Positions 1 to 64,000 of a DNA stretch of 64,000 nt are shown here, piece by piece. This stretch comes from Alphaproteobacteria bacterium (GTDB lineage Bacteria; Pseudomonadota; Alphaproteobacteria; Elsterales; Elsteraceae). Under the pieces are notes generated by a model. It was not told the origin of the DNA and searched no databases. It saw nothing but the letters and a program-made list of their open reading frames with translations. A program made the translations under genes and the position numbers. The stretch spans positions 1 to 64,000 of the forward strand of contig RDXE01000037.1 in assembly GCA_004292755.1 (NCBI GenBank). Reading direction: 5' to 3'. Every line of letters begins with the position of its first letter. Position 1 is the first letter of the stretch.

Positions 1-968
1 AGGTGACCGCGGTGCTGGTTGATCCCTCAGGGGATCGCATCGCCACGCTGGTTGGCGCTTCAGACAAGGGCAACATCGTGCTGGCGGCCGCGCGGCGGCG
101 GCAGACAGGCTCCCGCACCGGCTGGATTGGTGTGCAAGGCGCCCTGGTGATGCCCGCACCCGGCTGGCTGGTCGTGGTGGGCACGCCCGAGATGGCGACC
201 TTGGATGTTATTCATCGCCTCGCAGATCGCCTGACAAACGTGATGATCGGCTTGGTTGCGATCTCTGGTAGTGCCGTGATGCTCTATGGCTATCGTATGC
301 GCGCGGCGTGGCAGCCGGTGTTGAGTGCCTTACGCCAGCGCACCAGCAAGGCCCATTCCCCCTCGCATGCAAGCGGGTCGCCCGCACCCCATGCGTCACC
401 GATGGTTCGGGAAGCTGCTGACGCCCTGCGCTTGATCGATCACCTGGGACGAGAGGATGTGCGGTCGGGCAGTGTCGCAGAAGTGGAGGGGGCCCGCAGT
501 CGCGTGACGGAGGCCCTGTTGTCTCTGGCTGGCCTCGCGCGCGAGCGGCATGTCCAGATCGTCGCCGTCTGGCAGATGCGGGACGCTGTCGGCATGGATG
601 CCGACCGGTTGGCCGCCCTGATCAGCCATCTGGTGGCAGGGGCACTGTTGACCGCGCCAGCGGGGGGCACAGTCGGGGTTCTCACCACCCGATACCAGGG
701 CGGCGTCTGCCTAGCCGTCGCTGCCATGGAGGGTCGGGTAACGCCCCAGGAAGTGGATCGCTTGCTGGATGATCTGGGACCTGTCCAGCCCGACCCCTCG
801 CCCGACCGATTGGGGTTGATGCTGGCCCGCCAGGAGGTGCCGATTCACGCAGGCTCCGTTGTCGTTCATCGCGGACGGTCTGGCTGGCCCTGTGTGGTTG
901 CGCGGCTGGGCAAAGCCGCGACAGCAGATTCCACGTCCACTGCCACCGATGTAACGATCATTGCGTGA
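1..968 (+). CDS. Membrane sensor, degenerate histidine-kinase-like (3' part of gene)
   Basis: The reading frame is open from the left edge (first possible start GTG at 3) and stops at 968, so the gene probably begins outside the window. The visible 321 residues hold what looks like the end of an extracytoplasmic sensor domain (to about residue 75), one membrane helix (about 78-96), and a cytoplasmic part of about 220 residues. Residues 195-235 resemble the start of a HATPase_c fold, but the usual N-box is replaced by HLVAGA and there are no clear glycine boxes, so catalysis is doubtful. I infer a sensor pseudo-kinase. The family is not certain. Confidence 0.5.
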   Translation, partial: VTAVLVDPSGDRIATLVGASDKGNIVLAAARRRQTGSRTGWIGVQGALVMPAPGWLVVVGTPEMATLDVIHRLADRLTNVMIGLVAISGSAVMLYGYRMRAAWQPVLSALRQRTSKAHSPSHASGSPAPHASPMVREAADALRLIDHLGREDVRSGSVAEVEGARSRVTEALLSLAGLARERHVQIVAVWQMRDAVGMDADRLAALISHLVAGALLTAPAGGTVGVLTTRYQGGVCLAVAAMEGRVTPQEVDRLLDDLGPVQPDPSPDRLGLMLARQEVPIHAGSVVVHRGRSGWPCVVARLGKAATADSTSTATDVTIIA

Positions 969-1047
969 GAAGTTCGGATGGGAAACCTTCGCCTCAGAGT
1001 AGAGTTGGCGGTGATCCGCCGAATGTCTGGACAACCCTGAACAGGGC

Positions 1048-1059
1048 GCGAAATTTCGC
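1048..1059. promoter_or_regulatory. Palindrome upstream of MarR gene, candidate operator
   Basis: GCGAAATTTCGC is a perfect 12-bp palindrome, about 70 bp upstream of the MarR-family start at 1127. It overlaps a second inverted pair, GGCGCG (1045-1050) with CGCGCC (1064-1069). MarR proteins bind such palindromes and often regulate themselves. The operator role is inferred from position only. Confidence 0.4.
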
Positions 1060-1126
1060 TTGTCGCGCCGGTGCAATCAACCTATGTCACCCAGCGGTTG
1101 CTTCACTTTTGCGAAGGGGATCAGCT

Positions 1127-1558
1127 GTGACCAGCGATCGCCGGACGGTTCAGGCTCAAATTCTGGCATCTATTGAAGCGTTGACCCGGAGTCTTCACGC
1201 CGCTGGTTTCGCGGGTGGGTTGAACCCAGCACAGTGGGCCGGGCTGCGCTTTGTCGGGGCGGAGGGTGCAGAGGCGCGCACCGTTGCCAATTTTGCGCGC
1301 CACCATCGCGCAACTACTGGTACCGCGTCCCAGACGATCGACGCGCTGGTCCGCAAGGGCTTGGTTCAGCGCAACGACAACCCCGCGGATCGGCGTAGTG
1401 CACTGTTGACGGTCACCGAGGCTGGCGCATCGCTGTTGAGCGCCGACCCCATTCGGCGGCTCGAGCCAGTGTTGAGCGGCTTGGCCGATCAAGATGTCAG
1501 CGTCCTCAATCACCAACTGGTTTTGTTGGCCCTGGCCTTGGAGCCGCCAACCGCGTGA
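1127..1558 (+). CDS. MarR-family transcriptional regulator
   Basis: This is a winged-helix regulator of 143 residues, a usual MarR length. The open frame extends up to 965, but the GTG at 1127 has AGGGG eight bases upstream and removes an unrelated N-terminal stretch, so it is the preferred start. The recognition-helix region (TGTASQTIDALVRKGLV) and the following wing (NPADRRSALLTVTEAG, with the family's DxRS/R pattern) are clear. The gene stands alone, with a candidate operator palindrome upstream and a strong inverted repeat just after its stop. The ligand and targets cannot be read from the sequence. Confidence 0.82.
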   Translation: MTSDRRTVQAQILASIEALTRSLHAAGFAGGLNPAQWAGLRFVGAEGAEARTVANFARHHRATTGTASQTIDALVRKGLVQRNDNPADRRSALLTVTEAGASLLSADPIRRLEPVLSGLADQDVSVLNHQLVLLALALEPPTA

Positions 1559-1560
1559 GA

Positions 1561-1596
1561 TGATCGAAGCACTTGTCTGCCCAAGTGCTTCGATCA
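1561..1596. terminator. 14-bp perfect hairpin between convergent genes
   Basis: TGATCGAAGCACTT and AAGTGCTTCGATCA form a perfect 14-bp stem with an 8-nt loop, between the stop of the MarR gene (1558) and the stop of the convergent gene (1599). There is no strong T tract on either side, so it may be a bidirectional or processing hairpin rather than a classical intrinsic terminator. Confidence 0.6.
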
Positions 1597-1598
1597 CC

Positions 1599-2174
1599 TC
1601 ACACGCCGGGACGGGTCGCGTTGCGGGAGGAGGTAGCGTCCAGCTCTGTCAGGCTGGCGGCAGCCTCGCCCTCGCGCAGGGTCATCACGCGGGTGCCACG
1701 GTCATAAAGACCCGCTAGCAGACCCAGTAGTTCTGCGGCATCTCGCATGCGCTCTGGTGACATGCCGACCCGGTCTAACGGTTCGGCCAAAAGCGCGCGG
1801 CGCTCCGCAACAAGAGCCGCAGTCACTGCTTCACCCGCTGGTGTTACGCGATAGGCTGTCTCTCGCGGTGCCCCACCGGGTTGCTTTTCAACAAACCCTG
1901 CCTTCATCAGTTTGCGCAGGCTGTACTGCACATTGGCTGGATCATCGCGATTGGCAAAGCGCAGCAGGTCGCTGATCTGGCGTGGGCGGCCCGCGGTTTT
2001 CAGCAATTGCAGGATCACGCAATCCGCACCGGACAGATTGTGGGTGCGCCCCGGCGTGCCCAGCAGAGCAGCCGCGAAGCGATAGAACGCCTCCGCCCCG
2101 CAGATCAGCGCTTGCTCCAACTCTGTCAGGTCTTGCTCCCGCGGGGTTTCCGCTAGGTGACGCGGGTCCTTCAT
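1599..2174 (-). CDS. MarR-like winged-helix regulator, divergent from aromatic hydroxylase
   Basis: The protein has 191 residues. A winged-helix core occupies about 45-140: helices around LSGADCVILQLLKTAGRP, a recognition helix with ANVQYSLRKLMKAGFVEK, and a wing ending in TAYRVTPAGEAV. Longer N- and C-terminal arms flank it, as in a predicted MarR subfamily often placed next to catabolic genes. It is divergent from the fused hydroxylase at 2252, with only 77 bp between the starts and a palindrome there. It is therefore probably the local repressor, perhaps responding to an aryl-CoA. That role is an inference. Confidence 0.75.
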   Translation of the reverse strand: MKDPRHLAETPREQDLTELEQALICGAEAFYRFAAALLGTPGRTHNLSGADCVILQLLKTAGRPRQISDLLRFANRDDPANVQYSLRKLMKAGFVEKQPGGAPRETAYRVTPAGEAVTAALVAERRALLAEPLDRVGMSPERMRDAAELLGLLAGLYDRGTRVMTLREGEAAASLTELDATSSRNATRPGV

Positions 2175-2181
2175 GGCGGCC

Positions 2182-2213
2182 TTGACCTAAGAAAATCAGC
2201 CGGTAAATTACCG
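2182..2213 (+). promoter_or_regulatory. Promoter with overlapping palindrome for the fused hydroxylase
   Basis: TTGACC (2182-2187), a 16-nt spacer and TAAATT (2204-2209) resemble a sigma-70 promoter reading toward the gene at 2252. The inverted repeat CGGTAA-A-TTACCG (2201-2213) covers the -10 element, a good position for repression by the divergently encoded MarR-like protein. Confidence 0.5.
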
Positions 2214-2251
2214 TGTAGTTTTGGGTGTGTCGAGATCGGGTGGAGGGGCGG

Positions 2252-4507
2252 ATGAACATCGATGTGGTTGGCGGCGGGCCTGCCGGGCTGTTTTTCGCGA
2301 TCCTGCACAAGAAGCAGTTCCCCTCCGATCGCATCGTGGTGCGGGAGCGCAACCGTCCGAATGATACTTTCGGCTTTGGCGTCGTCCTCTCCAAGGAGAC
2401 GTTGGGCAATATCCGCGTGGCTGATCCCGAGAGTTACGCGGAGATTGAGCGTAACTTCGCCTATTGGGACGATATCTTTACTCGGTTCCGCGGCCATACC
2501 ATTCGGTCGACCGGGCATGGATTCTGTGGCATCGCCCGCTTGACATTGCTGGAAATCCTGCAGGCACGCGCCGAAGCCTTGGGTGTTGAGCTTGCCTTTG
2601 AGACTGAAGACCCTGGTGTGGCCGTTCCCCGCTCGGCCGATCTGGTGGTCGCGGCCGATGGGGTGAACTCCGCCATTCGGGAGACCTGGGCGCATGAGTT
2701 CCAGCCGCAGATCGACCTGCGACCGAATAAATTCTGCTGGATGGGTTCCACTCTGCCGTTACCTGGGTTCACCTTTCTGTTCAAGGAAACCCCTCACGGA
2801 ATCTTCAATATTCACGCCTATCAATTTGCTGCGGGCAAGTCGACCCTGGTGGTTGAAACGACGGGGGAGTGTTGGCAGGCAAGCGGCCTTGCCACCGCCA
2901 GCGAGGCGGACAGCAAGGCCTTCGTGGAGGCGTTGCTGGCCGAGGACCTCGACGGTCACCCGGTGTTGACCAACCGCTCGGTTTGGCGAAACTTCCCGAC
3001 CATCCGGTGCAAGCGCTGGCACCACGCCAATGTCGTGCTGGTGGGCGACGCAGCGCACACGGCGCACTATTCCATCGGCTCGGGCACCAAGCTCGCGATG
3101 GAAGATGCGATTGCGCTGGCGACAGCCGTAGCCCAGCGCTATGGCGATGTGCCCGGCGCCTTGGCTGCCTATGAGACCGCTCGCCGGGATGAGGTGTCGC
3201 GCACCCAGCATGCAGCCGAGGTCAGCCTTGGCTGGTTTGAGCATGTGCGCCGCTATTGGGATATGCACCCGATCCAGTTCAATTTTTCGCTGTTGAGCCG
3301 CTCCAAGCAGATCACTTTTGAAAATCTGCGCCTGCGCGATCCAGCGATGATTGAGGATGTCACCACCTGGTACGCAGCGGACCAAGCAGCGCGCGAGGGC
3401 GTTGCCACTGCCCCCAGCACGCCACCCATGTTCCTGCCGCTCACGCTGCGCGGCTTGACGCTGGGCAACCGCGTGGTGGTGTCGCCGATGTGTCAATACT
3501 CAGCCGTCGAGGGCAGCCCGACCGATTGGCATCTGGTTCACCTGGGCGCCCGCGCAACCGGTGGGGCAGGGCTGGTCGTGACCGAGATGACCGCCCCCAG
3601 CGCCGATGGCCGAATCTCCCCTGGCTGTACCGGGCTGTACAGCGATCAGAACGCGGCTGCCTGGCAGCGCGTCGTGCAGTTTGTCCACGAGCACTCTGAG
3701 GCGAAAATCTGCCTGCAACTGGGCCACGCGGGCCGTAAGGGCTCCACCCAGCTGGGCTGGGAGCAGATGGACCGGCCGTTGCCAGCGGGCAATTGGCCCA
3801 TCCTGTCCGCCTCCGCCATCCCGTACCTCCCGGAAAGCCAAGTTCCGCGAGAGGCGAGCGAGGCAGACCTCGCGCGGATTATTGCCGAGTTCCAGGCGGC
3901 AGCCCGGCGCGCTGCCAGCATTGGCTTTGACATGCTGGAGGTGCATATGGCCCACGGCTACCTGCTGGCATCGTTCATCTCGCCACTTACCAATCAGCGC
4001 CGGGATGGCTATGGCGGCAGTCTGGAGGCGCGCATGCGCTTCCCGCTGGCGGTGTTTGATGCCGTCCGCGCTGTTTGGCCGGAGGACCGCCCGATCTCCG
4101 TGCGGATTTCCGCCACCGATTGGGAGCCCGAGGGCGTGTCCGGCCCCGACTCGGTGGAGATCGCGCGGATGTTGAAGGCCCATGGCTGCGACATCGTCGA
4201 TGTCTCGACTGGCCAGACCACGCCCAATGCCAAGCCCATCTATGGCCGGATGTACCAAGCAGGCTTCGCCGAGGCGATCCGCACCGAGGTGGGCATCCCG
4301 ACCATTGCCGTCGGCGCGATCACCAGCGCGGACCAAGTGAACACACTGCTCGCGTCCGGCCGCGCCGATCTCTGCGCGCTCGCCCGCCCGCATCTGGCCG
4401 ACGCCGCCTTTACGCTGCACGCAGCCGCCCACTACGGCGTCGACGTGCCCTGGCCCAAGCAGTACCTCGCCGGCAAGGCCCAAGCGATGGCTCTGGCCCG
4501 GCGCTGA
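2252..4507 (+). CDS. Bifunctional aryl-CoA monooxygenase / OYE-type flavin reductase (2-aminobenzoyl-CoA or salicylyl-CoA hydroxylase type)
   Basis: This is a fused enzyme of 751 residues. The first ~380 are a FAD-dependent aromatic hydroxylase: dinucleotide fold near the N-terminus (VVGGGPAGL) and the second FAD motif VLVGDAAHTAHYSIGSGTKL. The remainder is an old-yellow-enzyme-type NADH:flavin oxidoreductase: CLQLGHAGRKGS, EVHMAHGYLLASFISPL and the barrel end IPTIAVGAITS. This order is known from 2-aminobenzoyl-CoA monooxygenase/reductase and bifunctional salicylyl-CoA 5-hydroxylases, which attack CoA-activated aromatic rings. ATG 2252 follows a GGAGGGG site and starts directly at the FAD fold. 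No CoA ligase is adjacent, so the exact substrate is unresolved. Confidence 0.85.
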   Translation: MNIDVVGGGPAGLFFAILHKKQFPSDRIVVRERNRPNDTFGFGVVLSKETLGNIRVADPESYAEIERNFAYWDDIFTRFRGHTIRSTGHGFCGIARLTLLEILQARAEALGVELAFETEDPGVAVPRSADLVVAADGVNSAIRETWAHEFQPQIDLRPNKFCWMGSTLPLPGFTFLFKETPHGIFNIHAYQFAAGKSTLVVETTGECWQASGLATASEADSKAFVEALLAEDLDGHPVLTNRSVWRNFPTIRCKRWHHANVVLVGDAAHTAHYSIGSGTKLAMEDAIALATAVAQRYGDVPGALAAYETARRDEVSRTQHAAEVSLGWFEHVRRYWDMHPIQFNFSLLSRSKQITFENLRLRDPAMIEDVTTWYAADQAAREGVATAPSTPPMFLPLTLRGLTLGNRVVVSPMCQYSAVEGSPTDWHLVHLGARATGGAGLVVTEMTAPSADGRISPGCTGLYSDQNAAAWQRVVQFVHEHSEAKICLQLGHAGRKGSTQLGWEQMDRPLPAGNWPILSASAIPYLPESQVPREASEADLARIIAEFQAAARRAASIGFDMLEVHMAHGYLLASFISPLTNQRRDGYGGSLEARMRFPLAVFDAVRAVWPEDRPISVRISATDWEPEGVSGPDSVEIARMLKAHGCDIVDVSTGQTTPNAKPIYGRMYQAGFAEAIRTEVGIPTIAVGAITSADQVNTLLASGRADLCALARPHLADAAFTLHAAAHYGVDVPWPKQYLAGKAQAMALARR

Positions 4508-4662
4508 CCAGCCTCCTGGGATGCCACCATGGCGATGGCGTTGTCATCCAGGGGGACGCGCCCTGTGCAAGTGCCAGTCCGAGGGCCAGCGGATCATTGG
4601 ATGATCGGGCACCAAGACAACGACCACGCGCGGTCCGTTGCTTAACTGCGGAGCGTCCCGCC

Positions 4663-5064
4663 TTAGGGTGAGGGGCGACCCGGATGGGCATCCGGCGCGC
4701 AGAACAGACGGTAGAGAGTTTCCATCAGCACCCGCACTTCGGGGCTGTTCAGGCTGTAGTGGATGGTCTGGCCCTCGCGCCGGGTGGCAACGAGGCCCTG
4801 AAGGCGCATCCGCGTTAGATGTTGGGAGGCGGCGGGGAAGCTTAAGCCTGCTTGCTCCGCCAGTTCCCCGGCTGTGCACTCCGCTCGCATCAGGCTGCAC
4901 AGGATCAACAAGCGCTTCGGATTGGCCATCGCAGATAGCAAGTCTGCGACATGGCTAGCCTTTGCGGACAAGAGGTCGGAGGCGTCTTCCAGCAGAGGCT
5001 CCGACGGCGCGGCGCCCGTGTCCGGCGCGAGATCGCTCAGCGGATCAGTGGACAACAGGGTCAT
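4663..5064 (-). CDS. bigR: ArsR-family persulfide-sensing repressor, BigR/SqrR type
   Basis: This 133-residue ArsR-family winged-helix protein carries an extra ~35-residue N-terminal arm. The core has NPKRLLILCSLM, a recognition helix near AASQHLTRMRLQGLV and a wing ending IHYSLN. Cys56 (LILCSL) and Cys122 (RLFCAP) are 66 residues apart. That equals the spacing of the two cysteines that form the persulfide-dependent polysulfide bridge in BigR and SqrR, and their local context also matches. Cys63 is extra. The gene is divergent from a sulfide-detoxification operon that BigR proteins typically control. It probably represses that operon and leaves DNA when sulfane sulfur accumulates. Confidence 0.88.
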   Translation of the reverse strand: MTLLSTDPLSDLAPDTGAAPSEPLLEDASDLLSAKASHVADLLSAMANPKRLLILCSLMRAECTAGELAEQAGLSFPAASQHLTRMRLQGLVATRREGQTIHYSLNSPEVRVLMETLYRLFCAPDAHPGRPSP

Positions 5065-5139
5065 CGCGGTCCTTCGGAGGGCAGGGGTGGACGAAGCAGC
5101 CGCGGCGACCCGCCGCGCGCTTCATGGTTACCACAACGA

Positions 5140-5188
5140 TTGACAATTAAGCAAATGAGCAAATACTAAAGCCCGTTCGACCCTGGAG
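5140..5188 (+). promoter_or_regulatory. Promoter and strong RBS of the persulfide operon
   Basis: TTGACA (5140-5145), a 16-nt spacer and AATACT (5162-5167) form a good sigma-70 promoter in an AT-rich patch of an otherwise GC-rich region. GGAGGA at 5185-5190 precedes the ATG at 5195. The AT-rich spacer contains a short direct repeat (GCAAAT, GAGCAAAT). It is the likely binding region for the divergent BigR-like repressor, but I see no clean palindrome. Confidence 0.55.
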
Positions 5189-5194
5189 GACCCC

Positions 5195-5407
5195 ATGACC
5201 AACATCGGAACCATCGACCGTGTTGCCCGTTTGGCGCTCGGCCTTGTGCTGTTGGGACTCTCGTTCTTGACCAATGTGATGATCAATGCCCTCGGGGGCT
5301 TGTGGTGGCTGGCTGCTGTCGCCGGTGTGGTGATGGTTGGCACGGCAGCGATCAAGTTCTGCCCGCTGTATCGGGTGTTTGGTCTTCGCACCTGCCCCAT
5401 GCCTTAA
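5195..5407 (+). CDS. DUF2892 (YgaP-like) membrane protein
   Basis: A small membrane protein of 70 residues with two hydrophobic helices (about 12-30 and 33-52), followed by KFCPLYRVFGLRTCPMP. The beginning MTNIGTIDRVARLALG and the CPLY motif are typical of the DUF2892 family, the same module that anchors the YgaP rhodanese. It is the first gene of the sulfide operon, behind a strong ribosome site. Its two C-terminal cysteines could handle sulfane sulfur, but that is speculative. Confidence 0.85.
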   Translation: MTNIGTIDRVARLALGLVLLGLSFLTNVMINALGGLWWLAAVAGVVMVGTAAIKFCPLYRVFGLRTCPMP

Positions 5408-5419
5408 GCGGAGGCTCTG

Positions 5420-5848
5420 ATGGTGGAGACAGCCTTCACACCGTGGTCAGCCTTGGCTGGCGGTGTGCTGATTGGCCTGTCAGCCGTGGTGCTGATGGCA
5501 ACTGTGGGCCGCATCGCCGGGATCAGCGGCACCCTGCTGCGGGTGCTGATGCCGACCGACCGGCGCGAGTCCCTCGGGCGATTGGTGTTTGTCGTCGGTC
5601 TGATCGCCGCTCCGGCGATTTGGATGGCCGTCACCGGGACCACCATCGCCCAATCGCCGCCAGACGCGGGTAGCCTCGTGGTGATCGCGGGTCTACTGGT
5701 TGGGTTTGGCGCAGTGCTGGGCAATGGCTGCACCAGCGGCCATGGCGTCTGCGGCTTGGCCCGGCTGTCTCCACGCTCCGCTGTGGCAGTGGGGGTGTTC
5801 ATGGCAACGGCACTGGCAACAGTGGCCATTGCCCGCCACGTGATCTAA
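5420..5848 (+). CDS. YeeE/YedE-family sulfur transporter, first half
   Basis: A 142-residue integral membrane protein with about four helices. The signature GNGCTSGHGVCGLARLS (about residues 100-116), with two cysteines, matches the YeeE/YedE (SoxT/PmpA-like) family that moves thiosulfate or sulfane-sulfur compounds. Full-length relatives contain two such halves. Here the second half is the separate next gene, 18 bp downstream. In known bigR operons the same pair lies beside the persulfide dioxygenase. Confidence 0.85.
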   Translation: MVETAFTPWSALAGGVLIGLSAVVLMATVGRIAGISGTLLRVLMPTDRRESLGRLVFVVGLIAAPAIWMAVTGTTIAQSPPDAGSLVVIAGLLVGFGAVLGNGCTSGHGVCGLARLSPRSAVAVGVFMATALATVAIARHVI

Positions 5849-5866
5849 CGAAGGGACACCGCAGCT

Positions 5867-6325
5867 ATGGCTTTCCTCGCCTATGGTGTGGCCGGGGTGA
5901 TGTTCGGCCTTGGCTTGATCCTTGCCGGTATGACAGACCCTGCGAAGGTTTTGAACTTCCTTGATGTTCTTGCGATTCCGGCGGGTACCTGGGATCCCAG
6001 TCTGGCGCTGGTGCTGGGTGGGGCGACAGGGACGACGCTGGTCGGATATCGTCTGGTGCTGGCGCGCACGGCGCCATTGTTTGCCCCGCGCTTCGATCTG
6101 CCGGGCACGCAGAAACTGGATGCGCGGTTGATCATCGGCTCTGGCCTGTTTGGCATCGGGTGGGCGCTGGCGGGCCTGTGCCCCGGCCCGGCGATTGTTG
6201 GCATGGCGCTTGGCGCGCCCGGTGTGTTGCTGTTCGTGCCAGCAATGCTGGTCGGGATGGTGGCCGCCCGCCTGACCACCAATGCCCTGGATCGCAGGGT
6301 TCAGCGCACCCTCAAGCCAGCCTAG
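5867..6325 (+). CDS. YeeE/YedE-family sulfur transporter, second half
   Basis: A 152-residue membrane protein of the YeeE/YedE group (DUF6691-like). It starts with GVMFGLGLILAGMTDPAKVL and carries the half-motif GLCPGPAIVG around residue 105, with a single cysteine in a membrane helix. It probably pairs with the preceding protein to form one transporter for reduced sulfur. An SD-like AAGGGA lies before the ATG. Confidence 0.85.
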   Translation: MAFLAYGVAGVMFGLGLILAGMTDPAKVLNFLDVLAIPAGTWDPSLALVLGGATGTTLVGYRLVLARTAPLFAPRFDLPGTQKLDARLIIGSGLFGIGWALAGLCPGPAIVGMALGAPGVLLFVPAMLVGMVAARLTTNALDRRVQRTLKPA

Positions 6326-6397
6326 GGCGGCCTGCCGTGCTGGCTGGTGAAGACCCCACCATCACCAACAAACACCATCAGGAGAGGGACCACTGCC

Positions 6398-7285
6398 ATG
6401 ACCATGACCATGCCCGTCTCTGATCTGAAGCCCGAGGTCACTGCCTTTTTTGACCCGGATACCTTCACCATCACCTATCTGGTGCGTGATCCGACGTCCA
6501 ACGCCTGCGCGATCATCGATCCTGTCCTGGACTTGGACTATGCCGCAGGGCGGACTGCGACCAAGTCGGCCGATCGCGTGATCGATGTGGTGACATCGGC
6601 GGGGTTGACCCTGGACTGGATCATCGAAACCCACGTCCATGCCGATCATTTGACCGCTGCGGCCTATCTGCGCGACCGCCTGGGGGGCCGGGTTGGCATC
6701 GCGCGTCAGGTGACGGTGGTCCAGACGGTGTTCGGCGAGGTGTTTGATGAAGGGCCGTCCTTCCGCCGCGATGGCAGCCAGTTTGACCATCTGTTCGACG
6801 AGGGCGAGACCTACCGCATTGGCAACATGACTGGTGTCGCCTGGCACACTCCTGGTCACACGCCTGCCTGCATGACCCATGTGATCGGCGATGCCGCGTT
6901 TGTTGGCGACACGCTGTTCATGCCGGACATGGGCACAGCACGGGCCGATTTTCCCGGTGGCGATGCCCGCCAGTTGTATCGGTCCATTCAGCGGGTGCTG
7001 GCGCTGCCGCCGGAAACCCGGCTGTTCATGTGCCACGACTACGCCCCCGGTGGGCGGGAGTATCGCTGGGAATCGACGGTGGCGGCCGAGCGCGCGGCCA
7101 ACATCCACGTTCGCGACGGTGTCGATGAGGATGCCTTTGTTGCCATGCGCACCGCCCGCGATGCCACGCTGGACATGCCGCGCCTCATCCTGCCGTCGCT
7201 GCAAATCAACATGCGTTCCGGCCTGATGCCGCCGGAAACTCCAGCGGGGCGGCGGTTCCTGAAGGTGCCGCTGAACCACTTTTAG
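6398..7285 (+). CDS. blh: Metallo-beta-lactamase-fold persulfide dioxygenase (ETHE1/Blh type)
   Basis: This 295-residue enzyme has the metallo-hydrolase motif THVHADH (His79, His81, Asp83, His84), a later HTPGHTP histidine, DTLFMPDMGTARADFPGG and MCHDY. The pattern fits ETHE1-type persulfide dioxygenases, non-heme iron enzymes that oxidise glutathione persulfide to sulfite. No rhodanese domain is attached, as in Blh proteins of bigR operons. ATG 6398 follows GGAGAGGGA. Two more in-frame ATGs follow (6404, 6410), so the exact start is uncertain by a few residues. Sulfite made here could be exported by the next gene. Confidence 0.87.
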   Translation: MTMTMPVSDLKPEVTAFFDPDTFTITYLVRDPTSNACAIIDPVLDLDYAAGRTATKSADRVIDVVTSAGLTLDWIIETHVHADHLTAAAYLRDRLGGRVGIARQVTVVQTVFGEVFDEGPSFRRDGSQFDHLFDEGETYRIGNMTGVAWHTPGHTPACMTHVIGDAAFVGDTLFMPDMGTARADFPGGDARQLYRSIQRVLALPPETRLFMCHDYAPGGREYRWESTVAAERAANIHVRDGVDEDAFVAMRTARDATLDMPRLILPSLQINMRSGLMPPETPAGRRFLKVPLNHF

Positions 7286-7314
7286 GGTCATCGGACCAGC
7301 CCAGGGAGGGTGAT

Positions 7315-8100
7315 ATGCAGGATCTGCTAGCGCTGGTCGCTGGCGGCCTCGTTGGGCTTGTCCTCGGCCTGATCGGCGGTGGCGGTTCGATTCTGGCGGT
7401 GCCGCTGCTGCTGTATCTGGTTGGGATTGAAGACCCCCACCGTGCCATCGGCACGGGCGCCCTGGCGGTTGCGGCCAATGCGGCTGTCACGTTGATCCAG
7501 CATGCCCGGCGCGGCACGGTGAAGTGGCCTTGTGCCGCGCTGTTTGCGGTGTTTGGCAGCGTGGGGGCGGCCATCGGCTCCAGCATCGGCAAGCAGGTGA
7601 ATGGGCAGCAGCTTTTGTTTCTGTTCGGTTTGATCATGGTGGCGGTGGCCGCTGCGATGGTGCGCTCCCGCCAGGCGACTGGCGCGGAGGAGGTGCATCT
7701 GACCCGCCGGATGGCGCCGCGGCTGGCGGCGGTCAGCTTTGCTGTCGGCAGTGTCGCGGGCTTCTTCGGCATCGGCGGTGGGTTTTTGATTGTACCGGGC
7801 CTCCTGGCGGGATCGGGCATGCCTTTGATCAATGCCATCGGGTCGTCGCTGTTGTCGGTTGGTCTGTTCGGCTTGACCACAGCCGTCACCTACGCGCTGT
7901 CGGGGCTGGTGGCGTGGCCGATTGCGCTGGAATTCATTCTGGGGGGTCTGGTTGGCGGCTGGCTCGGCACGCGCCTGGGCGGGCGACTGGCGCAGCAGCG
8001 CACCACGTTGACCCGAGTATTCGCGGGCGTGGTGGGGGCAGTTGCCGTGTACATCCTGTGGCGCAGTGCGCCTGCGACTTGGGCGTTGCTGATGGGTTAG
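7315..8100 (+). CDS. TauE/SafE-family anion permease, probable sulfite exporter
   Basis: A 261-residue protein with about eight membrane helices in two repeats. Glycine-rich starts GLIGGGGSILAVPLL (near residue 20) and GFFGIGGGFLIVPGLL (near 150) are the TauE/SafE signature. It ends the persulfide operon, 29 bp after the dioxygenase with a GGGAGGG site. Known bigR operons end in a similar exporter that removes sulfite. Its stop overlaps that of the convergent gene by four bases. Confidence 0.85.
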   Translation: MQDLLALVAGGLVGLVLGLIGGGGSILAVPLLLYLVGIEDPHRAIGTGALAVAANAAVTLIQHARRGTVKWPCAALFAVFGSVGAAIGSSIGKQVNGQQLLFLFGLIMVAVAAAMVRSRQATGAEEVHLTRRMAPRLAAVSFAVGSVAGFFGIGGGFLIVPGLLAGSGMPLINAIGSSLLSVGLFGLTTAVTYALSGLVAWPIALEFILGGLVGGWLGTRLGGRLAQQRTTLTRVFAGVVGAVAVYILWRSAPATWALLMG

Positions 8101-9335
8101 CCCGCCAGAGATCGGTTGTATTGCGCAGTGATCCAGGGTGTTAACGCTGGCAGGTCCGGCACCATGCCCAGGCCCGGCGAGGCGGGCAGGCGATAATCCC
8201 CAGCGACAAGGCTGCCGGCACCCAGCACCAGGGTGCGCAGGGGGTTCGGATTGCAATCCACCTCCAGCCAACCATCGCCGCCAACGGCGGCCAGCAGATG
8301 GGCGGAGTGCGCAAGTCCAATGCCGCCGCCCAGCCAATGCGGGCAATAGCGCAGGCCGCGCGCAACCACCTCCTGCGCGACGCGCAAGCATCCGGTTACA
8401 CCGCCCCACTTGCCAACATCGGGCTGAACAATCGTCAGAAGATGCTGCGACAGGGCGGCATCGAACTCAGCCCCGCGCAAATTCTCGCCTCCAGCCAGGG
8501 GCAGTGGTGCTGCGTAGGCAAGCCGTCGCCAGTGATCGAGGGGGCTATCCACTGGCATCGGTTCCTCCAACCAGCCGACGCCCAGATCGGCCAGGGCGAC
8601 TGACATGTGGGCAGCCTCCGGCAAGTCCCACGCTTGATTGGCGTCGGTGAACAGCTCGCAACTCGCGGGCAGTGCTGCGCGCACCGCTGCCACCCGTTCC
8701 AAGTCGCGCTCGCGCCCAAACCCGAGCTTCAGCTTGACCGCACGAAACCCGTCACCCACGGCACTCACCGCCGTCGCAACCGCACCAGCGGGGTTAATCC
8801 CGCTGGCATATGCGCGCACCACGCCGTGGTGACCGCGGCCACCCAGGGCGCGCCACAACGGGGTGCCATAGTGTTGCGCTGCAAGATCCCAGAGCGCTTG
8901 ATCAAGTCCGGCAATGGTCTGGGCAAATGGACCAACTTCCCCCGATTGCAGCACCAGCGCGTGGCTACGGCGGGTCAGGGCGACGAAGGCTTCTGCGGGT
9001 CCCTGCCAAGTGCGGTCAGCCAGCAACGGCGCCAGCACCTCGACGGCTAGGGCGGCGCGGTGTTCGGCCCCGACGGACGGGAAATTGCACCACACCTCGC
9101 CCCAGCCGATGGCACCGGTGCGATCCTCCACAGCGATCAGCACCATGGGCCGCTCGGTCATCACGCCGAAGGCAGTCACCACTGGCTCCGCAATGGGGAC
9201 GCGGACGGCCATGCTGCTAACCCGCCGGATCGACAGATGCTCCGCAGCAGCACCCTGGGGGATCGTGGCTGTATCCATCGCGATAGCTGACGCTGGCGCG
9301 TTGGTTGGGTCAACCCCAGCAACGATGCTGGTCAT
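8097..9335 (-). CDS. Mandelate racemase/muconate lactonizing enzyme family protein
   Basis: An enolase-superfamily enzyme of about 412 residues. The capping domain is N-terminal. The barrel carries KLKLG (catalytic Lys pair), FTDANQAW, WLEEP and GGEN (three acidic Mg2+ ligands), then QPDVGKWGG, whose Lys is typical of the muconate-lactonizing/OSBS/epimerase subgroup. It abstracts an alpha proton of a carboxylate substrate that cannot be named here. An upstream TTG at 9353 lies inside the preceding terminator's tail, so ATG 9335 or ATG 9278 is more likely as start. It lies downstream of the FecR gene but is separated from it by that terminator. Confidence 0.82.
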   Translation of the reverse strand: MTSIVAGVDPTNAPASAIAMDTATIPQGAAAEHLSIRRVSSMAVRVPIAEPVVTAFGVMTERPMVLIAVEDRTGAIGWGEVWCNFPSVGAEHRAALAVEVLAPLLADRTWQGPAEAFVALTRRSHALVLQSGEVGPFAQTIAGLDQALWDLAAQHYGTPLWRALGGRGHHGVVRAYASGINPAGAVATAVSAVGDGFRAVKLKLGFGRERDLERVAAVRAALPASCELFTDANQAWDLPEAAHMSVALADLGVGWLEEPMPVDSPLDHWRRLAYAAPLPLAGGENLRGAEFDAALSQHLLTIVQPDVGKWGGVTGCLRVAQEVVARGLRYCPHWLGGGIGLAHSAHLLAAVGGDGWLEVDCNPNPLRTLVLGAGSLVAGDYRLPASPGLGMVPDLPALTPWITAQYNRSLAG

Positions 9336-9353
9336 CGATCCCCAAAACGACAA

Positions 9354-9375
9354 CAGCCCGCATTGCTGCGGGCTG
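9354..9375 (-). terminator. Intrinsic terminator after the FecR gene
   Basis: CAGCCCGCA and TGCGGGCTG form a 9-bp GC-rich stem with a 4-nt loop. Read on the minus strand it is followed by TTGTCGTTTT. It lies 40 bp beyond the stop of the FecR-domain gene. Confidence 0.8.
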
Positions 9376-9415
9376 TGCCAAGACGTCGGGCCGCTTGGAC
9401 CGAGGACCAGTCCAC

Positions 9416-10648
9416 CTATGGGCGGGTCGGCACGCTCGGAGCTGCCGGGATCGACGGTGCAGTCGGCACCGTGATGGTCGGCAATGCTGGCGGCGGCGGC
9501 GGCGACGGGGCAACCACCGGTGGCGGCGGAGTAACCACCGGCGGCGGCGGTGTCACGACGGGCGGCGGCGGAGTGACCACCGGCGGCGGCGGTGTCACGA
9601 CCGGTGGTGGCGGCGTCACCACTGGCGGCGGTGGCGTCACCACTGGCGGCGGCGGGGGTGCAGTCGGCCGCTGCGTCGTTTGCTGCACTGTGGTTTGCAC
9701 AGTGTTCTGCACTGACGGCGGGATCGGCGTTGGGGTCGCGGCAACCGGCGGAACAGTCGTGGTGCGCGGCGTAACCGGCACGGACGGCGTGCTTGGCGGC
9801 GTCGGCGTGCTGCTGGTCGTCCCACTCGTGCTGCTGATCGCGGTGTTGACCTGCTGGTTGGTCACGCGCGGAGTGGTTTGGGTTGCGGTCCCGCCGCCGC
9901 TGCCACCACCAGATCCACCCGAGGCCGAACCCTCAAAGTTGGACAGCACGTTCGCCAAAACCTGCGGTGTCGCGCGGGTTGGCGGAGTGATGGTCGGCGC
10001 ACCGCCACCAGACCCACCCGGTGTCGCTGCTGGAGCGTTTGGGCCCCCCACCGCTGGTGGAGCGGTCACGGTGGTCTGGAAGCCAGGCGGCACCACAATC
10101 GGAGCACCCGTCCCGGTTTGCACAGTCACTTGACCAAAGCCGGCTGTCACCGAGGTTTGGTTGTTCACAGCATTGTGGTTCACGCTGGCGATGCCACCGC
10201 GGATACCGATGGTGGCAACGGGGGTACGGACCGAGACACCCCCCTGCTTGGACAGCGCTCCACCAACAAACCGGACGGCGCCACTGGCCACATTCAGGCC
10301 CAGGCTGCCAGAACGGCTTTGCGGGTTATAGACGAACTCGTCGATAGTGAGCTCAGCCGACGGGCCGACTGTCACCGCCGAGCGGTCCAGGAACATGATC
10401 TGGGTCTGGCCGCCCGCATCGGTTACAATGCGCTCGCGGAACTGAACATCCTGACCAGCCTGCAGCGTGCGCCGTTCCCCTTGCGGCGAGACCGCAAAGG
10501 CTGATGGATTCACGGCACCTGCGATCCCAACCCGCTCCGCATAGGCGGGAGAGGTCAGCACCAGCGCAAGCGCTGTGAGCGACAATGCGCTGCTCAGCAG
10601 CGCACGACCGCGGCGAGTAGTAGTGGTCGGAGTTGCACCGTTGTCCAT
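9416..10648 (-). CDS. Secreted FecR-domain protein with PPPPVVT repeat tail
   Basis: The protein has 410 residues and a signal peptide (about 15-38, ending SPAYA). A FecR domain spans about 45-170, with IMFLDRSAVTVGPSAELTID and VSVRTPVATIGIRGG. A Gly/Ser/Thr-rich linker follows, then seven copies of PPPPVVT near the C-terminus. Unlike FecR of iron signalling it has no cytoplasmic anti-sigma part, and no sigma factor or TonB receptor is adjacent. ATG 10648 follows GGGAGAG. It lies 13 bp after the outer-membrane barrel gene, so the pair is probably one operon. The export route and role are unknown. Confidence 0.8.
   Translation of the reverse strand: MDNGATPTTTTRRGRALLSSALSLTALALVLTSPAYAERVGIAGAVNPSAFAVSPQGERRTLQAGQDVQFRERIVTDAGGQTQIMFLDRSAVTVGPSAELTIDEFVYNPQSRSGSLGLNVASGAVRFVGGALSKQGGVSVRTPVATIGIRGGIASVNHNAVNNQTSVTAGFGQVTVQTGTGAPIVVPPGFQTTVTAPPAVGGPNAPAATPGGSGGGAPTITPPTRATPQVLANVLSNFEGSASGGSGGGSGGGTATQTTPRVTNQQVNTAISSTSGTTSSTPTPPSTPSVPVTPRTTTVPPVAATPTPIPPSVQNTVQTTVQQTTQRPTAPPPPPVVTPPPPVVTPPPPVVTPPPPVVTPPPPVVTPPPPVVTPPPPVVAPSPPPPPALPTITVPTAPSIPAAPSVPTRP
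9510..9660. repeat. 21-bp tandem coding repeat (seven PPPPVVT units)
   Basis: About seven imperfect 21-bp units, built of GGCGGCGGCGG blocks separated by GTNACNAC blocks, code for PPPPVVT on the minus strand. The synonymous differences between units show that the array is not brand new. Copy number may still vary by slippage. Confidence 0.85.
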
Positions 10649-10661
10649 TGAGGTCTCTCCC

Positions 10662-12050
10662 TCAGAACGACCGCGTGATGCCCAGGAGCGTGCTGAAGTT
10701 CCGGTATTCATAGTTGGTCAGGCTCGAATCCACGCGGGACTGCTGGAGTTGCACGAACGTGGACCAGCCACCTTCAAGCGGCACGAGGCCTGTAACCCCG
10801 AAACGCCACTCCCGATCTTCCCGGGTGCGCCGCAAATCGACAGACGGATCTGGTTTTGAGTAATCCGTCCACAACCGTTGCGCACTGAACGTCACCGTCC
10901 ACGGCTGAGGCAGGATCGCTACAGGCGACGGGAACCGCAAGGTGTAATTGCCGCCTAAGCTGAATTCTATAAGGTCGTTGAAGTCGCGAGAGCCGCTACG
11001 ATTTCTAAATCCGAGATCAGCGCCGATGATGTTGGTTTCGGTCAGCGGCAGCCGGATGCGCGATGTGACGCCGTTCTCCCAACCGTCCAGCTGAGTATTC
11101 GTCGTGCGCGTACCAAAGTTGTTGTGAGCGCGGTAGCGGCGTTCCACCTGACCGTCAATGTATAGGCCGTTTTCAAAGGTCTTCTGGACGTCCACACCAA
11201 CACCCCAGGAGCCTTGATACCAGTGGTAATCCAAGCCAATACCGCTCACCACGACGTGAGGGCGGATGGTGAAACTGGAATCACCGGCGATTGGCGCAAA
11301 CCGCACCCCGGAGCGCACCTCGGCCAGCATCAGGTCGAGGGAGGAGAGGGCGAACTGGCGCGTGCCATAGAATACGGCGTCGGTGTCCCAAGCCGTGCTG
11401 CTACCCTCGGCCAGCGGCATCCTGTAGCGGATGGCACCGGAGACAAACAGGTTGCTGTCTGCCCGCTTGCGGGAAGAGTCGGTCGCCCGGATGTCATCGC
11501 CGAGCGAACGCAGCAGACCCGAGTTCGGGCCCGAATTGGCGTTGGACTGATAGCGGAACCCGAACGTGACCGATGCGGTTACAGGTGAGCCGCGCTCCTG
11601 ATCCGAGATCTGTGCCAGCACCTGACGCGACGCCGCGCGCACATCCTCCGGTGCCGTCGGATCATCGGCTGTCTGCTGGAGGTAGACCCGGGCGATTTCC
11701 AGCGAGTTCAGGCGGTAGTACAGCGCACCCAGCTCATAGCGCACCCGCGGCAGGTCCGGATTGAGGATGAGCAACCGCTCAAACGCCATGATGCCGCCTT
11801 CCAGGTCGCCATTGTCGATGGCAAGGCGTGCGAACTCGAAAATCAATTCAAGATTCGTGGGGTCCTGCAGCATGCGCTGGAACAACTGGTCCAGCCGCTC
11901 GCCGACAGGGCCGGTGGGTTGGGCTTGCGCCAACATCTGCACCCGCTCCACCAAAGGCTGCCGCTCCTGCGCGGTTGCAGTCTTGGAGCAGGCCAAAGCC
12001 ACGGCTGCGGCCGCAACGGACAAGGCTACCGAACGAAGAAAAGTCGACAT
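10662..12050 (-). CDS. Outer-membrane beta-barrel protein with N-terminal TPR (Slam-like architecture)
   Basis: The protein has 462 residues. A signal peptide is at about 1-28. Helical TPR-type repeats follow at about 45-145 (NLELIFEFARLAIDNGDLEG, then RVRYELGALYYRLNSLEIAR). A long antiparallel beta-strand region starts near GFRYQSNANSGPN and ends with the outer-membrane C-terminal Phe (LLGITRSF). A periplasmic TPR plus a DUF560-like barrel is the layout of surface lipoprotein assembly modifiers, but sequence alone does not prove that family. ATG 12050 is chosen because the signal peptide follows directly. The FecR gene follows 13 bp later. Confidence 0.72.
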   Translation of the reverse strand: MSTFLRSVALSVAAAAVALACSKTATAQERQPLVERVQMLAQAQPTGPVGERLDQLFQRMLQDPTNLELIFEFARLAIDNGDLEGGIMAFERLLILNPDLPRVRYELGALYYRLNSLEIARVYLQQTADDPTAPEDVRAASRQVLAQISDQERGSPVTASVTFGFRYQSNANSGPNSGLLRSLGDDIRATDSSRKRADSNLFVSGAIRYRMPLAEGSSTAWDTDAVFYGTRQFALSSLDLMLAEVRSGVRFAPIAGDSSFTIRPHVVVSGIGLDYHWYQGSWGVGVDVQKTFENGLYIDGQVERRYRAHNNFGTRTTNTQLDGWENGVTSRIRLPLTETNIIGADLGFRNRSGSRDFNDLIEFSLGGNYTLRFPSPVAILPQPWTVTFSAQRLWTDYSKPDPSVDLRRTREDREWRFGVTGLVPLEGGWSTFVQLQQSRVDSSLTNYEYRNFSTLLGITRSF

Positions 12051-12168
12051 GCGTCGCGCCGCTCTCGCTATCAAAGGCCGGGTGCCGTCACCTTACGGCA
12101 AACAGCCGCAAATGACAGACGGTTTATGCCAGATTGTCTGGTCCGAAAGTGGCTATGTGGCAAAAACA

Positions 12169-12609
12169 TCACACCACATCGAACGCAAGTCGTCCTTCGC
12201 CCATGCCGAACAAGATGAAGTGCTGGTAGGGATCAATCCCGACCGCCCGCACGTCGGCATAGGTGTCCAGGTAGCGGCTCGAATCAAACCGCGCGCTTGG
12301 ATCCCGCCCCTCTCGCCACCCAAAAGACGTGTAGTGCAGCAAAGGGTCGATCCCGGCTGCTGCGACATCAGGATTGCGCGAGGTGTAATAGCTACGATCA
12401 AACCCTGCGAACTCCGCATTGGCGGAACGCCCCTCGCGCCAGCCATGGGCGAGCCAATGGGCCAGCGGGTCGACGCCCGCTGCAACCACGTCGGAATAGA
12501 CCGACCGGTAGAATGCAGAGTCGAAGGTAAAGGTACGGCCATTCGAGCCCGTGGTCGGGCGAGTCGGAGCCGTTGGGGCGGACGGGACAGTGGGTTGGGT
12601 GATCGACAT
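12169..12609 (-). CDS. Small protein of three NPDVxxAGxDPLxHY repeats
   Basis: The 146 residues consist of a Thr/Pro-rich leader (1-26) and three tandem units of about 37 residues. Each unit has the pattern FDxxxY, then (N)PDV or SDV, AAGxDPLxHW/Y, FGWREGR. Such units occur in large alphaproteobacterial calcium-binding and surface proteins, usually near RTX repeats. Here they make up the whole protein, with no signal peptide. ATG 12609 has AGGA upstream. It lies between the fatty-acyl-CoA genes and the TPR/barrel and FecR genes on the same strand. The function is unknown. Confidence 0.75.
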   Translation of the reverse strand: MSITQPTVPSAPTAPTRPTTGSNGRTFTFDSAFYRSVYSDVVAAGVDPLAHWLAHGWREGRSANAEFAGFDRSYYTSRNPDVAAAGIDPLLHYTSFGWREGRDPSARFDSSRYLDTYADVRAVGIDPYQHFILFGMGEGRLAFDVV

Positions 12610-12640
12610 GCCGAATCCTGGGGCCGGGGGGCGAACAAGC

Positions 12641-14158
12641 TCAATCCGCAGAGTCGTCTAGATCAATCGGCAGTGACAGTCGAGCGCGACGCCGCAACCA
12701 CGGAGATGGTCGGTAGCGCGCCTCGCCAGTCAACGCAAACAACCTGTACGCCGCATCATAGACCGTTGTGATACCGAGGTCGCGCGCAATAGCGAACGGG
12801 CCTTGTGGATATCCAAGACCCAGCATCGCCGCCCGATCGATATCGGCGGGTGCTGCCAAACGGCTCTGCGCGGCATCGCAGGCAATCTGCACCATCATCA
12901 CGACAAGCCGCTGCAGGATAAAGCCCGCACTGTCGCGGATTCGGCAGACCGGCACACCGTCGCGCCGCAACAGGTTCGCGAAGGCAGCACCGATCGCTGG
13001 GTCTGCCCCCGGTGCCGCCATCACCACGCGACACCGATCCCACCGTGCCAGCGGGTCCAGAGCCACGGTGCGGGCAGGGCAGAGGGTCAGGCGTGCTGCG
13101 GCCTCGGTACAATCCAGGCCAACTGGAGTCACCAGGGCAATCGCCGCCGCCGAGGGGCGGGCGGCTGCCTCCACCTCCGCCCCGAGCGAGCGCAAGAGAG
13201 TGGTCGCCCCCAATTGCCACGGCCCGGGCTCCACCCAGATCGGCGGGAGCGGCAGGGCATGTGCCACGGGCTCGGCTGCCGAACTGGGATCGGGAGGATA
13301 GGCATAAAACCCTTTCCCCGATTTTCGTCCCAGCAGCCCCGCAGCCACCCGTGCTGCGACCCCCGGCGTTGGCTGAAAGCGTGGCTCCTGCCAATACCCG
13401 TCGTAGACTTGGCGCATCACCGCGGCCGACACATCGAGGCCGGTCAGATCCAGCACCTCAAATGGTCCCATGCGAAAGTCCAGGCACCGCGTCATCACAT
13501 GGTCGACCACCGATGGCTCGGCGACACCTTCGGCCAGGATGCGCAAGGCCTCACCGGTGTAGCCCCGGCTGAGGGTGTTGACCAGGAAGCCCGGTCGGTC
13601 CGCCACCGTCACGGGATGATGACCAAGCGCCTGGATGATCGCCGTGGCACGCGCTGTCACGGCCTGGGTTGTCCGCGCGCCGGGAATCACCTCAACCAGC
13701 TTCATCAGCGGTGCAGGATTGAAGAAGTGGAGGCCGATCACCCGCTCCGGCTGCTGACACGCTGCTGCAATGGCCGCGATGGAGAGTGAGGAAGTGTTGC
13801 TGGCCAGAATCGCCTGCGGTCTGGCCATAGCCTCTAACTGCTCAAACACGTGGCGTTTGACGGCTGCGTCCTCGACCACGGCTTCGATGGCGAGGTCGAA
13901 TGGCTCCAGCGCGGTTAAACTGTCGACTGGCAGCAGACGCGCCATGCTGGCGGTGGCGTGATCGCGCGATAGGCTGCCCTTGGCGACCAACCGGTCGAGG
14001 TGTTGACCGATCGCTGCCACGGCGTCGCTAACGGCGGCGGGCCGGGCATCGACCAGCTGCACCCGCCAGCCGTGGGTGGCGAACACCTGCGCAATGCCAC
14101 GGCCCATGGCCCCGGCTCCCACCACGGCAAGGGTGCCGGTGCTTGGTGACTGGGTCAT
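12641..14158 (-). CDS. paaH: 3-hydroxyacyl-CoA dehydrogenase (PaaH/PaaC-like)
   Basis: This 505-residue enzyme oxidises 3-hydroxyacyl-CoA with NAD+. The NAD fold begins at VVGAGAMGRGIAQVF, the catalytic His is in VIGLHFFNPAPLMKLVEV, and the 3HCDH C-terminal domain contains DLTGLDV and GRKSGKGFYAY. A second shorter 3HCDH-like domain lies at about 400-490 (GFILQRLVVMMVQ). This two-domain form is usual in PaaH/PaaC of phenylacetyl-CoA degradation. The start at 14158 lies one base after the hydratase stop, so the two are coupled. Other paa genes are not present, so a general beta-oxidation role remains possible. Confidence 0.85.
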   Translation of the reverse strand: MTQSPSTGTLAVVGAGAMGRGIAQVFATHGWRVQLVDARPAAVSDAVAAIGQHLDRLVAKGSLSRDHATASMARLLPVDSLTALEPFDLAIEAVVEDAAVKRHVFEQLEAMARPQAILASNTSSLSIAAIAAACQQPERVIGLHFFNPAPLMKLVEVIPGARTTQAVTARATAIIQALGHHPVTVADRPGFLVNTLSRGYTGEALRILAEGVAEPSVVDHVMTRCLDFRMGPFEVLDLTGLDVSAAVMRQVYDGYWQEPRFQPTPGVAARVAAGLLGRKSGKGFYAYPPDPSSAAEPVAHALPLPPIWVEPGPWQLGATTLLRSLGAEVEAAARPSAAAIALVTPVGLDCTEAAARLTLCPARTVALDPLARWDRCRVVMAAPGADPAIGAAFANLLRRDGVPVCRIRDSAGFILQRLVVMMVQIACDAAQSRLAAPADIDRAAMLGLGYPQGPFAIARDLGITTVYDAAYRLFALTGEARYRPSPWLRRRARLSLPIDLDDSAD

Positions 14159-14159
14159 C

Positions 14160-14933
14160 TCAACGGCCCTCAAAGTGCGGTGGGCGCTTGTCCAAGAAGG
14201 CTTGCATGCCCTCACGGCGGTCTTCAGTGGCGAACAGCAGCTGGAAATTGGCGCGCTCCAGTGCCAGGGCTGTCTCAAGGGCAGCATCGGCACCCGCAAG
14301 CACCGTCTCCTTGATCTTGGCGACGGCAATCGACGGCAGGGCGGCGATCTCACTCGCCAGTTCGATGGCACGGGCTTCCGTTGCGTCGGGCTGTGTGACT
14401 TCGCTGATCAAGCCGATGCGCAGCGCTTCCTCCGCCGGGATGCGCATCCCAGTCAACAACAACCGCATCGCCTGTGCCTTGCCGACTGCTCGCAGCAAGC
14501 GCTGGGTGCCACCAGCGCCGGGCATGATGCCGACCCGGACCTCGGGCTGACCAAAGACAGCCGTGGTGGCGGCTATGATGATATCGGCATGCAGCGCAAG
14601 CTCGCAGCCGCCACCCAGGGCGAAACCACGCACCGCCGCAATCACGGGCTTAGGACACCCAGCAATTCGGCCCCACAGCCGATGGGTGGCGCGCTGGATC
14701 ATGGTGACAGCATCGGCTGCCACCAGCTCGGTCAAATCTGCCCCAGCGGCAAAGGCACGATCGCTGCCCGCAATGATAATGGCCCGCACCGCTGGGTCGG
14801 CACCTGCCAGATCCACCTGATCGGCCAGTTCGGCGCGCAGCGCCATGGTCAGGGCATTCAATGCCTCTGGTCGATTCAGCCGCAACAGTCGGACGTGGTC
14901 GGCAGGGTGCTCGACCAGAACAAACTCAGTCAT
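14160..14933 (-). CDS. Enoyl-CoA hydratase/isomerase (PaaF/PaaG-like crotonase)
   Basis: The protein has 257 residues, standard for crotonases. The oxyanion-hole loops are AFAAGADLTEL and VRGFALGGGCELAL, and the catalytic glutamates fall in GGGCE and in PEVRVGIMPGAGGTQ, so hydratase activity is expected. The C-terminal helix ends EGMQAFLDKRPPHFEGR, as in PaaF-type enzymes. ATG 14933 has GGGGGG/GAGG upstream and starts directly at the fold. It is coupled to the dehydrogenase that would use its product. Confidence 0.85.
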   Translation of the reverse strand: MTEFVLVEHPADHVRLLRLNRPEALNALTMALRAELADQVDLAGADPAVRAIIIAGSDRAFAAGADLTELVAADAVTMIQRATHRLWGRIAGCPKPVIAAVRGFALGGGCELALHADIIIAATTAVFGQPEVRVGIMPGAGGTQRLLRAVGKAQAMRLLLTGMRIPAEEALRIGLISEVTQPDATEARAIELASEIAALPSIAVAKIKETVLAGADAALETALALERANFQLLFATEDRREGMQAFLDKRPPHFEGR

Positions 14934-15003
14934 CCTCGATTTCCCCCCGGCGGCGACCATGAAAGGTCGGCGGGTCCTTGCCAAGAGGGGTGAAAGCCCA
15001 TAG

Positions 15004-15468
15004 GTGAACAGGATGCTCGTGTTGACACTGCTTCATGTGCTGGCTGCCATCCTGTGGGTTGGTGGGATGGCGTTCGCCCATCTCTGTCTTCGGCCAGCGG
15101 CGGAGGCAGTGCTGCCACCACCGCTGCGGCTGCCGTTGATGGCGGGTGCGCTGACTCGATTCTTCGTGATCGCGGCCATCTCAGCTGCGGTGCTGGTGGT
15201 AACCGGCCACGCCATGATCGTGTGGTTGGGTGGAATGGCAGCGGTCACGTGGCCAGTCCACATCATGCTCTTGTTGGGCTGGGTGATGGCTGGGCTATTG
15301 GCCTATCTGCTGCTGGTGCCGCGGCGTCGGCTGGTGGTGGCTGTTGCGGCTGCCGATTGGCCCCAGGCCGCTGCGGCCCTGAAGCAGGTTCGGCTGGTGG
15401 TCACCATCAATCTTGCGCTTGGTTTGGTCACCTCGGGCCTGGGCGCCAGTGCCCGGTGGGTGCCATGA
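15004..15468 (+). CDS. CopD-like four-helix membrane protein
   Basis: A 154-residue integral membrane protein with four helices (about 5-25, 45-70, 80-105, 125-150). The start LLHVLAAILWVGGMAFAHL, with a helix histidine, and the internal GHAMIVWLGG resemble the CopD / DUF2269-type family of copper or heme-binding membrane proteins. The start is GTG 15004 or ATG 15013. Its TGA overlaps the ATG of the next gene. The biochemical role is not known from sequence. Confidence 0.7.
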   Translation: MNRMLVLTLLHVLAAILWVGGMAFAHLCLRPAAEAVLPPPLRLPLMAGALTRFFVIAAISAAVLVVTGHAMIVWLGGMAAVTWPVHIMLLLGWVMAGLLAYLLLVPRRRLVVAVAAADWPQAAAALKQVRLVVTINLALGLVTSGLGASARWVP

Positions 15469-16820
15469 GCCGCGGCGGCGCCTTCGTTGTTGCCGTGGCG
15501 CTGATGGCTGGGGCTGCGGGGGTTGGTTGGCTGTGGTGGCAGGAATCAAGCCGCATCGCCCGGGTCCAGATGCCGACGACACCTGGCACCGGCGAGCCTG
15601 CACCGTCACCCGTCGCTCCGGCCACCCCACCATCGCCGGTGGTCGCGGCTCCCTCGGTGCCACCTGCGCCGGTGCTGCCGCCTGATCCGCCAAAACCCGC
15701 GGTCGACCCTGTGGCTCGGCTGTCGCTAGTGCCAGAGCTGGATTGGCGCGGCCTCTTGCGTGCCTATGCCCGCGTCGCGGGTGGGGCCGAGCCTTGGGTG
15801 GTGGACGCCTGGTCGATGCTGTCCGACTGCCGGGAGGCGGAGGCGACACGCGGCCAACCAGCTGGCGCCGCTGTCGCAGAGCGGAGCCGACAGGCCGTGA
15901 GTGGTGCGGAGTCAAGTCGCCTGCGCTTCGCCGTCGTCACGCCCAGTTTGGTGCAGGACGGCGCGCTGGTGGTGCCAGTGCCCGGTGCTGGTGCTGTGTT
16001 CAGCCAAACCTTCCAACCTGCCTTGATGTGTGCCGCGCGCTTTGGGTCTGGTGGGGTGCCGCGGTTGATCTTGCTGCAAACAGTTGAACCTGCCCCCTGG
16101 TCACGGCGCGTGCCGTTGGAGGCTGGCCTGCGCGAGGCGTTGGAGGCAAGTCCGGCAGCCTCTTTGCCCAGCGACTTGGTCATCGACTTCGCGGGACCTG
16201 GCGGCATCGGTGCAGATGGCGTGCTGTATGTTCCAGTGCGGATGGTTGCCCTGTTTGTCTGGCGGGATGAGGCGCGCACTCAGCCGGTTGCCGTGTTGGG
16301 CCATGCCGCCCCAGACAGTCAAGACCGCCCAGTTGCAGCCCTGCCGCCCGCGCCTCCCGTCCGGCGTCCAGCCGGTCCGCCCGCGCCAGATGCGCCCCGC
16401 CTGCAGCCGACGCCCCGGACCGGCGTCGACGTGCGCCCGCTGCCGCCGCCTCTGACCCAGGACGTGGCGCGCGCAGCGCCAGCCTCCCCATCCGTCAGTG
16501 CCGCCGGCACGGTGCCCACCGCATCCGCGCCGCCCGCCACCGGGACGACAGCGCCATCGCCACCATCTCCTGCGCCTGCGACTGCGGCACCAGCTGCGGC
16601 AGCGCGGCCCACCCACATCGTGACCCAGGACGCTGCCCTGCGGGCAGCACCCTCTCTGCAAGCGGATCGATTGGCGGTGGCGCGCGGCGGTGAGCGCTTG
16701 GCGATTGACGCACAAGTCCAGGGACCCGAGGGCATTCCGTGGATGGGAACCCGATTGCCCGATGGTCGCCGCGTCTGGGTGAGCGGTCGATTGCTACGGC
16801 CACTGGAGCCAGCGCCATGA
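15465..16820 (+). CDS. Membrane-anchored Pro-rich protein with C-terminal SH3 domain
   Basis: The protein has 451 residues. An N-terminal membrane helix (about 5-26) is followed by a Pro/Ala-rich segment, a globular region of about 170 residues (VARLSLVPELDWRGLLRAYA onward) that I do not recognise, a second long Pro/Ala linker, and a bacterial SH3 domain at about 383-450 (VTQDAALRAAPSLQADRLAV). SH3 domains of this type often bind cell-wall peptides, so a periplasmic position is likely. It overlaps both neighbours by ATGA, which points to a joint function with the CopD-like and MotE-like proteins. Confidence 0.72.
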   Translation: MSRGGAFVVAVALMAGAAGVGWLWWQESSRIARVQMPTTPGTGEPAPSPVAPATPPSPVVAAPSVPPAPVLPPDPPKPAVDPVARLSLVPELDWRGLLRAYARVAGGAEPWVVDAWSMLSDCREAEATRGQPAGAAVAERSRQAVSGAESSRLRFAVVTPSLVQDGALVVPVPGAGAVFSQTFQPALMCAARFGSGGVPRLILLQTVEPAPWSRRVPLEAGLREALEASPAASLPSDLVIDFAGPGGIGADGVLYVPVRMVALFVWRDEARTQPVAVLGHAAPDSQDRPVAALPPAPPVRRPAGPPAPDAPRLQPTPRTGVDVRPLPPPLTQDVARAAPASPSVSAAGTVPTASAPPATGTTAPSPPSPAPATAAPAAAARPTHIVTQDAALRAAPSLQADRLAVARGGERLAIDAQVQGPEGIPWMGTRLPDGRRVWVSGRLLRPLEPAP

Positions 16821-17320
16821 TCCAGGCTAAGCTTGCCGCCATGCGGATGGTGTCCCTTGCCCTGCTGGTCGGCCTTGGTCTTGGCAGTGTGCCGGGCGGG
16901 GCCCTGGCGCAATCGCGCGCAGCGCCTCCACCGAACCCGTCTGAGCGGGATTTGATTGGCGCTTTGGAGGAGCGGCGGCGCCAGTTGGACCAGCGCGAGC
17001 AAGCACTCGATCGCCGCGTTGCCGACTTGGTCGCCCGCGAAGCTGCGCTGGAGGAGCGCGCCCGCGCGCTGGACGCTGCTGCCACTGAGCTGCGCCAGCA
17101 ACGCGAACGCTTGGCGGGGCGGCGAGAGGAAAACCTGCGTCGTGCCGCGCGCATCTACGATGCGATGCGGCCAACCCAGGCGGCCGCGATTTTCAACACG
17201 CTCGACCCCGGTCTGACCGTGGAGATTCTGCGGTTGATGAACCGATCGCGCGTGCCGCAGATTCTGGGGCAGATGGAACCGGAGCGAGCGCGTATCATCA
17301 CGGTTGGCCTGTCTGGGTAG
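16817..17320 (+). CDS. MotE-like periplasmic coiled-coil protein
   Basis: The 167 residues comprise a signal peptide (to about 32, GGALAQ), a strongly charged coiled coil (about 50-110, EERRRQLDQREQALDRRVAD) and a C-terminal MgtE_N-like domain (MRPTQAAAIFNTLDPGLTVEIL). The order is that of MotE, the periplasmic chaperone of MotC in alphaproteobacterial flagella. No flagellar gene is nearby, so it may serve a flagellum encoded elsewhere or another envelope function. ATG 16817 overlaps the stop of the SH3 gene. Confidence 0.75.
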   Translation: MIQAKLAAMRMVSLALLVGLGLGSVPGGALAQSRAAPPPNPSERDLIGALEERRRQLDQREQALDRRVADLVAREAALEERARALDAAATELRQQRERLAGRREENLRRAARIYDAMRPTQAAAIFNTLDPGLTVEILRLMNRSRVPQILGQMEPERARIITVGLSG

Positions 17321-17557
17321 CGGCCCTGCCTCCGCAATGTGAGATGATGCACGAGGGACGGGCTGGAAAAGCCTGAAATCACAAAAAAACTCGTTCACGG
17401 CGATAAACCGCTGGCGTCTGTGGAGACAACAGGTTATCGCTGGTGTCGTGTGTGGCTGGCGAGGCTCAACTGAACCGTTCAGTTGCGGCGTCGCTCTCGA
17501 TTCCAGGCTTCCCGACCGTGGTTGGGGAGGCTGGGTCCGGAACGGACGAGGTGGTCG

Positions 17558-18061
17558 ATGAAGGGGCTTCTAGCAGCGGGTGCATTTGCGATTGCAGCGA
17601 TCGCACCTGCGGCAGTGACAGCGGCGTGCTTCACCCAGCGGGAGTGGAGCGCGATGGAAGTGGCACTCCTGGATCGGGAAATGGAGGTGGCAGCCCTGTC
17701 CTGCCGCACCGTCGCCGGGGTGGATTTCATTCAAGAGCTGAATCAAGTGCGCGCGCGCCATCGCATCCGCGAGTTCACGGCAGTGCTGCAGGGCTACTAC
17801 AACCGCAGCTTTGGCGCCCAGGGCCGCACGCGGTTTGACCGGTTTATGACCGTCAGCTCCAACGACTTCTCCATGCGCAGCTTTGCCTCCGCCAACTTTT
17901 GCGGCGACATGCTGACCCTGTTCAAAGCCGTGAGCGCGGCCGAACCCGGCACCGTCACCAAATTGGCCACGGATCGCGCGCGCGAACTCCAGACGATGAC
18001 TGGGGAAGTGTGCACTGCGCCTACAGCCCAGCGCGCGCCCACCACAGCACGCACGCCATAA
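17558..18061 (+). CDS. Secreted protein of unknown function
   Basis: I do not recognise this family. The 167 residues start with a signal peptide (about 1-22, ending AVTAA). The mature part is mostly helical with four cysteines (ACFTQ, LSCRT, NFCGD, EVCTA), probably two disulfide bonds in the periplasm. ATG 17558 has GAGGTGG upstream. It is a single gene, with a 237-bp upstream gap in which I see no clear promoter and a strong terminator after it. Confidence 0.7.
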   Translation: MKGLLAAGAFAIAAIAPAAVTAACFTQREWSAMEVALLDREMEVAALSCRTVAGVDFIQELNQVRARHRIREFTAVLQGYYNRSFGAQGRTRFDRFMTVSSNDFSMRSFASANFCGDMLTLFKAVSAAEPGTVTKLATDRARELQTMTGEVCTAPTAQRAPTTARTP

Positions 18062-18089
18062 GCTGTCGCATTTGTTCGACCCAAGACGC

Positions 18090-18115
18090 AAGCCGGGCAG
18101 GCAACTGCCCGGCTT
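18090..18115 (+). terminator. Intrinsic terminator
   Basis: AAGCCGGGCAG and CTGCCCGGCTT form a perfect 11-bp stem with a GCAA loop, followed by TTTCGTTTT. It lies 29 bp after the stop of the secreted-protein gene. Confidence 0.9.
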
Positions 18116-18174
18116 TTTCGTTTTGGCGCGCGGGCTCCGACGCTGGACATCTGTTGCCAGGGCCCAAACGGAAA

Positions 18175-18202
18175 AAGGCCGCCTGGTTGCCCAGGCGGCC
18201 TT
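18175..18202 (-). terminator. Intrinsic terminator of the ompA-like gene
   Basis: AAGGCCGCCTGG and CCAGGCGGCCTT form a perfect 12-bp stem with a 4-nt loop. On the minus strand it is followed by TTTTTCCGTTT, directly beyond the stop of the OmpA-family gene at 18225. Confidence 0.9.
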
Positions 18203-18224
18203 CCCGTCACAATGATCGGCTGGC

Positions 18225-19283
18225 TTAGTTGCCGAGCACGATTTCCGCACGGCGGTTCTGCGGCTCGCGAACGTTGTCGCCCGTCGGGACCAGCAGACCG
18301 GCTTCGCCGCGACCGATCGTGGTGATGCCAGCAGCCGGCACACCCTCACGGGCGAGGGCATTGCGGACAGCAGCGGCACGACGCTCAGACAGCGCCTGAT
18401 TGTAGCGCGGATTGCCCGAAGTGTCGGTGTGGCCAGTGACCGTGATGCGCGCCACGTTGCCGGACCGAGCAACCTGAGCGGCCTGACGGATGATAGCCAG
18501 TGCCTCCGGAGTGATGTCCGCACGATCCCAGTCAAAGAACACGATGAACGCGCGTTGCTGCGGAACGACAGCTGGCGGCGGCGGCGGCGGCGGGGCGACG
18601 GCGGGCGCCGCAGCCGGAGCAGCGGCTCGGACTGGCGGGTTGAAGTCGTAGCGGATGCCGAACATCACGCTGTGAGCGGCATACTCGGCATCGGAAGACC
18701 GACCGAAGTTGCTGCCGTAGGTGCCTTCGGTGGTGCCGAAGTACCGGTAGTCGAGGCCCAGGCGCCATTGCGGGGCAACCTGATAGCCAATGCCGACGAT
18801 GCCCTGATAGGCGAACACGGTGTCATCGCCAGAGACGCGCACAGTGTTGCCGGTGCCGCCGCGAATGCCGTCATAGTTGACGTTGGCGACACCAACACCG
18901 ATGCCGATGTACGGCATGAACGCCGAGCCAGTCGCGAAGTCATACAGCACGTTCACCATGCCGGACCACACCGTGGCGTCGCCCGAACCGCCGCGACCGA
19001 AGGCGCTGTCGGCGCCGTTGCTGCGGTAGCCGAGTTCGGCTTCCAGGCGCAGGCCGTTGCCGAAGCCGTAGCCGATCGAGCCGACGCCAACCCAGCCCAT
19101 GTCGAAGTCGACATCGCCTGAGGTTGCGGAGGTGCGCGGCACGTTCGAGAAGCCTTGGTCGACAGCGAAGTTCACACCGGCGCCGAGGCCGACATAGAAA
19201 CCGCTGGTCTGGTTCTGTGCCGCGGCAATGCCCGGCAGACCGACCAGAAGGGCGGCACCGACGAGGCCGAGAGTCTTCTTCAT
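18225..19283 (-). CDS. ompA: OmpA-family outer-membrane protein
   Basis: The protein has 352 residues. A signal peptide (to about 22, GIAAAQ) precedes an eight-stranded beta-barrel (about 25-225, with YVGLGAGVNFAVDQGF and ending MFGIRYDF). A Pro/Ala linker follows, then an OmpA peptidoglycan-binding domain (about 245-350) with FIVFFDWDRADITPEA, VTGHTDTSGNPRYNQALSE and RRAEIVLGN. It anchors the outer membrane to the cell wall. ATG 19283 has AAAGGA upstream. Gene-specific terminators lie on both sides of the 3' end. Confidence 0.9.
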   Translation of the reverse strand: MKKTLGLVGAALLVGLPGIAAAQNQTSGFYVGLGAGVNFAVDQGFSNVPRTSATSGDVDFDMGWVGVGSIGYGFGNGLRLEAELGYRSNGADSAFGRGGSGDATVWSGMVNVLYDFATGSAFMPYIGIGVGVANVNYDGIRGGTGNTVRVSGDDTVFAYQGIVGIGYQVAPQWRLGLDYRYFGTTEGTYGSNFGRSSDAEYAAHSVMFGIRYDFNPPVRAAAPAAAPAVAPPPPPPPAVVPQQRAFIVFFDWDRADITPEALAIIRQAAQVARSGNVARITVTGHTDTSGNPRYNQALSERRAAAVRNALAREGVPAAGITTIGRGEAGLLVPTGDNVREPQNRRAEIVLGN

Positions 19284-19468
19284 GGTCTCAATCCTTTCTT
19301 TCTGCTCCGCCGCTGTGCGCGTCGCCCGACCGGGTATCCAGACGGGTAGGCACCGCACGGTGGCCACGTGCACCTGCGACGGGCCGAACTTTTCCCGGCG
19401 CAAACCTGCCACCCTCCCTGGCGCACTGCAACCATGTCGTCGCCACGCCAGGGCGGTTTCCAGCAACA

Positions 19469-20623
19469 CTAGTGCAGGGTTGCAACAGTCCGGGCGAGTC
19501 GTTGGGGGGCAAGGTCCGCCTCGCTTACCGCCAGCGCTTGAAGATCGCTCGGCATTGCCGCGCCGGAGGATAAAGCGGCGGCAATTCGCCCCATCGCTGG
19601 TGCGGTTTGGATGCCATAGCCGCCTTGCCCGGCCAGCCAGAAGAATCCGTCGGACCCAGGTTCAAAGCCAACCACGGGCGTGTTGTCGGCAACGAAGCTG
19701 CGCAGGCCAGCCCAGCGGCTGACCAAGCGACGCACGGTGAGGGTGGTGGCCTGCTCCAACCGGTCGATCACGGTGGCGATGTCCAGTTCTTCTGGCTGGG
19801 CATCGCAGGGCACTGAGGGTGTCGCATCCGCTGGGGAGGCCAATAGACGCCCGGCGTCTGCCTTGATGTACCAGGTCTCATGGGCATCCACGACCATCGG
19901 CCAGGGGTCGATGGCCAGCCCGGTGGGTGGATCAAAGGTGATCGCAGTACGTCGTTTCGGTACCAGACCGATCGGCAGAACGCCAGCCAGTGCAGCAATC
20001 TGATCGGCCCAGGCGCCAGCTGCATTGACCACGACCGGAGCCGATACCGTTTCGGTGCCGAGACGAACCTCCCACAGCCCAGCCCGGTGTTGCAGCGCCG
20101 TCACCTCTGCCGTGGTGCGTACGGTCCCGCCGCGTCGGGTGAGGCCGCTGAGATACCCGCGATGCAAGGCGTGGACATCCATATCCATCGCCGCGGGCTC
20201 ATACACACCGCCAGCGGCGGCTGTCTCGGGCCGGATGATCGGCACGAGTGCCAGGGCTTCGGCGCTTGTCACACGGCGAATCGTTTCGGATAAGGGACGA
20301 CAAGCGTCATAGTGGTTGGCAAGGCTGGCCTCGTCGCCAGCGGCGCCGACCACCAGCACGCCACGGGGTGTCATCAGTGCGTGGCTGGCGAATCCATCCG
20401 GCGGGGCTGTCAGAAACCCGCGGCTGGCGAGTGTGATCGCCCGGATGGTTCGGTTGCCATAGGTTGGTTCATAGAGGGCAGCCGACCGGCCTGTGGTGTG
20501 ATAGCCGGGCTGGCTTTCACGCTCCACCAGCAGAACCCTGCGATCAGCGGCCATTTCATAGGCAGCTGAGGCTCCGGCCATCCCGCCGCCGATGACAATG
20601 ACATCCCACTGGTCTTGGCTCAC
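19469..20623 (-). CDS. FAD-dependent oxidoreductase, DAO family (D-arginine dehydrogenase-like)
   Basis: This 384-residue flavoprotein has the N-terminal dinucleotide fold VIVIGGGMAGASAAYEMA and the early motif YHTTGRSAALYEPTYGN. A C-terminal FAD-contact motif is FFWLAGQGGYGIQTAPAMG. The GRSAA stretch and the C-terminal pattern are typical of the D-arginine/D-amino acid dehydrogenase branch, which deaminates D-amino acids at the membrane. The substrate is inferred only. Two threonine-dehydratase-like enzymes lie a few kilobases away, so the area may serve amino-acid catabolism. Confidence 0.82.
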   Translation of the reverse strand: MSQDQWDVIVIGGGMAGASAAYEMAADRRVLLVERESQPGYHTTGRSAALYEPTYGNRTIRAITLASRGFLTAPPDGFASHALMTPRGVLVVGAAGDEASLANHYDACRPLSETIRRVTSAEALALVPIIRPETAAAGGVYEPAAMDMDVHALHRGYLSGLTRRGGTVRTTAEVTALQHRAGLWEVRLGTETVSAPVVVNAAGAWADQIAALAGVLPIGLVPKRRTAITFDPPTGLAIDPWPMVVDAHETWYIKADAGRLLASPADATPSVPCDAQPEELDIATVIDRLEQATTLTVRRLVSRWAGLRSFVADNTPVVGFEPGSDGFFWLAGQGGYGIQTAPAMGRIAAALSSGAAMPSDLQALAVSEADLAPQRLARTVATLH

Positions 20624-20679
20624 CGCCGCCTCCCCTCATCACAAACAGCGATGAGGGTTGGCCGCAGTGAGGCAGGCGG

Positions 20680-21276
20680 TCAAGCAGCGAGCTTGGCTGC
20701 GATCTTCGCGACGTGCGCGCCTTGGAAGCGGGCCAGCGACAATTCCTTCTCGCTGGGCTGCCGCTCACCCTTCGCACCGGCGATGGTACCAGCACCCCAC
20801 GGGCTGCCACCGCGCACTTCCGAGATGTCACCCAGTTCCGGAGCTGCATAGGGCAGACCGACATAGACCATGCCATGATGGATCAGAGTCGGCAGGAAGG
20901 ATTGGATGGTGCTTTCATTGCCACCACCGGTCCCGGTGGAGACAAATACGGATGCCACCTTGCCGATCAGCTTGCCGTTGAACCACAAGCCACCCGTTTG
21001 ATCCAGGAAGTTGCGCATCTGCGACGCCATGTTGCCAAAGCGCGTGGGCGTGCCGAAGATGATCGCGTCATAGTCCGCCAACTCGGCTGGCGTGGCGACT
21101 GGGGCCTCCTGATCGAGCTTGAAGTGAGATTGGCGCGCCACATCCTCCGGCACCAATTCCGGCACGCGTTTGATGGTGGCTTCCGCCCCTGTGGAACGAA
21201 CGCCCTCGGCGATGGCTGAGGCCATCGTCTCGATGTGGCCATACGTGGAGTAATACAGCACCAGAACCTTGGTCAT
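20680..21276 (-). CDS. wrbA: NAD(P)H:quinone oxidoreductase, WrbA type
   Basis: The protein has 198 residues, the usual WrbA length. The flavodoxin FMN loop is [12 protein letters not shown], then [20 protein letters not shown], and the WrbA-specific segment [20 protein letters not shown] follows. It carries two-electron reduction of quinones and is a soluble tetramer in known cases. ATG 21276 has a GCAGGAG site. It is divergent from a LysR gene, with a perfect inverted repeat between them, so it is the likely target of that regulator. Confidence 0.92.
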
Positions 21277-21351
21277 GGAACGCTCCTGCGGTTGCGTGCT
21301 GCAGAGAATGGCGCGCGATGGCAACTTGGAAATCCCCAGCAGCGGCGTAAC

Positions 21352-21374
21352 ATCTTTGCGTCAGTTGCAAAGAT
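21352..21374. promoter_or_regulatory. Inverted repeat between wrbA and the LysR gene, likely operator
   Basis: ATCTTTGC-N7-GCAAAGAT is a perfect 8-bp inverted repeat ending 10 bp before the LysR start. Its size and T-N11-A type symmetry fit a LysR-family binding site that could control both divergent genes. Confidence 0.6.
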
Positions 21375-21384
21375 AGAGGCGCCG

Positions 21385-22296
21385 ATGGACCGCTTGACGA
21401 CGATGCTGGTGTTTCGCCGGGTGGCAGAGCTGGGCAGCCTGTCGGCTGCCGCCCGCGCACTCGGTCTGTCGCCAGCCGCCGTATCGCGCCAACTCTCGCA
21501 ATTGGAGGAACGGCTTGGCGCGCGCTTGATCACCCGCACCACCCGACGGCTGAATCTGACCGAAACCGGACGCGCGTTTCAGGAGCGCGTGGTTCGCATC
21601 CTGGATGATATCGACGAGGCAGAGCGCGCGGTTGGCGCTTTGGCCCAAGCGCCGCGCGGGGTGCTGCGGATCAACGCACCGTTAACCTTCGGGCTGCGGC
21701 ATCTGTCACCGGTGGTGCCGCGCTTCCTGACCAGCTTTCCCGACGTTCGCCTGGACCTCGACCTCACGGACCGCTTCGTCGATGTCATGGAGGAAGGGCT
21801 TGATGTCGCCTTACGGGTTCGCACCGCACTGCCCGATTCGTCCCTGGTGGCCCGACGATTGGGTCCGGTGACGCGCGTGCTGGCAGCCAGCCCAGACTAT
21901 CTAGCCAACCACGGTGTCCCAAAGCACCCCGCCGACTTGTCCGACCACGCCGCCATCGTTTACAGCCACGCGACCTCGCCAACGGAGTGGCGGTTCGAGG
22001 GGCCACAGGGGCCAGTCGCAGTGCAAGTCCGCCCCCGTCTAACGGTCAACAGCGGCGAGGCCGTGCGCCACGCCATGCTTGGCGGCTGCGGCATTGCCCA
22101 TCTACCGCGCTTTATCATCGGGGAGGATGTCGACGCCGGGCGCCTCGTGCCGCTGTTGTCGGCATGGAGCCTGCCAGCCCACTCCCTGTTCGCAATTTGG
22201 CCGCCGGGCCGTCATCTGGCTCCCAAGGTCCGGGTGTTCATCGAGTTTCTGTCGGATGCCTGGCGTGCAGCGCCATGGGAAGGAGCTACGCTGTGA
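21385..22296 (+). CDS. LysR-family transcriptional regulator
   Basis: A 303-residue LysR protein. The DNA-binding domain has VAELGSLSAAARALGLSPAAVSRQLSQLE, which is the canonical helix-turn-helix (described in two parts: FRRVAELGSLSAAARAL and LSPAAVSRQLSQ). The effector domain starts near residue 90 (GVLRINAPLTFGLRHLSPVV), as in the group close to AaeR/DmlR. It is divergent from wrbA. Its 3' end overlaps the convergent PLP-enzyme gene by 11 bp. The inducer is unknown. Confidence 0.9.
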   Translation: MDRLTTMLVFRRVAELGSLSAAARALGLSPAAVSRQLSQLEERLGARLITRTTRRLNLTETGRAFQERVVRILDDIDEAERAVGALAQAPRGVLRINAPLTFGLRHLSPVVPRFLTSFPDVRLDLDLTDRFVDVMEEGLDVALRVRTALPDSSLVARRLGPVTRVLAASPDYLANHGVPKHPADLSDHAAIVYSHATSPTEWRFEGPQGPVAVQVRPRLTVNSGEAVRHAMLGGCGIAHLPRFIIGEDVDAGRLVPLLSAWSLPAHSLFAIWPPGRHLAPKVRVFIEFLSDAWRAAPWEGATL

Positions 22297-23224
22297 GACC
22301 CGCCGGATCGAGGTTGCCGCCACAAAGCAAAACGCCCACCCGTTCGCCCGCTCTGGGGCGATAGGCGCCAGTGATCAGCGCGGCCAGGGCGGTCGCGGCT
22401 GCAGGCTCCGCAGCCAGTTGCAACCGCGCCCAGATCATTTGCTGGGCGGCCAGGATCGCCTGATCGGGCACCAGCACAGCGGCACTGAGGTGCGCTTGGG
22501 CCAACGGGAACATCAAGCTGCCGATCCGCTTGGCACCCAACGCGTCGGCTGCAATGCCGCCGACGCTCACGTCTGTGGGCGCCCCAGCGGCGAGGGCGTG
22601 GTGCAGCGTGGGGCAGCCTTCTGGTTCCACCGCGATGATGCGCGTTGCCCCCTGGTGCCACGCAAGGGCGCCGCCAATCAGGCCACCACCGCCAACGGCG
22701 ATGATCAGGGTATCAAGGTCCGGCGCTTGCTCCTGCCATTCCAGAGCCAGGGTGCCTTGACCCGCCAGAGTTTCGGTCTGGTCGTAGGCGTGAATCGACA
22801 AGGCGCCGCTGCTCTGCTGGGCCGCGGTGCAAGCGGCCAAAGCTTCGGCATAGCTGGCGCCGCCTTGCACCACCTCCGCCCCCGTGGCAACGAGGCGTGC
22901 CAGCTTGGCCGCGCTGGTGAGGGCAGGCACGAAAATCTGCGCCCGGTGCCCCAGGCGACGCGCGGCCGTGGCCACGGCGATGCCGTGATTCCCGCCAGAG
23001 GCAGCGATCACTCCCGCCGCTGGAACGGGCAGGGTGGTCAGGGCGGCAAATGCGCCGCGCGCCTTGAACGATCCTGCGTGCTGCAAATGCTCCAGCTTCA
23101 GGCACAGGGGATGGCCAACCAGATCGCCCGCAGCCACGGTTAGGCAGGGTGTGCGGCGGATGTAGGGGCGGATCAGGTGATGAATTGTGCGGATGTCCGC
23201 ACGGCTGGGCACCCCGGTCATCAC
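22286..23224 (-). CDS. PLP-dependent threonine/serine dehydratase-like enzyme (copy 2)
   Basis: A fold-type II PLP enzyme of 312 residues. The Schiff-base Lys is Lys54 in HAGSFKARGA, the cofactor ring contact is ASGGNHGIA and the phosphate loop is VGGGGLIGG. There is no ACT regulatory domain, so it is a catabolic-type ammonia-lyase for a hydroxyamino acid such as threonine, serine or hydroxyaspartate. It starts by ATGA overlap with the stop of the similar gene upstream. The two copies differ enough to suggest different substrates. Confidence 0.82.
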   Translation of the reverse strand: MMTGVPSRADIRTIHHLIRPYIRRTPCLTVAAGDLVGHPLCLKLEHLQHAGSFKARGAFAALTTLPVPAAGVIAASGGNHGIAVATAARRLGHRAQIFVPALTSAAKLARLVATGAEVVQGGASYAEALAACTAAQQSSGALSIHAYDQTETLAGQGTLALEWQEQAPDLDTLIIAVGGGGLIGGALAWHQGATRIIAVEPEGCPTLHHALAAGAPTDVSVGGIAADALGAKRIGSLMFPLAQAHLSAAVLVPDQAILAAQQMIWARLQLAAEPAAATALAALITGAYRPRAGERVGVLLCGGNLDPAGLTA

Positions 23225-24219
23225 GCCGCCGCTTCCGTTAACAAGGCTTGATGACGGTCAAACGTCGCGCGGTCGGTGTTGGAGCCACAGAGCAGAACGC
23301 CGACCCGCTGGCCCGCCAGACGCTCCCGCAACGGGCCGATTAGGGCGGCGGTGCCGGCAGCGCAGGCCGGTTCCACCATCGCCTTCAACTCGTCCAGGAT
23401 CAGGGCCTGAGCCTCGGCCATCTGCTGGTCGGTAATGGTGATCAGATCGTCCAGGTAGTGGCGGTTCACAGCATAGGTGAGTGGGAGCGTGAAGGGTGGG
23501 GCGAGGCTGTCAGCAATCGTCGCAGGGCGCGGCAGAGTTGGGATGGCGCGGCCTGCAGCAAAGCTTTGGCGCATGCCATCAGCACCGGTTGGCTCCACAC
23601 CAATCACTAGCGTCTGGGGGGCTGCCTGCTTGATGGCTGCGGCGACACCAGCGCTGAGGCCGCCGCCGCCAATGGCGACGATCACGGCATCCAAGTGGCC
23701 CGCTTGCTCCAACATCTCCAGGCCTAGAGTGCCAGTGCCGCGAATGGTGAAGGGATTTTCAAAGGCATGCAGCAGCACGCGGCCTTCTTCGGCGATCAGC
23801 CGCTCCATCTCGGCGATCCCTTGGACGACATCATCGACCAGCACGATCTGGCCGCCATAGGCCTCGGCCCGGGCGACGCGCACGGGGCTTGCCGTCCGCG
23901 GCATCACGATACGGGCGTGGCTGCCAACGCTGCGCGCGGCCCAACTGGCGGCGATGGCATGGTTCCCAGCCGACAGCGCCGTGATCCCCCGCGCGCGCTC
24001 CTCAGCCGTCAGCTGTTGGGCGGCGGCGATCGCACCACGCGCCTTGAAGCTGCCGGTTTCTTGCAAGAGCTCAAACTTCACGATCACCTGAGTGCCGGGT
24101 GCGACCCGTTGAGCGATCCCTGGTCCCCTCCAATGATGGATCGGGGTTACCGCGACGGCGGCAGCAATCGCCGCGCGGGTGGCGGCGATATCTTGAAGGG
24201 TTGGGCCGACGGCTGTCAT
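23221..24219 (-). CDS. PLP-dependent threonine/serine dehydratase-like enzyme (copy 1)
   Basis: The protein has 332 residues and is a paralogue of the next gene. Lys59 lies in ETGSFKARGA, the Asn loop reads LSAGNHAIA and the phosphate loop is IGGGGLSAG. There is no ACT domain. ATG 24219 has GGGAGC six bases upstream, and the longer open frame to 24606 is rejected because it lacks homologous character. In this copy SGGNH is replaced by SAGNH, the form seen in biodegradative threonine dehydratases. It is divergent from the chemosensory operon, with 175 bp between the starts. Confidence 0.85.
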   Translation of the reverse strand: MTAVGPTLQDIAATRAAIAAAVAVTPIHHWRGPGIAQRVAPGTQVIVKFELLQETGSFKARGAIAAAQQLTAEERARGITALSAGNHAIAASWAARSVGSHARIVMPRTASPVRVARAEAYGGQIVLVDDVVQGIAEMERLIAEEGRVLLHAFENPFTIRGTGTLGLEMLEQAGHLDAVIVAIGGGGLSAGVAAAIKQAAPQTLVIGVEPTGADGMRQSFAAGRAIPTLPRPATIADSLAPPFTLPLTYAVNRHYLDDLITITDQQMAEAQALILDELKAMVEPACAAGTAALIGPLRERLAGQRVGVLLCGSNTDRATFDRHQALLTEAAA

Positions 24220-24394
24220 CGAAAGCTCCCTCTCTGCGCATCCGCAGGATCGAGGAGCGACGCTACTGGGGCAGGTAGCCAGAGTCAGCCCCAGTTGATG
24301 GGACAGCCGGAGTACGATTTCGCTGTGCCGCTTCGTCGCAAACCCCGATAGAGTGACGCCGCGGGCGGAGAGGCCGAGAGCGGGGTTCGGGCAG

Positions 24395-25510
24395 ATGAGT
24401 GGAGAGCGCGCTAACCAAACGGTTGCAACTGACTGGTCGCTGCGACTGGCAGTCGTCGCAGGATTTTTGATGGTGGCTGGTCCAGCTGCAGCGCAAACCC
24501 AGGAAGTGGGTGCCAGCTTGGGCTGGACCGCGGCGGGTGTGTTGCTGCTGGTGGTGATTGCACTTGCGGTGCGTAGCGCCGGACGCACCCGTCTGTTGCT
24601 GGACATGGAGACGGCGATCCGTCGCCTGGCGGCCGGTGAGGCTGTCGCTGTGGAGGAGCTGCCGCAGGTGCCGCTGCATCAGGTGGGTGGCGTCGCGGCT
24701 GATGGCTTACGGCGATTGCACCAGCGTCTGGCTGGCGGCGACAGCCTGCAGACCGAGGTGTCGACCAGCATCCGCCAAGTCGCGACGGCCGCTTCCCAGG
24801 CGACCACGGCGATCGGACAAGTGAGTGAGGGCAGTCGGGTTCAGCTCGCCTCCCTTGGTCAGGTGTCCAAAGCCCTGGATCAGACCACGACGGCGCTGGC
24901 CGATGTTCTGGCCTCCACCGTCTCTGCCTCGGAACAGGCCCGATTGGCCGCAGCGCGGGTCAATGATGGCCTGGACAGCATGGGGCGGATGGTCGAAGTG
25001 GTGGGCGGTATCGCTGGCTCCAGCCAGGAAGTGAGCCGGATCGCTGATACCATTGCCGGGATTGCGCAGCAGACCAACATGCTGTCACTCAACGCGGCAA
25101 TTGAAGCAGCGCGCGCAGGTGAGCATGGCCGCGGCTTTGCCGTGGTGGCCGAAGAGGTGCGTAAGCTGGCGGAAAGCTCTGGCCAGCTTGCCAATGAAAT
25201 CGCCGATCTGGTGCGCCAATCGACCGAGCGGGCGCAGGAAAGTGTGACCGTGGCAGAAACTGTCAGCGGCACCATTCAGCAGATCGCGGACAGTGTGCGC
25301 GCGCAGGAGCGTTTGGCGAGCGCGATTGCAACCGCGATGGAGGAACAGCAAGCAACCGTGCGCGACATCAACATCAACGTCGCGGACCTTGCGCGGATCG
25401 GTCAGTCGAATGCGACTGCAGCCGAGGAAATCACCGTCACCATGCGTGACCTCGCCCGGCTGGCAGACGCCACCCGCAGCATGGTTGACCGCGTCGCGGC
25501 TGCCGGGTGA
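24395..25510 (+). CDS. Methyl-accepting chemotaxis protein without periplasmic sensor domain
   Basis: A 371-residue MCP. Two closely spaced hydrophobic segments (about 16-35 and 44-62) leave no room for a ligand domain outside the cell. No clear HAMP domain follows. The cytoplasmic part is a long coiled coil with the conserved hairpin tip [20 protein letters not shown] and [15 protein letters not shown]. It probably senses a membrane-linked or cytoplasmic cue and controls the CheA encoded downstream. It is the first gene of the operon. Its TGA overlaps the GTG of cheR. Confidence 0.88.
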
Positions 25511-26562
25511 GGACGTACCCGGTGGGGGATCTTGAGGCGACGCTGGAGGAACTCACCCGGGTGATGGATGCCCATCGGCGGGCACTTGCCCAGCCGACGG
25601 GGGGAGCCGAGGGCGACGGCGCGACCAGTGCGCCGCCCCCAGAGTCAGCCCGCAAGCCCACACAGGGGGACGACCCGACACCAGCGGTGGACTCGCCGCG
25701 GGCCGCAGCGCTGTCCAGTCTGATGGCGGCGGTCCAGGCGCGGATTGGCTTGAAGGCGCTCGACACCGTCAGTGGCAAGCTGGAGCGGGCGCTCAGCACC
25801 TTGGATGATGCCGCCGTGACGGCGTGGGTCGAGCGGATGCTGAGCCTCTCGGTCGATCATGCCGAGTGGGTGGCGCTCGCGGAAAGCCTGACGGTTCATG
25901 AAAGTTATCTGTTCCGTGATCCCCAGCAGTTGGAGGCAATCCGCCACTGGCTGGGTGATCAAGTGCGCGGGATGAAGCGACGGGGCGAGGCGCGCTCGCT
26001 GCGTCTCTGGTCGGCTGGCTGTGCTGCCGGGGAAGAGGTTTACACTTTGGCCCTGCTTGGCTTTGCGGTGCTGCAAGCCGAGGGTGCGGCCATCGATTCG
26101 GCCAATGATGGCTGGCTTGCCCTGCCCAACTGGGGGCTGGATGTGCTGGGCACGGACCTGTCGCGTGCAGTCCTAAAAACGGCTGAGACAGGGATCTATA
26201 ACACCGGGCGCCTGTCTGCCTTTCGCGATCTGCCAGCGGCCTACGAGCGATTCTTCGGTCCCGGCCCGGTGCGCAGCACACGGATGGTGCGGGCCGATGT
26301 GCGGCGCGTGGTGCGGTTTCGTCCGGCCAATCTGCTGGCACCAGCGCCGGAGCGCGGGTTTGATGTTGTCGCGTGTCGCAATGTGTTGATTTACATGGAC
26401 GCCGCATCGCGCCAAACCGTATTGCGGCACTTGATCGGGGCCTTACGGCCTGGGGGCTTGTTGGCGCTGGGGCCAACGGATGTGCTGGCAGAGCCAGCCG
26501 GGGTGACAGCACTGGGCGGCTCTGCCGTAGGGTTGTTCCGCAAAGGGGGTGGCGATGGCTAG
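25507..26562 (+). CDS. cheR: CheR chemoreceptor methyltransferase
   Basis: The 351-residue protein transfers methyl groups from SAM to receptor glutamates. The first ~70 residues are a nonconserved extension. The CheR core shows [15 protein letters not shown], the SAM loop [34 protein letters not shown] and [12 protein letters not shown]. The GTG start overlaps the MCP stop (GTGA). It works against the CheB encoded two genes downstream to set receptor adaptation. Confidence 0.92.
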
Positions 26563-27943
26563 CGGCGTGCGCGACACCGAGGCGTCAACCACATGGGTGC
26601 TGTTCGAGCTGGGAGCGACTGTGTGTGCGCTGCCCGCCAGCACCGTGCTGAGTGTGTTGGAGCCAACCCCGCCAACGCGTGTGCCATTCGCGCCTCCCAG
26701 CATCATCGGCTTGATTGCCGATGCGGGCGGGGTGATGCCGCTCGTTGACCCGAAGCAACTGCTGTTTGAAACCGCCTCTGCCGTGGCGGAAGCCCCAGTG
26801 GATGCCGAGCCTGCGGTGCTCCGCTGCCGTTTTGGTGCCAGTTTGGTCGGCCTCCTGGTGGATCGGCTCCTGCTGCTGGCGGAGATTGACCCCAGCCATG
26901 TGATGCGCGACGCCGAAGCGGGCAGTGTGCTGGCGGGTACCTGGTCCTGGCGCGAGCGCACGGTGCTGTTGCTGCAGCCGGGCCCCCTTGACCTTGCAGA
27001 CTTGAACCCGGTCCTGCCAGACACCGGTGTTGGCGGGTGGGTGGGCACAGCCGCCAGCCAGAGCCGCGAGGTGCGCCAGACCCTTGGCGATCCGATGATC
27101 GTGGTCGCGATTGGCAGCGAGCAGTACGCCATTCCAGTCGCCGATGTTGGGGAGATCGTCACCGCCGGTCCCACCACGCCCGTGCCGAAGGCGCCACCCG
27201 AGGTGGCAGGCATCGGTGTGTTGCGCCGGGAGCCGCTGTTGATGCTGCGGCTGGATCGACTGCTGCAACGCACGGGGTTGGAGCCGCGCTCTTACATCGT
27301 GGTCGAGCGGCCTGAGGTTGGACGCTTCGGACTGTTGTTTGACCGGGTGATCGGCTTGCGTCGCTATCGGGCGAAGTCGCAGCACGGCATCCTGGAAACC
27401 CGCCACGGGCTGGACGGCTATTTTCTGGAGAGTGATGGCGTCGTCACCCCATCGATTGACCTAGCACGGCTGGTCGATGCGGACTTGGTTCGCCAATTCG
27501 CCGGTGGCAATGCTGACCGTCGTCAGGTGCAGCGGGCCGATCTACGCCAATTCCTCAGCTTTGCCGTCGGTGGCGAGATGTTCGCGCTGCCGATTGATGC
27601 GGTGGATCGTGTGCTGACCTGGCGAGCGCCGACGCCGCTGCCGGGTGGCGAGGCGGGTGCCCTGCTGGGCGTCATTGAGTTGCAGGGGGAAGTGGTGCCG
27701 GTGGGCGACCTTAATCGGCGCCTTGGCATTGCAGCCGATGGCTCAGCCGGTGCGCTGCTGGTGGTGCGCAGCGAGGTCGGCCACACGGCCTTCGGCGTTG
27801 ACCGGGTGCACCGCATCATCAGCGTGCCCGTCACCGCGATTGAGGCGGTTGGCGGCGGCAATGATGCTGTGGTGGAGATCGGTCGCATCGAGGACCGCTT
27901 GTTCTGGATCCTGTCTGCCGATCGATTGGCGAGTGCCGCATGA
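26555..27943 (+). CDS. Triple CheW-domain coupling protein
   Basis: The 462 residues consist of three CheW-like domains in a row (about 8-150, 172-305 and 325-460). Segments such as VCALPASTVLSVLEPTPPTR, YAIPVADVGEIVTAG and MFALPIDAVDRVL mark the first strand of each. Normal CheW has one domain and links receptor to CheA. A three-domain protein could bridge several partners in the array. ATG 26555 is preferred over GTG 26549 because of the AAAGGGGG site. It overlaps cheR by 8 bp and cheB by ATGA. Confidence 0.85.
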   Translation: MASGVRDTEASTTWVLFELGATVCALPASTVLSVLEPTPPTRVPFAPPSIIGLIADAGGVMPLVDPKQLLFETASAVAEAPVDAEPAVLRCRFGASLVGLLVDRLLLLAEIDPSHVMRDAEAGSVLAGTWSWRERTVLLLQPGPLDLADLNPVLPDTGVGGWVGTAASQSREVRQTLGDPMIVVAIGSEQYAIPVADVGEIVTAGPTTPVPKAPPEVAGIGVLRREPLLMLRLDRLLQRTGLEPRSYIVVERPEVGRFGLLFDRVIGLRRYRAKSQHGILETRHGLDGYFLESDGVVTPSIDLARLVDADLVRQFAGGNADRRQVQRADLRQFLSFAVGGEMFALPIDAVDRVLTWRAPTPLPGGEAGALLGVIELQGEVVPVGDLNRRLGIAADGSAGALLVVRSEVGHTAFGVDRVHRIISVPVTAIEAVGGGNDAVVEIGRIEDRLFWILSADRLASAA

Positions 27944-29148
27944 GCGCAGCGGCCCCCACTGGCGGTGATCTGCCAATCCGCGTTCTCATCGTGGATGATA
28001 GCGGCTTTATGCGCATTGCCTTGCGCCAGATGCTGCAGGCGGAGCCGGACATTGAGGTGGTGGGCGAGGCACGCGACGGTCTGTCGGCGATGCGGATGGC
28101 GCAGGACCTTCGCCCCGACGTCATCACCATGGACGTCGAAATGCCGGGCCAGGATGGGCTGGAAACCACCCGGCAGATTCTGCGCACGATTGAGCCGCCA
28201 CCGCCGGTGATCATGGTCTCCAGCCACACCCAGTCGGGTGCGGAAACGACGGTGAAGGCACTGTCGCTGGGTGCGGTTGACTTCGTTTCCAAATCTTCAG
28301 CGTTTTTGAAGACCGATCTTGGTCAGATCGATGCGGAGTTGCGGCAGAAGATCAAGCTGTGGGGGCGCAAACGCGGCGGACGATCGGCTGGCGCCGGGCT
28401 CAGCGCGCCCGTACCCCCACCGCCACCCCCCGCTGTCTCACTGGCTGCTGTCTCGACGCCACCAGCGCCGGAGACTGCGTTGTCCTTGCTGCGGGCGGCC
28501 CAGCGTCCAGCTGCGGGTGCAGCGACACCAGAGGCTGGGTCCAAGGCCAAGCAGCCACCGGTGGCCCGTCCACCGCGTCAACCCGTCGATGTCATCGTGA
28601 TCGGGGTGTCGACTGGTGGGCCGCGGATCATGACGGAGTTCCTGGCGCAGATCGGGCCGATCGGCACACCGATTGTGATCGCCCAGCACATGCCCGAGGT
28701 GTTCACCGCAAGCTTCGCCGAACAGTTGAAGCGCGAGACTGGGTTGCAGGTGGTTGAGGCAAGCCACAAGATGGCGCTGCAGCCCGGAATGATTGCGATT
28801 CTTCCCGGCGGACGCGACGGGGTCCTGGCGCCAGCCGGTGGTGGTAAACTGGAGGTGCGGGTGGTGACCTCCAACCGCACTGTGCACCCCAACGCCGATA
28901 TGCTCTTCCACTCCGCTGCTATGTTGGCTCAAAACCCCGTTGCCGTGATCCTGACCGGCATGGGCGAGGATGGTACCGATGGTGCTGCTCAATTCGTGCG
29001 TCGCGGTGCCCCGGTGTTGGTTCAGGAGCCAGAAAGTTGTGTGGTCGGGGGCATGCCCCAAGCCGCAATTGACGCTGGCGTTGCTGGCGATGTTTTAAGT
29101 CTGGATCAGATCGCGTTCCGGCTGGCGCGCTGGAGTGCGACCAAATAA
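27940..29148 (+). CDS. cheB: CheB methylesterase response regulator
   Basis: The protein has 402 residues. The receiver domain (about 13-125) has Asp19/Asp20 in LIVDDSGFMR and phospho-acceptor Asp65 in ITMDVEMPG. A Pro/Ala-rich linker (about 145-205) leads to the methylesterase domain with the catalytic Ser in IGVSTGGPR, His in IAQHMPEVFT and Asp in GMGEDGTDGA. All catalytic residues are present. It removes methyl groups from the MCP after phosphorylation by CheA. Confidence 0.93.
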   Translation: MSAAAPTGGDLPIRVLIVDDSGFMRIALRQMLQAEPDIEVVGEARDGLSAMRMAQDLRPDVITMDVEMPGQDGLETTRQILRTIEPPPPVIMVSSHTQSGAETTVKALSLGAVDFVSKSSAFLKTDLGQIDAELRQKIKLWGRKRGGRSAGAGLSAPVPPPPPPAVSLAAVSTPPAPETALSLLRAAQRPAAGAATPEAGSKAKQPPVARPPRQPVDVIVIGVSTGGPRIMTEFLAQIGPIGTPIVIAQHMPEVFTASFAEQLKRETGLQVVEASHKMALQPGMIAILPGGRDGVLAPAGGGKLEVRVVTSNRTVHPNADMLFHSAAMLAQNPVAVILTGMGEDGTDGAAQFVRRGAPVLVQEPESCVVGGMPQAAIDAGVAGDVLSLDQIAFRLARWSATK

Positions 29149-29179
29149 CCTGCAGTCCCTGACGCCCACGGAAAGACCG

Positions 29180-29590
29180 ATGCCGAAGACGATTCTGATT
29201 GTCGATGACTCGTTCATCATGCGGACGATCATAAAGGACATCGTTGAAAGCGATGGGGACCTGTCTGTGTGTGGCATGGCGGAAAACGGCAAGGTCGGCT
29301 TGCAGAAAGTGCGCGAGCTGAAGCCGGACCTCGTGCTGCTGGACATCGAGATGCCCGAGATGAGCGGCCTGGAGATGCTGAAGCGCCTGATGCTGGTGCG
29401 CCGCCAGAAGGTGATCATCATCTCCTCCGTCGCGCAGACCGGGTCACCTCAAGCCCTGGAGGCGCGGCGGTTGGGGGCAACCGATGTGATCGCCAAACCC
29501 TCTGGTGCGATGAGCCTCGATCTCAATGAGAAGAAGGGTCACGACATCGTTCGCGCGATTCGCCGGGCGTTGGAGTTGGATGCGGCATGA
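29180..29590 (+). CDS. cheY: CheY-like single-domain response regulator
   Basis: The protein has 136 residues and is a receiver domain only. Asp9/Asp10 are in ILIVDDSFIM, phosphorylatable Asp55 is in LVLLDIEMPE, and a conserved Lys lies in DVIAKPSG. The sequence resembles the CheB receiver more than classical CheY, so it may be a sink or an output regulator. It is the only stand-alone output protein of this operon besides the cyclase. ATG 29180 has GGAAAGA upstream. Confidence 0.85.
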   Translation: MPKTILIVDDSFIMRTIIKDIVESDGDLSVCGMAENGKVGLQKVRELKPDLVLLDIEMPEMSGLEMLKRLMLVRRQKVIIISSVAQTGSPQALEARRLGATDVIAKPSGAMSLDLNEKKGHDIVRAIRRALELDAA

Positions 29591-29594
29591 CCGA

Positions 29595-29607
29595 GGACAG
29601 TCTGTCC
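29595..29607. other. Short palindrome between cheY and cheA
   Basis: GGACAG-T-CTGTCC is a perfect 6-bp inverted repeat in the 156-bp gap between cheY and cheA, the longest gap inside this operon. It may be chance or a processing or regulatory site. Confidence 0.25.
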
Positions 29608-29746
29608 CCCGGTGTCGGGTGACGGTTAGAGCAACGCGTGGTCAGCGGGGATCACCGGATCACGAGAAGATGCTCCTAAAGCAAAGACCTGGATCGGGGT
29701 CGCGGAGCGTAAGCACCCGGCGATGGGTCCAGGGGGAGGTGGGGGG

Positions 29747-32700
29747 ATGAACGATCTGGTCGAAACCCTCTGGGGTCAATTCGGTGTCGAGACGGAAGAA
29801 CATCTCGACCTGATTGAGCCCTTGTTGGCACGCGCCGGCCCAGATGGCGTCGATGCCGACGGCATTGGCCAGTTGTTCCGCTCGTTTCACTCGATCAAGG
29901 GCCTTGCCCGCGCCATGGATTTGTTGGCGATGGAGCGGGTGGCCCACCAGTCGGAGAATCTGCTGGGCTTGGTGCGCGATGGCAGCGTGCCGTTGGACGC
30001 GCGTCTGGTTGATAATCTGCTGCAAGCCGTTGATAGCCTGAAGGCCTTGCGCGAAGTGGCGATTGCCACCCGGGCTGATGGCGAGATGCCCGATGAGCTG
30101 GTGGACCAGCTGGCGCGGATGTTCGCCGCCCTGTCGGGTCAACCGGTGTCGGCGGCCAGCCCGCCGCCCCCGCCACCCGCATCCACCAGTGCTCCGCCAG
30201 CCACGGCACCGGAGCCGGGGGAGGCAGGTGACTCAAGCGCGGTGTTCGACCTCCACGAAGACCCAGAAATGCTGGCGATCTTTGTGGAGATGGTGCAAAC
30301 GCGCCTGCCGGAGCTTGCCCTCGCCCTCGATGCAGAGCGGACCGACGGCGGCGCACTGGCCGCTGAAGCCGCCGAAGCCATCAGCTACGCCGCCACCGTG
30401 ATGGAATTCCAGCGGGTCGCGGAAGACCTGGAGCGTCTGGCCCGCAGCATTCCAACCGATCACCAGCCCGATGCCGAAGAACGCCGCGCGTTGTTGCTGC
30501 AGATCGGCGACATTCGCGAGCAAATGGCGTTTGTCGGCGAGGCAACGGGCCAGGATGTTGGCGCCGATGTGCTGGCCGACGTCCTGGCACAATTCATCCG
30601 CGATGATCTGGCCAGCCTGATTCAAGAACTGGCCGATGCCTACGGCCATATCGAGATGGACGCCTCCGAGGGCGATCTCGATGCGCTGTACACCGACAGC
30701 GGCGAGTTTGCCGAAGTGGCCCGGCGGGTATTCGCCGTGGTCAGCAGCGTCGGCTGCCAGAGCTTGGGCCGTTTGTTGCTGTTGCTGGCGGATGTTTATC
30801 ACCGGGTGGCGTCGGGCGATTTGATGCCCGCGATCGAGTTGTTTGAAGCGACCACGCCTATCCTGGAAGCTGTTGACCTGCGCGCTGCGCTCACGGCCGG
30901 TGACCCGATCACCGATCTTGATCCAGCTGTGGAGGCTGAGCTGAGCCGCGGCTTCCGCCAAGCTCTGGCCGTGATGTCCGGCGAGAGCATCGCGGAGACG
31001 GCGGGGGCTGGCGCTGTGGTCGCCGGTCTGCACTTGAAGCCAGAAATGATGGAGGTGCTGTCAGGCGATGCGCAGGCGCGGCTGACCGCTGCCTTGGGCG
31101 AGGCGGGCACCTATGCCTACGAACTCACCCTGCATCTGGAAAGCACCAGCGAGGCGGCCGGAAACTTCGTTGAGTGGCTTTCAACCGCCGTGGAGTCCAT
31201 CACCAACCGCACCGTGTTGATGGATACCGAGAGTTGGTTTGAGTTCCTGGTGCTGGCGAAGCTGCCGCCAGAGGAGATGCAGACCCAGCTTGCCACCTTG
31301 GACCCCGGCCTCGATTGCTTGAAGGCCGCAGCCCAAGTGACGGCAGAGCCCGGTGGTCGGCCACTGGTTGGGGCTGCTCCGCCGCCAGCAGCGGCACCAA
31401 GCGAGCCACCACCACCACCACCACCAGCCGCGGTTGCGCGCGTCCCGTCTGGGGAGGCGGCATCGAGCCAGCCCGCTGCTCCGCCGTCTGATGGCGAAGG
31501 GCAGGCCCGTCCGGCGCCAGCACGGCCGGCCGCCAAACCCGCCGTGGAGGCGAAGGGTCAGGCATCCAGCCAGGTGCTGCGTGTCCGCTCTGAGACCATC
31601 GACGGGTTTATGAGCCAGATCAGCGAGTTGCGCGTCGCGGTGACGGGCATCGCGATGCTCAACGAAGACACCCGCTGGCCCACTGCGCTTGCGACCTTGC
31701 GGCGGGTGATCGAGGCGCTGCCGAGTGACACGCAGGGAGAAGGGGTTAATGCCCTGCAGGTATTGGCCGACTACTTGCGCCAGGTGCGTGGCTTTGAGGA
31801 ACGGCTGGACAGTCTGCTCGGACGCTTGAATGCCAATGCGCTTGATCTGCGCGTGGTGCCCATCGACACCATCTTCAATCGGTTCCCCCGTGCCGTGCGC
31901 GACTTGGCCCAAGCCCAAGGTAAGGATATCCGGCTGGTGCTGGAAGGCCGCGATGTCCGCGTTGACAAGGGCATGGTGGAACTGCTGGTCGATCCTTTGA
32001 TGCACATGGTGCGCAACGGCATCGACCACGGCATCGAACCACCAGATCAGCGTGAAGCTGCGGGCAAGCCTGCGGAAGCAACCCTGGCCTTGCGCGCCCA
32101 GCAGCGTGGTGCGGAAGTTGTCGTTGACGTTGTTGATGACGGTCGCGGCCTGGATGTCGACGCGATTGGTGCCAAGGCTGTGGAGCGTGGGCTGACCACG
32201 GCCGCTGAGTTGGCCCGTCTGACGCCGCGCCAGATCTTCCGCTTCATCTTTGCGCCGGGCTTCTCCACGGCCAAGCAGGTGACGGAGACCTCGGGTCGCG
32301 GTGTCGGCATGGATGTTGTGCTCACCTCGGTCAACAAGCTGGGTGGGGACATCGAGATATCGTCCGAGCGTGGGCGCGGCACCACCATCACCCTGCGTCT
32401 GCCGCTGTCTGCTGCTTTGCAAAGCGCGTTGCTGGTGGAAGCAGATGGGCAGTTCTTGGGCATTCCAGAGCGCCATATCACCGCCATCGCCACCGTGGCG
32501 CCGGACCAGATTCAGTATGTGAGCGGCCAGCCCGCCATCGTCCATCGCAACGCCTTCCTGCCCATCTATCCCCTGGGTGCACTGCTGGGCATGGGAGAGG
32601 CTCAGCCGATCCGCGACGTGCGCCAGGTCGTGATCCTGTCCAATGGTCGCAATGCCATCGGTGTTGCAGTTGATCGCCTGCTGCGCCGTCAGGAACTGTT

Positions 32701-32842
32701 CTTGAAGGACTTGCACCCAGCACTGGCAGCTCTGCCAGCGATCGGTGGCGCCTCGGTGCTTGGCGATGGCCGGGTGGTGCTGGTGCTGGATGTGGATGGG
32801 TTGATCCAGGTGGCGCAGCGCGGTGCTGCGGCAGCTGCCTGA
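29747..32842 (+). CDS. cheA: CheA histidine kinase, unusually long
   Basis: The protein has 1031 residues; classical CheA has about 650. It starts with an Hpt domain holding the phospho-acceptor His48 in FRSFHSIKGLARAMD. Two or three more helical, Hpt-like regions lack this His (about 160-250 and 275-370), and Pro-rich linkers lie near 130-160 and 540-600. The kinase core has VDPLMHMVRNGIDHGIEPP, VDDGRGLD and TSGRGVGMDVV, followed by a C-terminal CheW-like domain. The layout recalls ChpA/PilL-type kinases of type IV pili systems, although their many Hpt histidines are missing. ATG 29747 has an AGGTGGGGGG site. Confidence 0.9.
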   Translation: MNDLVETLWGQFGVETEEHLDLIEPLLARAGPDGVDADGIGQLFRSFHSIKGLARAMDLLAMERVAHQSENLLGLVRDGSVPLDARLVDNLLQAVDSLKALREVAIATRADGEMPDELVDQLARMFAALSGQPVSAASPPPPPPASTSAPPATAPEPGEAGDSSAVFDLHEDPEMLAIFVEMVQTRLPELALALDAERTDGGALAAEAAEAISYAATVMEFQRVAEDLERLARSIPTDHQPDAEERRALLLQIGDIREQMAFVGEATGQDVGADVLADVLAQFIRDDLASLIQELADAYGHIEMDASEGDLDALYTDSGEFAEVARRVFAVVSSVGCQSLGRLLLLLADVYHRVASGDLMPAIELFEATTPILEAVDLRAALTAGDPITDLDPAVEAELSRGFRQALAVMSGESIAETAGAGAVVAGLHLKPEMMEVLSGDAQARLTAALGEAGTYAYELTLHLESTSEAAGNFVEWLSTAVESITNRTVLMDTESWFEFLVLAKLPPEEMQTQLATLDPGLDCLKAAAQVTAEPGGRPLVGAAPPPAAAPSEPPPPPPPAAVARVPSGEAASSQPAAPPSDGEGQARPAPARPAAKPAVEAKGQASSQVLRVRSETIDGFMSQISELRVAVTGIAMLNEDTRWPTALATLRRVIEALPSDTQGEGVNALQVLADYLRQVRGFEERLDSLLGRLNANALDLRVVPIDTIFNRFPRAVRDLAQAQGKDIRLVLEGRDVRVDKGMVELLVDPLMHMVRNGIDHGIEPPDQREAAGKPAEATLALRAQQRGAEVVVDVVDDGRGLDVDAIGAKAVERGLTTAAELARLTPRQIFRFIFAPGFSTAKQVTETSGRGVGMDVVLTSVNKLGGDIEISSERGRGTTITLRLPLSAALQSALLVEADGQFLGIPERHITAIATVAPDQIQYVSGQPAIVHRNAFLPIYPLGALLGMGEAQPIRDVRQVVILSNGRNAIGVAVDRLLRRQELFLKDLHPALAALPAIGGASVLGDGRVVLVLDVDGLIQVAQRGAAAAA

Positions 32843-33252
32843 TGACCACCGTGCTCGCCACTGTGATCGGCCCCTACGGCCTCGCGATTGAGGCGGCACG
32901 GGTGCGCGAACTGCTGCCAGCCACGGAGGCTGCCGCCGAGGAGGGCGGGCGGGCCCGTCGGCTGTGGCGCGGTCAGGCCTTGCAGTTGATTGATCTGCGC
33001 AGCCTGTTCGGGTGCCCCCTGGTAGCGCCAGCCGTCGAGGTGGTGGTGGGCGATGACCACGCCTCCGCCACTTTGGCGCTGGTGGTTGATCGGGTGTTGG
33101 GACTGCACACGCTGGCAGGGCAGGAGTGGTGCCCGATCCCCCATGTCGGCGCAATCGAGGCCTTGTGCGACAGTGTCTCTGCCGAACCCATCGGCGAGCG
33201 TTTGCTGTTTCGCCTGCGCGCGACACCGGATTTCAGCGCGGTTGGAGTGTGA
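32842..33252 (+). CDS. CheW-like coupling protein
   Basis: A single CheW-type domain of 136 residues (PYGLAIEAARVRELLPATEA, LQLIDLRSLFG and LALVVDRVLGLHTL). It is shorter and more divergent than standard CheW and resembles the coupling proteins at the end of alternative chemosensory operons. The start overlaps the cheA stop (TGATG), so the two are translated together. Confidence 0.82.
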   Translation: MTTVLATVIGPYGLAIEAARVRELLPATEAAAEEGGRARRLWRGQALQLIDLRSLFGCPLVAPAVEVVVGDDHASATLALVVDRVLGLHTLAGQEWCPIPHVGAIEALCDSVSAEPIGERLLFRLRATPDFSAVGV

Positions 33253-33301
33253 TGCCCCGCCCCCAGTGCGCAGGGGCTTGGGTGAAGGGAAGGCCGTGAC
33301 G

Positions 33302-35566
33302 ATGATGACCGCCTCAATGACCTTTTCCTCGCTTGGTCAAGCGTTGTTGCGCCATCGCCTCGCAGCACCCGATGGGGCGGCTGCAGCGATTGACGGCATG
33401 GGGGCCATTGCCGACCTGTTAACCCTTGACCAGGGGTTGTTGAGTGGTCAGCCCGTTTCCCAGACCGTCATCAAGGTGATGCGCGCGCTCGCCTGGGCGT
33501 GTGAGGCGGAAACAGGACGCTTGTTCTGCGCGGCACCGGGGGGACAGGGATTCTTGTGCTTCGACAATCGCGGCGCGATTGTCGCCTCGCTGTGTGTGCC
33601 AATGCTGGCGGGGTTGACCGGCGCCGCGCTGGATGCCGACCACCCCACGATCTGGGCCGATGCGGCCAGCCAGCGCCAGTACGACCGGACGTTCGATGAT
33701 GTTGGGGCTGCCCTCGCCCTGGTGCCGCTCTATCGCGCGGATGAGCCCATTGGCGTGGTGCAGCTTGGCGGGCCGCGGTTCGCGGCTGAGATCGCCGATT
33801 TGCTGCAGCACGCAGCGCCCACCATTTCCGAAGCCCTGGCGATTGCCACCCCCCAGTTGGCGGTGACGGTGGAAGAGATTGGCAGCGGCGATGCCGGTGC
33901 CTCTCAGCTGGATCAAATCAGTGGCGTGGTGCTTGCCACCGCCCTCGACATGCTGGAGGCGGACCGCGCGGCCGTGTTCCTGCACGACCGGACAACTGAC
34001 CAGTTGGTCAGCCGGACCAACCTTGGCTATGGCCCGGTAGAGGTACGCCAGTCGGCCCGTGCGGGGCTGGAAGGGGCGGTGTTCCGCGACGGTGTCGCGA
34101 TGGCGGTGCCGGATGTGTACCAGGACCCGCGCTTCAATCCTTTGTTGGATCGGCGTACCCAGTATCGCACGCGCTCCCTCCTGGTTGTGCCGGTGGAGGG
34201 CAGTTCCGGGCATCGCCATGGCGTGGTGACGTTTGCCAACAGCGCCAAAGGCAGCTTCAGCGAAGCCGATGAACGGCGTGCCCGCGCGCTGGTCTCCCAG
34301 ATCGGCCTTGCCATCGATCATGCCCAGACCCGCGATGAAGTGCTGGGCATCAAGGACTATACCGAGCGGGTGCTGGCCTCGCTCACCAATGGCGTGCTCA
34401 CGATCGACGTCGCAGGGCAGCTGACCTTCCACAACAGCGCGGCGGAGCGAATCCTGCGCCGCTCTCTCGATGGGTTGCGCGGTCAGCCTGTGGGTGAAGT
34501 GTTTACCGACTACAATGCCTGGATGCTGGAAGCGATCGACGCGGTTGCCGACGATCCAGCAGGCCAGCAGGTGGTGACCAACGATCTGTATATTGAAAGC
34601 GATGATAGCTGGGTGGCGGTCAACATCACGATCGCTGCCATGAAGGACCGCAGTGACACCCTGGTCGGGTTTATGCTGGTGCTGGAAGATGTTAGCCGCG
34701 AGCAAGAATTGCGGCGGACGATGTCGCGCTATATGTCCAACGAAGTTGTAGACCGACTGATCTCTGACAGTTCGATCCAGCTGGGTGGGCAAAGCCAGAC
34801 TGTCACGGTGCTGTTTTCAGACATCCGCGGCTTTACCGCGCTGACTGAGCGCTTGGGTGCCGCAGAAACCGTGACCATGCTGAATACCTACTTCTCCTTC
34901 ATGGAGGACGTGATCGCGAACCGCAGCGGCGTGGTCGACAAGTATATCGGCGATGCCATCATGGCGTTGTTCGGCGCACCCATTCCTTCTGATCGCGATC
35001 CAGATAACGCAGTGCAGGCGGCGATGGACATGCTGACCGCACTGACCATGCTGAACCAGCGCCGTCAGGCCGAGGGCATGATGCCGATCAAAATCGGCAT
35101 GGGCATCGCGACGGGCGCCGTGATCACCGGCAACATCGGGTCAGCCAAGCGGATGGATTACACGGTGATCGGCGACCCCGTGAATCTCGCCAGCCGCATG
35201 GAAAGTCTAACCAAGCTGTACGGCGCGCAGGTGGTGATCGATGGCGATACCGAGGAGCGTTTGACCCTTGATGTGCCGCGACGGGTGCTGGACTTGGTTC
35301 GGGTTCGCGGTCAGTCGAAGGTTGTGCGCTTCGTCGAGGTGTTGATCGGCTCTGGCGCAGACCGTGTGGCGGGCATGGAGTTCTATCGCGAGGGCTTTGA
35401 TCACTATGTTGCAGGGCGGTTCAGTGCGGCCTTGCCCGCCTTCACAGCGGCCCTGCAGGCCTGTCCCACCGATCGGGCGGCCGGGGTGATGATTGATCGC
35501 TGTCAGAAGCTGATTGCGAATCCACCCGAAGACTGGGATGGCGTGACCCGCTTCGGCGACCGCTAG
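33302..35566 (+). CDS. Class III adenylate cyclase with GAF and PAS domains
   Basis: The protein has 754 residues. Two GAF-like domains (about 25-180 and 200-345), a PAS domain (about 355-470) and a class III cyclase domain (about 500-680) follow in order, with a short TPR-like tail. The metal-binding aspartates are Asp507 (LFSDIRGFT) and Asp551 (GDAIMALFG). Lys547 and Asp619 (MDYTVIGD) are the adenine-selecting pair, and NLASRME supplies the transition-state residues. It should make cAMP. It lies 49 bp after the cheW-like gene. ATG 33302 follows AAGGGAAGG. The position suggests control by the chemosensory system. Confidence 0.88.
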   Translation: MMTASMTFSSLGQALLRHRLAAPDGAAAAIDGMGAIADLLTLDQGLLSGQPVSQTVIKVMRALAWACEAETGRLFCAAPGGQGFLCFDNRGAIVASLCVPMLAGLTGAALDADHPTIWADAASQRQYDRTFDDVGAALALVPLYRADEPIGVVQLGGPRFAAEIADLLQHAAPTISEALAIATPQLAVTVEEIGSGDAGASQLDQISGVVLATALDMLEADRAAVFLHDRTTDQLVSRTNLGYGPVEVRQSARAGLEGAVFRDGVAMAVPDVYQDPRFNPLLDRRTQYRTRSLLVVPVEGSSGHRHGVVTFANSAKGSFSEADERRARALVSQIGLAIDHAQTRDEVLGIKDYTERVLASLTNGVLTIDVAGQLTFHNSAAERILRRSLDGLRGQPVGEVFTDYNAWMLEAIDAVADDPAGQQVVTNDLYIESDDSWVAVNITIAAMKDRSDTLVGFMLVLEDVSREQELRRTMSRYMSNEVVDRLISDSSIQLGGQSQTVTVLFSDIRGFTALTERLGAAETVTMLNTYFSFMEDVIANRSGVVDKYIGDAIMALFGAPIPSDRDPDNAVQAAMDMLTALTMLNQRRQAEGMMPIKIGMGIATGAVITGNIGSAKRMDYTVIGDPVNLASRMESLTKLYGAQVVIDGDTEERLTLDVPRRVLDLVRVRGQSKVVRFVEVLIGSGADRVAGMEFYREGFDHYVAGRFSAALPAFTAALQACPTDRAAGVMIDRCQKLIANPPEDWDGVTRFGDR

Positions 35567-35599
35567 CCGCCAGCCAAAACCGCACATCCGGCGGCATTT
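35566..35599 (+). terminator. Weak terminator-like hairpin after the cyclase gene
   Basis: GCCGCC (35566-35571) and GGCGGC (35590-35595) pair across an 18-nt loop and are followed by ATTTTTC. The stem is short, so termination may be partial. It separates the chemosensory operon from the Zorya-like genes. Confidence 0.4.
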
Positions 35600-35602
35600 T
35601 TC

Positions 35603-35623
35603 GCAAAGCTCGACGCGCTTTGC
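35603..35623. promoter_or_regulatory. Inverted repeat just upstream of the zorA-like gene
   Basis: GCAAAGC-N7-GCTTTGC is a perfect 7-bp inverted repeat ending 23 bp before the zorA-like ATG at 35647. It could be an operator or an mRNA hairpin that affects translation. The RBS-like GGAGGG (35628-35633) lies between it and the ATG. Confidence 0.4.
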
Positions 35624-35646
35624 TGCCGGAGGGTACGGTCCGCGCC

Positions 35647-37143
35647 ATGTTTGGTTCTCCCGACGGCCTTGCCGGCCTTGCGATCTCGCTGCTGGACGTG
35701 TTTCGCGACATCGAAGTCGCGGTCACGCTCGCCCTTATCCTCGCTGGCGGTGGTGTGCTGCTGCTGCTGTGGTTTGCCCTTGGCATCGCAGCCCCTGCTT
35801 TCGCCCAGATCGGCCGCGCGATCCGCGTGGTGCGGGGGGCCGAGACCCGGGGCCGCTTCGCCCAGTTGCTGCCGGAGGTGGATCAGGTCCTGGGACGTCA
35901 GCGCCTGCTGCGCTCTGGCTGGGCCCGCTATCGCCAGGGCTTCGTCGCGTCCCCCCCTGGTGTTGGGGACCCCTGGCGGGCGCGCTCGTCTGCGGCGCGC
36001 TATTACAGCCTGAGTGGGTTGGAGCAGGCAGGCCTTGACCTGAAGCTGTTCCAGGCGCTGCCGAACTATTTCATCGGCGTTGGCTTGATGCTCACCTTCA
36101 TGGGGTTGGTGGCAGCACTCTACTTTGCCTCGCAAGGTGTGGGCAGTGCCGACGTTAAGGACGCCCAGGCGGCCCTTGGCTCCTTGCTGCAAGCGGCGAC
36201 CTTCAAGTTCCTGACCTCGATTGCAGGCTTGTTTGCCTCGCTGGTGCTGTCGATTGGCTATCGGTTGTTGACCATCGAGTTGGGGCGCCGGGCAGATCGC
36301 TTGGCCCGCCTGCTGGATGACCGTGTTCCCGTGCTCGACCCAGCCGAACAAGGCGCACAGCAGGTGCGGCTGCTGGAGCAGATGCCCGGCATCCTGGCCC
36401 AGCGCATCGGCGAAGAGTTTGAGATCCGCCTGCGCGACACCCTGCCGGAGATCTTGGCCGACGCGACCGACCGGTTCGGTGCCAGCGGCAATGATCCCGT
36501 GGGGCAGATGCGGCTGTTGATGGAAGAGTTCCGCGCGGCCTTGAGCCAGTCGACCTTTGCGGAATTGCAGGGGCTGGCGGACGCGCTGATTGAAATCCGC
36601 GGCTCGTTGCGTGGGTTGCACACCGGCTTTCGCGACAGCGGCGATGATTTTGCCAAGCGCGTGGAGCAAAGCTCAGCGGCGTGGCAAACCAACATTCTCG
36701 ATAGTGGTCGGGTGTTGCAGGACACCTTGGCGCAGATTGAGCAGACCGCTAGCAAACTGCGCCTTGCCGCCGAGCCCGTGGGCAAAGTGGCGGAGCGGTT
36801 TGACAAGGCAGCCCAGGATATTGTCGCCGCAGCCGATGCCATCCTGCGCTCCCAGGGCCAGATGGGACAGGTTGCCGAGGGGCTGGGCCAGACAGCCAAT
36901 GTGCTGAAAGCCTCCATGACCGAGTATCGAGAGCGCTTCGCCGAGGTTGATCGCTCGCTTGGGCAAGCCTTCAAGGTGTTTGCCGAGGGGTCGGAAACCC
37001 AGCGCCGCCATATCCAAGATTTCGTGCGCGAGGTTGACCAGCACCTCGACAAGGCGCTGAGCGCGCTTGGCACGGGTGTGGCCGAACTGACTCAAAGCGT
37101 GGAAGACCTGCAACGCACGTTGGCCAGCGGTCGCACCCCATGA
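35647..37143 (+). CDS. zorA: ZorA-like MotA/TolQ/ExbB proton channel with long helical tail
   Basis: The protein has 498 residues. Membrane helices are at about 23-45, 141-161 and 185-208. The last two hold the MotA/TolQ/ExbB core (LPNYFIGVGLMLTFMGLVAA and FKFLTSIAGLFASLVLSIGY), with Thr150 and Thr190 as likely polar pore residues. Residues 215-498 are almost entirely helical and charged, without membrane segments, as in the cytoplasmic tail of ZorA. That tail distinguishes it from MotA, TolQ and ExbB. ATG 35647 has GGAGGG, but at a long distance (13 nt). It is coupled to zorB by ATGA. ZorA of type I systems is longer (around 700 residues). Confidence 0.85.
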   Translation: MFGSPDGLAGLAISLLDVFRDIEVAVTLALILAGGGVLLLLWFALGIAAPAFAQIGRAIRVVRGAETRGRFAQLLPEVDQVLGRQRLLRSGWARYRQGFVASPPGVGDPWRARSSAARYYSLSGLEQAGLDLKLFQALPNYFIGVGLMLTFMGLVAALYFASQGVGSADVKDAQAALGSLLQAATFKFLTSIAGLFASLVLSIGYRLLTIELGRRADRLARLLDDRVPVLDPAEQGAQQVRLLEQMPGILAQRIGEEFEIRLRDTLPEILADATDRFGASGNDPVGQMRLLMEEFRAALSQSTFAELQGLADALIEIRGSLRGLHTGFRDSGDDFAKRVEQSSAAWQTNILDSGRVLQDTLAQIEQTASKLRLAAEPVGKVAERFDKAAQDIVAAADAILRSQGQMGQVAEGLGQTANVLKASMTEYRERFAEVDRSLGQAFKVFAEGSETQRRHIQDFVREVDQHLDKALSALGTGVAELTQSVEDLQRTLASGRTP

Positions 37144-37898
37144 GCGACAGCACGGACATCCTCGAAGACCGCGAGGAAAGCTACTTCGTCTCCATGACCG
37201 ACTTGATGGTCGGCATGGTGTTCATCTTCGTGATCATCTTGATGTCCTTCGCCCTCAGCTTGAAGGAGGCGGAACGCTCCAACCGCCAGACCGTCGAGCA
37301 GGTGGCCAATGTCGATGTCGCCCGCGGTGACATGCTGGAGCGGCTGCGCCAGTACCTTGCCGAGCGCGGGGTCTCGGTGGAGGTTGTGTGGGAGCACGGC
37401 GTGCTGCGTCTGCCGGAGGATGTGCTGTTCGCCTCAGGCCGGGCCGAGCTGTCGCCCGAGGGCCTGACGAACCTCGCCGCCCTCGCCAATGGCTTGCGGG
37501 CGGTGCTGCCTTGCTACGCCGGTGCTGCGTGGCAGCCGGAAACCTGCGGCGAAACCTATGGCGGGCGCCTGGAAGCGGTGTTGATCGAAGGGCACACCGA
37601 TAGCGATCCCGTCAGCCCGGCTGCGTGGTTTCGCTCCAACCTCGGGCTGTCGGCATTCCGCGCCATCAACACCCTCGACCGCATCGTCCAGGTGGAGCCG
37701 GTGCTGTCACAGTTGGCCAATGACCGCGGGGAGCCGCTGTTTGGCGTCGGTGGCTATGGCGAGTCCCGCCGTCGGGTGATGGATGAGCGCACCGATGCGG
37801 ACAAGCGTCTGAACCGCCGGATCGACTTGCGGTTCTTGATGGCCACGCCGCGCCCGCCGGAGTTGGAACGAGTGGAGCGGGAGTTGCGCCCACAATGA
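37140..37898 (+). CDS. zorB: ZorB-like OmpA-domain stator protein
   Basis: The protein has 252 residues. A short cytoplasmic N-terminus leads into one membrane helix that starts FVSMTDLMVGMVFIFVIILM. Asp21 sits at the position of the proton-carrying Asp of MotB and ZorB. A short linker and an OmpA/MotB peptidoglycan-binding domain follow (LPEDVLFASGRAEL, VLIEGHTDSDPV, DKRLNRRIDLRF). The SMTDLM start is characteristic of ZorB rather than MotB, TolR or ExbD. It should assemble with the ZorA-like protein as an ion-driven, cell-wall-anchored complex. It overlaps both neighbours by ATGA. Confidence 0.87.
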   Translation: MSDSTDILEDREESYFVSMTDLMVGMVFIFVIILMSFALSLKEAERSNRQTVEQVANVDVARGDMLERLRQYLAERGVSVEVVWEHGVLRLPEDVLFASGRAELSPEGLTNLAALANGLRAVLPCYAGAAWQPETCGETYGGRLEAVLIEGHTDSDPVSPAAWFRSNLGLSAFRAINTLDRIVQVEPVLSQLANDRGEPLFGVGGYGESRRRVMDERTDADKRLNRRIDLRFLMATPRPPELERVERELRPQ

Positions 37899-39235
37899 CC
37901 CTGCGCGCGGCGCTGCGCTATCTGGCACGACCAGAGGGGCCGGAGCCTTTGCCGCCAGCCCCGACTGTGGCCGCAACAGCCGAGCGTCTGGCGGATCGTT
38001 ACCCTGACCGTGACCTGCGCCCACCTCCGGAGGTGGCCGCCGCCGCCGCAGCCCGGGTGGTGGACCGGATCACCGCCTCCGCCCCGCGTGAGATCGCCCG
38101 GGCAGACTGGCGCGAGGTCGTCTGGCACCTGTGGCGTGGTACTCCGGCGCTGGTGGACCATCCGATTGCCTTTGAGCTGTACCTCAAATGGCTGGAGAAG
38201 CTGGCGCGGCGCACGGCCTGGGCGCGGCTCGCCCAAGTGTGGATGGCGGAGTTTCACAGCGGTCGACCGCACCTTGATCGCATCGGCGCACTGCTGGCCG
38301 ACGCACCGCTGATCTGGAGTTGGCGCCAGCGCCACCAGCGGTATGGCGTGTTCGATCCCGTTGGCGGGCCGGAGCGATTGGCGCGGGAGGTGCTAAAGGC
38401 ACCGGTCCCGGTGATTGAGACACTGGCGGCTGCTGGAATCGCGCCTTGGTTGCTGGATGGTGGCTTCGCCGAGGCCGCGTTCGCGGCTGCCCTTGGCTTG
38501 GTGCGCGCGATTGGTCCGGATGCCACCGTGCAAGGCCGCTTGCTTGATAAGTTGATGCCGTGGGCCTTCGCGGCCCAGGACGGCAGCTTGGCGCTGCGCT
38601 ATCCCGTGCAGCGGCGGTTGGTGCTGCAGGCCCTGCTGATGCCGTGGCGTCAGAGCCTGCCACCGGCGGACTTGCGAGCACGGGTTCTGGGGTTGGTTGC
38701 GGCGATCGCGCGGGAGCCGCGGCGTTTCCCGCAGGATTGGCCGGAGCCGGAACCAGTGCAGGTGCTGGGACGCCTGTTGGCCGAGGACGCAATCGATCGC
38801 TTCTGCCAAGTGGTCGAAGCCCTTGGCTATGAGAATGAATGGGCCTATCGGCGCAGCTTCTGGGGCGGCTATCAGCAGGCCGGTGCTGTGCGCGACGCGC
38901 GTCTGGTTGTGCCGGGGGAGCGGGCAGGACCCTGGCAAGCCTTGGTCGACAGTGGGCGGGAGAGTGTGTTGCTGGTTGATCTCGGTCGGGTGATCGCAGC
39001 CGACTTCAGCCATGGCGGCAAACTGTATCTCTGGCGTTCGTCTAACCCGGCTGCTCCTGCCCTAGGGCAGGAGCGCTATGGGCTGGAGCAGTTGACCCGC
39101 CACTCCGACAATCGCGGTCTTGCCCACTCGCGCCCCGACCTGGGTACCTGGCAGCGGGAGGCGGCCCATTGGCTGGCCCGCGAGGCAGGCATCGACCTCA
39201 GCCAGCGCGACTACATGCCGTCGGGCTGGCGCTAG
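37895..39235 (+). CDS. zorC: ZorC-like EH_signature-domain protein
   Basis: The protein has 446 residues with no membrane segment. The N-terminal ~290 residues are helical. The C-terminal ~150 show the pattern I associate with the EH_signature domain of ZorC: WAYRRSFWGGYQQAG, VIAADFSHGGKLYLW (Asp370, His373) and HSRPDLGTWQREAAHWLARE (His411). In Zorya type I, ZorC is a cytosolic DNA-binding effector used together with the ZorD helicase/nuclease. The assignment rests on these motifs and on the position behind zorAB. In this copy an Asp stands where I would expect a family acidic residue, possibly Glu. It is the last gene of the three-gene unit; no zorD follows. Confidence 0.75.
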   Translation: MTLRAALRYLARPEGPEPLPPAPTVAATAERLADRYPDRDLRPPPEVAAAAAARVVDRITASAPREIARADWREVVWHLWRGTPALVDHPIAFELYLKWLEKLARRTAWARLAQVWMAEFHSGRPHLDRIGALLADAPLIWSWRQRHQRYGVFDPVGGPERLAREVLKAPVPVIETLAAAGIAPWLLDGGFAEAAFAAALGLVRAIGPDATVQGRLLDKLMPWAFAAQDGSLALRYPVQRRLVLQALLMPWRQSLPPADLRARVLGLVAAIAREPRRFPQDWPEPEPVQVLGRLLAEDAIDRFCQVVEALGYENEWAYRRSFWGGYQQAGAVRDARLVVPGERAGPWQALVDSGRESVLLVDLGRVIAADFSHGGKLYLWRSSNPAAPALGQERYGLEQLTRHSDNRGLAHSRPDLGTWQREAAHWLAREAGIDLSQRDYMPSGWR

Positions 39236-39244
39236 GGCAATCAC

Positions 39245-41164
39245 CTAAGCCAGGATGTAGAAGGCGATCCCTTCGTAGCGCATGTGCGGCAGACCGCTGA
39301 TCACAGCATCGCGCTCGGCTTCGGTTGCGGTGAAGAAGTGAACACCGGTTTGCGTGTTGAAGAACCGGTACAGCTCTTCTTGCGGGCCGAAGTCGCCCGC
39401 GAAGGCACGGTAGGCTGTGCCTTCGTAGCTGAGCGCCGGATTGTTGGCGCGAATGGAATCGCGTTCTGCCGTGCTTGAGGTGAAGAAGTGTGAGCCAGTT
39501 TGGGTGTTGAAGAACCGGAACACATCCATGGTCCCAACTGCGCCGGTGGGGGCAGAGAAGCTGGTTCCCTCAAACCGCATATGCGGCATGGTCTGCTGGA
39601 TCGTGTCGCGCTCGGTCACCGAGTTGGTGAAGAAATGGAAGCCGCCCTGTGTGTTGTAGAAGCGGAACACCGAGCTGGAGGGAGAGGTCGGCGGTGCCGT
39701 GACCGTGACCGATCCGGTGAGGGTGTATGCGACGGCTGATGCTTCATTGGGAGCACTGACCCCAATGAAATAGGTTCCTGGACTGTCGACTGTTACCTCG
39801 ACAGACTCATTCTCGACACTGGTCTGCGCGGATCGGCCTACCACAGCGCCAGCGCTACTATACACCGTGAGATCAGCGTTTCCGCCGAGCTTGGTCAATT
39901 GCGTGCTGATCGTCGCAGGACCAGTGATGGTGAAGCTGAAGAAATCAGCGAAATCTGACCCACCAACCGTTTGCGTTACAGATATCGTCGGGATGGAGAC
40001 GGCCGTGGCGACCGTGATGGTGTTGCCCGCATCACCCGCTGGCGTCGTCGGCGTGGTGGTGGTTGGTGTGATCGGTGTCGTGGGTGTTGTCGTGGTAGTC
40101 GTGGGTGTCGTAGCAGGAGCGCGCGGTGACACCGGCAGATAGGCGCCGATACTGGTGCCGCTTGGTGTCAAGGCACCGGTTAGGGTGTAGGGTGAGATGC
40201 CCCACAGATAGGGCTCAACGGACACCGTGTAGGCTTCCCCGGCATCGGCGGTGAATGTGACAGACTCGGCCGTCAGGCCGGCGCGTGTGCCCTCTGCAAG
40301 CAAGTAGCCGCTGGAGGTGTAGATGCGAACGTCCAAATCGGCCGACAGCCCGGACAGGCCGATCTTCATGGTGCCGTTAGAGCTTGCGATGAACCGATAA
40401 GTATCCCGCCACTCAGTGGCACTCAGCGTGTCGCTAAACGTAAAGTTCGGACTGGCAAAATCCATCGGCAACAGTAATTGGTCACCACCTTCCGTTCTTG
40501 GAGTCGGGCGGTTAGACGAGCCACCGTAAAGAATATTTGCCGCAAGCAGATCGTTGGGACCCAGGCTAGTCATCCCATTCACGAACGGATACATGATCTC
40601 CGTTCTAAGAGAGGAGTGTCCGAGCCCTATTGCGTGCCCCACCTCATGGATGGCGGTGCTGAGATACTCTGCAGTGGTGAAGCTGTCGCGGGAGTCGAAC
40701 GTGATCACCGAATGGGTTGTCGTGGTCCCCTGCCGCCACCAGTTGGCAGTGCCGACGGTACCACCAGGACCGTCAATCGCGCGCTCACCAACGCGGATTT
40801 GGGCGCCACCACCGTCAGAGACTTCGACAAAGTCAATGCCAGCAGAGGCTTCCCAAATATCAAACGCTTGTCGGACCAGGCCGCGATAGCTCGGGTCAAT
40901 CTGCGAGGTGATCTCTTGGTAACCTGTCACCGCTTGGGCGAACATCGCCGAAAGATCGAATTCCGCAAAGCTCCAGGTAATCCGCGCGCCACTTGTTCCT
41001 CCACCCCAGGACGAACCAGTCAGTGTATAGGGTGACGTACCACCTCCGCCGCCAGAGTTGGCGCTATCTGGTGTCCCAAGACCCAGACACAGGGCGCACA
41101 CACAGGTGACAGGGACGGACGCTCCTTGGAGCATGGAGGCGTCGACAGCAGAAGCGGTTAGCAT
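39245..41164 (-). CDS. Matrixin-like metalloprotease with PPC domains and three DUF5648 repeats
   Basis: The protein has 639 residues. The protease domain (about 60-215) has the zinc motif HEVGHAIGLGH (His173, Glu174, His177, His183) and the Met-turn IMYP (Met191). Two PPC-type beta domains follow (about 235-330 and 375-490), split by a Thr/Pro-rich linker. Three C-terminal repeats of about 45 residues (FRFYNTQGGFHFFT, FRFFNTQTGSHFFT, YRFFNTQTGVHFFT) match DUF5648. The N-terminus has cysteines in a hydrophobic stretch (VTCVCALCLGLG) but is not a clear signal peptide. It is probably a secreted or surface protease. It is convergent with the zorC-like gene, with 9 bp between the stops. Confidence 0.85.
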   Translation of the reverse strand: MLTASAVDASMLQGASVPVTCVCALCLGLGTPDSANSGGGGGTSPYTLTGSSWGGGTSGARITWSFAEFDLSAMFAQAVTGYQEITSQIDPSYRGLVRQAFDIWEASAGIDFVEVSDGGGAQIRVGERAIDGPGGTVGTANWWRQGTTTTHSVITFDSRDSFTTAEYLSTAIHEVGHAIGLGHSSLRTEIMYPFVNGMTSLGPNDLLAANILYGGSSNRPTPRTEGGDQLLLPMDFASPNFTFSDTLSATEWRDTYRFIASSNGTMKIGLSGLSADLDVRIYTSSGYLLAEGTRAGLTAESVTFTADAGEAYTVSVEPYLWGISPYTLTGALTPSGTSIGAYLPVSPRAPATTPTTTTTTPTTPITPTTTTPTTPAGDAGNTITVATAVSIPTISVTQTVGGSDFADFFSFTITGPATISTQLTKLGGNADLTVYSSAGAVVGRSAQTSVENESVEVTVDSPGTYFIGVSAPNEASAVAYTLTGSVTVTAPPTSPSSSVFRFYNTQGGFHFFTNSVTERDTIQQTMPHMRFEGTSFSAPTGAVGTMDVFRFFNTQTGSHFFTSSTAERDSIRANNPALSYEGTAYRAFAGDFGPQEELYRFFNTQTGVHFFTATEAERDAVISGLPHMRYEGIAFYILA

Positions 41165-41306
41165 GGGGCAGCTCTTGAGTTGGCGGTCTCAGGGCGCAAA
41201 GCCGCGCGCAAGATACTCAAGGTCGAGGGAAAAGCAATTGACATGAATCACGGATTCAGTGTGTGGCATTCCACAATACATGACGGCATCGTCACAAGGT
41301 CAAAAA

Positions 41307-41879
41307 CTAGAACCCGCCCGCACCTGTGCCAGCGCCAATCGCCATTGGCCGGGAGAATGCAAGGCGTCCAGGCTCGGCTGGGTGGTTCAGCATGACAGCG
41401 GTCGCGGTCAACCGGACCGAGTGGTGCGACTCCAGGCAGGCATGAAAGGCTGCACGGTCAATGCGCACCACTGGCAGCAGTCCCTGCTGCGCTAATCTGT
41501 CGCGGTCGACCGCGGAAAGCTCGGCGAAGTGCTCGACCACCAGGGCGAAACTGGCGCAGCGACCGCTGCCGCTGCTGTCCGCGACGGTATGCTCCTTCTC
41601 CAAAATCACTTGATGGCCGAGGCGCGGGCTGAACAGCACTGGAACCGTGAACCGCCCGGCATAGGCCTCAATCCAACGCAATGCCAAGAGGCCGGGATCG
41701 AAGTCAGCAGTCTGAAAGCTGTGGCGATAGGCCAGCTTTTGGGTGATGGCGGCGCCAGCGCTGACCAGCGCGTCACCACCGTCAAAGCGGTCTGGCGCGG
41801 CATGGCTGACGCTGATAGCAAGGCTTGAGAGCAGCCCAAGGCCAACCGCGCGCAGTGCTGACAGACCCACCCGGTGCAT
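41307..41879 (-). CDS. Secreted protein of unknown function
   Basis: I do not recognise the family. The 190 residues begin with a signal peptide (about 1-28, ISVSHA). The mature part has two cysteines (GRCASF and HACLES), likely one disulfide, and predicted beta/alpha mix. ATG 41879 has an excellent GCAGGAGGAA site, which supports a real gene. It precedes the metalloprotease gene on the same strand, with 142 bp between them, so joint expression is possible but unproven. Confidence 0.68.
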   Translation of the reverse strand: MHRVGLSALRAVGLGLLSSLAISVSHAAPDRFDGGDALVSAGAAITQKLAYRHSFQTADFDPGLLALRWIEAYAGRFTVPVLFSPRLGHQVILEKEHTVADSSGSGRCASFALVVEHFAELSAVDRDRLAQQGLLPVVRIDRAAFHACLESHHSVRLTATAVMLNHPAEPGRLAFSRPMAIGAGTGAGGF

Positions 41880-42153
41880 GCCGTTCCTCCTGCGGGCTCA
41901 ACAGTGGTCGGACCAAACAGTGGCACGGGTCGCGCCTCGCGTCGCGGTGGATTGTGCAGCGGCGCGAAGAAAGGTCGCGACGGGACCGGTCGAACGCGTT
42001 ACAGTGGGTGTGCGGTTGTCGGGTCGGATGGGTTTCCTTCAGGACGAGGCCGGTAGTTCGGCGGTACCGATGGTGGTGCCCCGGTGTGAAACGTGCGTTC
42101 GCGGTATGGCCGGCTTGGCCGGGCCGCGGTGTTGAGCAGAGGTACAGGGCCAC

Positions 42154-42855
42154 ATGGGTACGGGTAAGAGAGACTGGGATCGCGATCGGCCACGCCGGCG
42201 GGGTTTTGACGACGACCACTTCTCACCGCGCGATGCGTTCGGCGGCGGCGGCGGCGGATTCGCCCCCCGGCCACCACGCCCTGCGATGCGTGCGCCGTTG
42301 GTGGCGTCGGGTCCAGTCGTTGAGGCGAAGGTCAGCTGGTTCAATGCCGAAAAGGGTTTTGGCTTTGTGCAGCTGTCGGATGGGACGGGCGATGCCTTCC
42401 TGCACGCTTCGGCGCTGATGCAACTTGGTGCCCGCGCACCGCAGCCGGGCACCACCATTAAGTGCCGCCTGGCGCAGGGTGCCAAAGGGCCGCAAGTGGC
42501 CGAAATCACAGAAATTGACGAGTCGACGGCCTCTGCTGCGCCGCCGCCGCGTGCTCCGCGAATGGGCGGTGGTATGGGTGGTGGCATGGGTGGCGGTGCC
42601 GGGGGCGGCTTTGCGCCGCGGGAGCGCCGCATGGACGACCGTGAAACTTCCGAAATGTCTGGCCACGTGAAGTGGTTCAGCCCGGAAAAGGGTTTTGGCT
42701 TTGTCGTGGTTGGCGACGGTGGCAAGGACGTGTTCGTGCACGTGTCTGTGCTGCAGCGTGCTGGCCTCGCGGGGTTGGAGCCGAACCAGCCGGTGCGGAT
42801 GAAGGTTGCCCAGGGCATGAAGGGTCGCGAAGCCGTGACCATCGAGCTCGGCTAA
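42154..42855 (+). CDS. Protein with two cold-shock domains
   Basis: The 233 residues comprise a charged Gly-rich arm (1-50), a first cold-shock domain (about 55-122, WFNAEKGFGFVQL and DAFLHAS), a Gly/Arg-rich linker (about 135-165) and a second one (about 168-233, HVKWFSPEKGFGFV and DVFVHVS). Both RNP1-like KGFGFV motifs are intact, so it should bind single-stranded RNA or DNA. Two-domain cold-shock proteins are common in alphaproteobacteria. The 274-bp upstream gap may hold a long regulatory leader; I see no defined element in it. A terminator follows. Confidence 0.9.
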   Translation: MGTGKRDWDRDRPRRRGFDDDHFSPRDAFGGGGGGFAPRPPRPAMRAPLVASGPVVEAKVSWFNAEKGFGFVQLSDGTGDAFLHASALMQLGARAPQPGTTIKCRLAQGAKGPQVAEITEIDESTASAAPPPRAPRMGGGMGGGMGGGAGGGFAPRERRMDDRETSEMSGHVKWFSPEKGFGFVVVGDGGKDVFVHVSVLQRAGLAGLEPNQPVRMKVAQGMKGREAVTIELG

Positions 42856-42879
42856 CCGCTCCCGTCAGGGATTGGTCGG

Positions 42880-42905
42880 AAACGGCGGCTCTCGGGCCGC
42901 CGTTT
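42880..42905 (+). terminator. Intrinsic terminator of the cold-shock gene
   Basis: AAACGGCGGC and GCCGCCGTTT form a 10-bp stem with a 6-nt loop, followed by TCATGTTT, starting 25 bp after the stop codon. Confidence 0.8.
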
Positions 42906-43033
42906 TCATGTTTGGGGCGGGAGTTTGGGTTGGGCCCATCTGCACCACCGCGCCATCGCTCAGCACCATCCAGCCGTTTGCATTTGTCAAACCACGCCAG
43001 CCGCTTCCACCATCCCCCATGGGGGAGGGACCA

Positions 43034-44341
43034 ATGGCTGACTATATCGACACTTGGTACGCGCGCACTCGGGCCACAGCCGATCAGTGGCCGCAGCTGA
43101 CCGGCAGCGTGCGCGCCGATGTGTGCGTGATCGGCGGTGGACTGGCGGGCCTGACCACAGCGCTGGAATTGGTTGAGCGCGGTCGCAGTGTCGCGCTGGT
43201 TGAGGCCAACCGCATTGGCTGGGGTGCCTCTGGTCGCAACGGTGGGTTTGTGTCTGCTGGCTATGCCTGCAGCATGGACCAAGTGGTGCGCAAGGTCGGC
43301 CTGGACCATGCCCGCGCGCTCTACGCCCTCTCCTTGGATGCTGTGCGCACGGTGCGGGAGCGGATTGAGCGGTTTGCGATCCCCTGCGGCCCCGTGACAC
43401 CGGGTCTTGTGAAAGCTGCATTGGCGCAGGACGACCCCGACCTTATGCAACGCACGCGCGAGACATTGTTTCAGCGCTTTGGTGTCGAGCGACACTATTG
43501 GTCAGCCGCTGAGGTACAGGAACGGTTTGCCACCCGCCGTTATGGCGCGGCATTGCTGGATAGCGCAGCCTTCCACCAGCACTCCCTCAACTATGCGCGT
43601 GGTGTTGCCGAAGCGGCACGGGCCGCGGGCGCCTTGCTGTACGAGGATAGTCCCGCCCAGGCCGTGGAGGGGGTGGGTGCAGGTCACCGCGTGCGGACCG
43701 CCAGGGGCGAGGTGCTGGCCCAGCATGTGGTGTTCTGTGCCTCCGGCTATCTCGGCTGGCTCAATCCAAGGTTGGCGTCAGCGATTGTGCCGGTGGCAAC
43801 CTATGTCATGGTCACCCCGCCCTTGGGCGAGCGTCTGGGCACGGTGATCCGCGTTCCCCATGGCGTGTCGGACACGCGGTTCTGCAACGACTATTACCGA
43901 CCATTGGCGGACACACGGCTGATGTGGGGTGGACGGGTGTCGACTGCGGAACCATCGGCTGAGCGGATTGGCGCGATGCTGCGCCGGGACATGCTGGCGG
44001 TTTACCCCCAGCTTCATGACGTGCCTGTGGAGGTCGCGTGGGGCGGGCGGATGGGCTATGCCCGGCACAAGATGCCGCAGATTGGCACGCTTGGGCGCGG
44101 GGTTTGGTATGCAACCGCGTTTGGCGGCCACGGCATGGCGCAAACTGGCGTCGGTGGGCGCCTGATCGCAGCGGCCATTGCTGAGGGCGATGACCGCTAT
44201 CGCCTGTTCGATCCCTGGGGCCTGCAATTCACCGGCGGCAGCTTGGCGAAGCCCGTGGCGCAGGCGATTTATTGGGGTCACAAGCTGCGTGATGCGTGGC
44301 GGGCCCGCCAAGGCCCCGCGCGCACGACGGGAACCGCCTGA
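43034..44341 (+). CDS. FAD-dependent oxidoreductase, gamma-glutamylputrescine oxidase (PuuB/OrdL)-like
   Basis: This 435-residue flavoenzyme has the FAD fold DVCVIGGGLAGLTTALELVE and the motif GWGASGRNGGFVSAGY. A C-terminal motif is YATAFGGHGMAQTGVGG. The GASGRNGG segment is a hallmark of the OrdL/PuuB branch of DAO enzymes, which oxidise amine groups such as gamma-glutamylputrescine. ATG 43034 has a strong GGGGGAGGGA site, which decides the start over earlier in-frame codons. No putrescine pathway partner is adjacent, so the substrate is open. Confidence 0.85.
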   Translation: MADYIDTWYARTRATADQWPQLTGSVRADVCVIGGGLAGLTTALELVERGRSVALVEANRIGWGASGRNGGFVSAGYACSMDQVVRKVGLDHARALYALSLDAVRTVRERIERFAIPCGPVTPGLVKAALAQDDPDLMQRTRETLFQRFGVERHYWSAAEVQERFATRRYGAALLDSAAFHQHSLNYARGVAEAARAAGALLYEDSPAQAVEGVGAGHRVRTARGEVLAQHVVFCASGYLGWLNPRLASAIVPVATYVMVTPPLGERLGTVIRVPHGVSDTRFCNDYYRPLADTRLMWGGRVSTAEPSAERIGAMLRRDMLAVYPQLHDVPVEVAWGGRMGYARHKMPQIGTLGRGVWYATAFGGHGMAQTGVGGRLIAAAIAEGDDRYRLFDPWGLQFTGGSLAKPVAQAIYWGHKLRDAWRARQGPARTTGTA

Positions 44342-44383
44342 GCCCGGCAGAAAGGCTTTTGGCGGCGCGGCCCGCGCACAGAA

Positions 44384-44412
44384 AAACCCGCCTGACAACG
44401 CCAGGCGGGTTT
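44384..44412 (-). terminator. Intrinsic terminator between convergent genes
   Basis: AAACCCGCCTG and CAGGCGGGTTT form an 11-bp stem with a 7-nt loop. On the minus strand it ends in a T run. It serves the ompW-like gene and perhaps the convergent oxidase gene too. Confidence 0.85.
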
Positions 44413-44439
44413 CCCAAGCGTGACTGTGAGGGTTGGCGC

Positions 44440-45105
44440 TTAGAAGCGATACCCAACACCGACGCCGACAATCCACGGGTCCAAATCAACGTCGGCCGTG
44501 ATACGACCCAGCGGACCGTTGATGGTGACATCGGTCGACAAGAACAGCTTCTTGACGTCGATGTTCAGGTAGAAGCGGTCTTGCAACTGGATGTCGACAC
44601 CAGCCTGCAGCGCCCAGCCGAAGCTGTTTTCATAGTCAACCGTGCGGGCGACACCACCACCGGCCTTCTCATTGTAAAAGAAGGTGTAGTTGATGCCGGC
44701 GCCGACATAGGGCGAGATCCAGTTCTTCGGCAGGAAGTGGTATTGCAGGGTCAGGGTCGGCGGCAGCAGCCACACAGAGCCCAGGTTCTGGTCACCGAGG
44801 CCAGCCGGGTTTCGCGCAGTCACACCATGGCGGGTGGTGGCGGCGATCAACTCCAGGGCGATGTTCTCGGTAATGAAGTAGGAGAAATCGACCTCCGGCA
44901 CGAAGGCATTGTCCACCTTGGCACTGCCCGAGATGCCGGTGCCGTTCAGGGCCAGCTTCGCGCTTTCGTCCGGCAGCACGCCGATCATGCGACCGCGGAC
45001 CATGAAGCTGCCTGCTTCCTTGCCAGACACAGTCTGGGCAACGGCAGCATCAGACCAGCCGACAACCGCAGCACAGAACGCTGCCACCAATGCAATCTTC
45101 TTCAT
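44440..45105 (-). CDS. ompW: OmpW-family outer-membrane protein
   Basis: The protein has 221 residues. A signal peptide (to about 24, AAVAQ) precedes an eight-stranded barrel typical of OmpW: FMVRGRMIGVLPDESA near the N-terminus, VPEVDFSYFITENIALELIA, ISPYVGAGINYTFFYNE and the C-terminal VGVGVGYRF with terminal Phe. OmpW forms small hydrophobic-substrate channels. ATG 45105 has GAGAGGGTGG upstream. A 261-bp AT-rich gap follows upstream, before the next gene's 3' end. Confidence 0.9.
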   Translation of the reverse strand: MKKIALVAAFCAAVVGWSDAAVAQTVSGKEAGSFMVRGRMIGVLPDESAKLALNGTGISGSAKVDNAFVPEVDFSYFITENIALELIAATTRHGVTARNPAGLGDQNLGSVWLLPPTLTLQYHFLPKNWISPYVGAGINYTFFYNEKAGGGVARTVDYENSFGWALQAGVDIQLQDRFYLNIDVKKLFLSTDVTINGPLGRITADVDLDPWIVGVGVGYRF

Positions 45106-45366
45106 AACAGCCACCCTCTCCAAGGTTTGCGGACTGACCGACGGGTCACTCCCATGACCCGATGGCGTCCGGGAGACATTGCTCCAGAACGTGCGCGTCC
45201 CTGCGCCGGTCGGATTGTGGTAGCAGTATGACTATTTAACGCCAATGCATGGCATGCGACACGCGCGCACACTGTGTCGGGATGTTACATTTATAGCAAA
45301 GGACTATGAGCAATTTGAGCAACAATATGCTCGAAGCAAAATCGTTCGGAAATCCAACAGTTTGAT
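45106..45366. other. AT-rich intergenic region upstream of ompW
   Basis: This 261-bp stretch between the ompW start and the PhyH stop is clearly poorer in G+C than its surroundings. It holds a short inverted repeat (GAGCA-N6-TGCTC near 45317-45332). It probably contains the ompW promoter, but I cannot place the -10 and -35 with confidence. I see no gene in it. Confidence 0.4.
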
Positions 45367-46230
45367 CTATGCGCCTTGCTCTGATCCTTGCTTTTGCGTG
45401 CAAAACCGGGGCGCTGGTGTCGTCCGCTGCAGCCAATTGTCCCGTGGATACTCTGCCGCAGCCTCGATCAGATGCAGGGCAAACGCGCAACGGGACCGGG
45501 TGGAGCGATTGGCGCCGCTGCGGTGCGGCACCTGGCCATGCAGCACGACGACGGTACCCGCTGCGGCTTCCAACGGCACGAACCCGTCCTCCGGCAGGGG
45601 GGAGGGGTCAAAGGTTTCGAATCCCACCCCCGTGGGGCTGGTCGGATCGCGATGAAAACGCTGGCGCAACGCTTCGCGATGCCCGCCCGGCAGCGCCCAC
45701 AGGCAGCCATTGTCCACGGTCGCGTCTTCCAAGGCGATCCACAAACCAGTGACGCTTAGCGGATTGGTGTAAAGAAAGGTTGAGTCCTGGTGGGAGACAA
45801 CCTCGCCCCCAATCAAGGCGGGCTTCACAATCACCATGGACTGGATCAACACAGGATCGTCCATGCCGATGCCGCGGGCAATCGCCGCCAGCGCGGGTCC
45901 CTGGCAGACCGGCGCGTAGACCGGGTCCAGTTCGTGCAGATTGTGGCCGATCTTGTTGATCGCGCCGCGCTTGGGGCGGATCAGTGCTCCCGTCGCATCC
46001 AGGGCCTCGGCCTCCAGGAAGCAGCGGACCTGATCGCCTGAGCCAAGAAACCAGTCGTCGGCAGTGCGCACCTGCTCCGTCGTGGTGAAAACAGAGCGGT
46101 GCTCGGCGGGATCAAAGGCATCGATGATGGCGTAGGCGCGCTCAATCAGCGCCTGACAGGTGGCCCGATCCAGGACATCTGGCACGATCAAGAACCCGTC
46201 CTGGTGATAGCGCGCAAGATCGAGGGTCAC
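45367..46230 (-). CDS. Phytanoyl-CoA dioxygenase (PhyH)-family oxygenase
   Basis: A 287-residue Fe(II)/2-oxoglutarate-dependent oxygenase. The metal ligands are His147 and Asp149 (VSHQDSTF) and a distal His236 (VPHRSGANRS, with the Arg that binds 2-oxoglutarate). The N-terminus YHQDGFLIVPDVLD is typical of the PhyH family. The GTG start at 46230 overlaps the RidA stop (GTGA). It ends an operon for uptake of a peptide-like substrate, so it may hydroxylate that substrate or a breakdown product. The natural substrate is unknown. Confidence 0.87.
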   Translation of the reverse strand: MTLDLARYHQDGFLIVPDVLDRATCQALIERAYAIIDAFDPAEHRSVFTTTEQVRTADDWFLGSGDQVRCFLEAEALDATGALIRPKRGAINKIGHNLHELDPVYAPVCQGPALAAIARGIGMDDPVLIQSMVIVKPALIGGEVVSHQDSTFLYTNPLSVTGLWIALEDATVDNGCLWALPGGHREALRQRFHRDPTSPTGVGFETFDPSPLPEDGFVPLEAAAGTVVVLHGQVPHRSGANRSTRSRCAFALHLIEAAAEYPRDNWLQRTTPAPRFCTQKQGSEQGA

Positions 46231-46688
46231 GGTGCCACCTCAAAGATCGCCTCGATTTCCACGGTGATGCCGATGGGCAAGCCACCCATGCCAACGGCTG
46301 AGCGGGCGTGGCGACCGCGCTCGCCAAACACCTCCAGGAACAACTCCGAGCAGCCATTGATCACGGCGGGGTGGTCGCCGAACTCCGGCGTGGCGCGCAC
46401 CAACCCCAGCACCTTGACCACGCGGGTCACGCGGTCCAGCGAACCCAGTTCCTGCTGGGCCACGGCCAGCAGCATGAGACCGGTTGCGCGCGCATGGGTC
46501 TTGGCGGTCTCGGTGTCGATCTCGGCGCCGACCAGCCCCACCAAATGCTGCCCCTCCGGCGTTTGCGGCCCTTTGCCTGCCAGCGTCAGCAGCGCGCCGG
46601 AGCGCACGGCATGGACATAGCTGCCCATTGGCGGCCCAACTGGTGGCAGCACAATGCCCGCAGCAGCCAGACGATCCTCAATGCTCAT
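46227..46688 (-). CDS. RidA/YjgF-family protein
   Basis: The 153-residue protein belongs to the longer YjgF_endoribonc branch of RidA (LAAAGIVLPPVGPPMGSYVHAV and GLVRATPEFGDHPAVINGCS). The conserved Arg of the active site is in HARSAVGMGGLPIG and the end is VEIEAIFEV. RidA proteins hydrolyse reactive enamine/imine intermediates made by PLP or amine-oxidising enzymes. It lies 23 bp after the transporter ATPase gene and overlaps the oxygenase start. This suggests a nitrogen-containing substrate for the operon. Confidence 0.88.
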   Translation of the reverse strand: MSIEDRLAAAGIVLPPVGPPMGSYVHAVRSGALLTLAGKGPQTPEGQHLVGLVGAEIDTETAKTHARATGLMLLAVAQQELGSLDRVTRVVKVLGLVRATPEFGDHPAVINGCSELFLEVFGERGRHARSAVGMGGLPIGITVEIEAIFEVAP

Positions 46689-46711
46689 GGTGGCCCCCCA
46701 CACTTAGACAG

Positions 46712-47692
46712 TCACCGATGGCCCGTCGACGCCGCGGCGTCAAGCACTGGGTGCGTCAAGAGGTGGCAGCGTGCGGTGTGGTCGGGGGCAAGGCGGATGA
46801 GGGGGGGGGATTGGTGCTGACAGGTTGCGATTGCGCGCGGACAGCGGGTGTGGAAGCTACACCCCGGCGGGGGCGCCAGCGGGCTTGGGAGATCACCTGC
46901 CAGAGGCGCTGGTCCGCGCGCCCGCGCAGCTGCAGGCGTCGCAGCGGGGACAGAGGCGATCAGAGCTTGGCTGTAAGGATGGGCCGCTTGCGACCAGAAC
47001 CGCTGCCTCGGTGCGGCCTCCACTATCTCCCCCAGATGCATTACGGCAATCCGGTCGGCCAAATGGCGGACCACTGCCAAATCATGGCCGATAAACACCA
47101 TTGCCAGCCCGCGCTGGCGGGCAAGGCTGCTCATCAGGTTAATCACCTGCGCGCGCACCGACACGTCGAGGGCTGAGACCGGCTCGTCGGCGATCACCAC
47201 AGCGGGGTCGAGGGCGAGGGCGCGCGCAATGCCAACCCGCTGGCGCTGGCCACCCGAGACCTCGTGCGGAAAGCGGCTGGCGAGCGATGCGTCCAGTCCA
47301 ACTTCGCCCAAGAGAGCCTGTACCCGTGCGGCGCGGTTCGGCCTGCCGTGAACCCGCAGCGGATCATCAATGGCCTGACCAATGGTGCGGCGCGGGTTGA
47401 GGGCCGCCGATGCGTCTTGAAACACCATCTGCAGGCGCGGGCGGATCGCGGTCAGCGCGCGCTCACTGGCGTGGGTGATGTCCTGACCGTCGAACAGGAT
47501 GCGCCCTGCATCCACGGGGGTGAGGCGCAGCGCCAGCCGGGCGAGGGTGGACTTGCCGCAGCCACTTTCGCCCACCAGGGCCACAGTTTCGCCGGCCTGC
47601 ACAGCCAGCGACACACCGCGCACGGCTTGCACCAACCCCGCCGGGGTTCGCCACGCCTTGGTCACGGTGTCGAGCTGGAGGAGGGGGGTCAT
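46712..47692 (-). CDS. dppF: Oligopeptide/dipeptide ABC transporter ATPase (DppF type)
   Basis: The protein has 326 residues, with Walker A GESGCGKSTLARLAL, the ABC signature VSGGQRQRVGIARAL and Walker B VVIADEPVSALD. The C-terminal oligo_HPY motif PYSQALIASVP, with a Cys-containing tail, marks the peptide/nickel group. ATG 47692 overlaps the stop of the partner ATPase gene. It powers uptake through the two permeases upstream in the operon. Confidence 0.93.
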   Translation of the reverse strand: MTPLLQLDTVTKAWRTPAGLVQAVRGVSLAVQAGETVALVGESGCGKSTLARLALRLTPVDAGRILFDGQDITHASERALTAIRPRLQMVFQDASAALNPRRTIGQAIDDPLRVHGRPNRAARVQALLGEVGLDASLASRFPHEVSGGQRQRVGIARALALDPAVVIADEPVSALDVSVRAQVINLMSSLARQRGLAMVFIGHDLAVVRHLADRIAVMHLGEIVEAAPRQRFWSQAAHPYSQALIASVPAATPAAARARGPAPLAGDLPSPLAPPPGCSFHTRCPRAIATCQHQSPPLIRLAPDHTARCHLLTHPVLDAAASTGHR

Positions 47693-48651
47693 GGTGTTGC
47701 CCCTGGATGGTGGCAGGCCACCAACCCGGCACTGCTGGCGCGCAGCTCCGGCATGTCCTCGCGGCACCGCTGGCTCACCCGCGCGCAGCGCTCCGCAAAG
47801 CGACAACCGGGTGGGGGTGGAGATAGGGATGGCAGGCCGCCGGGAATCTCCGTCAGCCGGGGCAGCATCGGCGCGTCGGGGCCAAAGGGTGGGCGTGCCG
47901 CCAGCAGCCCCTGGGTGTAGGGGTGCTGTGGGGTTGAGAACAGCGCATCGACGGCTGCCACCTCCACCAGCCGCCCAGCATAGAGCACGGCGACGCGATC
48001 GGCCAGCTCCGCCACCACACCAAGATCATGGGTGACAAGCAGCAGGGTCAGCCCCAGGTCCCGCTGCAAGTCTGCCAGCAGCCGCAGAATCTGGGCTTGT
48101 ATTGTGACGTCCAGCGCTGTGGTTGGTTCGTCCGCGATCAGCAGCCGTGGCTCCTGACCCAGGGCGATGGCAAGCGCGACCCGCTGGCGCATGCCACCCG
48201 ATAGTTCATGGGGCCACGCCTCCAGCAGCCGCTCGGCATCGGGCAGGCCAACAACATGCAGCAACCGACTGGCGGCGGCGCGACGCTCCGCGCGGCTGCC
48301 GGGCATCGTCTCGGCGATCTGATCACCGATGCGATGCACGGGGTTGAGGGCAGACATCGGGTCCTGGAACACCATCGCGATGCCGCCGCGTCGAAGATGC
48401 TGCAGTGCTGTCGGTGCTGCCCCGACGATCCCATGGCCTGCGACGTCAATCTGGCCACGGACGGAGGCGGCAGTGTCGAGCAACCCGGCGATCGCCAGAG
48501 CGAGGGTGGACTTGCCGGAGCCGCTTTCGCCAACTAACGCCAGCGTTTCGCCCGCAGCGACTGTGAGTGAGACATCGTCCAACGCGACCAACGGCGGGCG
48601 CCCGCGGCCTGTGAACACCACCGACAGGTTGCTGACGCGGAGCAGGCTCAT
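47689..48651 (-). CDS. dppD: Oligopeptide/dipeptide ABC transporter ATPase (DppD type)
   Basis: The protein has 320 residues, with Walker [17 protein letters not shown], signature [15 protein letters not shown] and Walker [13 protein letters not shown]. The C-terminal [12 protein letters not shown] motif and a [12 protein letters not shown] cluster are typical for DppD/OppD. It pairs with the DppF-type ATPase and overlaps both neighbouring genes by ATGA. Confidence 0.93.
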
Positions 48652-49478
48652 TGCCGATCCCGGGGGTCGAGGGCGGCGGTCACGGCCTCCCCCGCCAGGC
48701 TGACGCTCACCACCGTGATGATGATCGCCACCCCCGGAACGGCGGCAACGAACCATGCCCGGCGCAACAGCCCGCGCCCCTCCGCGATCATGGAGCCCCA
48801 GGACACCAGGGCCGGGTCGCCCAGGCCCAGGAAGCTCAGCGCACTTTCCACCAGGATCGCGACGGCAACCACAACACTTGCCAACACAATCACCGGGCTG
48901 GCGATGTTCGGCAGGATCTGACGGATCAGGATTTCACCCGACCCCATGCCCATGACGCGACACGCCGCCACGAGATCGCGCTCCCGCCAACTGGACACCT
49001 CAGCGCGCACCACCCGCGCGGTTCCAGTCCAGGAGCTGACAGCAATCGCCAAGATCACCGTGCCGACGCCGGGTCCCATCACGGCAACGAGGGCAAGGGC
49101 TAGCACGAAGCCGGGCACGGTCTGCACGGCATCGGTCACCCGCATCAGACTGTCATCCACCAAGCCGCCGAACCAGCCAGCGAGGCACCCGACGGTGACG
49201 CCAACCAGCACGGCAGCGGCGGCGGCGGCGAAGCCGACCAGCAGGCTGACCCGCGCGCCATGGGCGAGACCGGCGGCAAGGTCCCGGCCCAGCCGGTCGG
49301 TGCCGAGCGGCAGGGCAGCGTCCTGAAATGGCCAAATCAGCGGGCGGGCGACCATGTCTTGGGGATCGCCAGGGTACAGCCACGGCGCGGCCAGCGCGAT
49401 GGCACCCACCAGCACCAAGGTGACAAGACCAGCCAGTGCTGGCACGTCGCGACGCAGGCGTCGGGCAAAGTGCGTCAT
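48648..49478 (-). CDS. dppC: Oligopeptide/dipeptide ABC transporter permease (DppC type)
   Basis: A 276-residue inner-membrane permease with about six helices. It shows the DppC-specific segment LPLGTDRLGRDLAAGLAHGA and the EAA loop AACRVMGMGSGEILIRQILP. It overlaps DppB and DppD genes by ATGA, so the translocon genes are translated together. Confidence 0.92.
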   Translation of the reverse strand: MTHFARRLRRDVPALAGLVTLVLVGAIALAAPWLYPGDPQDMVARPLIWPFQDAALPLGTDRLGRDLAAGLAHGARVSLLVGFAAAAAAVLVGVTVGCLAGWFGGLVDDSLMRVTDAVQTVPGFVLALALVAVMGPGVGTVILAIAVSSWTGTARVVRAEVSSWRERDLVAACRVMGMGSGEILIRQILPNIASPVIVLASVVVAVAILVESALSFLGLGDPALVSWGSMIAEGRGLLRRAWFVAAVPGVAIIITVVSVSLAGEAVTAALDPRDRQ

Positions 49479-50497
49479 CGCAGGCGAACCCGCGGGTCCA
49501 GGGCCGCCATCACCAGATCGACCACCAGGGTAACGGTCAACACGATCACGGCAGAGACCACCACCAAACCCATCAGGGTCGCGAGGTCGCGCGCCACTAC
49601 GCTGTCGTAGGCAAGGCGCCCAAGGCCTGGCAGGGAAAACACACTTTCAATAACCACGGCCCCGCCCAGCAAGGTGGAGGCTTGCACACCAACCATCGCG
49701 ATCACCGGCAGGACGGCATTGCGGGCCAGATGCGCCCACAGCACACGCCGCCGGGGCACGCCTTTGGCGCGCGCCATCCGCACAAAATCAGCCCCTGCCA
49801 GATCAAGCATCCCGGCCCGCATCAAGCGCAGATGCACCGACACGAACAGCAGCGCCAAGGCCAGAGTCGGCAAGATCAGATGGCGGGCGATGTCCAGCAC
49901 CCGGGCCATGCCGGACAAGCCCGATGCTGCCGTTTCAAATCCACCCACCGGCAACCAGCCGAGGGTGACGGCAAACACCAGGATCAGCATCAGCCCAACC
50001 CAGAAGCTGGGCATCGCATAAATCACCAGAGCTGCCGCCAGGATCAGCCGGTCACGCCAGCGGCCAGCCGCTGCGGCTGCGCTGACCCCCAGTACCACGC
50101 CGAGGCTGACCGCGAAGGCCGTCGCCGTCAGCATCAGAAGAAGGGAGATAGGCAACCGCTCCGTGATCAGGGCAAGCACGGGGCGGTTGTGCACCGGTGA
50201 CACACCAAAGTCGAACTGTAAGAGCCGCAGCAAATACAACGAAAGCTGCACCAACAAAGGCTGGTCCAGGCCGTAGCGCGCGCGCAGCTCGGATGCCAAT
50301 GCGGCATCGCCGCCGCCCCCCGCGATCACCATGGCATCCACGGCATCGCCGGGAGCCAGATGCAGCAGCCCAAAGGTGCCGCACGCAACCAGCAAGAGCA
50401 CCGGCAGGGCCAGCAGGAGGCGACGGCGGATCACCGGCCACGCTGCCGCCAAAAAGGATCCCAGTCCGCGCGATCCCGTCCCCGGTGACCCGGCCAT
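49475..50497 (-). CDS. dppB: Oligopeptide/dipeptide ABC transporter permease (DppB type)
   Basis: A 340-residue inner-membrane permease with about six helices. Family marks are GTFGLLHLAPGDAVDAM, RYGLDQPLLVQLSLYLLRLL and the EAA loop RMARAKGVPRRRVLWAHLAR. The N-terminus is about 20 residues longer than usual. ATG 50497 lies 9 bp after the binding-protein stop. It forms the channel with the DppC-type subunit. Confidence 0.92.
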   Translation of the reverse strand: MAGSPGTGSRGLGSFLAAAWPVIRRRLLLALPVLLLVACGTFGLLHLAPGDAVDAMVIAGGGGDAALASELRARYGLDQPLLVQLSLYLLRLLQFDFGVSPVHNRPVLALITERLPISLLLMLTATAFAVSLGVVLGVSAAAAAGRWRDRLILAAALVIYAMPSFWVGLMLILVFAVTLGWLPVGGFETAASGLSGMARVLDIARHLILPTLALALLFVSVHLRLMRAGMLDLAGADFVRMARAKGVPRRRVLWAHLARNAVLPVIAMVGVQASTLLGGAVVIESVFSLPGLGRLAYDSVVARDLATLMGLVVVSAVIVLTVTLVVDLVMAALDPRVRLR

Positions 50498-50505
50498 CGG
50501 CCCGC

Positions 50506-52101
50506 CTAGCTATCGAGCCAGAGGTCGGCCCAGTTGGACATCGCCCAGCGTGGCAGGTTGGAATGATTGCGCAGCCGACGGCTGGCAACAGTCAGGAACG
50601 TGAACTCCACGGCAGGTATCACAGGCAGGTCCTCCATCGCCAATTGCTGGAAGCGATGGTAGTGGGCCACCCGGCGCGCTGGGTCCAGTTCACCTGCGGC
50701 CTGATCAAGCAACTGGTCCATTGCCTGGCTGGCATAGCCATATTGGTTGGACCAGGGCACGCCGGGCGGGGTGCCCGTGCGATACAGGATGGTGGTGGAG
50801 ATTGCCGGATCGTTGCGAAACACCGGGCTGCCCGTCGCGATGTCGAACTGGTGATCGCGATAGATCGCCTGCAAGTGCCCCGGAGCGTCAAACCGCTGGG
50901 GTTGGCAGTCGATACCAACTTGCCGCAACGCTTGGCGCAAGTACTCGCCCAGCAGCACCGTGTAGTCGAACCACGGCGCAGGCACCAGCTTGAGCGAAAA
51001 TCGCATGCCATTGGCGCCACGGCGATGCCCCGCCTCGTCCAGCAGCGCGTTGGCGCGGGCCACGTCGAAGCCATAGCGCGGGGTGTCGGCGGTGTAGAAC
51101 AGTCGGCTGGTGGTCGGCACTGGGCCTGTTCCGACGGTGCCGTGACCGTCGAACACGTCGCGCACCACCCGCGGTAGGTCAAGGGCGTGGTGGATCGCGC
51201 GGCGCACCCGCACGTCCGCCAGGATTGGATTGCGCAGGTTCAATTCGATCAATGCGTGGTAAGTGCTGCCCTCATAGCCGCGATTGACCACCTCCAGCGC
51301 TGGTACACCGGCCAGCCGCTTCAAGTCCGCCAGCGGGACGGAGGAGAAGCAGGAGAGTTGCAATTCTCCTGCCTCGTGCGCGGCTGCGATGGCCCCCTTG
51401 TCCGGCATCACGCGGAAGACAATGCGATCTAGATAGGGTTTGGGGCTGTCCCAATAGTCGGGATTGCGGTCCAGCACCACGAACTGGCCCGCGCGGTTCT
51501 CGCCCAGCCGGAAGGGACCGGTCCCGATCGGCGCCTGGTTGCGCGGGTTCTGCGCGACGTCCGTCCCCTCATAGAGATGGCGCGGCAGCACGGCCGTTAG
51601 GTCGGGCAGAGCGTTCCAGATCAACTGTGCGGGCGTTGGGCGGCTGAACCGCAGCACGGCCGTGTGGGTGTCTGGCGTGTCAACGCCGACCAAGTCGCGA
51701 AACACGATGCGCCCGAAATTCGACAGCCGCCGCCACACCTCCAGCGCGGAGTACTGCACGTCGGCCGAGGTAAAGTCGCGCCCATCGTGCCACTTTACCC
51801 CGCGGCGGAGCTGGAAGGTGACCGATAGGCCATCGGCCGAGGCCTCCCATCCAGTTGCGAGGCGGGGCGACAGGCCGGAGCCGTCGTAGGTCATCTCGGC
51901 CAGGGGCTCGATGATTTTGGAGGCGACCAGGAACACAGCGTTGGAGGCAACCATCGCCGAGTTCAGATTGCGCTGCTCGGTGTTGTAGGCCACTTGCAGC
52001 GTGCCACCGCGACGCACCGTGCCTTGCGCCCAGGCCGGTGTCGCCGCGAGGGCACCGCTGCCTGCCAGCACCAGCCGTCGCGATACAGTCCAATCGGTCA
52101 T
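50506..52101 (-). CDS. ABC transporter solute-binding protein, family 5 (peptide/opine type)
   Basis: The protein has 531 residues. The leader SRRLVLAGSGALAATPAWAQ contains a twin-arginine motif and a cleavage site near residue 26. The mature part is a type SBP_bac_5 fold (GTLQVAYNTEQRNL, KWHDGRDFTSADVQ and RRAIHHALDLPRVV). ATG 52101 follows GGGAGGC and decides the start. It is the first gene of the operon that continues through the two permeases, two ATPases, RidA and the oxygenase. The ligand cannot be read, but RidA and PhyH suggest an amino-containing compound. Confidence 0.9.
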   Translation of the reverse strand: MTDWTVSRRLVLAGSGALAATPAWAQGTVRRGGTLQVAYNTEQRNLNSAMVASNAVFLVASKIIEPLAEMTYDGSGLSPRLATGWEASADGLSVTFQLRRGVKWHDGRDFTSADVQYSALEVWRRLSNFGRIVFRDLVGVDTPDTHTAVLRFSRPTPAQLIWNALPDLTAVLPRHLYEGTDVAQNPRNQAPIGTGPFRLGENRAGQFVVLDRNPDYWDSPKPYLDRIVFRVMPDKGAIAAAHEAGELQLSCFSSVPLADLKRLAGVPALEVVNRGYEGSTYHALIELNLRNPILADVRVRRAIHHALDLPRVVRDVFDGHGTVGTGPVPTTSRLFYTADTPRYGFDVARANALLDEAGHRRGANGMRFSLKLVPAPWFDYTVLLGEYLRQALRQVGIDCQPQRFDAPGHLQAIYRDHQFDIATGSPVFRNDPAISTTILYRTGTPPGVPWSNQYGYASQAMDQLLDQAAGELDPARRVAHYHRFQQLAMEDLPVIPAVEFTFLTVASRRLRNHSNLPRWAMSNWADLWLDS

Positions 52102-52221
52102 CGCTGCCTCCCACGAACACGTCGAGGCCGAAAGCTGGCACGCCGGGCGGGGTCCGACAAGACTGGTAAGGCCAGGGTCTGGTCCAGTGTCAGCCAGCGG
52201 CACATGGACCGCTTTTCAGGC

Positions 52222-53229
52222 CTAAACGCCGGGTCGGGCCAAGCTGCGCAGCAACTCTGTGTAGAGGGCGACATCATCCTGCTTGTTCTGGGCGATGGCG
52301 GCATCGCGGCGCTTCAGCAGTTCCTCTGGCGCCAGACCCTCCAGTGCGGACGGGCCGGTCGGAGCGCCGGAGCGTTGCAGTGTGCGCGCCACACTGCTGA
52401 TCCCAACCTTCGGCAGGACCGCACTCGACACGCGCTCCAGCGCTTGGAACAGAAAGTCAGTGTTATAGCCTGCGACGAACCCCATGGCGGCGGCCGACAG
52501 ATTGACGGGGATGCCATCATCCCCAATCACGGTGTCGGTCAGCACCATCACCGTGCCGCCGGCGACCACACCTAGCACCACTCGATTGAAATACTCGGGC
52601 ACTCGCACAGGATCGAAGGTTGAGGTGTTGAGGAACCCGTGCAGCGCCCGCAGCAGCGCGACACACGCACCCAGCCCGCCATAGCAGAACGGCACCAGCA
52701 CCCCGAAGGTCAACCCCATCCAGTTTGTAAGCGACATGCCCGCATCGCCAAGGGCCGCGCGTTGTACCTGCGTCGCATCAAGGGGGGCGCCAAAGATGCG
52801 AAAAAACAGCTCGCTCATCATCACCAGAACGCCAAACAGCGCCGTGAGCTGCCATAGCCGCCACATCTGAAGGCGCGCTGTTCCCCAGGAGCGATTGGCG
52901 CGGATGGTGGCCAGCGCAACCCCCAGCGGGCTGCTGTCACTCTCCTTCGGTGGATGCGGGCGTGAAGCGCGAATGGTGGTGGCCGTGACCGGGCTGAGCA
53001 CGCGCGTCAAGGACGCTAGCGCCGTGTCCAGCGTGGTGCGCAGCTCTGCCGTGATCGCGCCCTCGTCACGGCTCAAGTCCTGCTGCACCTGCCGCACGGC
53101 GGCGACCGCTGACAGGAAGGTTTGGCGATGGTCGTCGGGGACTTGGGCTTCCTGCAGACCGAAATCGACCAGCAGGAGGGCATCGTCCAGCTCCGCCAGC
53201 AAGTCGGCGGGCCAGGTTGGCTCGGTCAT
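52222..53229 (-). CDS. Integral membrane protein of unknown function
   Basis: I do not recognise this family. The 335 residues begin with a soluble helical part (about 1-125), then four hydrophobic segments (about 130-152, 170-200, 218-238 and 248-268), and a helical charged C-terminus (about 275-335). The start ATG 53229 overlaps the stop of the secreted nuclease gene (ATGA), so both are made together. A link to the nuclease, for example protection or export, is only a guess. Confidence 0.7.
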   Translation of the reverse strand: MTEPTWPADLLAELDDALLLVDFGLQEAQVPDDHRQTFLSAVAAVRQVQQDLSRDEGAITAELRTTLDTALASLTRVLSPVTATTIRASRPHPPKESDSSPLGVALATIRANRSWGTARLQMWRLWQLTALFGVLVMMSELFFRIFGAPLDATQVQRAALGDAGMSLTNWMGLTFGVLVPFCYGGLGACVALLRALHGFLNTSTFDPVRVPEYFNRVVLGVVAGGTVMVLTDTVIGDDGIPVNLSAAAMGFVAGYNTDFLFQALERVSSAVLPKVGISSVARTLQRSGAPTGPSALEGLAPEELLKRRDAAIAQNKQDDVALYTELLRSLARPGV

Positions 53230-54278
53230 CGGGACCTCCGGGATGTCGGGGCAGTGGGGGCAAAGCGGCGGCAAGCGGGGTCAAACTCAGCGCGCTCCAC
53301 ATCCCAGAGTGGGCTGTCGCGGTCGCTGGCGACGGGGTCGTTCCAGGCAATGGTGGGCAGCAGGGTCGCGGGCACCTGCCAGCGCACCTCGTTCAAGCTG
53401 ACGCGGAACTGCTCCAGCACCCAGCTGCGGTCGGCATAGCTGGTGTGGTGCTGCGGCAGGATAAAGGCCAGCACTTGCCAGCCAGCCCCATGGTTCGCTT
53501 GGCGCACCACCAGCTTGAACAGATGGTCGGGCACGGCGACGGCAGGGCCGCGGCCCCGTCCGGTTGCCAGTGTGGCGGGCAGACCGGCTGCAGAGAACAC
53601 TGGTCCAGTGATCACCCACACTCCGCCAAACCGGTTGGCCCAGGCGCCGGTGCGGCACTCCAAGTCCAACCATGCGGTGCGGTTGAACAATCCCACCTGC
53701 GGCACGGCATTGGCGACCGAGTGGGAGAACCGCCCGGCATCGGGAGAGATCCGCTCGACCAGCGCCTTCTGGGCTAGATGGCCGCGCTCCCATCGTGTGG
53801 TGGGGTTGGCCGTGGTGCTGCGATAGCTGTCATGGGTGGGCGACAAATCGGGGCCCACCAAGGGCTGGCGCACCAAGGAAAGCCAGCGCGTCGGGCGTGC
53901 CTGCGTCTCACCGGCAGCACTTTGATCGCGCGGTGGCACGAAATGCACCACGCTGTGCGGTACCGCCAGACGGGTGGAGCCAGCGCCCGCCACATCACCA
54001 TCCGCGCGGTCAAACCAGCTGAGATAACCGTCGAAGCAGGCGAGATAATCATCGCCCTGACGGTCGGTCGTGCGGGTCAGCGGTGCGCCGTTGCGGCGCA
54101 TTACCAGTCCTGGATTGTGGAAGACAGCCAGACTGCGCGGGTCGCCCTCGGCCACGCGCGGCACCGCGCGATGGGCAGGCAGGGCACAATCCACTTCCCC
54201 CGTCGCGGGGTGACGCTCCACGGCGCTTGGAGCCGTGGTGATGAGAGTCAAAGAAAGCGCAATGATCGCTACGCGCAT
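53226..54278 (-). CDS. Secreted DNA/RNA non-specific endonuclease (NUC family)
   Basis: The protein has 350 residues with a signal peptide (about 1-19). The nuclease core has RWERGHLAQKALV, in which Arg165-Gly166-His167 match the DRGH motif (general base His) with Glu in place of the first Asp. NAVPQVGLFNRTAWLDLE follows, carrying the Asn that binds Mg2+ and the conserved Trp/Glu. It probably degrades nucleic acid outside the cytoplasm. ATG 54278 gives a clean signal peptide, and a longer frame is rejected. It is coupled to an unknown membrane protein. Confidence 0.85.
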   Translation of the reverse strand: MRVAIIALSLTLITTAPSAVERHPATGEVDCALPAHRAVPRVAEGDPRSLAVFHNPGLVMRRNGAPLTRTTDRQGDDYLACFDGYLSWFDRADGDVAGAGSTRLAVPHSVVHFVPPRDQSAAGETQARPTRWLSLVRQPLVGPDLSPTHDSYRSTTANPTTRWERGHLAQKALVERISPDAGRFSHSVANAVPQVGLFNRTAWLDLECRTGAWANRFGGVWVITGPVFSAAGLPATLATGRGRGPAVAVPDHLFKLVVRQANHGAGWQVLAFILPQHHTSYADRSWVLEQFRVSLNEVRWQVPATLLPTIAWNDPVASDRDSPLWDVERAEFDPACRRFAPTAPTSRRSR

Positions 54279-54303
54279 GTCAAATACTAATGTGATGAAG
54301 GCG

Positions 54304-54324
54304 GGCGTCGCAACTGAAGACGCC
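54304..54324. promoter_or_regulatory. Inverted repeat in the nuclease 5' region
   Basis: GGCGTC-N9-GACGCC lies between the proposed promoter and the nuclease start. It could be an operator or an mRNA hairpin. Confidence 0.3.
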
Positions 54325-54334
54325 GGAGTAGAAA

Positions 54335-54363
54335 TGTATAATGACAGTAAATAACCACACCAA
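54335..54363 (-). promoter_or_regulatory. Candidate promoter of the nuclease operon
   Basis: On the minus strand TTGGTG (54358-54363), a 17-nt spacer and TATACA (54335-54340) resemble a sigma-70 promoter in an AT-rich stretch, about 55 bp before the start at 54278. Confidence 0.4.
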
Positions 54364-54510
54364 TTCAATTCAATATCCTGATGTTACTGCGTTACTCGGC
54401 TGCTTTTCGCAAGGCTGTCCAAGCGCGCAAGGCAGCCATCGCGCGCGGGGGTGGCCGCTTGCGACGGCCTGCACGCCGCCGCTATGGTCCCGTGCGACAC
54501 AGGGGGGACC

Positions 54511-55149
54511 ATGACCAACCAATCAGCCATTCGGGCGATTCTGGCGCGCGGCGCCGTAATGCCGATCTTGACCATTGAGGATGCCGACAGTGCTGCGCCG
54601 ATCGCTCGTGCCCTGGTGGCAGGTGGCGTGATGACCTTCGAGGTGGTGCTACGGACGCCTGCCGCCCTGGATGCGGTGCGAGCGATGATTGCTGCGGTAC
54701 CTGAGGCGAGCGTTGGGGTCGGCACTCTGTTGACGGCCGATCAGGTGGCTGCGGCCGCGGCGGCGGGGGCTGCCTTCGGCGTCTCGCCGGGCTTGACGCC
54801 TGCGCTTGCGGCTGCGGTCACGGCTCACCGACTGCCGTTCCTGCCAGGGGTTCAGACGGCGAGTGAGGTGATGCTGGCGCGCGAGGCCGGGTTCCTGGCG
54901 CAGAAGCTGTTTCCAGCCTCGGTCGTTGGTGGGCTGGCGTGGCTGGACTCTCTCGCGCCGGTGTTTGCCGACGTGGTGTTCTGCCCAACCGGTGGCATCC
55001 GCGCGGACGATATTCCGGATTATCTGGCGCGCCCGAATTGCGTGACCGTTGGCGGCTCCTGGGTTGTGCCGAAGGCGCTGGTCGCTGCGCGCGACTGGGC
55101 GGGGATTGAAGCCTTGGCGCGGCGGGCCAGCGCGTTTCGCAAGGCTTGA
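54511..55149 (+). CDS. eda: KDPG/KHG aldolase
   Basis: A 212-residue class I aldolase. Schiff-base Lys132 lies in AQKLFPAS and catalytic Glu44 in TFEVVLRT. Further family segments are VGVGTLLTADQV and CPTGGIRADDI. It cleaves 2-keto-3-deoxy-6-phosphogluconate (or the galactonate analogue) to pyruvate and glyceraldehyde 3-phosphate. ATG 54511 follows AGGGGGGACC. It precedes an organic-acid transporter and faces a PfkB kinase, fitting a sugar-acid pathway. Confidence 0.9.
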   Translation: MTNQSAIRAILARGAVMPILTIEDADSAAPIARALVAGGVMTFEVVLRTPAALDAVRAMIAAVPEASVGVGTLLTADQVAAAAAAGAAFGVSPGLTPALAAAVTAHRLPFLPGVQTASEVMLAREAGFLAQKLFPASVVGGLAWLDSLAPVFADVVFCPTGGIRADDIPDYLARPNCVTVGGSWVVPKALVAARDWAGIEALARRASAFRKA

Positions 55150-55190
55150 GGCGTTTACAAGCCTTTCGTCCGGTGCCTATCGTTTTTGTG

Positions 55191-55210
55191 CGCGGGCTGG
55201 GCTGCCCGCG
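55191..55210. other. Stem-loop between eda and tctC
   Basis: CGCGGGC and GCCCGCG pair with a 6-nt loop. T residues lie before it and A residues after it, the wrong order for a plus-strand terminator. It may be a leader hairpin of the transporter mRNA. Confidence 0.3.
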
Positions 55211-55240
55211 ACAGAAAAATAGTCTCGGGGGAGGGGACCC

Positions 55241-56221
55241 ATGAAGCGTCGGACATTCCTGGGCGGCACTGTTGCCGCCTCGACAGTTGTTGCTGCACCA
55301 GCAGTGGTGTCAGCCCAGGCCGCTTGGCCAAACCGCCCCGTGCAGGTGATCGTGCCGTGGGGTGCTGGCGGCGGCACTGATTATCACGCCCGGACCATGG
55401 CAACCTTGCTGGAGCGGGAGTTCCGCAATCCCTTCACAGTGGTGCAGCGCACCGGCGGCTCGGGCGTGGTTGGCCATTCAGCCATCGCCGAGGCAGCACC
55501 CGATGGTTACACCATCGGCACCGTGACAGTCGAAATCGGCATGATGCACTGGGCGGGTCTGACCAAGTTGACCGTGGCGGACTATGCGCCGATCTCGCTG
55601 TTGAACCTGATTCCAGCAGGCGTGCAAGTGGCGGCCAATTCGCCCTGGCGCACCTTGAAGGATATGGTGGATGCCGTGCGCGCCAATCCAGGGCGGCACA
55701 AGTCGTCAGGCACTGGACAAGGCGGCATTTGGCATCTGGCGATTGCTGGCTTGCTGAACAGCATGCAGATTCGCCCCGATGCTGCCCCCTGGGTGCCCTC
55801 GGAAGGGGCAGCCTCTGGCTTGCAAGACTTGGTTGCCGGTGGCGTGGACATCGTGCCCTGCGCAATTGCCGAAGCCTCCACTCTGTTGCGGGCGGGCCGG
55901 GTGCGCAGCCTTGCTGTGATGACCGCCAGTCGCGTGCCAGCCTTCCCGGATGTGCCAACGGTGAAGGAGGCGGTGGGCTCTGATTGGACGTGTGAAAGCT
56001 TCCTGTCGCTGATGGCGCCGAAAGGCACCCCGGCCGACGTCGTGGCACGGCTGGATGCAGCCGTGAAAAAGATCATGGAGGGGCCGGAGTGGAAGCAGGC
56101 GATGGATGCCCGCGGCTTTGGCGTCAACTACATGGGCGCAGGGCAACTGCAGGCGTTCGCCACCCGCTCCAACGAGGCATTCGGTGGCGTGATGCGCGCC
56201 CTCGGGATCGCCCGCACCTAG
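55241..56221 (+). CDS. tctC: Tripartite tricarboxylate transporter substrate-binding protein (TctC family)
   Basis: The protein has 326 residues with a leader KRRTFLGGTVAASTVV (twin-arginine type) ending near VVSAQA. The mature part shows RPVQVIVPWGAGGGTDYHAR, PDGYTIGT and FPDVPTVKEAVG, as in Bug/TctC binding proteins. These bind carboxylates in the periplasm. It is the first of three transporter genes, with a GGGGAGGGG site. The ligand is unknown but may be a sugar acid given the neighbouring aldolase. Confidence 0.92.
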   Translation: MKRRTFLGGTVAASTVVAAPAVVSAQAAWPNRPVQVIVPWGAGGGTDYHARTMATLLEREFRNPFTVVQRTGGSGVVGHSAIAEAAPDGYTIGTVTVEIGMMHWAGLTKLTVADYAPISLLNLIPAGVQVAANSPWRTLKDMVDAVRANPGRHKSSGTGQGGIWHLAIAGLLNSMQIRPDAAPWVPSEGAASGLQDLVAGGVDIVPCAIAEASTLLRAGRVRSLAVMTASRVPAFPDVPTVKEAVGSDWTCESFLSLMAPKGTPADVVARLDAAVKKIMEGPEWKQAMDARGFGVNYMGAGQLQAFATRSNEAFGGVMRALGIART

Positions 56222-56242
56222 TGGTCTGATCACACCTCGGAT

Positions 56243-56800
56243 GTGGCTGCGGGTGGGCAGGCTGCCGACCCGCAGCCCACCAGCGGTGGGAGCGAGCGCG
56301 AGAAGGGGGCACCCGGCGTGCGGTTCAACAATGCTGTGTTGGGTGGCCTGCTGCTGGCGGGCGCCATTGCGATTGTCGTTACAGCCAGTGGCTTTCCCAA
56401 CGTGCCGGGCCAGCAGTTCGGACCGCGCCACTTTCCCTACCTGATCGCTGCCGGGTTTGGCGTATGCGGTGCGCTGCTGGTGGCCCAGGGGTTAGCCACC
56501 CGCCGAGCGACGGGGGAGGCCTGGGTACGTTTGGGGGATTGGATGACCAGCCCCCGGCACCTCCTCAATGTCGGTGTCGTGCTGGGTGCCATGCTGGTCT
56601 ACTGGTGGGCCGCACCGGTGCTGGGCTTCATTCCCACGGCTTTCATCCTGCTGGCGCTGATGATGCGCTGGCTGGGGGCTGGCTGGCTGGGTGCGGTCTG
56701 CGTCGCCGCTGCCACAACAGCGATGATCCATATCAGCTTTTATTCCTGGCTGCGGGTGAGCCTGCCGCTGGGTCTCATGCGGGATGTGCTCTACCCATGA
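56243..56800 (+). CDS. tctB: Tripartite tricarboxylate transporter small membrane subunit (TctB family)
   Basis: The 185-residue protein has four membrane helices (about 30-48, 62-80, 103-122 and 130-165, the last hydrophobic stretch folding twice). FGPRHFPYLIAAGFG is a TctB mark. The start may be ATG 56243 or the GTG at 56319, which begins close to the first helix. The stop overlaps the TctA start by ATGA. Confidence 0.85.
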   Translation: MAAGGQAADPQPTSGGSEREKGAPGVRFNNAVLGGLLLAGAIAIVVTASGFPNVPGQQFGPRHFPYLIAAGFGVCGALLVAQGLATRRATGEAWVRLGDWMTSPRHLLNVGVVLGAMLVYWWAAPVLGFIPTAFILLALMMRWLGAGWLGAVCVAAATTAMIHISFYSWLRVSLPLGLMRDVLYP

Positions 56801-58299
56801 TCGACGGCGTGTTCTGGACAGCCCTGGCCCTGGTGTTTGAGCCGCAGACGCTGATGGTTGGTCTGGCGGCAGCGATGTTCGGCCTGTTCGTCGGTGCTGT
56901 GCCGGGATTGAGTGCGACCATGGCGGTCGCACTGCTAATCCCTGTCACGTTCTTCATGCCGCCCGTACCAGCGCTGGTTGCCGTGGTGATGACCACGGCG
57001 ATGGCGATCTTTGCTGGCGACATCCCGTCGGTGTTGCTGCGCATTCCAGGAACCCCTGCCTCGGCCGCCTATACCGACGATGCCTTTGCGATGACCAAGC
57101 GCGGTCAGGGTGAGTTGGCGATGGGCATCTGCTTGGTCACCAGTGCGATTGGCGGATTGTTCGGTGCCGTGGTCCTGGTGCTGCTGGCGCCGATACTGGC
57201 TGATTTTGCCATCCGGTTTTCCAGCTTTGAGTATTTCTGGCTGGTTCTGCTCGGCTTGACCTGTGCGGTGTTTGTCTGCCACGGCAATATGATCAAGGGA
57301 ACGGTATCGCTGCTGCTGGGATTGTTTATTGCCACGATTGGCTTGGATCCGCTGGCCGGGTTCCCGCGGTTTACCTTTGAGGTGCGCGATCTCTACTCGG
57401 GCCTGCCGTTCATTGCGACCATGGTCGGGATGTTCGCGGTCTCAGAAATTCTGCGCACGGTGACAGCGCTGGGTCAGCCGTTGGAGGTGGTGAAGCACCA
57501 ATTCGGCAATGTGTTTGCCGGAGTGTGGCGGGTATTGCGGCGCTACCATTGGAACATGTGGCGGGGCAATGCGATTGGCACGGCGATTGGCATCCTGCCG
57601 GGGGCCGGGGCGGACATTGCGGCCTGGATCAGCTATTCCGTCGGCAAGCGCTTTTCTCGTACGCCAGAGACCTTTGGGAAGGGCTCTGAGGAAGGTTTGG
57701 TGGATGCCGGTGCGGCCAACAACGCCGCAGTGGCTGGCGCCTGGGTTCCGGCCCTGGTGTTCGGCATCCCCGGCGACAGTGTGACGGCGATCGTGATCGG
57801 CATGCTGTTCTTGAAGGGACTGCAGCCCGGACCGATGATTTTCGACAATTCGCCGGTAGAGACCACCGCGCTGTTCATCGCGTTCTTTGTTGCGAACCTT
57901 GCGCTGCTGCCAATTGGATGGCTGGCGATCAAAGCGTCGGGCTACACCTTGTCGATCCCGCGCGCGTATCTGATGCCGATCATTTTGCTGTTCTGTATGG
58001 TCGGCTCCTTCGCTGTGAACAACGATCCCTTCGCCATTCTGGTGATGCTGGTGATGGGAGTGGTTGCCTTCTTGATGATGGAGAACGACATCCCCATCGC
58101 ACCAGCAATTCTGGGCATGGTGCTGGGGGATCAGTTGGAGAAAACCTTCCTGACCAGCCTGATGAAGGTGGATGGAGAGGTGTCCCGCCTGATCGAGCGC
58201 CCCATTGCAGCTTGGCTGGCGGCGATCACGGTTATCATCTGGGCGATGATGCTGTGGAGCGCGTGGCGCCAGTGGCGGGCTGCGAAGACAAGAGCTTAG
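56797..58299 (+). CDS. tctA: Tripartite tricarboxylate transporter large membrane subunit (TctA family)
   Basis: A 500-residue protein with about twelve helices. It has the TctA signatures GLFVGAVPGLSATMAVALLIP, here in the N-terminal part, IPGTPASAAYTDDAFA, and in the second half GILPGAGADIAAWISY and VFGIPGDSVTAIVIGM. It uses an ion gradient to import the carboxylate bound by TctC. It is the last gene of the operon and overlaps the convergent kinase gene by four bases. Confidence 0.93.
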   Translation: MIDGVFWTALALVFEPQTLMVGLAAAMFGLFVGAVPGLSATMAVALLIPVTFFMPPVPALVAVVMTTAMAIFAGDIPSVLLRIPGTPASAAYTDDAFAMTKRGQGELAMGICLVTSAIGGLFGAVVLVLLAPILADFAIRFSSFEYFWLVLLGLTCAVFVCHGNMIKGTVSLLLGLFIATIGLDPLAGFPRFTFEVRDLYSGLPFIATMVGMFAVSEILRTVTALGQPLEVVKHQFGNVFAGVWRVLRRYHWNMWRGNAIGTAIGILPGAGADIAAWISYSVGKRFSRTPETFGKGSEEGLVDAGAANNAAVAGAWVPALVFGIPGDSVTAIVIGMLFLKGLQPGPMIFDNSPVETTALFIAFFVANLALLPIGWLAIKASGYTLSIPRAYLMPIILLFCMVGSFAVNNDPFAILVMLVMGVVAFLMMENDIPIAPAILGMVLGDQLEKTFLTSLMKVDGEVSRLIERPIAAWLAAITVIIWAMMLWSAWRQWRAAKTRA

Positions 58300-59177
58300 C
58301 CGCCGGCCGCAAGTACCTCCGCACGGCTGGGACAACCGCGGCGACCGCCGAAGCGGGTGCATTTCAAGCTGGCTGCGACACAGGCGAAGCGGGCTGCCTC
58401 AGCCATTGGGCGGCCTTCCAGCAAGGCAAGCGCCAGTGCCCCGTGGAACACATCGCCCGCCGCCAGGGTATCGACGACGCTCACCTCCGGCGCTGGGCAG
58501 TGGTGGAGGGTGCCCCCCTCCAGCCAGCGATAGCCGTCAGCGCCGCAGCTTGCCCCAACATGACCAGCGTGATTGGCCGCCACCTGACGCAACCCCGCCT
58601 CAACGCAAGACAGGCCCGTCAGAGCCGTCAGCCCAGCGTCGGAAAACACGGCAAAGTCAGCCAACGGCAGCAAGCGGTGCAGGTCACTGGGGGGGCCAAC
58701 CTCGGCATCCAGCATGGTCGGCACGCCCGCGGCCCGCGCCGCGCGCAGGGCGGCCTCGGCGCCATCGGGCCAGCGAATGTCGGCATGCACGAGACTGGCC
58801 GTGGAAAGCATGGCGAGTGGTAGCCACGACGGATCGGGATCCAGGTCCGGCTGATGGTAGGGCACCACAAGGCGCTGCCCGGCACCGTCGACAATCACTG
58901 CCGCGTGGGAGGAGCGACCACCCGCAACGCGCCGGATGCCATCCACCTGTAAGCCGTCGCTGGCCAGCGCGGCGATCATCTCGGCTCCCACCTCGTCCTC
59001 GCCGACCCGGCCCCAGATGGCTGCCGTACCGCCCAGGCGCACGAAGGCGGCCGCAGCAGACACAGCCATGCCATCCACCACCTGAGTGGCCGCACGGGCC
59101 ACGGCCTTGGCCGGTGGCGGCGGGATGGTGTCGACCTGATAAATCGCTGTGTTGCACACAGCACCGACGGCGATCAT
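58296..59177 (-). CDS. PfkB-family sugar kinase
   Basis: The protein has 293 residues, with an N-terminal nucleoside-sugar fold (AAAAFVRLGGTAAIWGRVG) and the C-terminal PfkB motif VVDTLAAGDVFHGALALAL. That motif contains the catalytic Asp and the anion hole. It phosphorylates a sugar or sugar acid, perhaps 2-keto-3-deoxygluconate in view of the KDPG aldolase on the other side of the transporter, but this is inferred. ATG 59177 begins directly at the fold; a much longer open frame upstream is antisense to the next operon. Confidence 0.87.
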   Translation of the reverse strand: MIAVGAVCNTAIYQVDTIPPPPAKAVARAATQVVDGMAVSAAAAFVRLGGTAAIWGRVGEDEVGAEMIAALASDGLQVDGIRRVAGGRSSHAAVIVDGAGQRLVVPYHQPDLDPDPSWLPLAMLSTASLVHADIRWPDGAEAALRAARAAGVPTMLDAEVGPPSDLHRLLPLADFAVFSDAGLTALTGLSCVEAGLRQVAANHAGHVGASCGADGYRWLEGGTLHHCPAPEVSVVDTLAAGDVFHGALALALLEGRPMAEAARFACVAASLKCTRFGGRRGCPSRAEVLAAGG

Positions 59178-59321
59178 GTGGGGCAAGTTAGGCACAGCGG
59201 CGACGATAGAAACCGCGCCGGGCGCCTGTCCATTGCGATCAGGACTTGCCCGCATGCATGGCATGGACAAGCTGTGACAAGGCGCGCAAAGCTGATCACT
59301 GACCAATTCGGGGGAACCGCG

Positions 59322-60590
59322 ATGATCAAGGCATGGATGAGCCGCAGCGTTGCCGCGCTGGCACTGACACTGTCGATCGGCGTTGGCGCAGCGCGCGCGC
59401 AGGTGGTGGAGATCGAGTACTGGCAATACACCTTCCCGCAGCGGGTAAAGGCAATCAACGAGCTGATCACCAAGTTCCAGCAGGCGAACCCGCAGATTCG
59501 CGTTAAGCACACCGATCTGCCCTACAATGATTATCGCACCCGGATTGCTGCGGCTCTGCCAGCCGGGCAGGGGCCCGATGTGATGCAGTTGTTCTATGGC
59601 TGGCTGGGAGACTACACCCGCGCCAAGTTGCTGCAGCCATTGCCAGCCGATGTCTTCCCGCCTGCCCGCATTGATGCCGAGTTCTTCCCCATGGTGCGGG
59701 AGATGAAGGTGGACGGGCAGTACTACGCTCTGCCGACAGCCGTGCGCTCGCTGGCTCTGTTCTGGAACAAGCGGCTGTTTCGGGAGGCGGGCCTGGATCC
59801 GGAAAAGCCACCCCAGACCCTGGATGAGTTGGTGGAGATGGCGAAGCGCCTGACCCGCCGCGATGCTGGTGGCAACCTCACCCAAGCCGGGATGGCCGTC
59901 GACCCGGCTGCGCAAGACCATCATTGGTGGCGCGAAGTGCTGGTGCGCCAGTTTGGTGGCACCCCCTACAGTGCCGATGGCCGGACGGTCACCTACACCT
60001 CGCCTCAGGGCTTGGCAGCAACGCGGTTCTTTGCTGACTTTTTCACCACCCACCGGGTGGCTGAAGTGGGCTTCATGACCGATCAGGTCACGCAGTTCCG
60101 CTCCAGTCGCGCGGCGTTGACCATCGACGGCTCCTTCCGCCTCGCGGCGTTTGATGGTCAGCGTGGGTTGGAGTATGGCGTGACCACCCTGCCGACCCAC
60201 AACGGTATTGCCTCCAATTTCGGTTCCTATTGGGTCAACGCGATCACCACCAAGGCTACCGGTGCGAAGCGGGACGCCGCGGCGCGCTTCCTGGCCTATC
60301 TGGTCTCGCCCGAAGCGATGGAGCTGTGGCTGCGCGAAGTGGGCGAGCTGCCTGCCCGTGTCGAGGTTGCCAGCACCCCGGCCAACGCCAACCATCCGAA
60401 GTATGGCCCGTTCATTCGGGGTCTGGAGACAGCCGTCGCCACCAACTTCGTGGACGAGACGGCCCAGCGCCAGATCATGATCGACTTTGTGGACCGTCTG
60501 AAGATTGCCGGAGCGTCGGTTGAGGCGGCACTTGCCGAAGCGGCGCGGGCGGAACAAGCCCTGCTGGATCGCGCCAACAGCCCGCGCTGA
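59322..60590 (+). CDS. Carbohydrate ABC transporter substrate-binding protein (family 1)
   Basis: The protein has 422 residues with a signal peptide (to about 27, GAARAQ). SBP_bac_1 marks are VEIEYWQYTFPQRVKAINEL, FNKRL-like LFWNKRLFREAGLDPEKPP and SSRAALTIDGSF. It binds a sugar or polyol in the periplasm and hands it to the two permeases encoded next. ATG 59322 follows CGGGGGAA. Its stop overlaps the first permease start (TGATG). Confidence 0.9.
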   Translation: MIKAWMSRSVAALALTLSIGVGAARAQVVEIEYWQYTFPQRVKAINELITKFQQANPQIRVKHTDLPYNDYRTRIAAALPAGQGPDVMQLFYGWLGDYTRAKLLQPLPADVFPPARIDAEFFPMVREMKVDGQYYALPTAVRSLALFWNKRLFREAGLDPEKPPQTLDELVEMAKRLTRRDAGGNLTQAGMAVDPAAQDHHWWREVLVRQFGGTPYSADGRTVTYTSPQGLAATRFFADFFTTHRVAEVGFMTDQVTQFRSSRAALTIDGSFRLAAFDGQRGLEYGVTTLPTHNGIASNFGSYWVNAITTKATGAKRDAAARFLAYLVSPEAMELWLREVGELPARVEVASTPANANHPKYGPFIRGLETAVATNFVDETAQRQIMIDFVDRLKIAGASVEAALAEAARAEQALLDRANSPR

Positions 60591-61513
60591 TGGCTCAGTC
60601 CTCCGGATTTGGTGGGGCTCTCTATGAGGGCCTCACCATTGGTCAGAAGCGCGCGGTGACGGCTTGGCTGTTTCTCGCCCTGCCGATCGTGTTCTACGCG
60701 CTGGTGCGCTTTTATCCAACGGCGCAGGCCTTTTGGCTGTCGCTCACCAACTGGAACCTGTTGACGGCGCCGGGGTTCATCGGGCTTGCCAATTACCAGC
60801 GGATGATGGTCGATCCAGTCTTCTGGCAAGTAATGGGCAATACTCTTCTGTATCTGGCCTTGGGGTTGCCGCTCAGCTTGGGGCTCGCCTTCCTCATCGC
60901 CTATCATTTGGACCGTGTGCGCGTGGGTCATGCGGTGATCCGTGCGCTGTATTTCATTCCACACATCACGACGGCCGTGGCGATTGCGTGGGTGTGGCGT
61001 TGGTTCTATCAACCAGTTCCTGTCGGTCTGTTCAACGAAGTGTTGACGGTCGTCGGTCTGCCGCAGCAGCCGTTCTTGCGCTCCACCACTCAAGCGCTGC
61101 CTGCGGTGTTGGTGCCAGCGATCTGGTCGCTGCTTGGGTTTCAGATCGTGATCTTTCTGGCCGGATTGCGCGCAATTCCGCAAAGCTATTACGAGGCTGC
61201 GGCGATCGATGGTGCTGGGTCGTGGCAAATTCTGCGCGAGATTACGCTGCCCCAATTGATGCCAACTCTGGTATTCCTGTGCGTGCTGACCACCATTGGC
61301 CTGCTGCGAATCTTTGATATTGTTTATGCAATGACCGGTGGTGGCCGGGCTGCACCGGGTGGACCGCTGAACAGCACCAAGCCGTTGGTGCTCTACATCT
61401 ATGAATCTGCCTTCTCCAGCTTTGAAATGGGGTTCGCTGCGGCGCAAACCGTGGTGTTGTTCCTGATCCTGCTGGCCATCACGATGATCCAACTGAAAGT
61501 ATCCAAGAAATGA
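60590..61513 (+). CDS. Carbohydrate ABC transporter permease (MalF/UgpA type)
   Basis: A 307-residue inner-membrane protein with six helices (about 22-44, 85-107, 118-138, 160-182, 215-235, 272-295). The EAA loop is YYEAAAIDGAGSWQILREI. It forms the channel with the next protein. It overlaps the preceding and following genes, so the operon is tightly coupled. Confidence 0.92.
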   Translation: MAQSSGFGGALYEGLTIGQKRAVTAWLFLALPIVFYALVRFYPTAQAFWLSLTNWNLLTAPGFIGLANYQRMMVDPVFWQVMGNTLLYLALGLPLSLGLAFLIAYHLDRVRVGHAVIRALYFIPHITTAVAIAWVWRWFYQPVPVGLFNEVLTVVGLPQQPFLRSTTQALPAVLVPAIWSLLGFQIVIFLAGLRAIPQSYYEAAAIDGAGSWQILREITLPQLMPTLVFLCVLTTIGLLRIFDIVYAMTGGGRAAPGGPLNSTKPLVLYIYESAFSSFEMGFAAAQTVVLFLILLAITMIQLKVSKK

Positions 61514-62337
61514 CCGGCTGGCAGACCGCCCGCCCCGGGCGGGTGATCGCGTGGACATTGCTGGTGCTGGGCGGCATTGTCATGGTGATGCCCTTCGTTT
61601 TCATGCTATCAGCCTCACTCAAATACAATCACGAGGTGTATGAACTGTCGCTCTGGCCGAAGGAGCCGACCTTGGACAATTACCGCTATCTGTTTCAAGA
61701 AACGCGGTTTGTGTCCTGGTTCGTAACGTCCCTGATCGTCGCCACCATCACGACGCTGTCGGTATTGTTCTTTGACAGTCTGGTTGGTTATACGCTTGCG
61801 AAGTTTGAGTTCCGTGGCCGACAGGTGGTGTTTATTGCCATTCTGTCAACACTGATGATTCCAACCGAAATGTTGGTGATCCCATGGTACATCCTGGCCA
61901 AAGATATGGGCTGGCTGGATACCTACTGGGGCATCCTATTTCCAGGGTTAATGACCGGGTTTGGTACGTTTCTGATGCGCCAATTCTTCATGAGTGTACC
62001 GAATGACTTAATTGAAGCCGCACGCATTGACGGTGTGGGTGAGTTTCGGATTTGGTGGCAGGTGGCCCTGCCGCTGGTCACACCGGCCTTGTCGGCGCTG
62101 GCGATCTTTGTTTTCCTTGGTAACTGGACTGCGTTTCTGTGGCCGCTGATCTCCACCACCGATAAGGACATGTACACCTTGCCCGTTGGCTTCGCCTCCT
62201 TCACTGGGGAGTTCCAAACCGAGTGGGAGATGATCATGACCGGCGCAATGGTGGCGACCCTACCGGCGTTGGTGGTATTCATTTTGCTTCAGAAGTATAT
62301 CATTCGCGGCATCATGCTGGCCGGGTTGAAGGGCTGA
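61510..62337 (+). CDS. Carbohydrate ABC transporter permease (MalG/UgpE type)
   Basis: A 275-residue inner-membrane protein with six helices. The EAA loop is LIEAARIDGVGEFRIWWQ, and the C-terminal QKYIIRGIMLAGLKG is the usual end of MalG-type permeases. The start overlaps the previous stop by ATGA. The following lyase-like gene begins one base after its stop. Confidence 0.92.
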   Translation: MTGWQTARPGRVIAWTLLVLGGIVMVMPFVFMLSASLKYNHEVYELSLWPKEPTLDNYRYLFQETRFVSWFVTSLIVATITTLSVLFFDSLVGYTLAKFEFRGRQVVFIAILSTLMIPTEMLVIPWYILAKDMGWLDTYWGILFPGLMTGFGTFLMRQFFMSVPNDLIEAARIDGVGEFRIWWQVALPLVTPALSALAIFVFLGNWTAFLWPLISTTDKDMYTLPVGFASFTGEFQTEWEMIMTGAMVATLPALVVFILLQKYIIRGIMLAGLKG

Positions 62338-62338
62338 G

Positions 62339-63841
62339 ATGGACCAAGATACCTCCCGTTTCCCGTCCCCTGTGTACAAGGACACGGTGCTGGCGCCGCT
62401 GTTCGAGGGCGTCAAGCGCTACCACTGGCGGTATCAGATGCAAATCAACTTCGCCCATGCAGTGATGCTGGCGGAGCAGGGGTTGCTGACCCCGGACGAG
62501 GCGCGGCTGATCCTTGATGGCTTGACCGACATCCTGGAGGCGCTGGACCTCGACTCCCTGGTCTACACCGGCGAGCACGAGGACTTTTTCTTCTGGGTTG
62601 AGAGCGAGTTGCGCCAACGCCTTGGCCCCGACGTGGCGGGTCGGTTGCACACCGGACGCTCCCGCAATGACATCGACCATACGGTGTTCAAGCTGGCATT
62701 GAAGGAGCGCTTGGCGCAGTTTCGCGACCAGCTTGCCTCTCTGGTGGAGGCCTTGATCCGGGTGGCGGAGCGGGAGGCGGCCACCATTGTGATCGCCTAC
62801 ACCCATGGTCAACCAGCGCAACCCACCACGTTCGGCCATTACCTTGGCGCCATCATCGAAGTGCTGCTGCGCGATCTGGACCGGCTGGAAGAGGTGCATC
62901 GCACAGTGGACCTCAGCTCGATGGGGGCGGCGGCGATCACCACCACCGGCTTCCCGCTGGATCGTGAGCGGGTGGCAAGCCTGTTGGGCTTTGGTGGGGT
63001 GCAAGAAAACAGCTATGGCTGCATTGCCGCGTGCGACTACACCTCCGCCACCTACTCTGCTGTGAAGCTGGTGTTTTTGCATTTGGGCCGGTTCATCCAG
63101 GATTTGAACCAGTGGACGGGCTTTGAAACAGGGCACCTCTACGTGCCCAATGCCTTTGTGCAGATCAGCTCAATCATGCCGCAGAAGCGCAATCCAGTGC
63201 CGATCGAGCATCTGCGCTTGATGTCTTCGCTGGCGATTGGCCGATGCGACACCATTCTCACCACGCTGCACAACACCCCGTTCACCGACATGAATGACAA
63301 TGAAGGGGAGGTGCATGCCGCGGGGTACGAGGCGTTTGACACCGGTGCCCGGGTGTTCAGCCTGCTGGCCGCGTTGATCGAAGCGGTGCAGGTGGACCAG
63401 GCGAAGGTGCGCGCGCACATCGAGTCCTCCTGCATCACTGTCACAGAACTGGCTGACACCATGGTGCGGGAGGAAGGTCTGCCATTCCGCATTGCCCATG
63501 AGATTGCCGGTGGACTGGCGCGGGCGATGATCGCCGCCGGGGAAGGACCATCAACCGTGCCGTTTGAGCGCTTCCAGCTGCTGTTCGAACAGCACGCCAA
63601 GCGTCCACCGCGGCTGGATCAGGCGAGCTTCCGCGCAGCCCTCTCGCCAGAGCGGTTTGTCAGCGTGCGCACCGTCCTCGGCGGACCAGCACTGGCGCCG
63701 CTGGCGAAGGCGCTGGCAGGGTATCGCACGCGCCTGTCGGTTGAGCGCGACCATCAAGTTCAGCATCAAGTGGATCTTGAGGAGGCCGCCGAGCGCCTTG
63801 CCGCCCAGGTGAGCCTGTGGCGCAGCGGCGGGCTCGGCTGA
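62339..63841 (+). CDS. Argininosuccinate lyase-like protein (fumarase/aspartase superfamily)
   Basis: The protein has 500 residues. Superfamily signatures are present: [12 protein letters not shown] (substrate and Ser/Thr region), [15 protein letters not shown] and [15 protein letters not shown] (catalytic loop). These are the marks of argininosuccinate lyase. It lies inside an ABC sugar-uptake operon, between permease and ATPase genes, not with arginine genes. It probably eliminates fumarate or a similar acid from a different imported substrate, as do other ASL-fold catabolic lyases. Length and motifs are those of a complete enzyme. Confidence 0.85.
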
Positions 63842-64000
63842 TGGCGGCCGTCGCGCTGCTCAATTTGGTCAAGCGGTTCGGCACGACGGAGGTGGTGCGC
63901 AATCTGTCTCTGGAGATCGCAGACGCAGAATTCCTGGTCCTGGTTGGCCCATCGGGCTGCGGCAAGTCCACCACCTTGCGCATGGTCGCGGGGCTGGAGG
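63841..64000 (+). CDS. Carbohydrate ABC transporter ATPase (5' part of gene)
   Basis: The first 53 codons are visible before the right edge. They include the N-terminal strand [11 protein letters not shown] and Walker [19 protein letters not shown], typical of MalK/UgpC-type ATPases that serve the binding protein and permeases just upstream. The start overlaps the lyase stop (TGATG). Confidence 0.9.

Follow-up and report, generated by a model that had tools for sequence, protein, structure and literature searches.

The known 2-aminobenzoyl-CoA monooxygenase/reductase is a fusion of a monooxygenase and an ene-reductase. The conversion of 2-aminobenzoyl-CoA into 2-amino-5-oxocyclohex-1-ene-carbonyl-CoA by one flavoenzyme is described as a step between activation by an anthranilate-CoA ligase and β-oxidation-like reactions (PMC4539516, PMC8388817), with the ligase encoded within two similar clusters together with other pathway genes (PMC8388817). 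A putative anthraniloyl-CoA monooxygenase/reductase is also encoded on plasmid pAL1 of Arthrobacter sp. Rue61a; judging by its position, the AMP-ligase gene beside it is the one whose product was assayed as anthranilate-CoA ligase (PMC3534580). SdgC of Streptomyces sp. WA46, after whose salicylyl-CoA 5-hydroxylase function the whole fusion family is named in NCBIfam, makes gentisyl-CoA on the way to gentisate (PMC4600096). For MarR regulators of the CouR, FerC and HcaR type, palindromic operators, often a divergent regulator gene and, in several cases, CoA-thioester ligands are described (PMC5487221).

The stretch of DNA analysed here (the window; 64,000 nucleotides of contig RDXE01000037.1, assembly GCA_004292755.1) carries a gene for a member of this already known type of two-part enzyme (Table 1), with an ATG at 2252, a stop codon at 4505–4507 and no internal stop. 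Its product contains the Pfam domains FAD_binding_3 (aa 101–317; 57 bits, cut-off 22) and Oxidored_FMN (aa 393–725; 221 bits, cut-off 27) and passes the NCBIfam model NF006101/PRK08255, named 'bifunctional salicylyl-CoA 5-hydroxylase/oxidoreductase', over aa 1–747 (1118.4 bits, cut-off 1078). The predicted structure was confident (pLDDT 90.7, pTM 0.89). In comparisons of this model with solved chains, the FAD module matched 8gqr_B (Z 38.7, 2.3 Å over 348 residues) and the OYE module matched 8pun_A (Z 52.7, 1.4 Å over 354) as well as YqjM (1z41_A; Z 48.9, 1.3 Å over 335); no solved structure of the whole fusion was among the chains listed. A single chain thus carries an FAD monooxygenase module and, C-terminal to it, an OYE module, and the family model, the domains and the folds together support the fused aryl-CoA hydroxylase/OYE class proposed in the first-pass annotation. 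Residues G7–G9, G137, G265–A267, H565, H568 and Y570, which we take to be the motif residues of the FAD and OYE sites, are intact here and invariant across 29 aligned fusion sequences. No second fusion gene was found in this genome.

Table 1. Features of the locus, with positions counted from the first letter of the window (G001, the single same-genus relative compared).
Feature	Position	Strand	Basis
Second MarR-family gene beside the regulator, true start uncertain	965..1558	+	Pfam; 58% identical copy at the same place in G001
Divergent MarR-type regulator (HTH_27), 191 aa	1599..2174	-	Pfam; 70% identical gene at the same place in G001
Putative fusion-gene promoter, a weak match: TTGACC-16-TAAATT	2182..2209	+	G001 conserves TTGAC and part of the -10 region
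Candidate operator covering the -10: CGGTAA-A-TTACCG, a perfect inverted repeat	2201..2213	.	Repeat search
Second, overlapping inverted repeat AAATTAC-CGT-GTAGTTT, one mismatch	2205..2221	.	Repeat search
Fused flavoprotein monooxygenase/ene-reductase, 751 aa; best reading 2-aminobenzoyl-CoA monooxygenase/reductase	2252..4507	+	Open frame, NF006101, Pfam, structure model
N-terminal FAD monooxygenase module (aa 1-355), VioD-like fold	2252..3316	+	Pfam, fold match
C-terminal FMN ene-reductase module (aa 391-742), YqjM/thermophilic-like OYE	3422..4477	+	Pfam, fold match
paaH-like gene	12644-14158	-	Tested against family models
paaF-like gene	14163-14984	-	Tested against family models

The absence of an adjacent CoA ligase or thioesterase gene, remarked on earlier, extends to the whole window, in which tblastn of reference proteins (with identity limits) found neither enzyme in a form like that of the known clusters. 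The fusion gene is accordingly not adjoined by an anthranilate-CoA ligase and β-oxidation-like partners, a property of the cluster rather than of the enzyme, and no match to a gentisate dioxygenase and a salicylyl-CoA ligase was found near it. The first-pass annotation had suggested that the pathway might be split, with the paaH/paaF-like pair as its other half. The split is supported, but the partner lies on another contig: the pair passes broad subfamily models (564 vs 508 and 381 vs 355 bits) while staying below the PaaH (404 vs 669) and PaaF (306 vs 371) cut-offs, and was rejected as the specific partner, a full matching set being present on contig C26; it may still serve general β-oxidation. 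C26 of the same genome encodes RidA, an SDR, a MarR protein, an enoyl-CoA hydratase, an acyl-CoA dehydrogenase, an ene-reductase and an aryl-CoA ligase, i.e. the usual pathway set without the fusion gene. The ligase (P0003) is 48% identical to the pAL1 AMP-ligase and scores below the benzoate-CoA ligase cut-off (356.6 vs 375 bits), and the RidA protein scores below that of its family (54 vs 106 bits). Kynureninase (kynU; 50% identity; 297 bits, cut-off 246) and tryptophan 2,3-dioxygenase (kynA; 61% identity) are encoded on C67. In the genome, anthranilate 1,2-dioxygenase stayed below its cut-off (87 of 672 bits), and no kynurenine formamidase of the PF04199 type was found. It is unusual that the fusion gene stands alone with its own likely repressor and the remaining pathway lies elsewhere in the genome; among the literature matches listed, no title concerned a split anthraniloyl-CoA pathway.

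Across 60 genomes, the fusion was detected in 12 (full-length in 10, in pieces in 2) and the ligase likewise in 12 (E ≤ 1e-100); 11 genomes had both (Fisher p 4e-10, without correction for kinship); one genome (G033) has the fusion without such a ligase, another (G058) the ligase without the fusion. Gene context was annotated by tblastn for 80 named fusion loci, the best 80 of 593 candidates, in stretches of differing length. Three or more of eight pathway gene types were present in 49 of these 80 loci, and RidA, kynA or kynU in 48; fusions unlinked from the cluster recur in other lineages. Of five plasmid records examined that carry a fusion, four place it with SDR, ECH, ACAD, RidA and AMP-ligase genes, accompanied in two of the four clusters by kynA or kynU; in the fifth, from Cupriavidus, the fusion adjoins an FAH-family gene and one resembling gentisate dioxygenase (312 of 442 bits). 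The window protein is 53% identical to this gentisate-context fusion and 52 and 51% identical to two anthranilate-context ones. On the tree, context labels were clustered (17 changes vs 29.9 in shuffles), these being neighbourhood labels with one gentisate-context row. Because of this single row the trees, one of which includes the pAL1 fusion, do not separate substrates, and assignment of the substrate by phylogeny was abandoned, the Azoarcus evansii and Streptomyces enzymes also being absent from them.

On the observed domains, gene company, same-genome partner genes and co-occurrence, we consider it likely that the fusion serves a split pathway as its 2-aminobenzoyl-CoA monooxygenase/reductase and is controlled by a divergent MarR-type repressor. 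The substrate, reaction, repression and ligand that we infer for the fusion/regulator pair would be as follows. Anthranilate would be formed from tryptophan via KynA and KynU, and the C26 ligase would convert it to anthraniloyl-CoA. Hydroxylation of this ester, using O2 and NAD(P)H, would fall to the FAD module, and reduction of the ring that results, giving the non-aromatic 2-amino-5-oxocyclohex-1-ene-carboxyl-CoA, to the FMN module; the enzymes of the C26 cluster would degrade this product, with RidA presumably helping to remove the amino group. The divergent protein would keep the fusion gene, and probably its own, repressed from an operator whose position at about 2201–2221 is only suggested, until released by an aryl-CoA or aromatic ligand. 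The presence of RidA, as a general point, is not proof of an amino substrate.

Two substrates had been proposed at the outset, of which 2-aminobenzoyl-CoA is favoured by the gene company of the family and by the presence of kynU and kynA in the genome. The other, salicylyl-CoA, is possible given a gentisate 1,2-dioxygenase over cut-off on contig C66 (541 vs 442 bits), with which a salicylate route could exist: the fusion would act as a salicylyl-CoA 5-hydroxylase that converts activated salicylate to gentisyl-CoA by attack at C5, and hydrolysis would supply the C66 dioxygenase. We regard this as unlikely. On C66, a PaaA-like diiron protein and a BenC/PaaE-like reductase belong to the cluster itself, which contains no reference-ligase match beside the dioxygenase gene, and although the Cupriavidus plasmid fusion does have gentisate dioxygenase-like and FAH-family neighbours, gentisate dioxygenase was found in 0 of the best 80 of 593 fusion loci, within the stretch covered. 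The reaction is known from Streptomyces WA46 (PMC4600096) and gives the family its NCBIfam name, but the NF006101 label does not decide the substrate, because the pAL1 fusion, which adjoins the anthranilate-CoA ligase gene identified by position, carries the same salicylyl label.

Less likely still is that the fusion acts on another ring-activated aryl-CoA, such as a substituted anthraniloyl- or hydroxybenzoyl-CoA, its detachment then reflecting a changed substrate with an inducer of its own. The position of the gene away from the cluster, its own MarR-type regulator and the divergence of its clade (51–53% identity to context-labelled references, about 60% to the nearest kin outside the genus) would fit such a change. 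Members of the sister clade (SH-aLRT 99), however, retain kynA or RidA beside the fusion, with kynA and RidA divergent from it in L067 and RidA in L068 and L085; moreover, as the genome search revealed no other fusion, the C26 cluster would then lack its key enzyme. Hydroxylation of a free aromatic acid, in the manner of 3-hydroxybenzoate 6-monooxygenase or salicylate 1-monooxygenase, is very improbable, since membership of the same FAD monooxygenase superfamily and the likeness to VioD, the nearest solved monooxygenase, which is not known to use a CoA ester, are set against scores of 48 bits (cut-off 459) and 34 bits (cut-off 446) compared with 1118 for the fusion family, and the ene-reductase module and the co-occurrence with the ligase would be left unexplained.

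The 2-aminobenzoyl-CoA reading includes control by the divergent gene, whose product contains a winged helix (PF13463, HTH_27; 35.3 bits, cut-off 22.2); PF01047 and PF12802 were not reported in it at E ≤ 0.001. Its designation as MarR-type is based on this helix and the layout, because no NCBIfam family matched at E ≤ 0.001, and both bear out the divergent MarR-type gene noted beside the fusion. The type is rare: at E ≤ 1e-15 it turned up in 6 of the 289 genomes searched from the class, this genome among them, and the next-best relative is 37% identical. Relatives of P0002 occur in three plasmid records (57% of P0002 covered); the open reading frames of two unannotated ones, read by eye, gave no clear link.

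The promoter-like sequence scores 9/12, with 0.7 such matches expected in the region, and its weak -10 is overlain by CGGTAAATTACCG (2201–2213), a perfect inverted repeat that has its sole exact copy in the 4.21-Mb genome here. When up to 2 mismatches are allowed, it is the only match in the window (0.68 expected), and such weak copies show no enrichment across the genome (36 vs 169 for the reversed control). When the bases of the 77-bp spacer were shuffled, 4.4% of the copies contained a perfect repeat with arms of ≥6 and a gap of 0–5, and 1.0% one with a gap of exactly 1, so that the palindrome is somewhat above chance. On both strands it is also scored as a terminator-like hairpin followed by a T-rich tail, a role that is unlikely because it lies between two divergent starts. 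In G001, the left half is not conserved and the same repeat search found no inverted repeat in the spacer; the block 2201–2221 is 16/21 identical, and the right halves TTACC and GTAGTTT, though not the repeats as such, are kept. Of the operator postulated over the promoter, there remain a real palindrome well placed on the -10, not intact in the relative, and a plausible candidate site for the MarR-type protein. A regulon shared with C26 via the palindrome was rejected: the sequence has no exact copy elsewhere in the genome, the C26 cluster lacks even copies with up to 2 mismatches, and nothing resembling the repeat was seen by eye in the RidA–SDR spacer there. Upstream of nine P0002-like genes from other genomes, no common repeat was seen by eye.

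It is possible, though we hold it only tentatively, that all of the following apply together: the dearomatising enzyme was cut from its cluster in several lineages and acquired its own MarR-type regulator in this genus, several of the remaining clusters carry an extra FadH/naphthoyl-CoA-reductase-like ene-reductase (P0004), the two halves answer different signals, and P0004 adds a new pathway step. In automated annotation the family as a whole goes by the name 'salicylyl-CoA 5-hydroxylase', and for Massilia a salicylate route via an sdgC gene was assigned in a 2026 paper (PMC13215587). The label deserves an assay, because for many members the gene company points to anthranilate from tryptophan breakdown. 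With the split layout, pathway finders that look for a single cluster can miss the route in such genomes, and the locus offers a small test case for the regulation of a CoA-dependent pathway once a key gene has moved away.

Compared with the known systems, the window gene differs from the SdgC route in lacking an accompanying reference ligase or gentisate gene, and its regulator differs from CouR, FerC and HcaR in that only HTH_27 is over cut-off, with no NCBIfam model and a ligand that is predicted only. Relative to the known 2-aminobenzoyl-CoA system, the fusion lies on a different contig from the presumed ligase and cluster. The pAL1 genes, by contrast, form a single cluster with a ligase, RidA and a thioesterase-domain gene, flanked by PaaX-type regulators and with no MarR gene annotated there, unlike the window; the pAL1 enzyme itself is 51% identical to the window protein over 758 columns.

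The window fusion belongs to an already known kind of enzyme. Against NF006101, which NCBIfam curates for the fused family, it scored 1118 bits (cut-off 1078); its domain order is FAD monooxygenase, then FMN ene-reductase. Its AlphaFold2 model, computed from an input of 29 sequences, was confident (mean pLDDT 90.7, pTM 0.89), with residues 267–275 below 50. The C-terminal part superposed on YqjM and thermophilic-like ene-reductases (8pun_A, Z 52.7, 1.4 Å over 354 residues; YqjM 1z41_A, Z 48.9, 1.3 Å over 335), and the N-terminal part on VioD (8gqr_B, Z 38.7, 2.3 Å over 348). The structure matches listed included 2-naphthoyl-CoA reductase, an aryl-CoA reductase of the same ene-reductase fold (6qkg_B, Z 41.3, 2.4 Å over 332). 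Family score, domains and fold matches thus bear out the first-pass annotation, which had described a fusion of this enzyme class.

Features of the window discussed here
Feature	Coordinates	Strand	Remarks
Winged-helix regulator (HTH_27), 191 aa	1599-2174	divergent from fusion	domain match
Overlapping repeat AAATTAC-CGT-GTAGTTT	2205-2221		candidate operator
Fusion gene	2252-4507	+	751 aa, without internal stops
Enolase-superfamily gene (muconate cycloisomerase / mandelate racemase type)	8097-9353	-	below cut-offs
FecR-like protein, proline-rich tail of repeated VTPPPP units	9416-10711	-	named by eye

Genes for an ArsR-type regulator, two YeeE-like proteins, a persulfide-dioxygenase-like MBL-fold protein and a TauE-like protein (4663–8100; all but ArsR named by eye) separate the fusion from the enolase-superfamily gene. 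They are missing from that place in the same-genus genome G001, where a 62% identical copy of the latter gene comes right after the fusion and is convergent with it.

The pathway of the fusion is very likely present in the genome, scattered over three places. Contig C26 carries a RidA gene (other strand), followed by genes for an SDR, a MarR-type protein, an enoyl-CoA hydratase (ECH), an acyl-CoA dehydrogenase (ACAD), the ene-reductase P0004 and the ligase P0003, with no fusion gene in the set. The ECH exceeded the PRK08258 cut-off (468 vs 330 bits) and RidA remained under that of its family (54 of 106); P0003, the best match in the genome to the benzoate-CoA ligase family, fell slightly short (356.6 of 375). 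Adjacent genes on contig C67 encode kynureninase (KynU; 297 bits, cut-off 246) and tryptophan 2,3-dioxygenase (KynA). Neither an anthranilate 1,2-dioxygenase over cut-off nor a PF04199 formamidase was found in this genome. Between the start of the fusion and the end of its contig, C18, lie 2.25 kb, and the C26 set is 11–18 kb inside C26; even with those two ends joined, the separation would be no less than about 13 kb.

P0004 (C26, L037 8067–9536) is an OYE-type protein of 489 aa. By eye, its cysteine motif resembles that of 2,4-dienoyl-CoA reductase, but a fibronectin-III-like tail (weak match) replaces the usual second flavin domain. Its relatives occur in the companion sets of G001, G009 and G051, in G033 (41%) and in the fusion loci L108, L118 and L120.

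Among 60 genomes, the fusion was detected in 12, this one included (10 full-length, two in pieces at contig ends), a P0003-type ligase in 12 (E ≤ 1e-100), and both together in 11 (Fisher p 4e-10, uncorrected for kinship). Fusion and ligase were less than 10 kb apart on one contig in four of these 11 (G011, G022, G023, G048) and on separate contigs in seven, including G003 and G015, which are too fragmented to judge. In G037, another of the seven, only the ligase lies elsewhere, the fusion still being clustered with ECH, ACAD, SDR, MarR, RidA, kynU and kynA. Of the fusions, 55 have over 8 kb of sequence on either side; within 8 kb, 40 of these have at least three of eight marker types, six have one or two and nine have none. 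Six further genomes carry fusions with no or few markers nearby; five have, elsewhere, a ligase of 53–56% identity (one with an internal stop), and that of the sixth reaches only 36%. G009 and G051 have lone fusions, with SDR, MarR and a P0004-type ene-reductase (69% and 77%) elsewhere, a split resembling that of the window's genome. In the stretch examined of the G009 set, ECH and RidA were not recognised, nor were ACAD and RidA in that of G051, which reaches a contig end and has the ligase on another contig. Plasmid records of Ruegeria pomeroyi, Thalassospira marina, Deinococcus psychrotolerans and Azospirillum thermophilum combine the fusion with SDR, ECH, ACAD, RidA and AMP-ligase genes, the first three also with a MarR gene; kynA lies in the Ruegeria locus and kynU plus kynA in that of Thalassospira. 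A Cupriavidus plasmid fusion adjoins a FAH-family gene and a cupin gene (312 bits to gentisate dioxygenase, cut-off 442).

The database name of the fusion is no evidence of its substrate, which is probably 2-aminobenzoyl-CoA. In a tree of 95 fusions, the window protein grouped with that of G001 (100), then with four sequences (SH-aLRT 99), three of them named Burkholderiales or Burkholderiaceae, and then with L065 (97); adding the fusion of the Arthrobacter plasmid pAL1 gave the same groupings at 100, 99 and 96. Within this clade, kynA and RidA are divergent from the fusion in L067, and RidA is so placed in L068 and L085; neither gene adjoins the fusion in L066 and L065. Salicylyl-CoA could be proposed instead, since contig C66 of this genome encodes a gentisate dioxygenase and a gentisate-context fusion is no more distant from the window protein (53% identity) than the anthranilate-context ones compared (52 and 51%). 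However, gentisate dioxygenase occurs in none of 80 named fusion loci (best 80 of 593), as against RidA, kynA or kynU in 48 of them. The label 'salicylyl-CoA 5-hydroxylase' is, moreover, shared by the pAL1 fusion, for whose neighbouring ligase gene PMC3534580 reports anthranilate-CoA ligase activity, with anthraniloyl-CoA in anthranilate-grown cells; judging from its position, ARUE_RS22905 is presumably the gene assayed. Weighing locus company and label against equal distances and the C66 gene, we therefore consider salicylyl-CoA an unlikely substrate and favour 2-aminobenzoyl-CoA.

The C66 gene (about 540 bits, cut-off 442) lies in an unusual aromatic cluster (L163 9462–13812). The genes lined up with it encode an SDR, a BenC/PaaE-like 2Fe-2S reductase and a lone PaaA-like diiron protein (78 bits, cut-off 280); a MarR-like gene, named by eye, is divergent.

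The 77-bp spacer between regulator and fusion contains the palindrome CGGTAAATTACCG, of which the 4.21-Mb genome holds a single exact copy. In base-shuffled spacers, perfect repeats of this size turned up in 4.4% of cases (gap 0–5) or 1.0% (gap exactly 1). Weak copies of the palindrome were not enriched in the genome (36 vs 169 for the reversed control). G001 has the same layout (second MarR gene, regulator, fusion). Its spacer has otherwise diverged, but TTGAC is retained, as are, by a visual count on the alignment, 16 of the 21 bases of 2201–2221. TTACC and GTAGTTT are kept, the palindrome's left arm is not, and the same repeat search returned no repeat there. The overlapping repeat is therefore no worse a candidate operator than the palindrome. 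The regulator type is rare, occurring in six of 289 genomes of the class, this one included (E ≤ 1e-15). In one other fusion locus, from a gammaproteobacterial MAG, a relative (34%; L081 13919–14515, minus strand) is flanked by a hydrolase-like gene and RidA, near the fusion, which weakly suggests that regulators of this type are part of the pathway.

The model for the reaction is the A. evansii enzyme, which, as described in a review (PMC4539516), converts 2-aminobenzoyl-CoA to 2-amino-5-oxocyclohex-1-ene-carbonyl-CoA. By analogy, hydroxylation of anthraniloyl-CoA would fall to the FAD module and reduction of the ring to the FMN module, a division of labour suggested by the predicted folds. 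The MarR-type protein may repress the fusion until released by an aryl-CoA, on the pattern of CouR and FerC as described in a review (PMC5487221).

Follow-up and report, generated by a model that had tools for sequence, protein, structure and literature searches.

A chemosensory operon with a linked class III cyclase and a predicted cAMP output in an alphaproteobacterium

A chemosensory operon ending in a class III cyclase

Eight genes in the window, a 64,000-nucleotide stretch of DNA from an alphaproteobacterium (GCA_004292755.1, RDXE01000037.1:1-64000), likely encode a self-contained chemosensory pathway with a cAMP output, in which the signal would run from CheA through CheY to a cyclase. 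We base this reading on sequence comparison. Since relatives keep the operon and the cyclase together, or even fuse the pathway switch to the enzyme, cAMP and not swimming is probably what the pathway controls. The genes occupy positions 24395-35566 of the plus strand and were identified by ORF calls and Pfam:

24395..25510, +, MCP (PF00015, 1.7e-36, the sole family found; ORF 24353-25510, ATG at 24395)
25507..26562, +, CheR methyltransferase (PF01739, 2.9e-37)
26549..27943, +, triple-CheW scaffold protein, 464 aa (three PF01584 stretches, 4.4e-59)
27940..29148, +, CheB, REC and methylesterase (PF01339, 6.3e-51; PF00072, 4.3e-26)
29180..29590, +, CheY, single receiver domain (PF00072, 2.4e-23; start by comparison with G001, a genome of the same genus)
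29747..32842, +, CheA, 1039 aa (PF01627, 1.3e-13; PF02518, 8.6e-17; PF01584, 9.9e-20)
32842..33252, +, divergent single CheW (weak PF01584, 9.9e-7; 50% identical in G001)
33302..35566, +, class III nucleotide cyclase, predicted operon output (PF00211, 7.9e-27; GAF, 5e-16; PAS, 1.3e-6)

This eight-gene set, its single strand and its coordinates had been given in a preliminary description of the DNA and were borne out. The genes had also been called mostly overlapping, which is fair, but three gaps are present. Overlaps of 4 nt (MCP/CheR), 14 nt (CheR/triple-CheW), 4 nt (triple-CheW/CheB) and 1 nt (CheA/divergent CheW) were found, and the gaps measure 31 nt (CheB-CheY, with CheY starting at 29180), 132-156 nt (CheY-CheA) and 49 nt (CheW-cyclase); a purine-rich gaagggaagg precedes the cyclase start at 33302. 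Starts common to the window and G001 place CheY at 29180 and CheA at 29747; the CheA ORF opens at 29723, and its start was set by the G001 start MNDLVETLW. Promoter and terminator matches were no more numerous than in shuffled sequences.

By Pfam, the components of a Che system are encoded together, namely MCP, CheW, CheA (with Hpt, ATPase and CheW domains), CheR, CheB and CheY. The MCP has two hydrophobic stretches separated by a very short loop, as read from its sequence, and Pfam recognised no ligand-binding, sensor or HAMP domain in it, nor a TPR match in CheR. CheA is composed of an Hpt domain (residues 16-108), a long middle region, HATPase_c and CheW, with its phospho-His in FRSFHSIKG, and the receiver Asp and Lys are present in CheY.

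The absence of flagellar and pilus genes beside the operon, also asserted earlier, was confirmed by a Pfam scan of the flanks at 18.2-24.6 kb and 35.6-41.2 kb. On the upstream side lie divergent genes for PLP-dependent enzymes. ZorA-ZorB-ZorC lie downstream and were rejected as part of the circuit, being 7.3 kb away from the cyclase in G001. The window lies on contig C18 of a 4.2 Mb genome of 95 contigs (G000), in which two further CheA loci (C67 and C92) are found, so the operon need not serve flagellar taxis.

Substrate residues of the cyclase

The cyclase has the order GAF-PAS-cyclase followed by a C-terminal extension and is 73% identical in G001. The following features were located in it:

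33905..34318, +, GAF domain (residues 285-422 of P0008; Pfam)
34364..34702, +, PAS domain (Pfam; the first part common to the G007/G008 fusion described below)
34790..35332, +, catalytic domain (Pfam)
34940..34942, +, Lys547 codon, adenine-selecting position (motif VDKYIGD; alignment)
35156-35158, +, Asp619 codon, residue named in the preliminary description (D of RMDYTVIGD)
35162..35164, +, Thr621 codon, second base-selecting position (alignments)

Both metal-binding Asp residues (507 and 551) and the Asn628/Arg632 pair are present in the PF00211 domain. Lys547 and Asp619 had been proposed to select adenine. Lys547 holds in this role, lying in VDKYIGD when translation starts at 33302; Asp619 does not, as the real second position is Thr621. 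Asp619 is replaced by Asn in two relatives from another genus of the family (G007 and G008) and by Ser in one from another class (G399), while Lys547 and Thr621 are both kept in these three and in G001. An adenine-selecting Lys, and an Asp or Thr at the second position, are features by which class III adenylyl cyclases are recognised, and the window cyclase has both. In alignment, CyaB of Pseudomonas aeruginosa (3r5g) has the identical Lys/Thr pair, and the Synechocystis cyclase 2w01, which we take to be the guanylate cyclase Cya2, has Glu and Gly at these positions. The Cya2 variant E488K has adenylyl cyclase activity, which indicates that in a homologue the choice of ATP rests on the Lys (PMC5995499). 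On the corrected Lys547/Thr621 pair, the earlier expectation therefore stands that ATP would be the substrate and cAMP the product. A structure prediction based on two sequences gave a mean pLDDT of 34 and was set aside.

Linkage in the family

In G001, the genes for triple-CheW, CheB, CheY, CheA and CheW lie at the end of one contig (C158) and the cyclase at the start of another (C434). With one mismatch, the final 120 bases of C158 are found again close to the beginning of C434, and so the cyclase comes after CheW in this genome too. A cyclase scan of genome contigs matched only the sister-species contig. In G129, the contig ends show no overlap, so that a cyclase on a separate contig cannot be joined to its che operon. 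Across the family survey, both operon and cyclase were found in four genomes and neither in five.

In G007, the order is triple-CheW, a degenerate receiver-like ORF, CheA, a REC-PAS-cyclase, MCP, CheR and CheB, and the gene order of G008 matches it to the extent covered by its two contigs. The receiver fused to the PAS-cyclase in these two genomes is 56-58% identical to the window CheY and retains the residues needed for phosphorylation; in a tree it falls, with moderate support, among operon CheYs and not beside CheB or other receivers. A domain fused in one species and encoded adjacently in another is classic evidence of joint function. The fusion is our strongest single result, and it argues that CheY and the cyclase work together.

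The che-linked CheAs of the two family groups do not form one clade (AU p = 0.0019; long branches are present). With that long-branch caveat, the test rejects the simple scenario in which cheA, with its operon, and the cyclase were inherited jointly within the family. The cyclase may have been present in the ancestral operon and lost repeatedly, or it may have passed from one operon lineage to another.

Linkage beyond the family

Relatives were also sought in a phylum sample of 398 genomes, and the frequencies given here come from samples. In G399, one strand carries MCP, triple-CheW, CheB, CheY, CheA, a GAF-PAS-cyclase and CheR, and the CheY is 66% identical to that of the window. A small ORF between its CheA and cyclase was considered as a second divergent CheW and rejected, having neither an alignment nor a Pfam match. 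This recurrence of gene order and content in other genomes indicates that the operon is not a chance arrangement. In a tree of the PAS-cyclase part, for which larger sequence sets were also analysed, the five che-linked cyclases (window, G001, G007, G008 and G399) form one clade, with support of 100/99, against 23 other homologues. Stand-alone GAF-PAS cyclases are common elsewhere in the phylum, at about 32-44% identity to that of the window. Among 38 neighbourhoods of related cyclases fetched from other families, a che operon adjoined the cyclase only in G399.

Searching the phylum sample with CheA revealed the operon type in five genomes, three with a linked cyclase (G000, G399 and G594) and two without (G114 and G118). 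In G594, the linked enzyme is a REC-cyclase of another subfamily, with the Lys/Asp pair; together with a receiver it lies ahead of a PAS-like ORF, after which come the MCP and the remaining operon genes. The same REC-cyclase adjoins the same operon type in G835, a relative of G594, and other che operons, two in G955 and one in G865, end in related REC-cyclases. Since these enzymes belong to a different subfamily, at least two cyclase subfamilies have been recruited to chemosensory operons.

Eleven operons with related CheAs, all belonging to other families of the class, showed neither a cyclase nor a GGDEF motif in the 10-20 kb fetched, several of these stretches lying near contig ends; the core pathway can therefore have another output. 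In the G058 operon, which has no cyclase, a CRP-type protein is encoded about 3-4 kb past CheA. The cyclase is not a fixed part of this older operon type but an output that depends on the lineage, as none was found in the DNA fetched for the 11 related operons, and its orthologue is missing, like the operon, from five family genomes. Rarity of the cyclase in relatives had been named in advance as the observation that would speak against the proposal: outside the family it is what we found, and inside the family it is not. The central idea of a built-in cAMP output gains strong comparative support from the adjacency in the genus, the fusion, the G399 order and the cyclase clade, but this output is not universal, and the proposal as a whole is upheld in part.

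Proposed circuit and alternative explanations

In the circuit that we propose, an MCP anchored in the membrane and held in place by CheW would control autophosphorylation of CheA, with adaptation set by CheR and CheB. CheA would pass phosphate to the operon's CheY, and CheY-P would act on the PAS-cyclase at the operon end and alter cAMP synthesis, while the GAF/PAS part of the cyclase may provide a second input. In the genus of G007 and G008, the same step would take place inside one polypeptide, with a CheY-like receiver ahead of the PAS-cyclase. We infer the phosphotransfer to CheY, the direct action of CheY on the cyclase and its sign, and cAMP as the product. Candidate cAMP receivers exist in G000, as it has 16 cyclic-nucleotide-binding-domain matches; it also has ten PF00211 matches in total, so the window cyclase may supply only a small share of the cAMP. 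It also counts against the proposed circuit that the window cyclase lacks a built-in receiver and that the signal sensed by its GAF/PAS part could be an unrelated one. More broadly, we lean towards the view that dedicated chemoreceptor-to-cAMP circuits occur in several lineages of the phylum, with one cyclase clade spread over two classes and a second, unrelated REC-cyclase family in the same role in another family. Within such a set of dedicated circuits, CheY would, on balance, be mostly free, with the receiver fused in one genus.

The cyclase might instead be tied to the operon without CheY, held by the divergent CheW or CheA or governed by a ligand of its own GAF/PAS part, and feed back on the chemosensory proteins. 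The divergent CheW does adjoin it in the window and in G001, the window cyclase does carry GAF and PAS domains, and the CRP-type protein past CheA in the cyclase-less G058 operon would suit such a link. However, the fused partner of the PAS-cyclase in G007 and G008 is a receiver and not a CheW, and the different cyclase family of G594 and G835 is also receiver-fused, and we consider this explanation unlikely. We regard it as quite improbable that the operon acts on motility or an unlinked regulator through a diffusible CheY, with the cyclase hitch-hiking at the operon end. Such an arrangement would account for the 11 related operons without a cyclase in the DNA fetched, and for GAF-PAS-cyclases being common and stand-alone elsewhere, but it sits poorly with adjacency kept in several lineages of two classes, with the grouping of the che-linked cyclases in a single clade, with the receiver fusion, and with the presence of another cyclase family beside operons of this type.

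The circuit could also be real and produce cGMP, given that some bacterial class III enzymes, Cya2 among them, are guanylyl cyclases (PMC5995499) and that the domain family covers both activities. The window cyclase, however, has Lys where Cya2 has Glu and Thr where Cya2 has Gly, a pair as in CyaB, and both residues are kept in G001, G007, G008 and G399, leaving cGMP only a very slight chance.

Relation to known systems

In the Pil-Chp system, whose operon serves type IV pili, the cyclase gene lies apart from the chemosensory ones. The CheY-type regulator PilG of P. aeruginosa activates CyaB, a separately encoded class III adenylyl cyclase, through a chemoreceptor-CheA-CheY chain that raises cAMP (PMC12632253); a like chain is only predicted for the window. 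The catalytic domains of the two cyclases align, with the Lys/Thr pair in both. In contrast to Pil-Chp, the window has its cyclase inside the operon, no adjacent pilus gene in the flanks scanned, and one CheY in place of two single-domain response regulators (PilG and PilH); one Hpt domain was recognised by Pfam in its CheA.

WspR is the receiver-diguanylate cyclase of the Wsp system (PMC6391922), likewise a chemosensory array ending in a second-messenger cyclase, and the fusion in G007 and G008 has a WspR-like layout. In the window, by contrast, the output enzyme is of PF00211 and not GGDEF, the receiver is a separate protein, and no receiver-GGDEF output protein or other GGDEF match was found among the operon proteins. 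By analogy, the best mechanism would resemble Wsp with cAMP replacing c-di-GMP.

Pil-Chp had been put forward as the precedent for such a circuit and is not the only one. Receiver-cyclase regulators in chemosensory clusters have already been reported, as a section of a survey of CheR-TPR clusters lists mononucleotidyl cyclase among many receiver-fused outputs (PMC3447774). The survey names no more than a category. In the window, CheR lacks a TPR match and the cyclase is unfused, and neither the dedicated cyclase clade nor the split and fused pair was found in that part of the survey (PMC3447774). The stand-alone GAF-PAS class III cyclases of the phylum share the domain order of the window cyclase, but they have no che operon beside them in the neighbourhoods examined and fall outside the che-linked clade. 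Our literature search found no description of this operon type.

To our knowledge, Pil-Chp is the main known case in which a chemoreceptor array controls cAMP. In the window, kinase, switch and cyclase lie together in one apparent transcriptional unit, and nature provides both a split form (CheY and cyclase) and a fused form (receiver-cyclase), so that control of a class III cyclase by CheY-P would be testable with purified proteins.

Genes surrounding the cyclase

In the window, the GAF-PAS class III nucleotide cyclase that ends the che operon is followed at a distance of 53 bp by genes for Zorya-type defence proteins, and these by a peptidase gene.

35620-39235, ZorA1-ZorB1-ZorC1, Zorya-type defence proteins
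39245-41164, minus strand, M10 peptidase with DUF5648, the gene after ZorC1

The scanned ORFs close to ZorA1-ZorB1-ZorC1 did not include a ZorD. ZorA-ZorB was also present in the same-genus genome G001, 7.3 kb away from the cyclase and at a contig end. Elsewhere in the window, two side-by-side ORFs (46712-48756, minus strand) each matched the PADLOC mad3 model; the pair resembles a tandem duplication.

Cyclases and che operons in other genomes

The operon CheY of genome G058 is 72% identical to that of the window. No cyclase was found beside this che operon, and the regulator gene given below lies about 3-4 kb past CheA.

L162 (G058 locus), 4935-5789, CRP/FNR-type cNMP-binding regulator

The G129 loci lie on contigs C46 and C183 (L161, L178). 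The che operon stops ~0.6 kb short of one contig end and the second contig opens, near its start, with a GAF-PAS-cyclase; comparison of the ends of the two contigs revealed no overlap. In G955 and G865, from another family (L264, L265, L266), che operons of a make-up different from the window type have as their last gene a cyclase fused to a receiver domain, with two such operons in G955.
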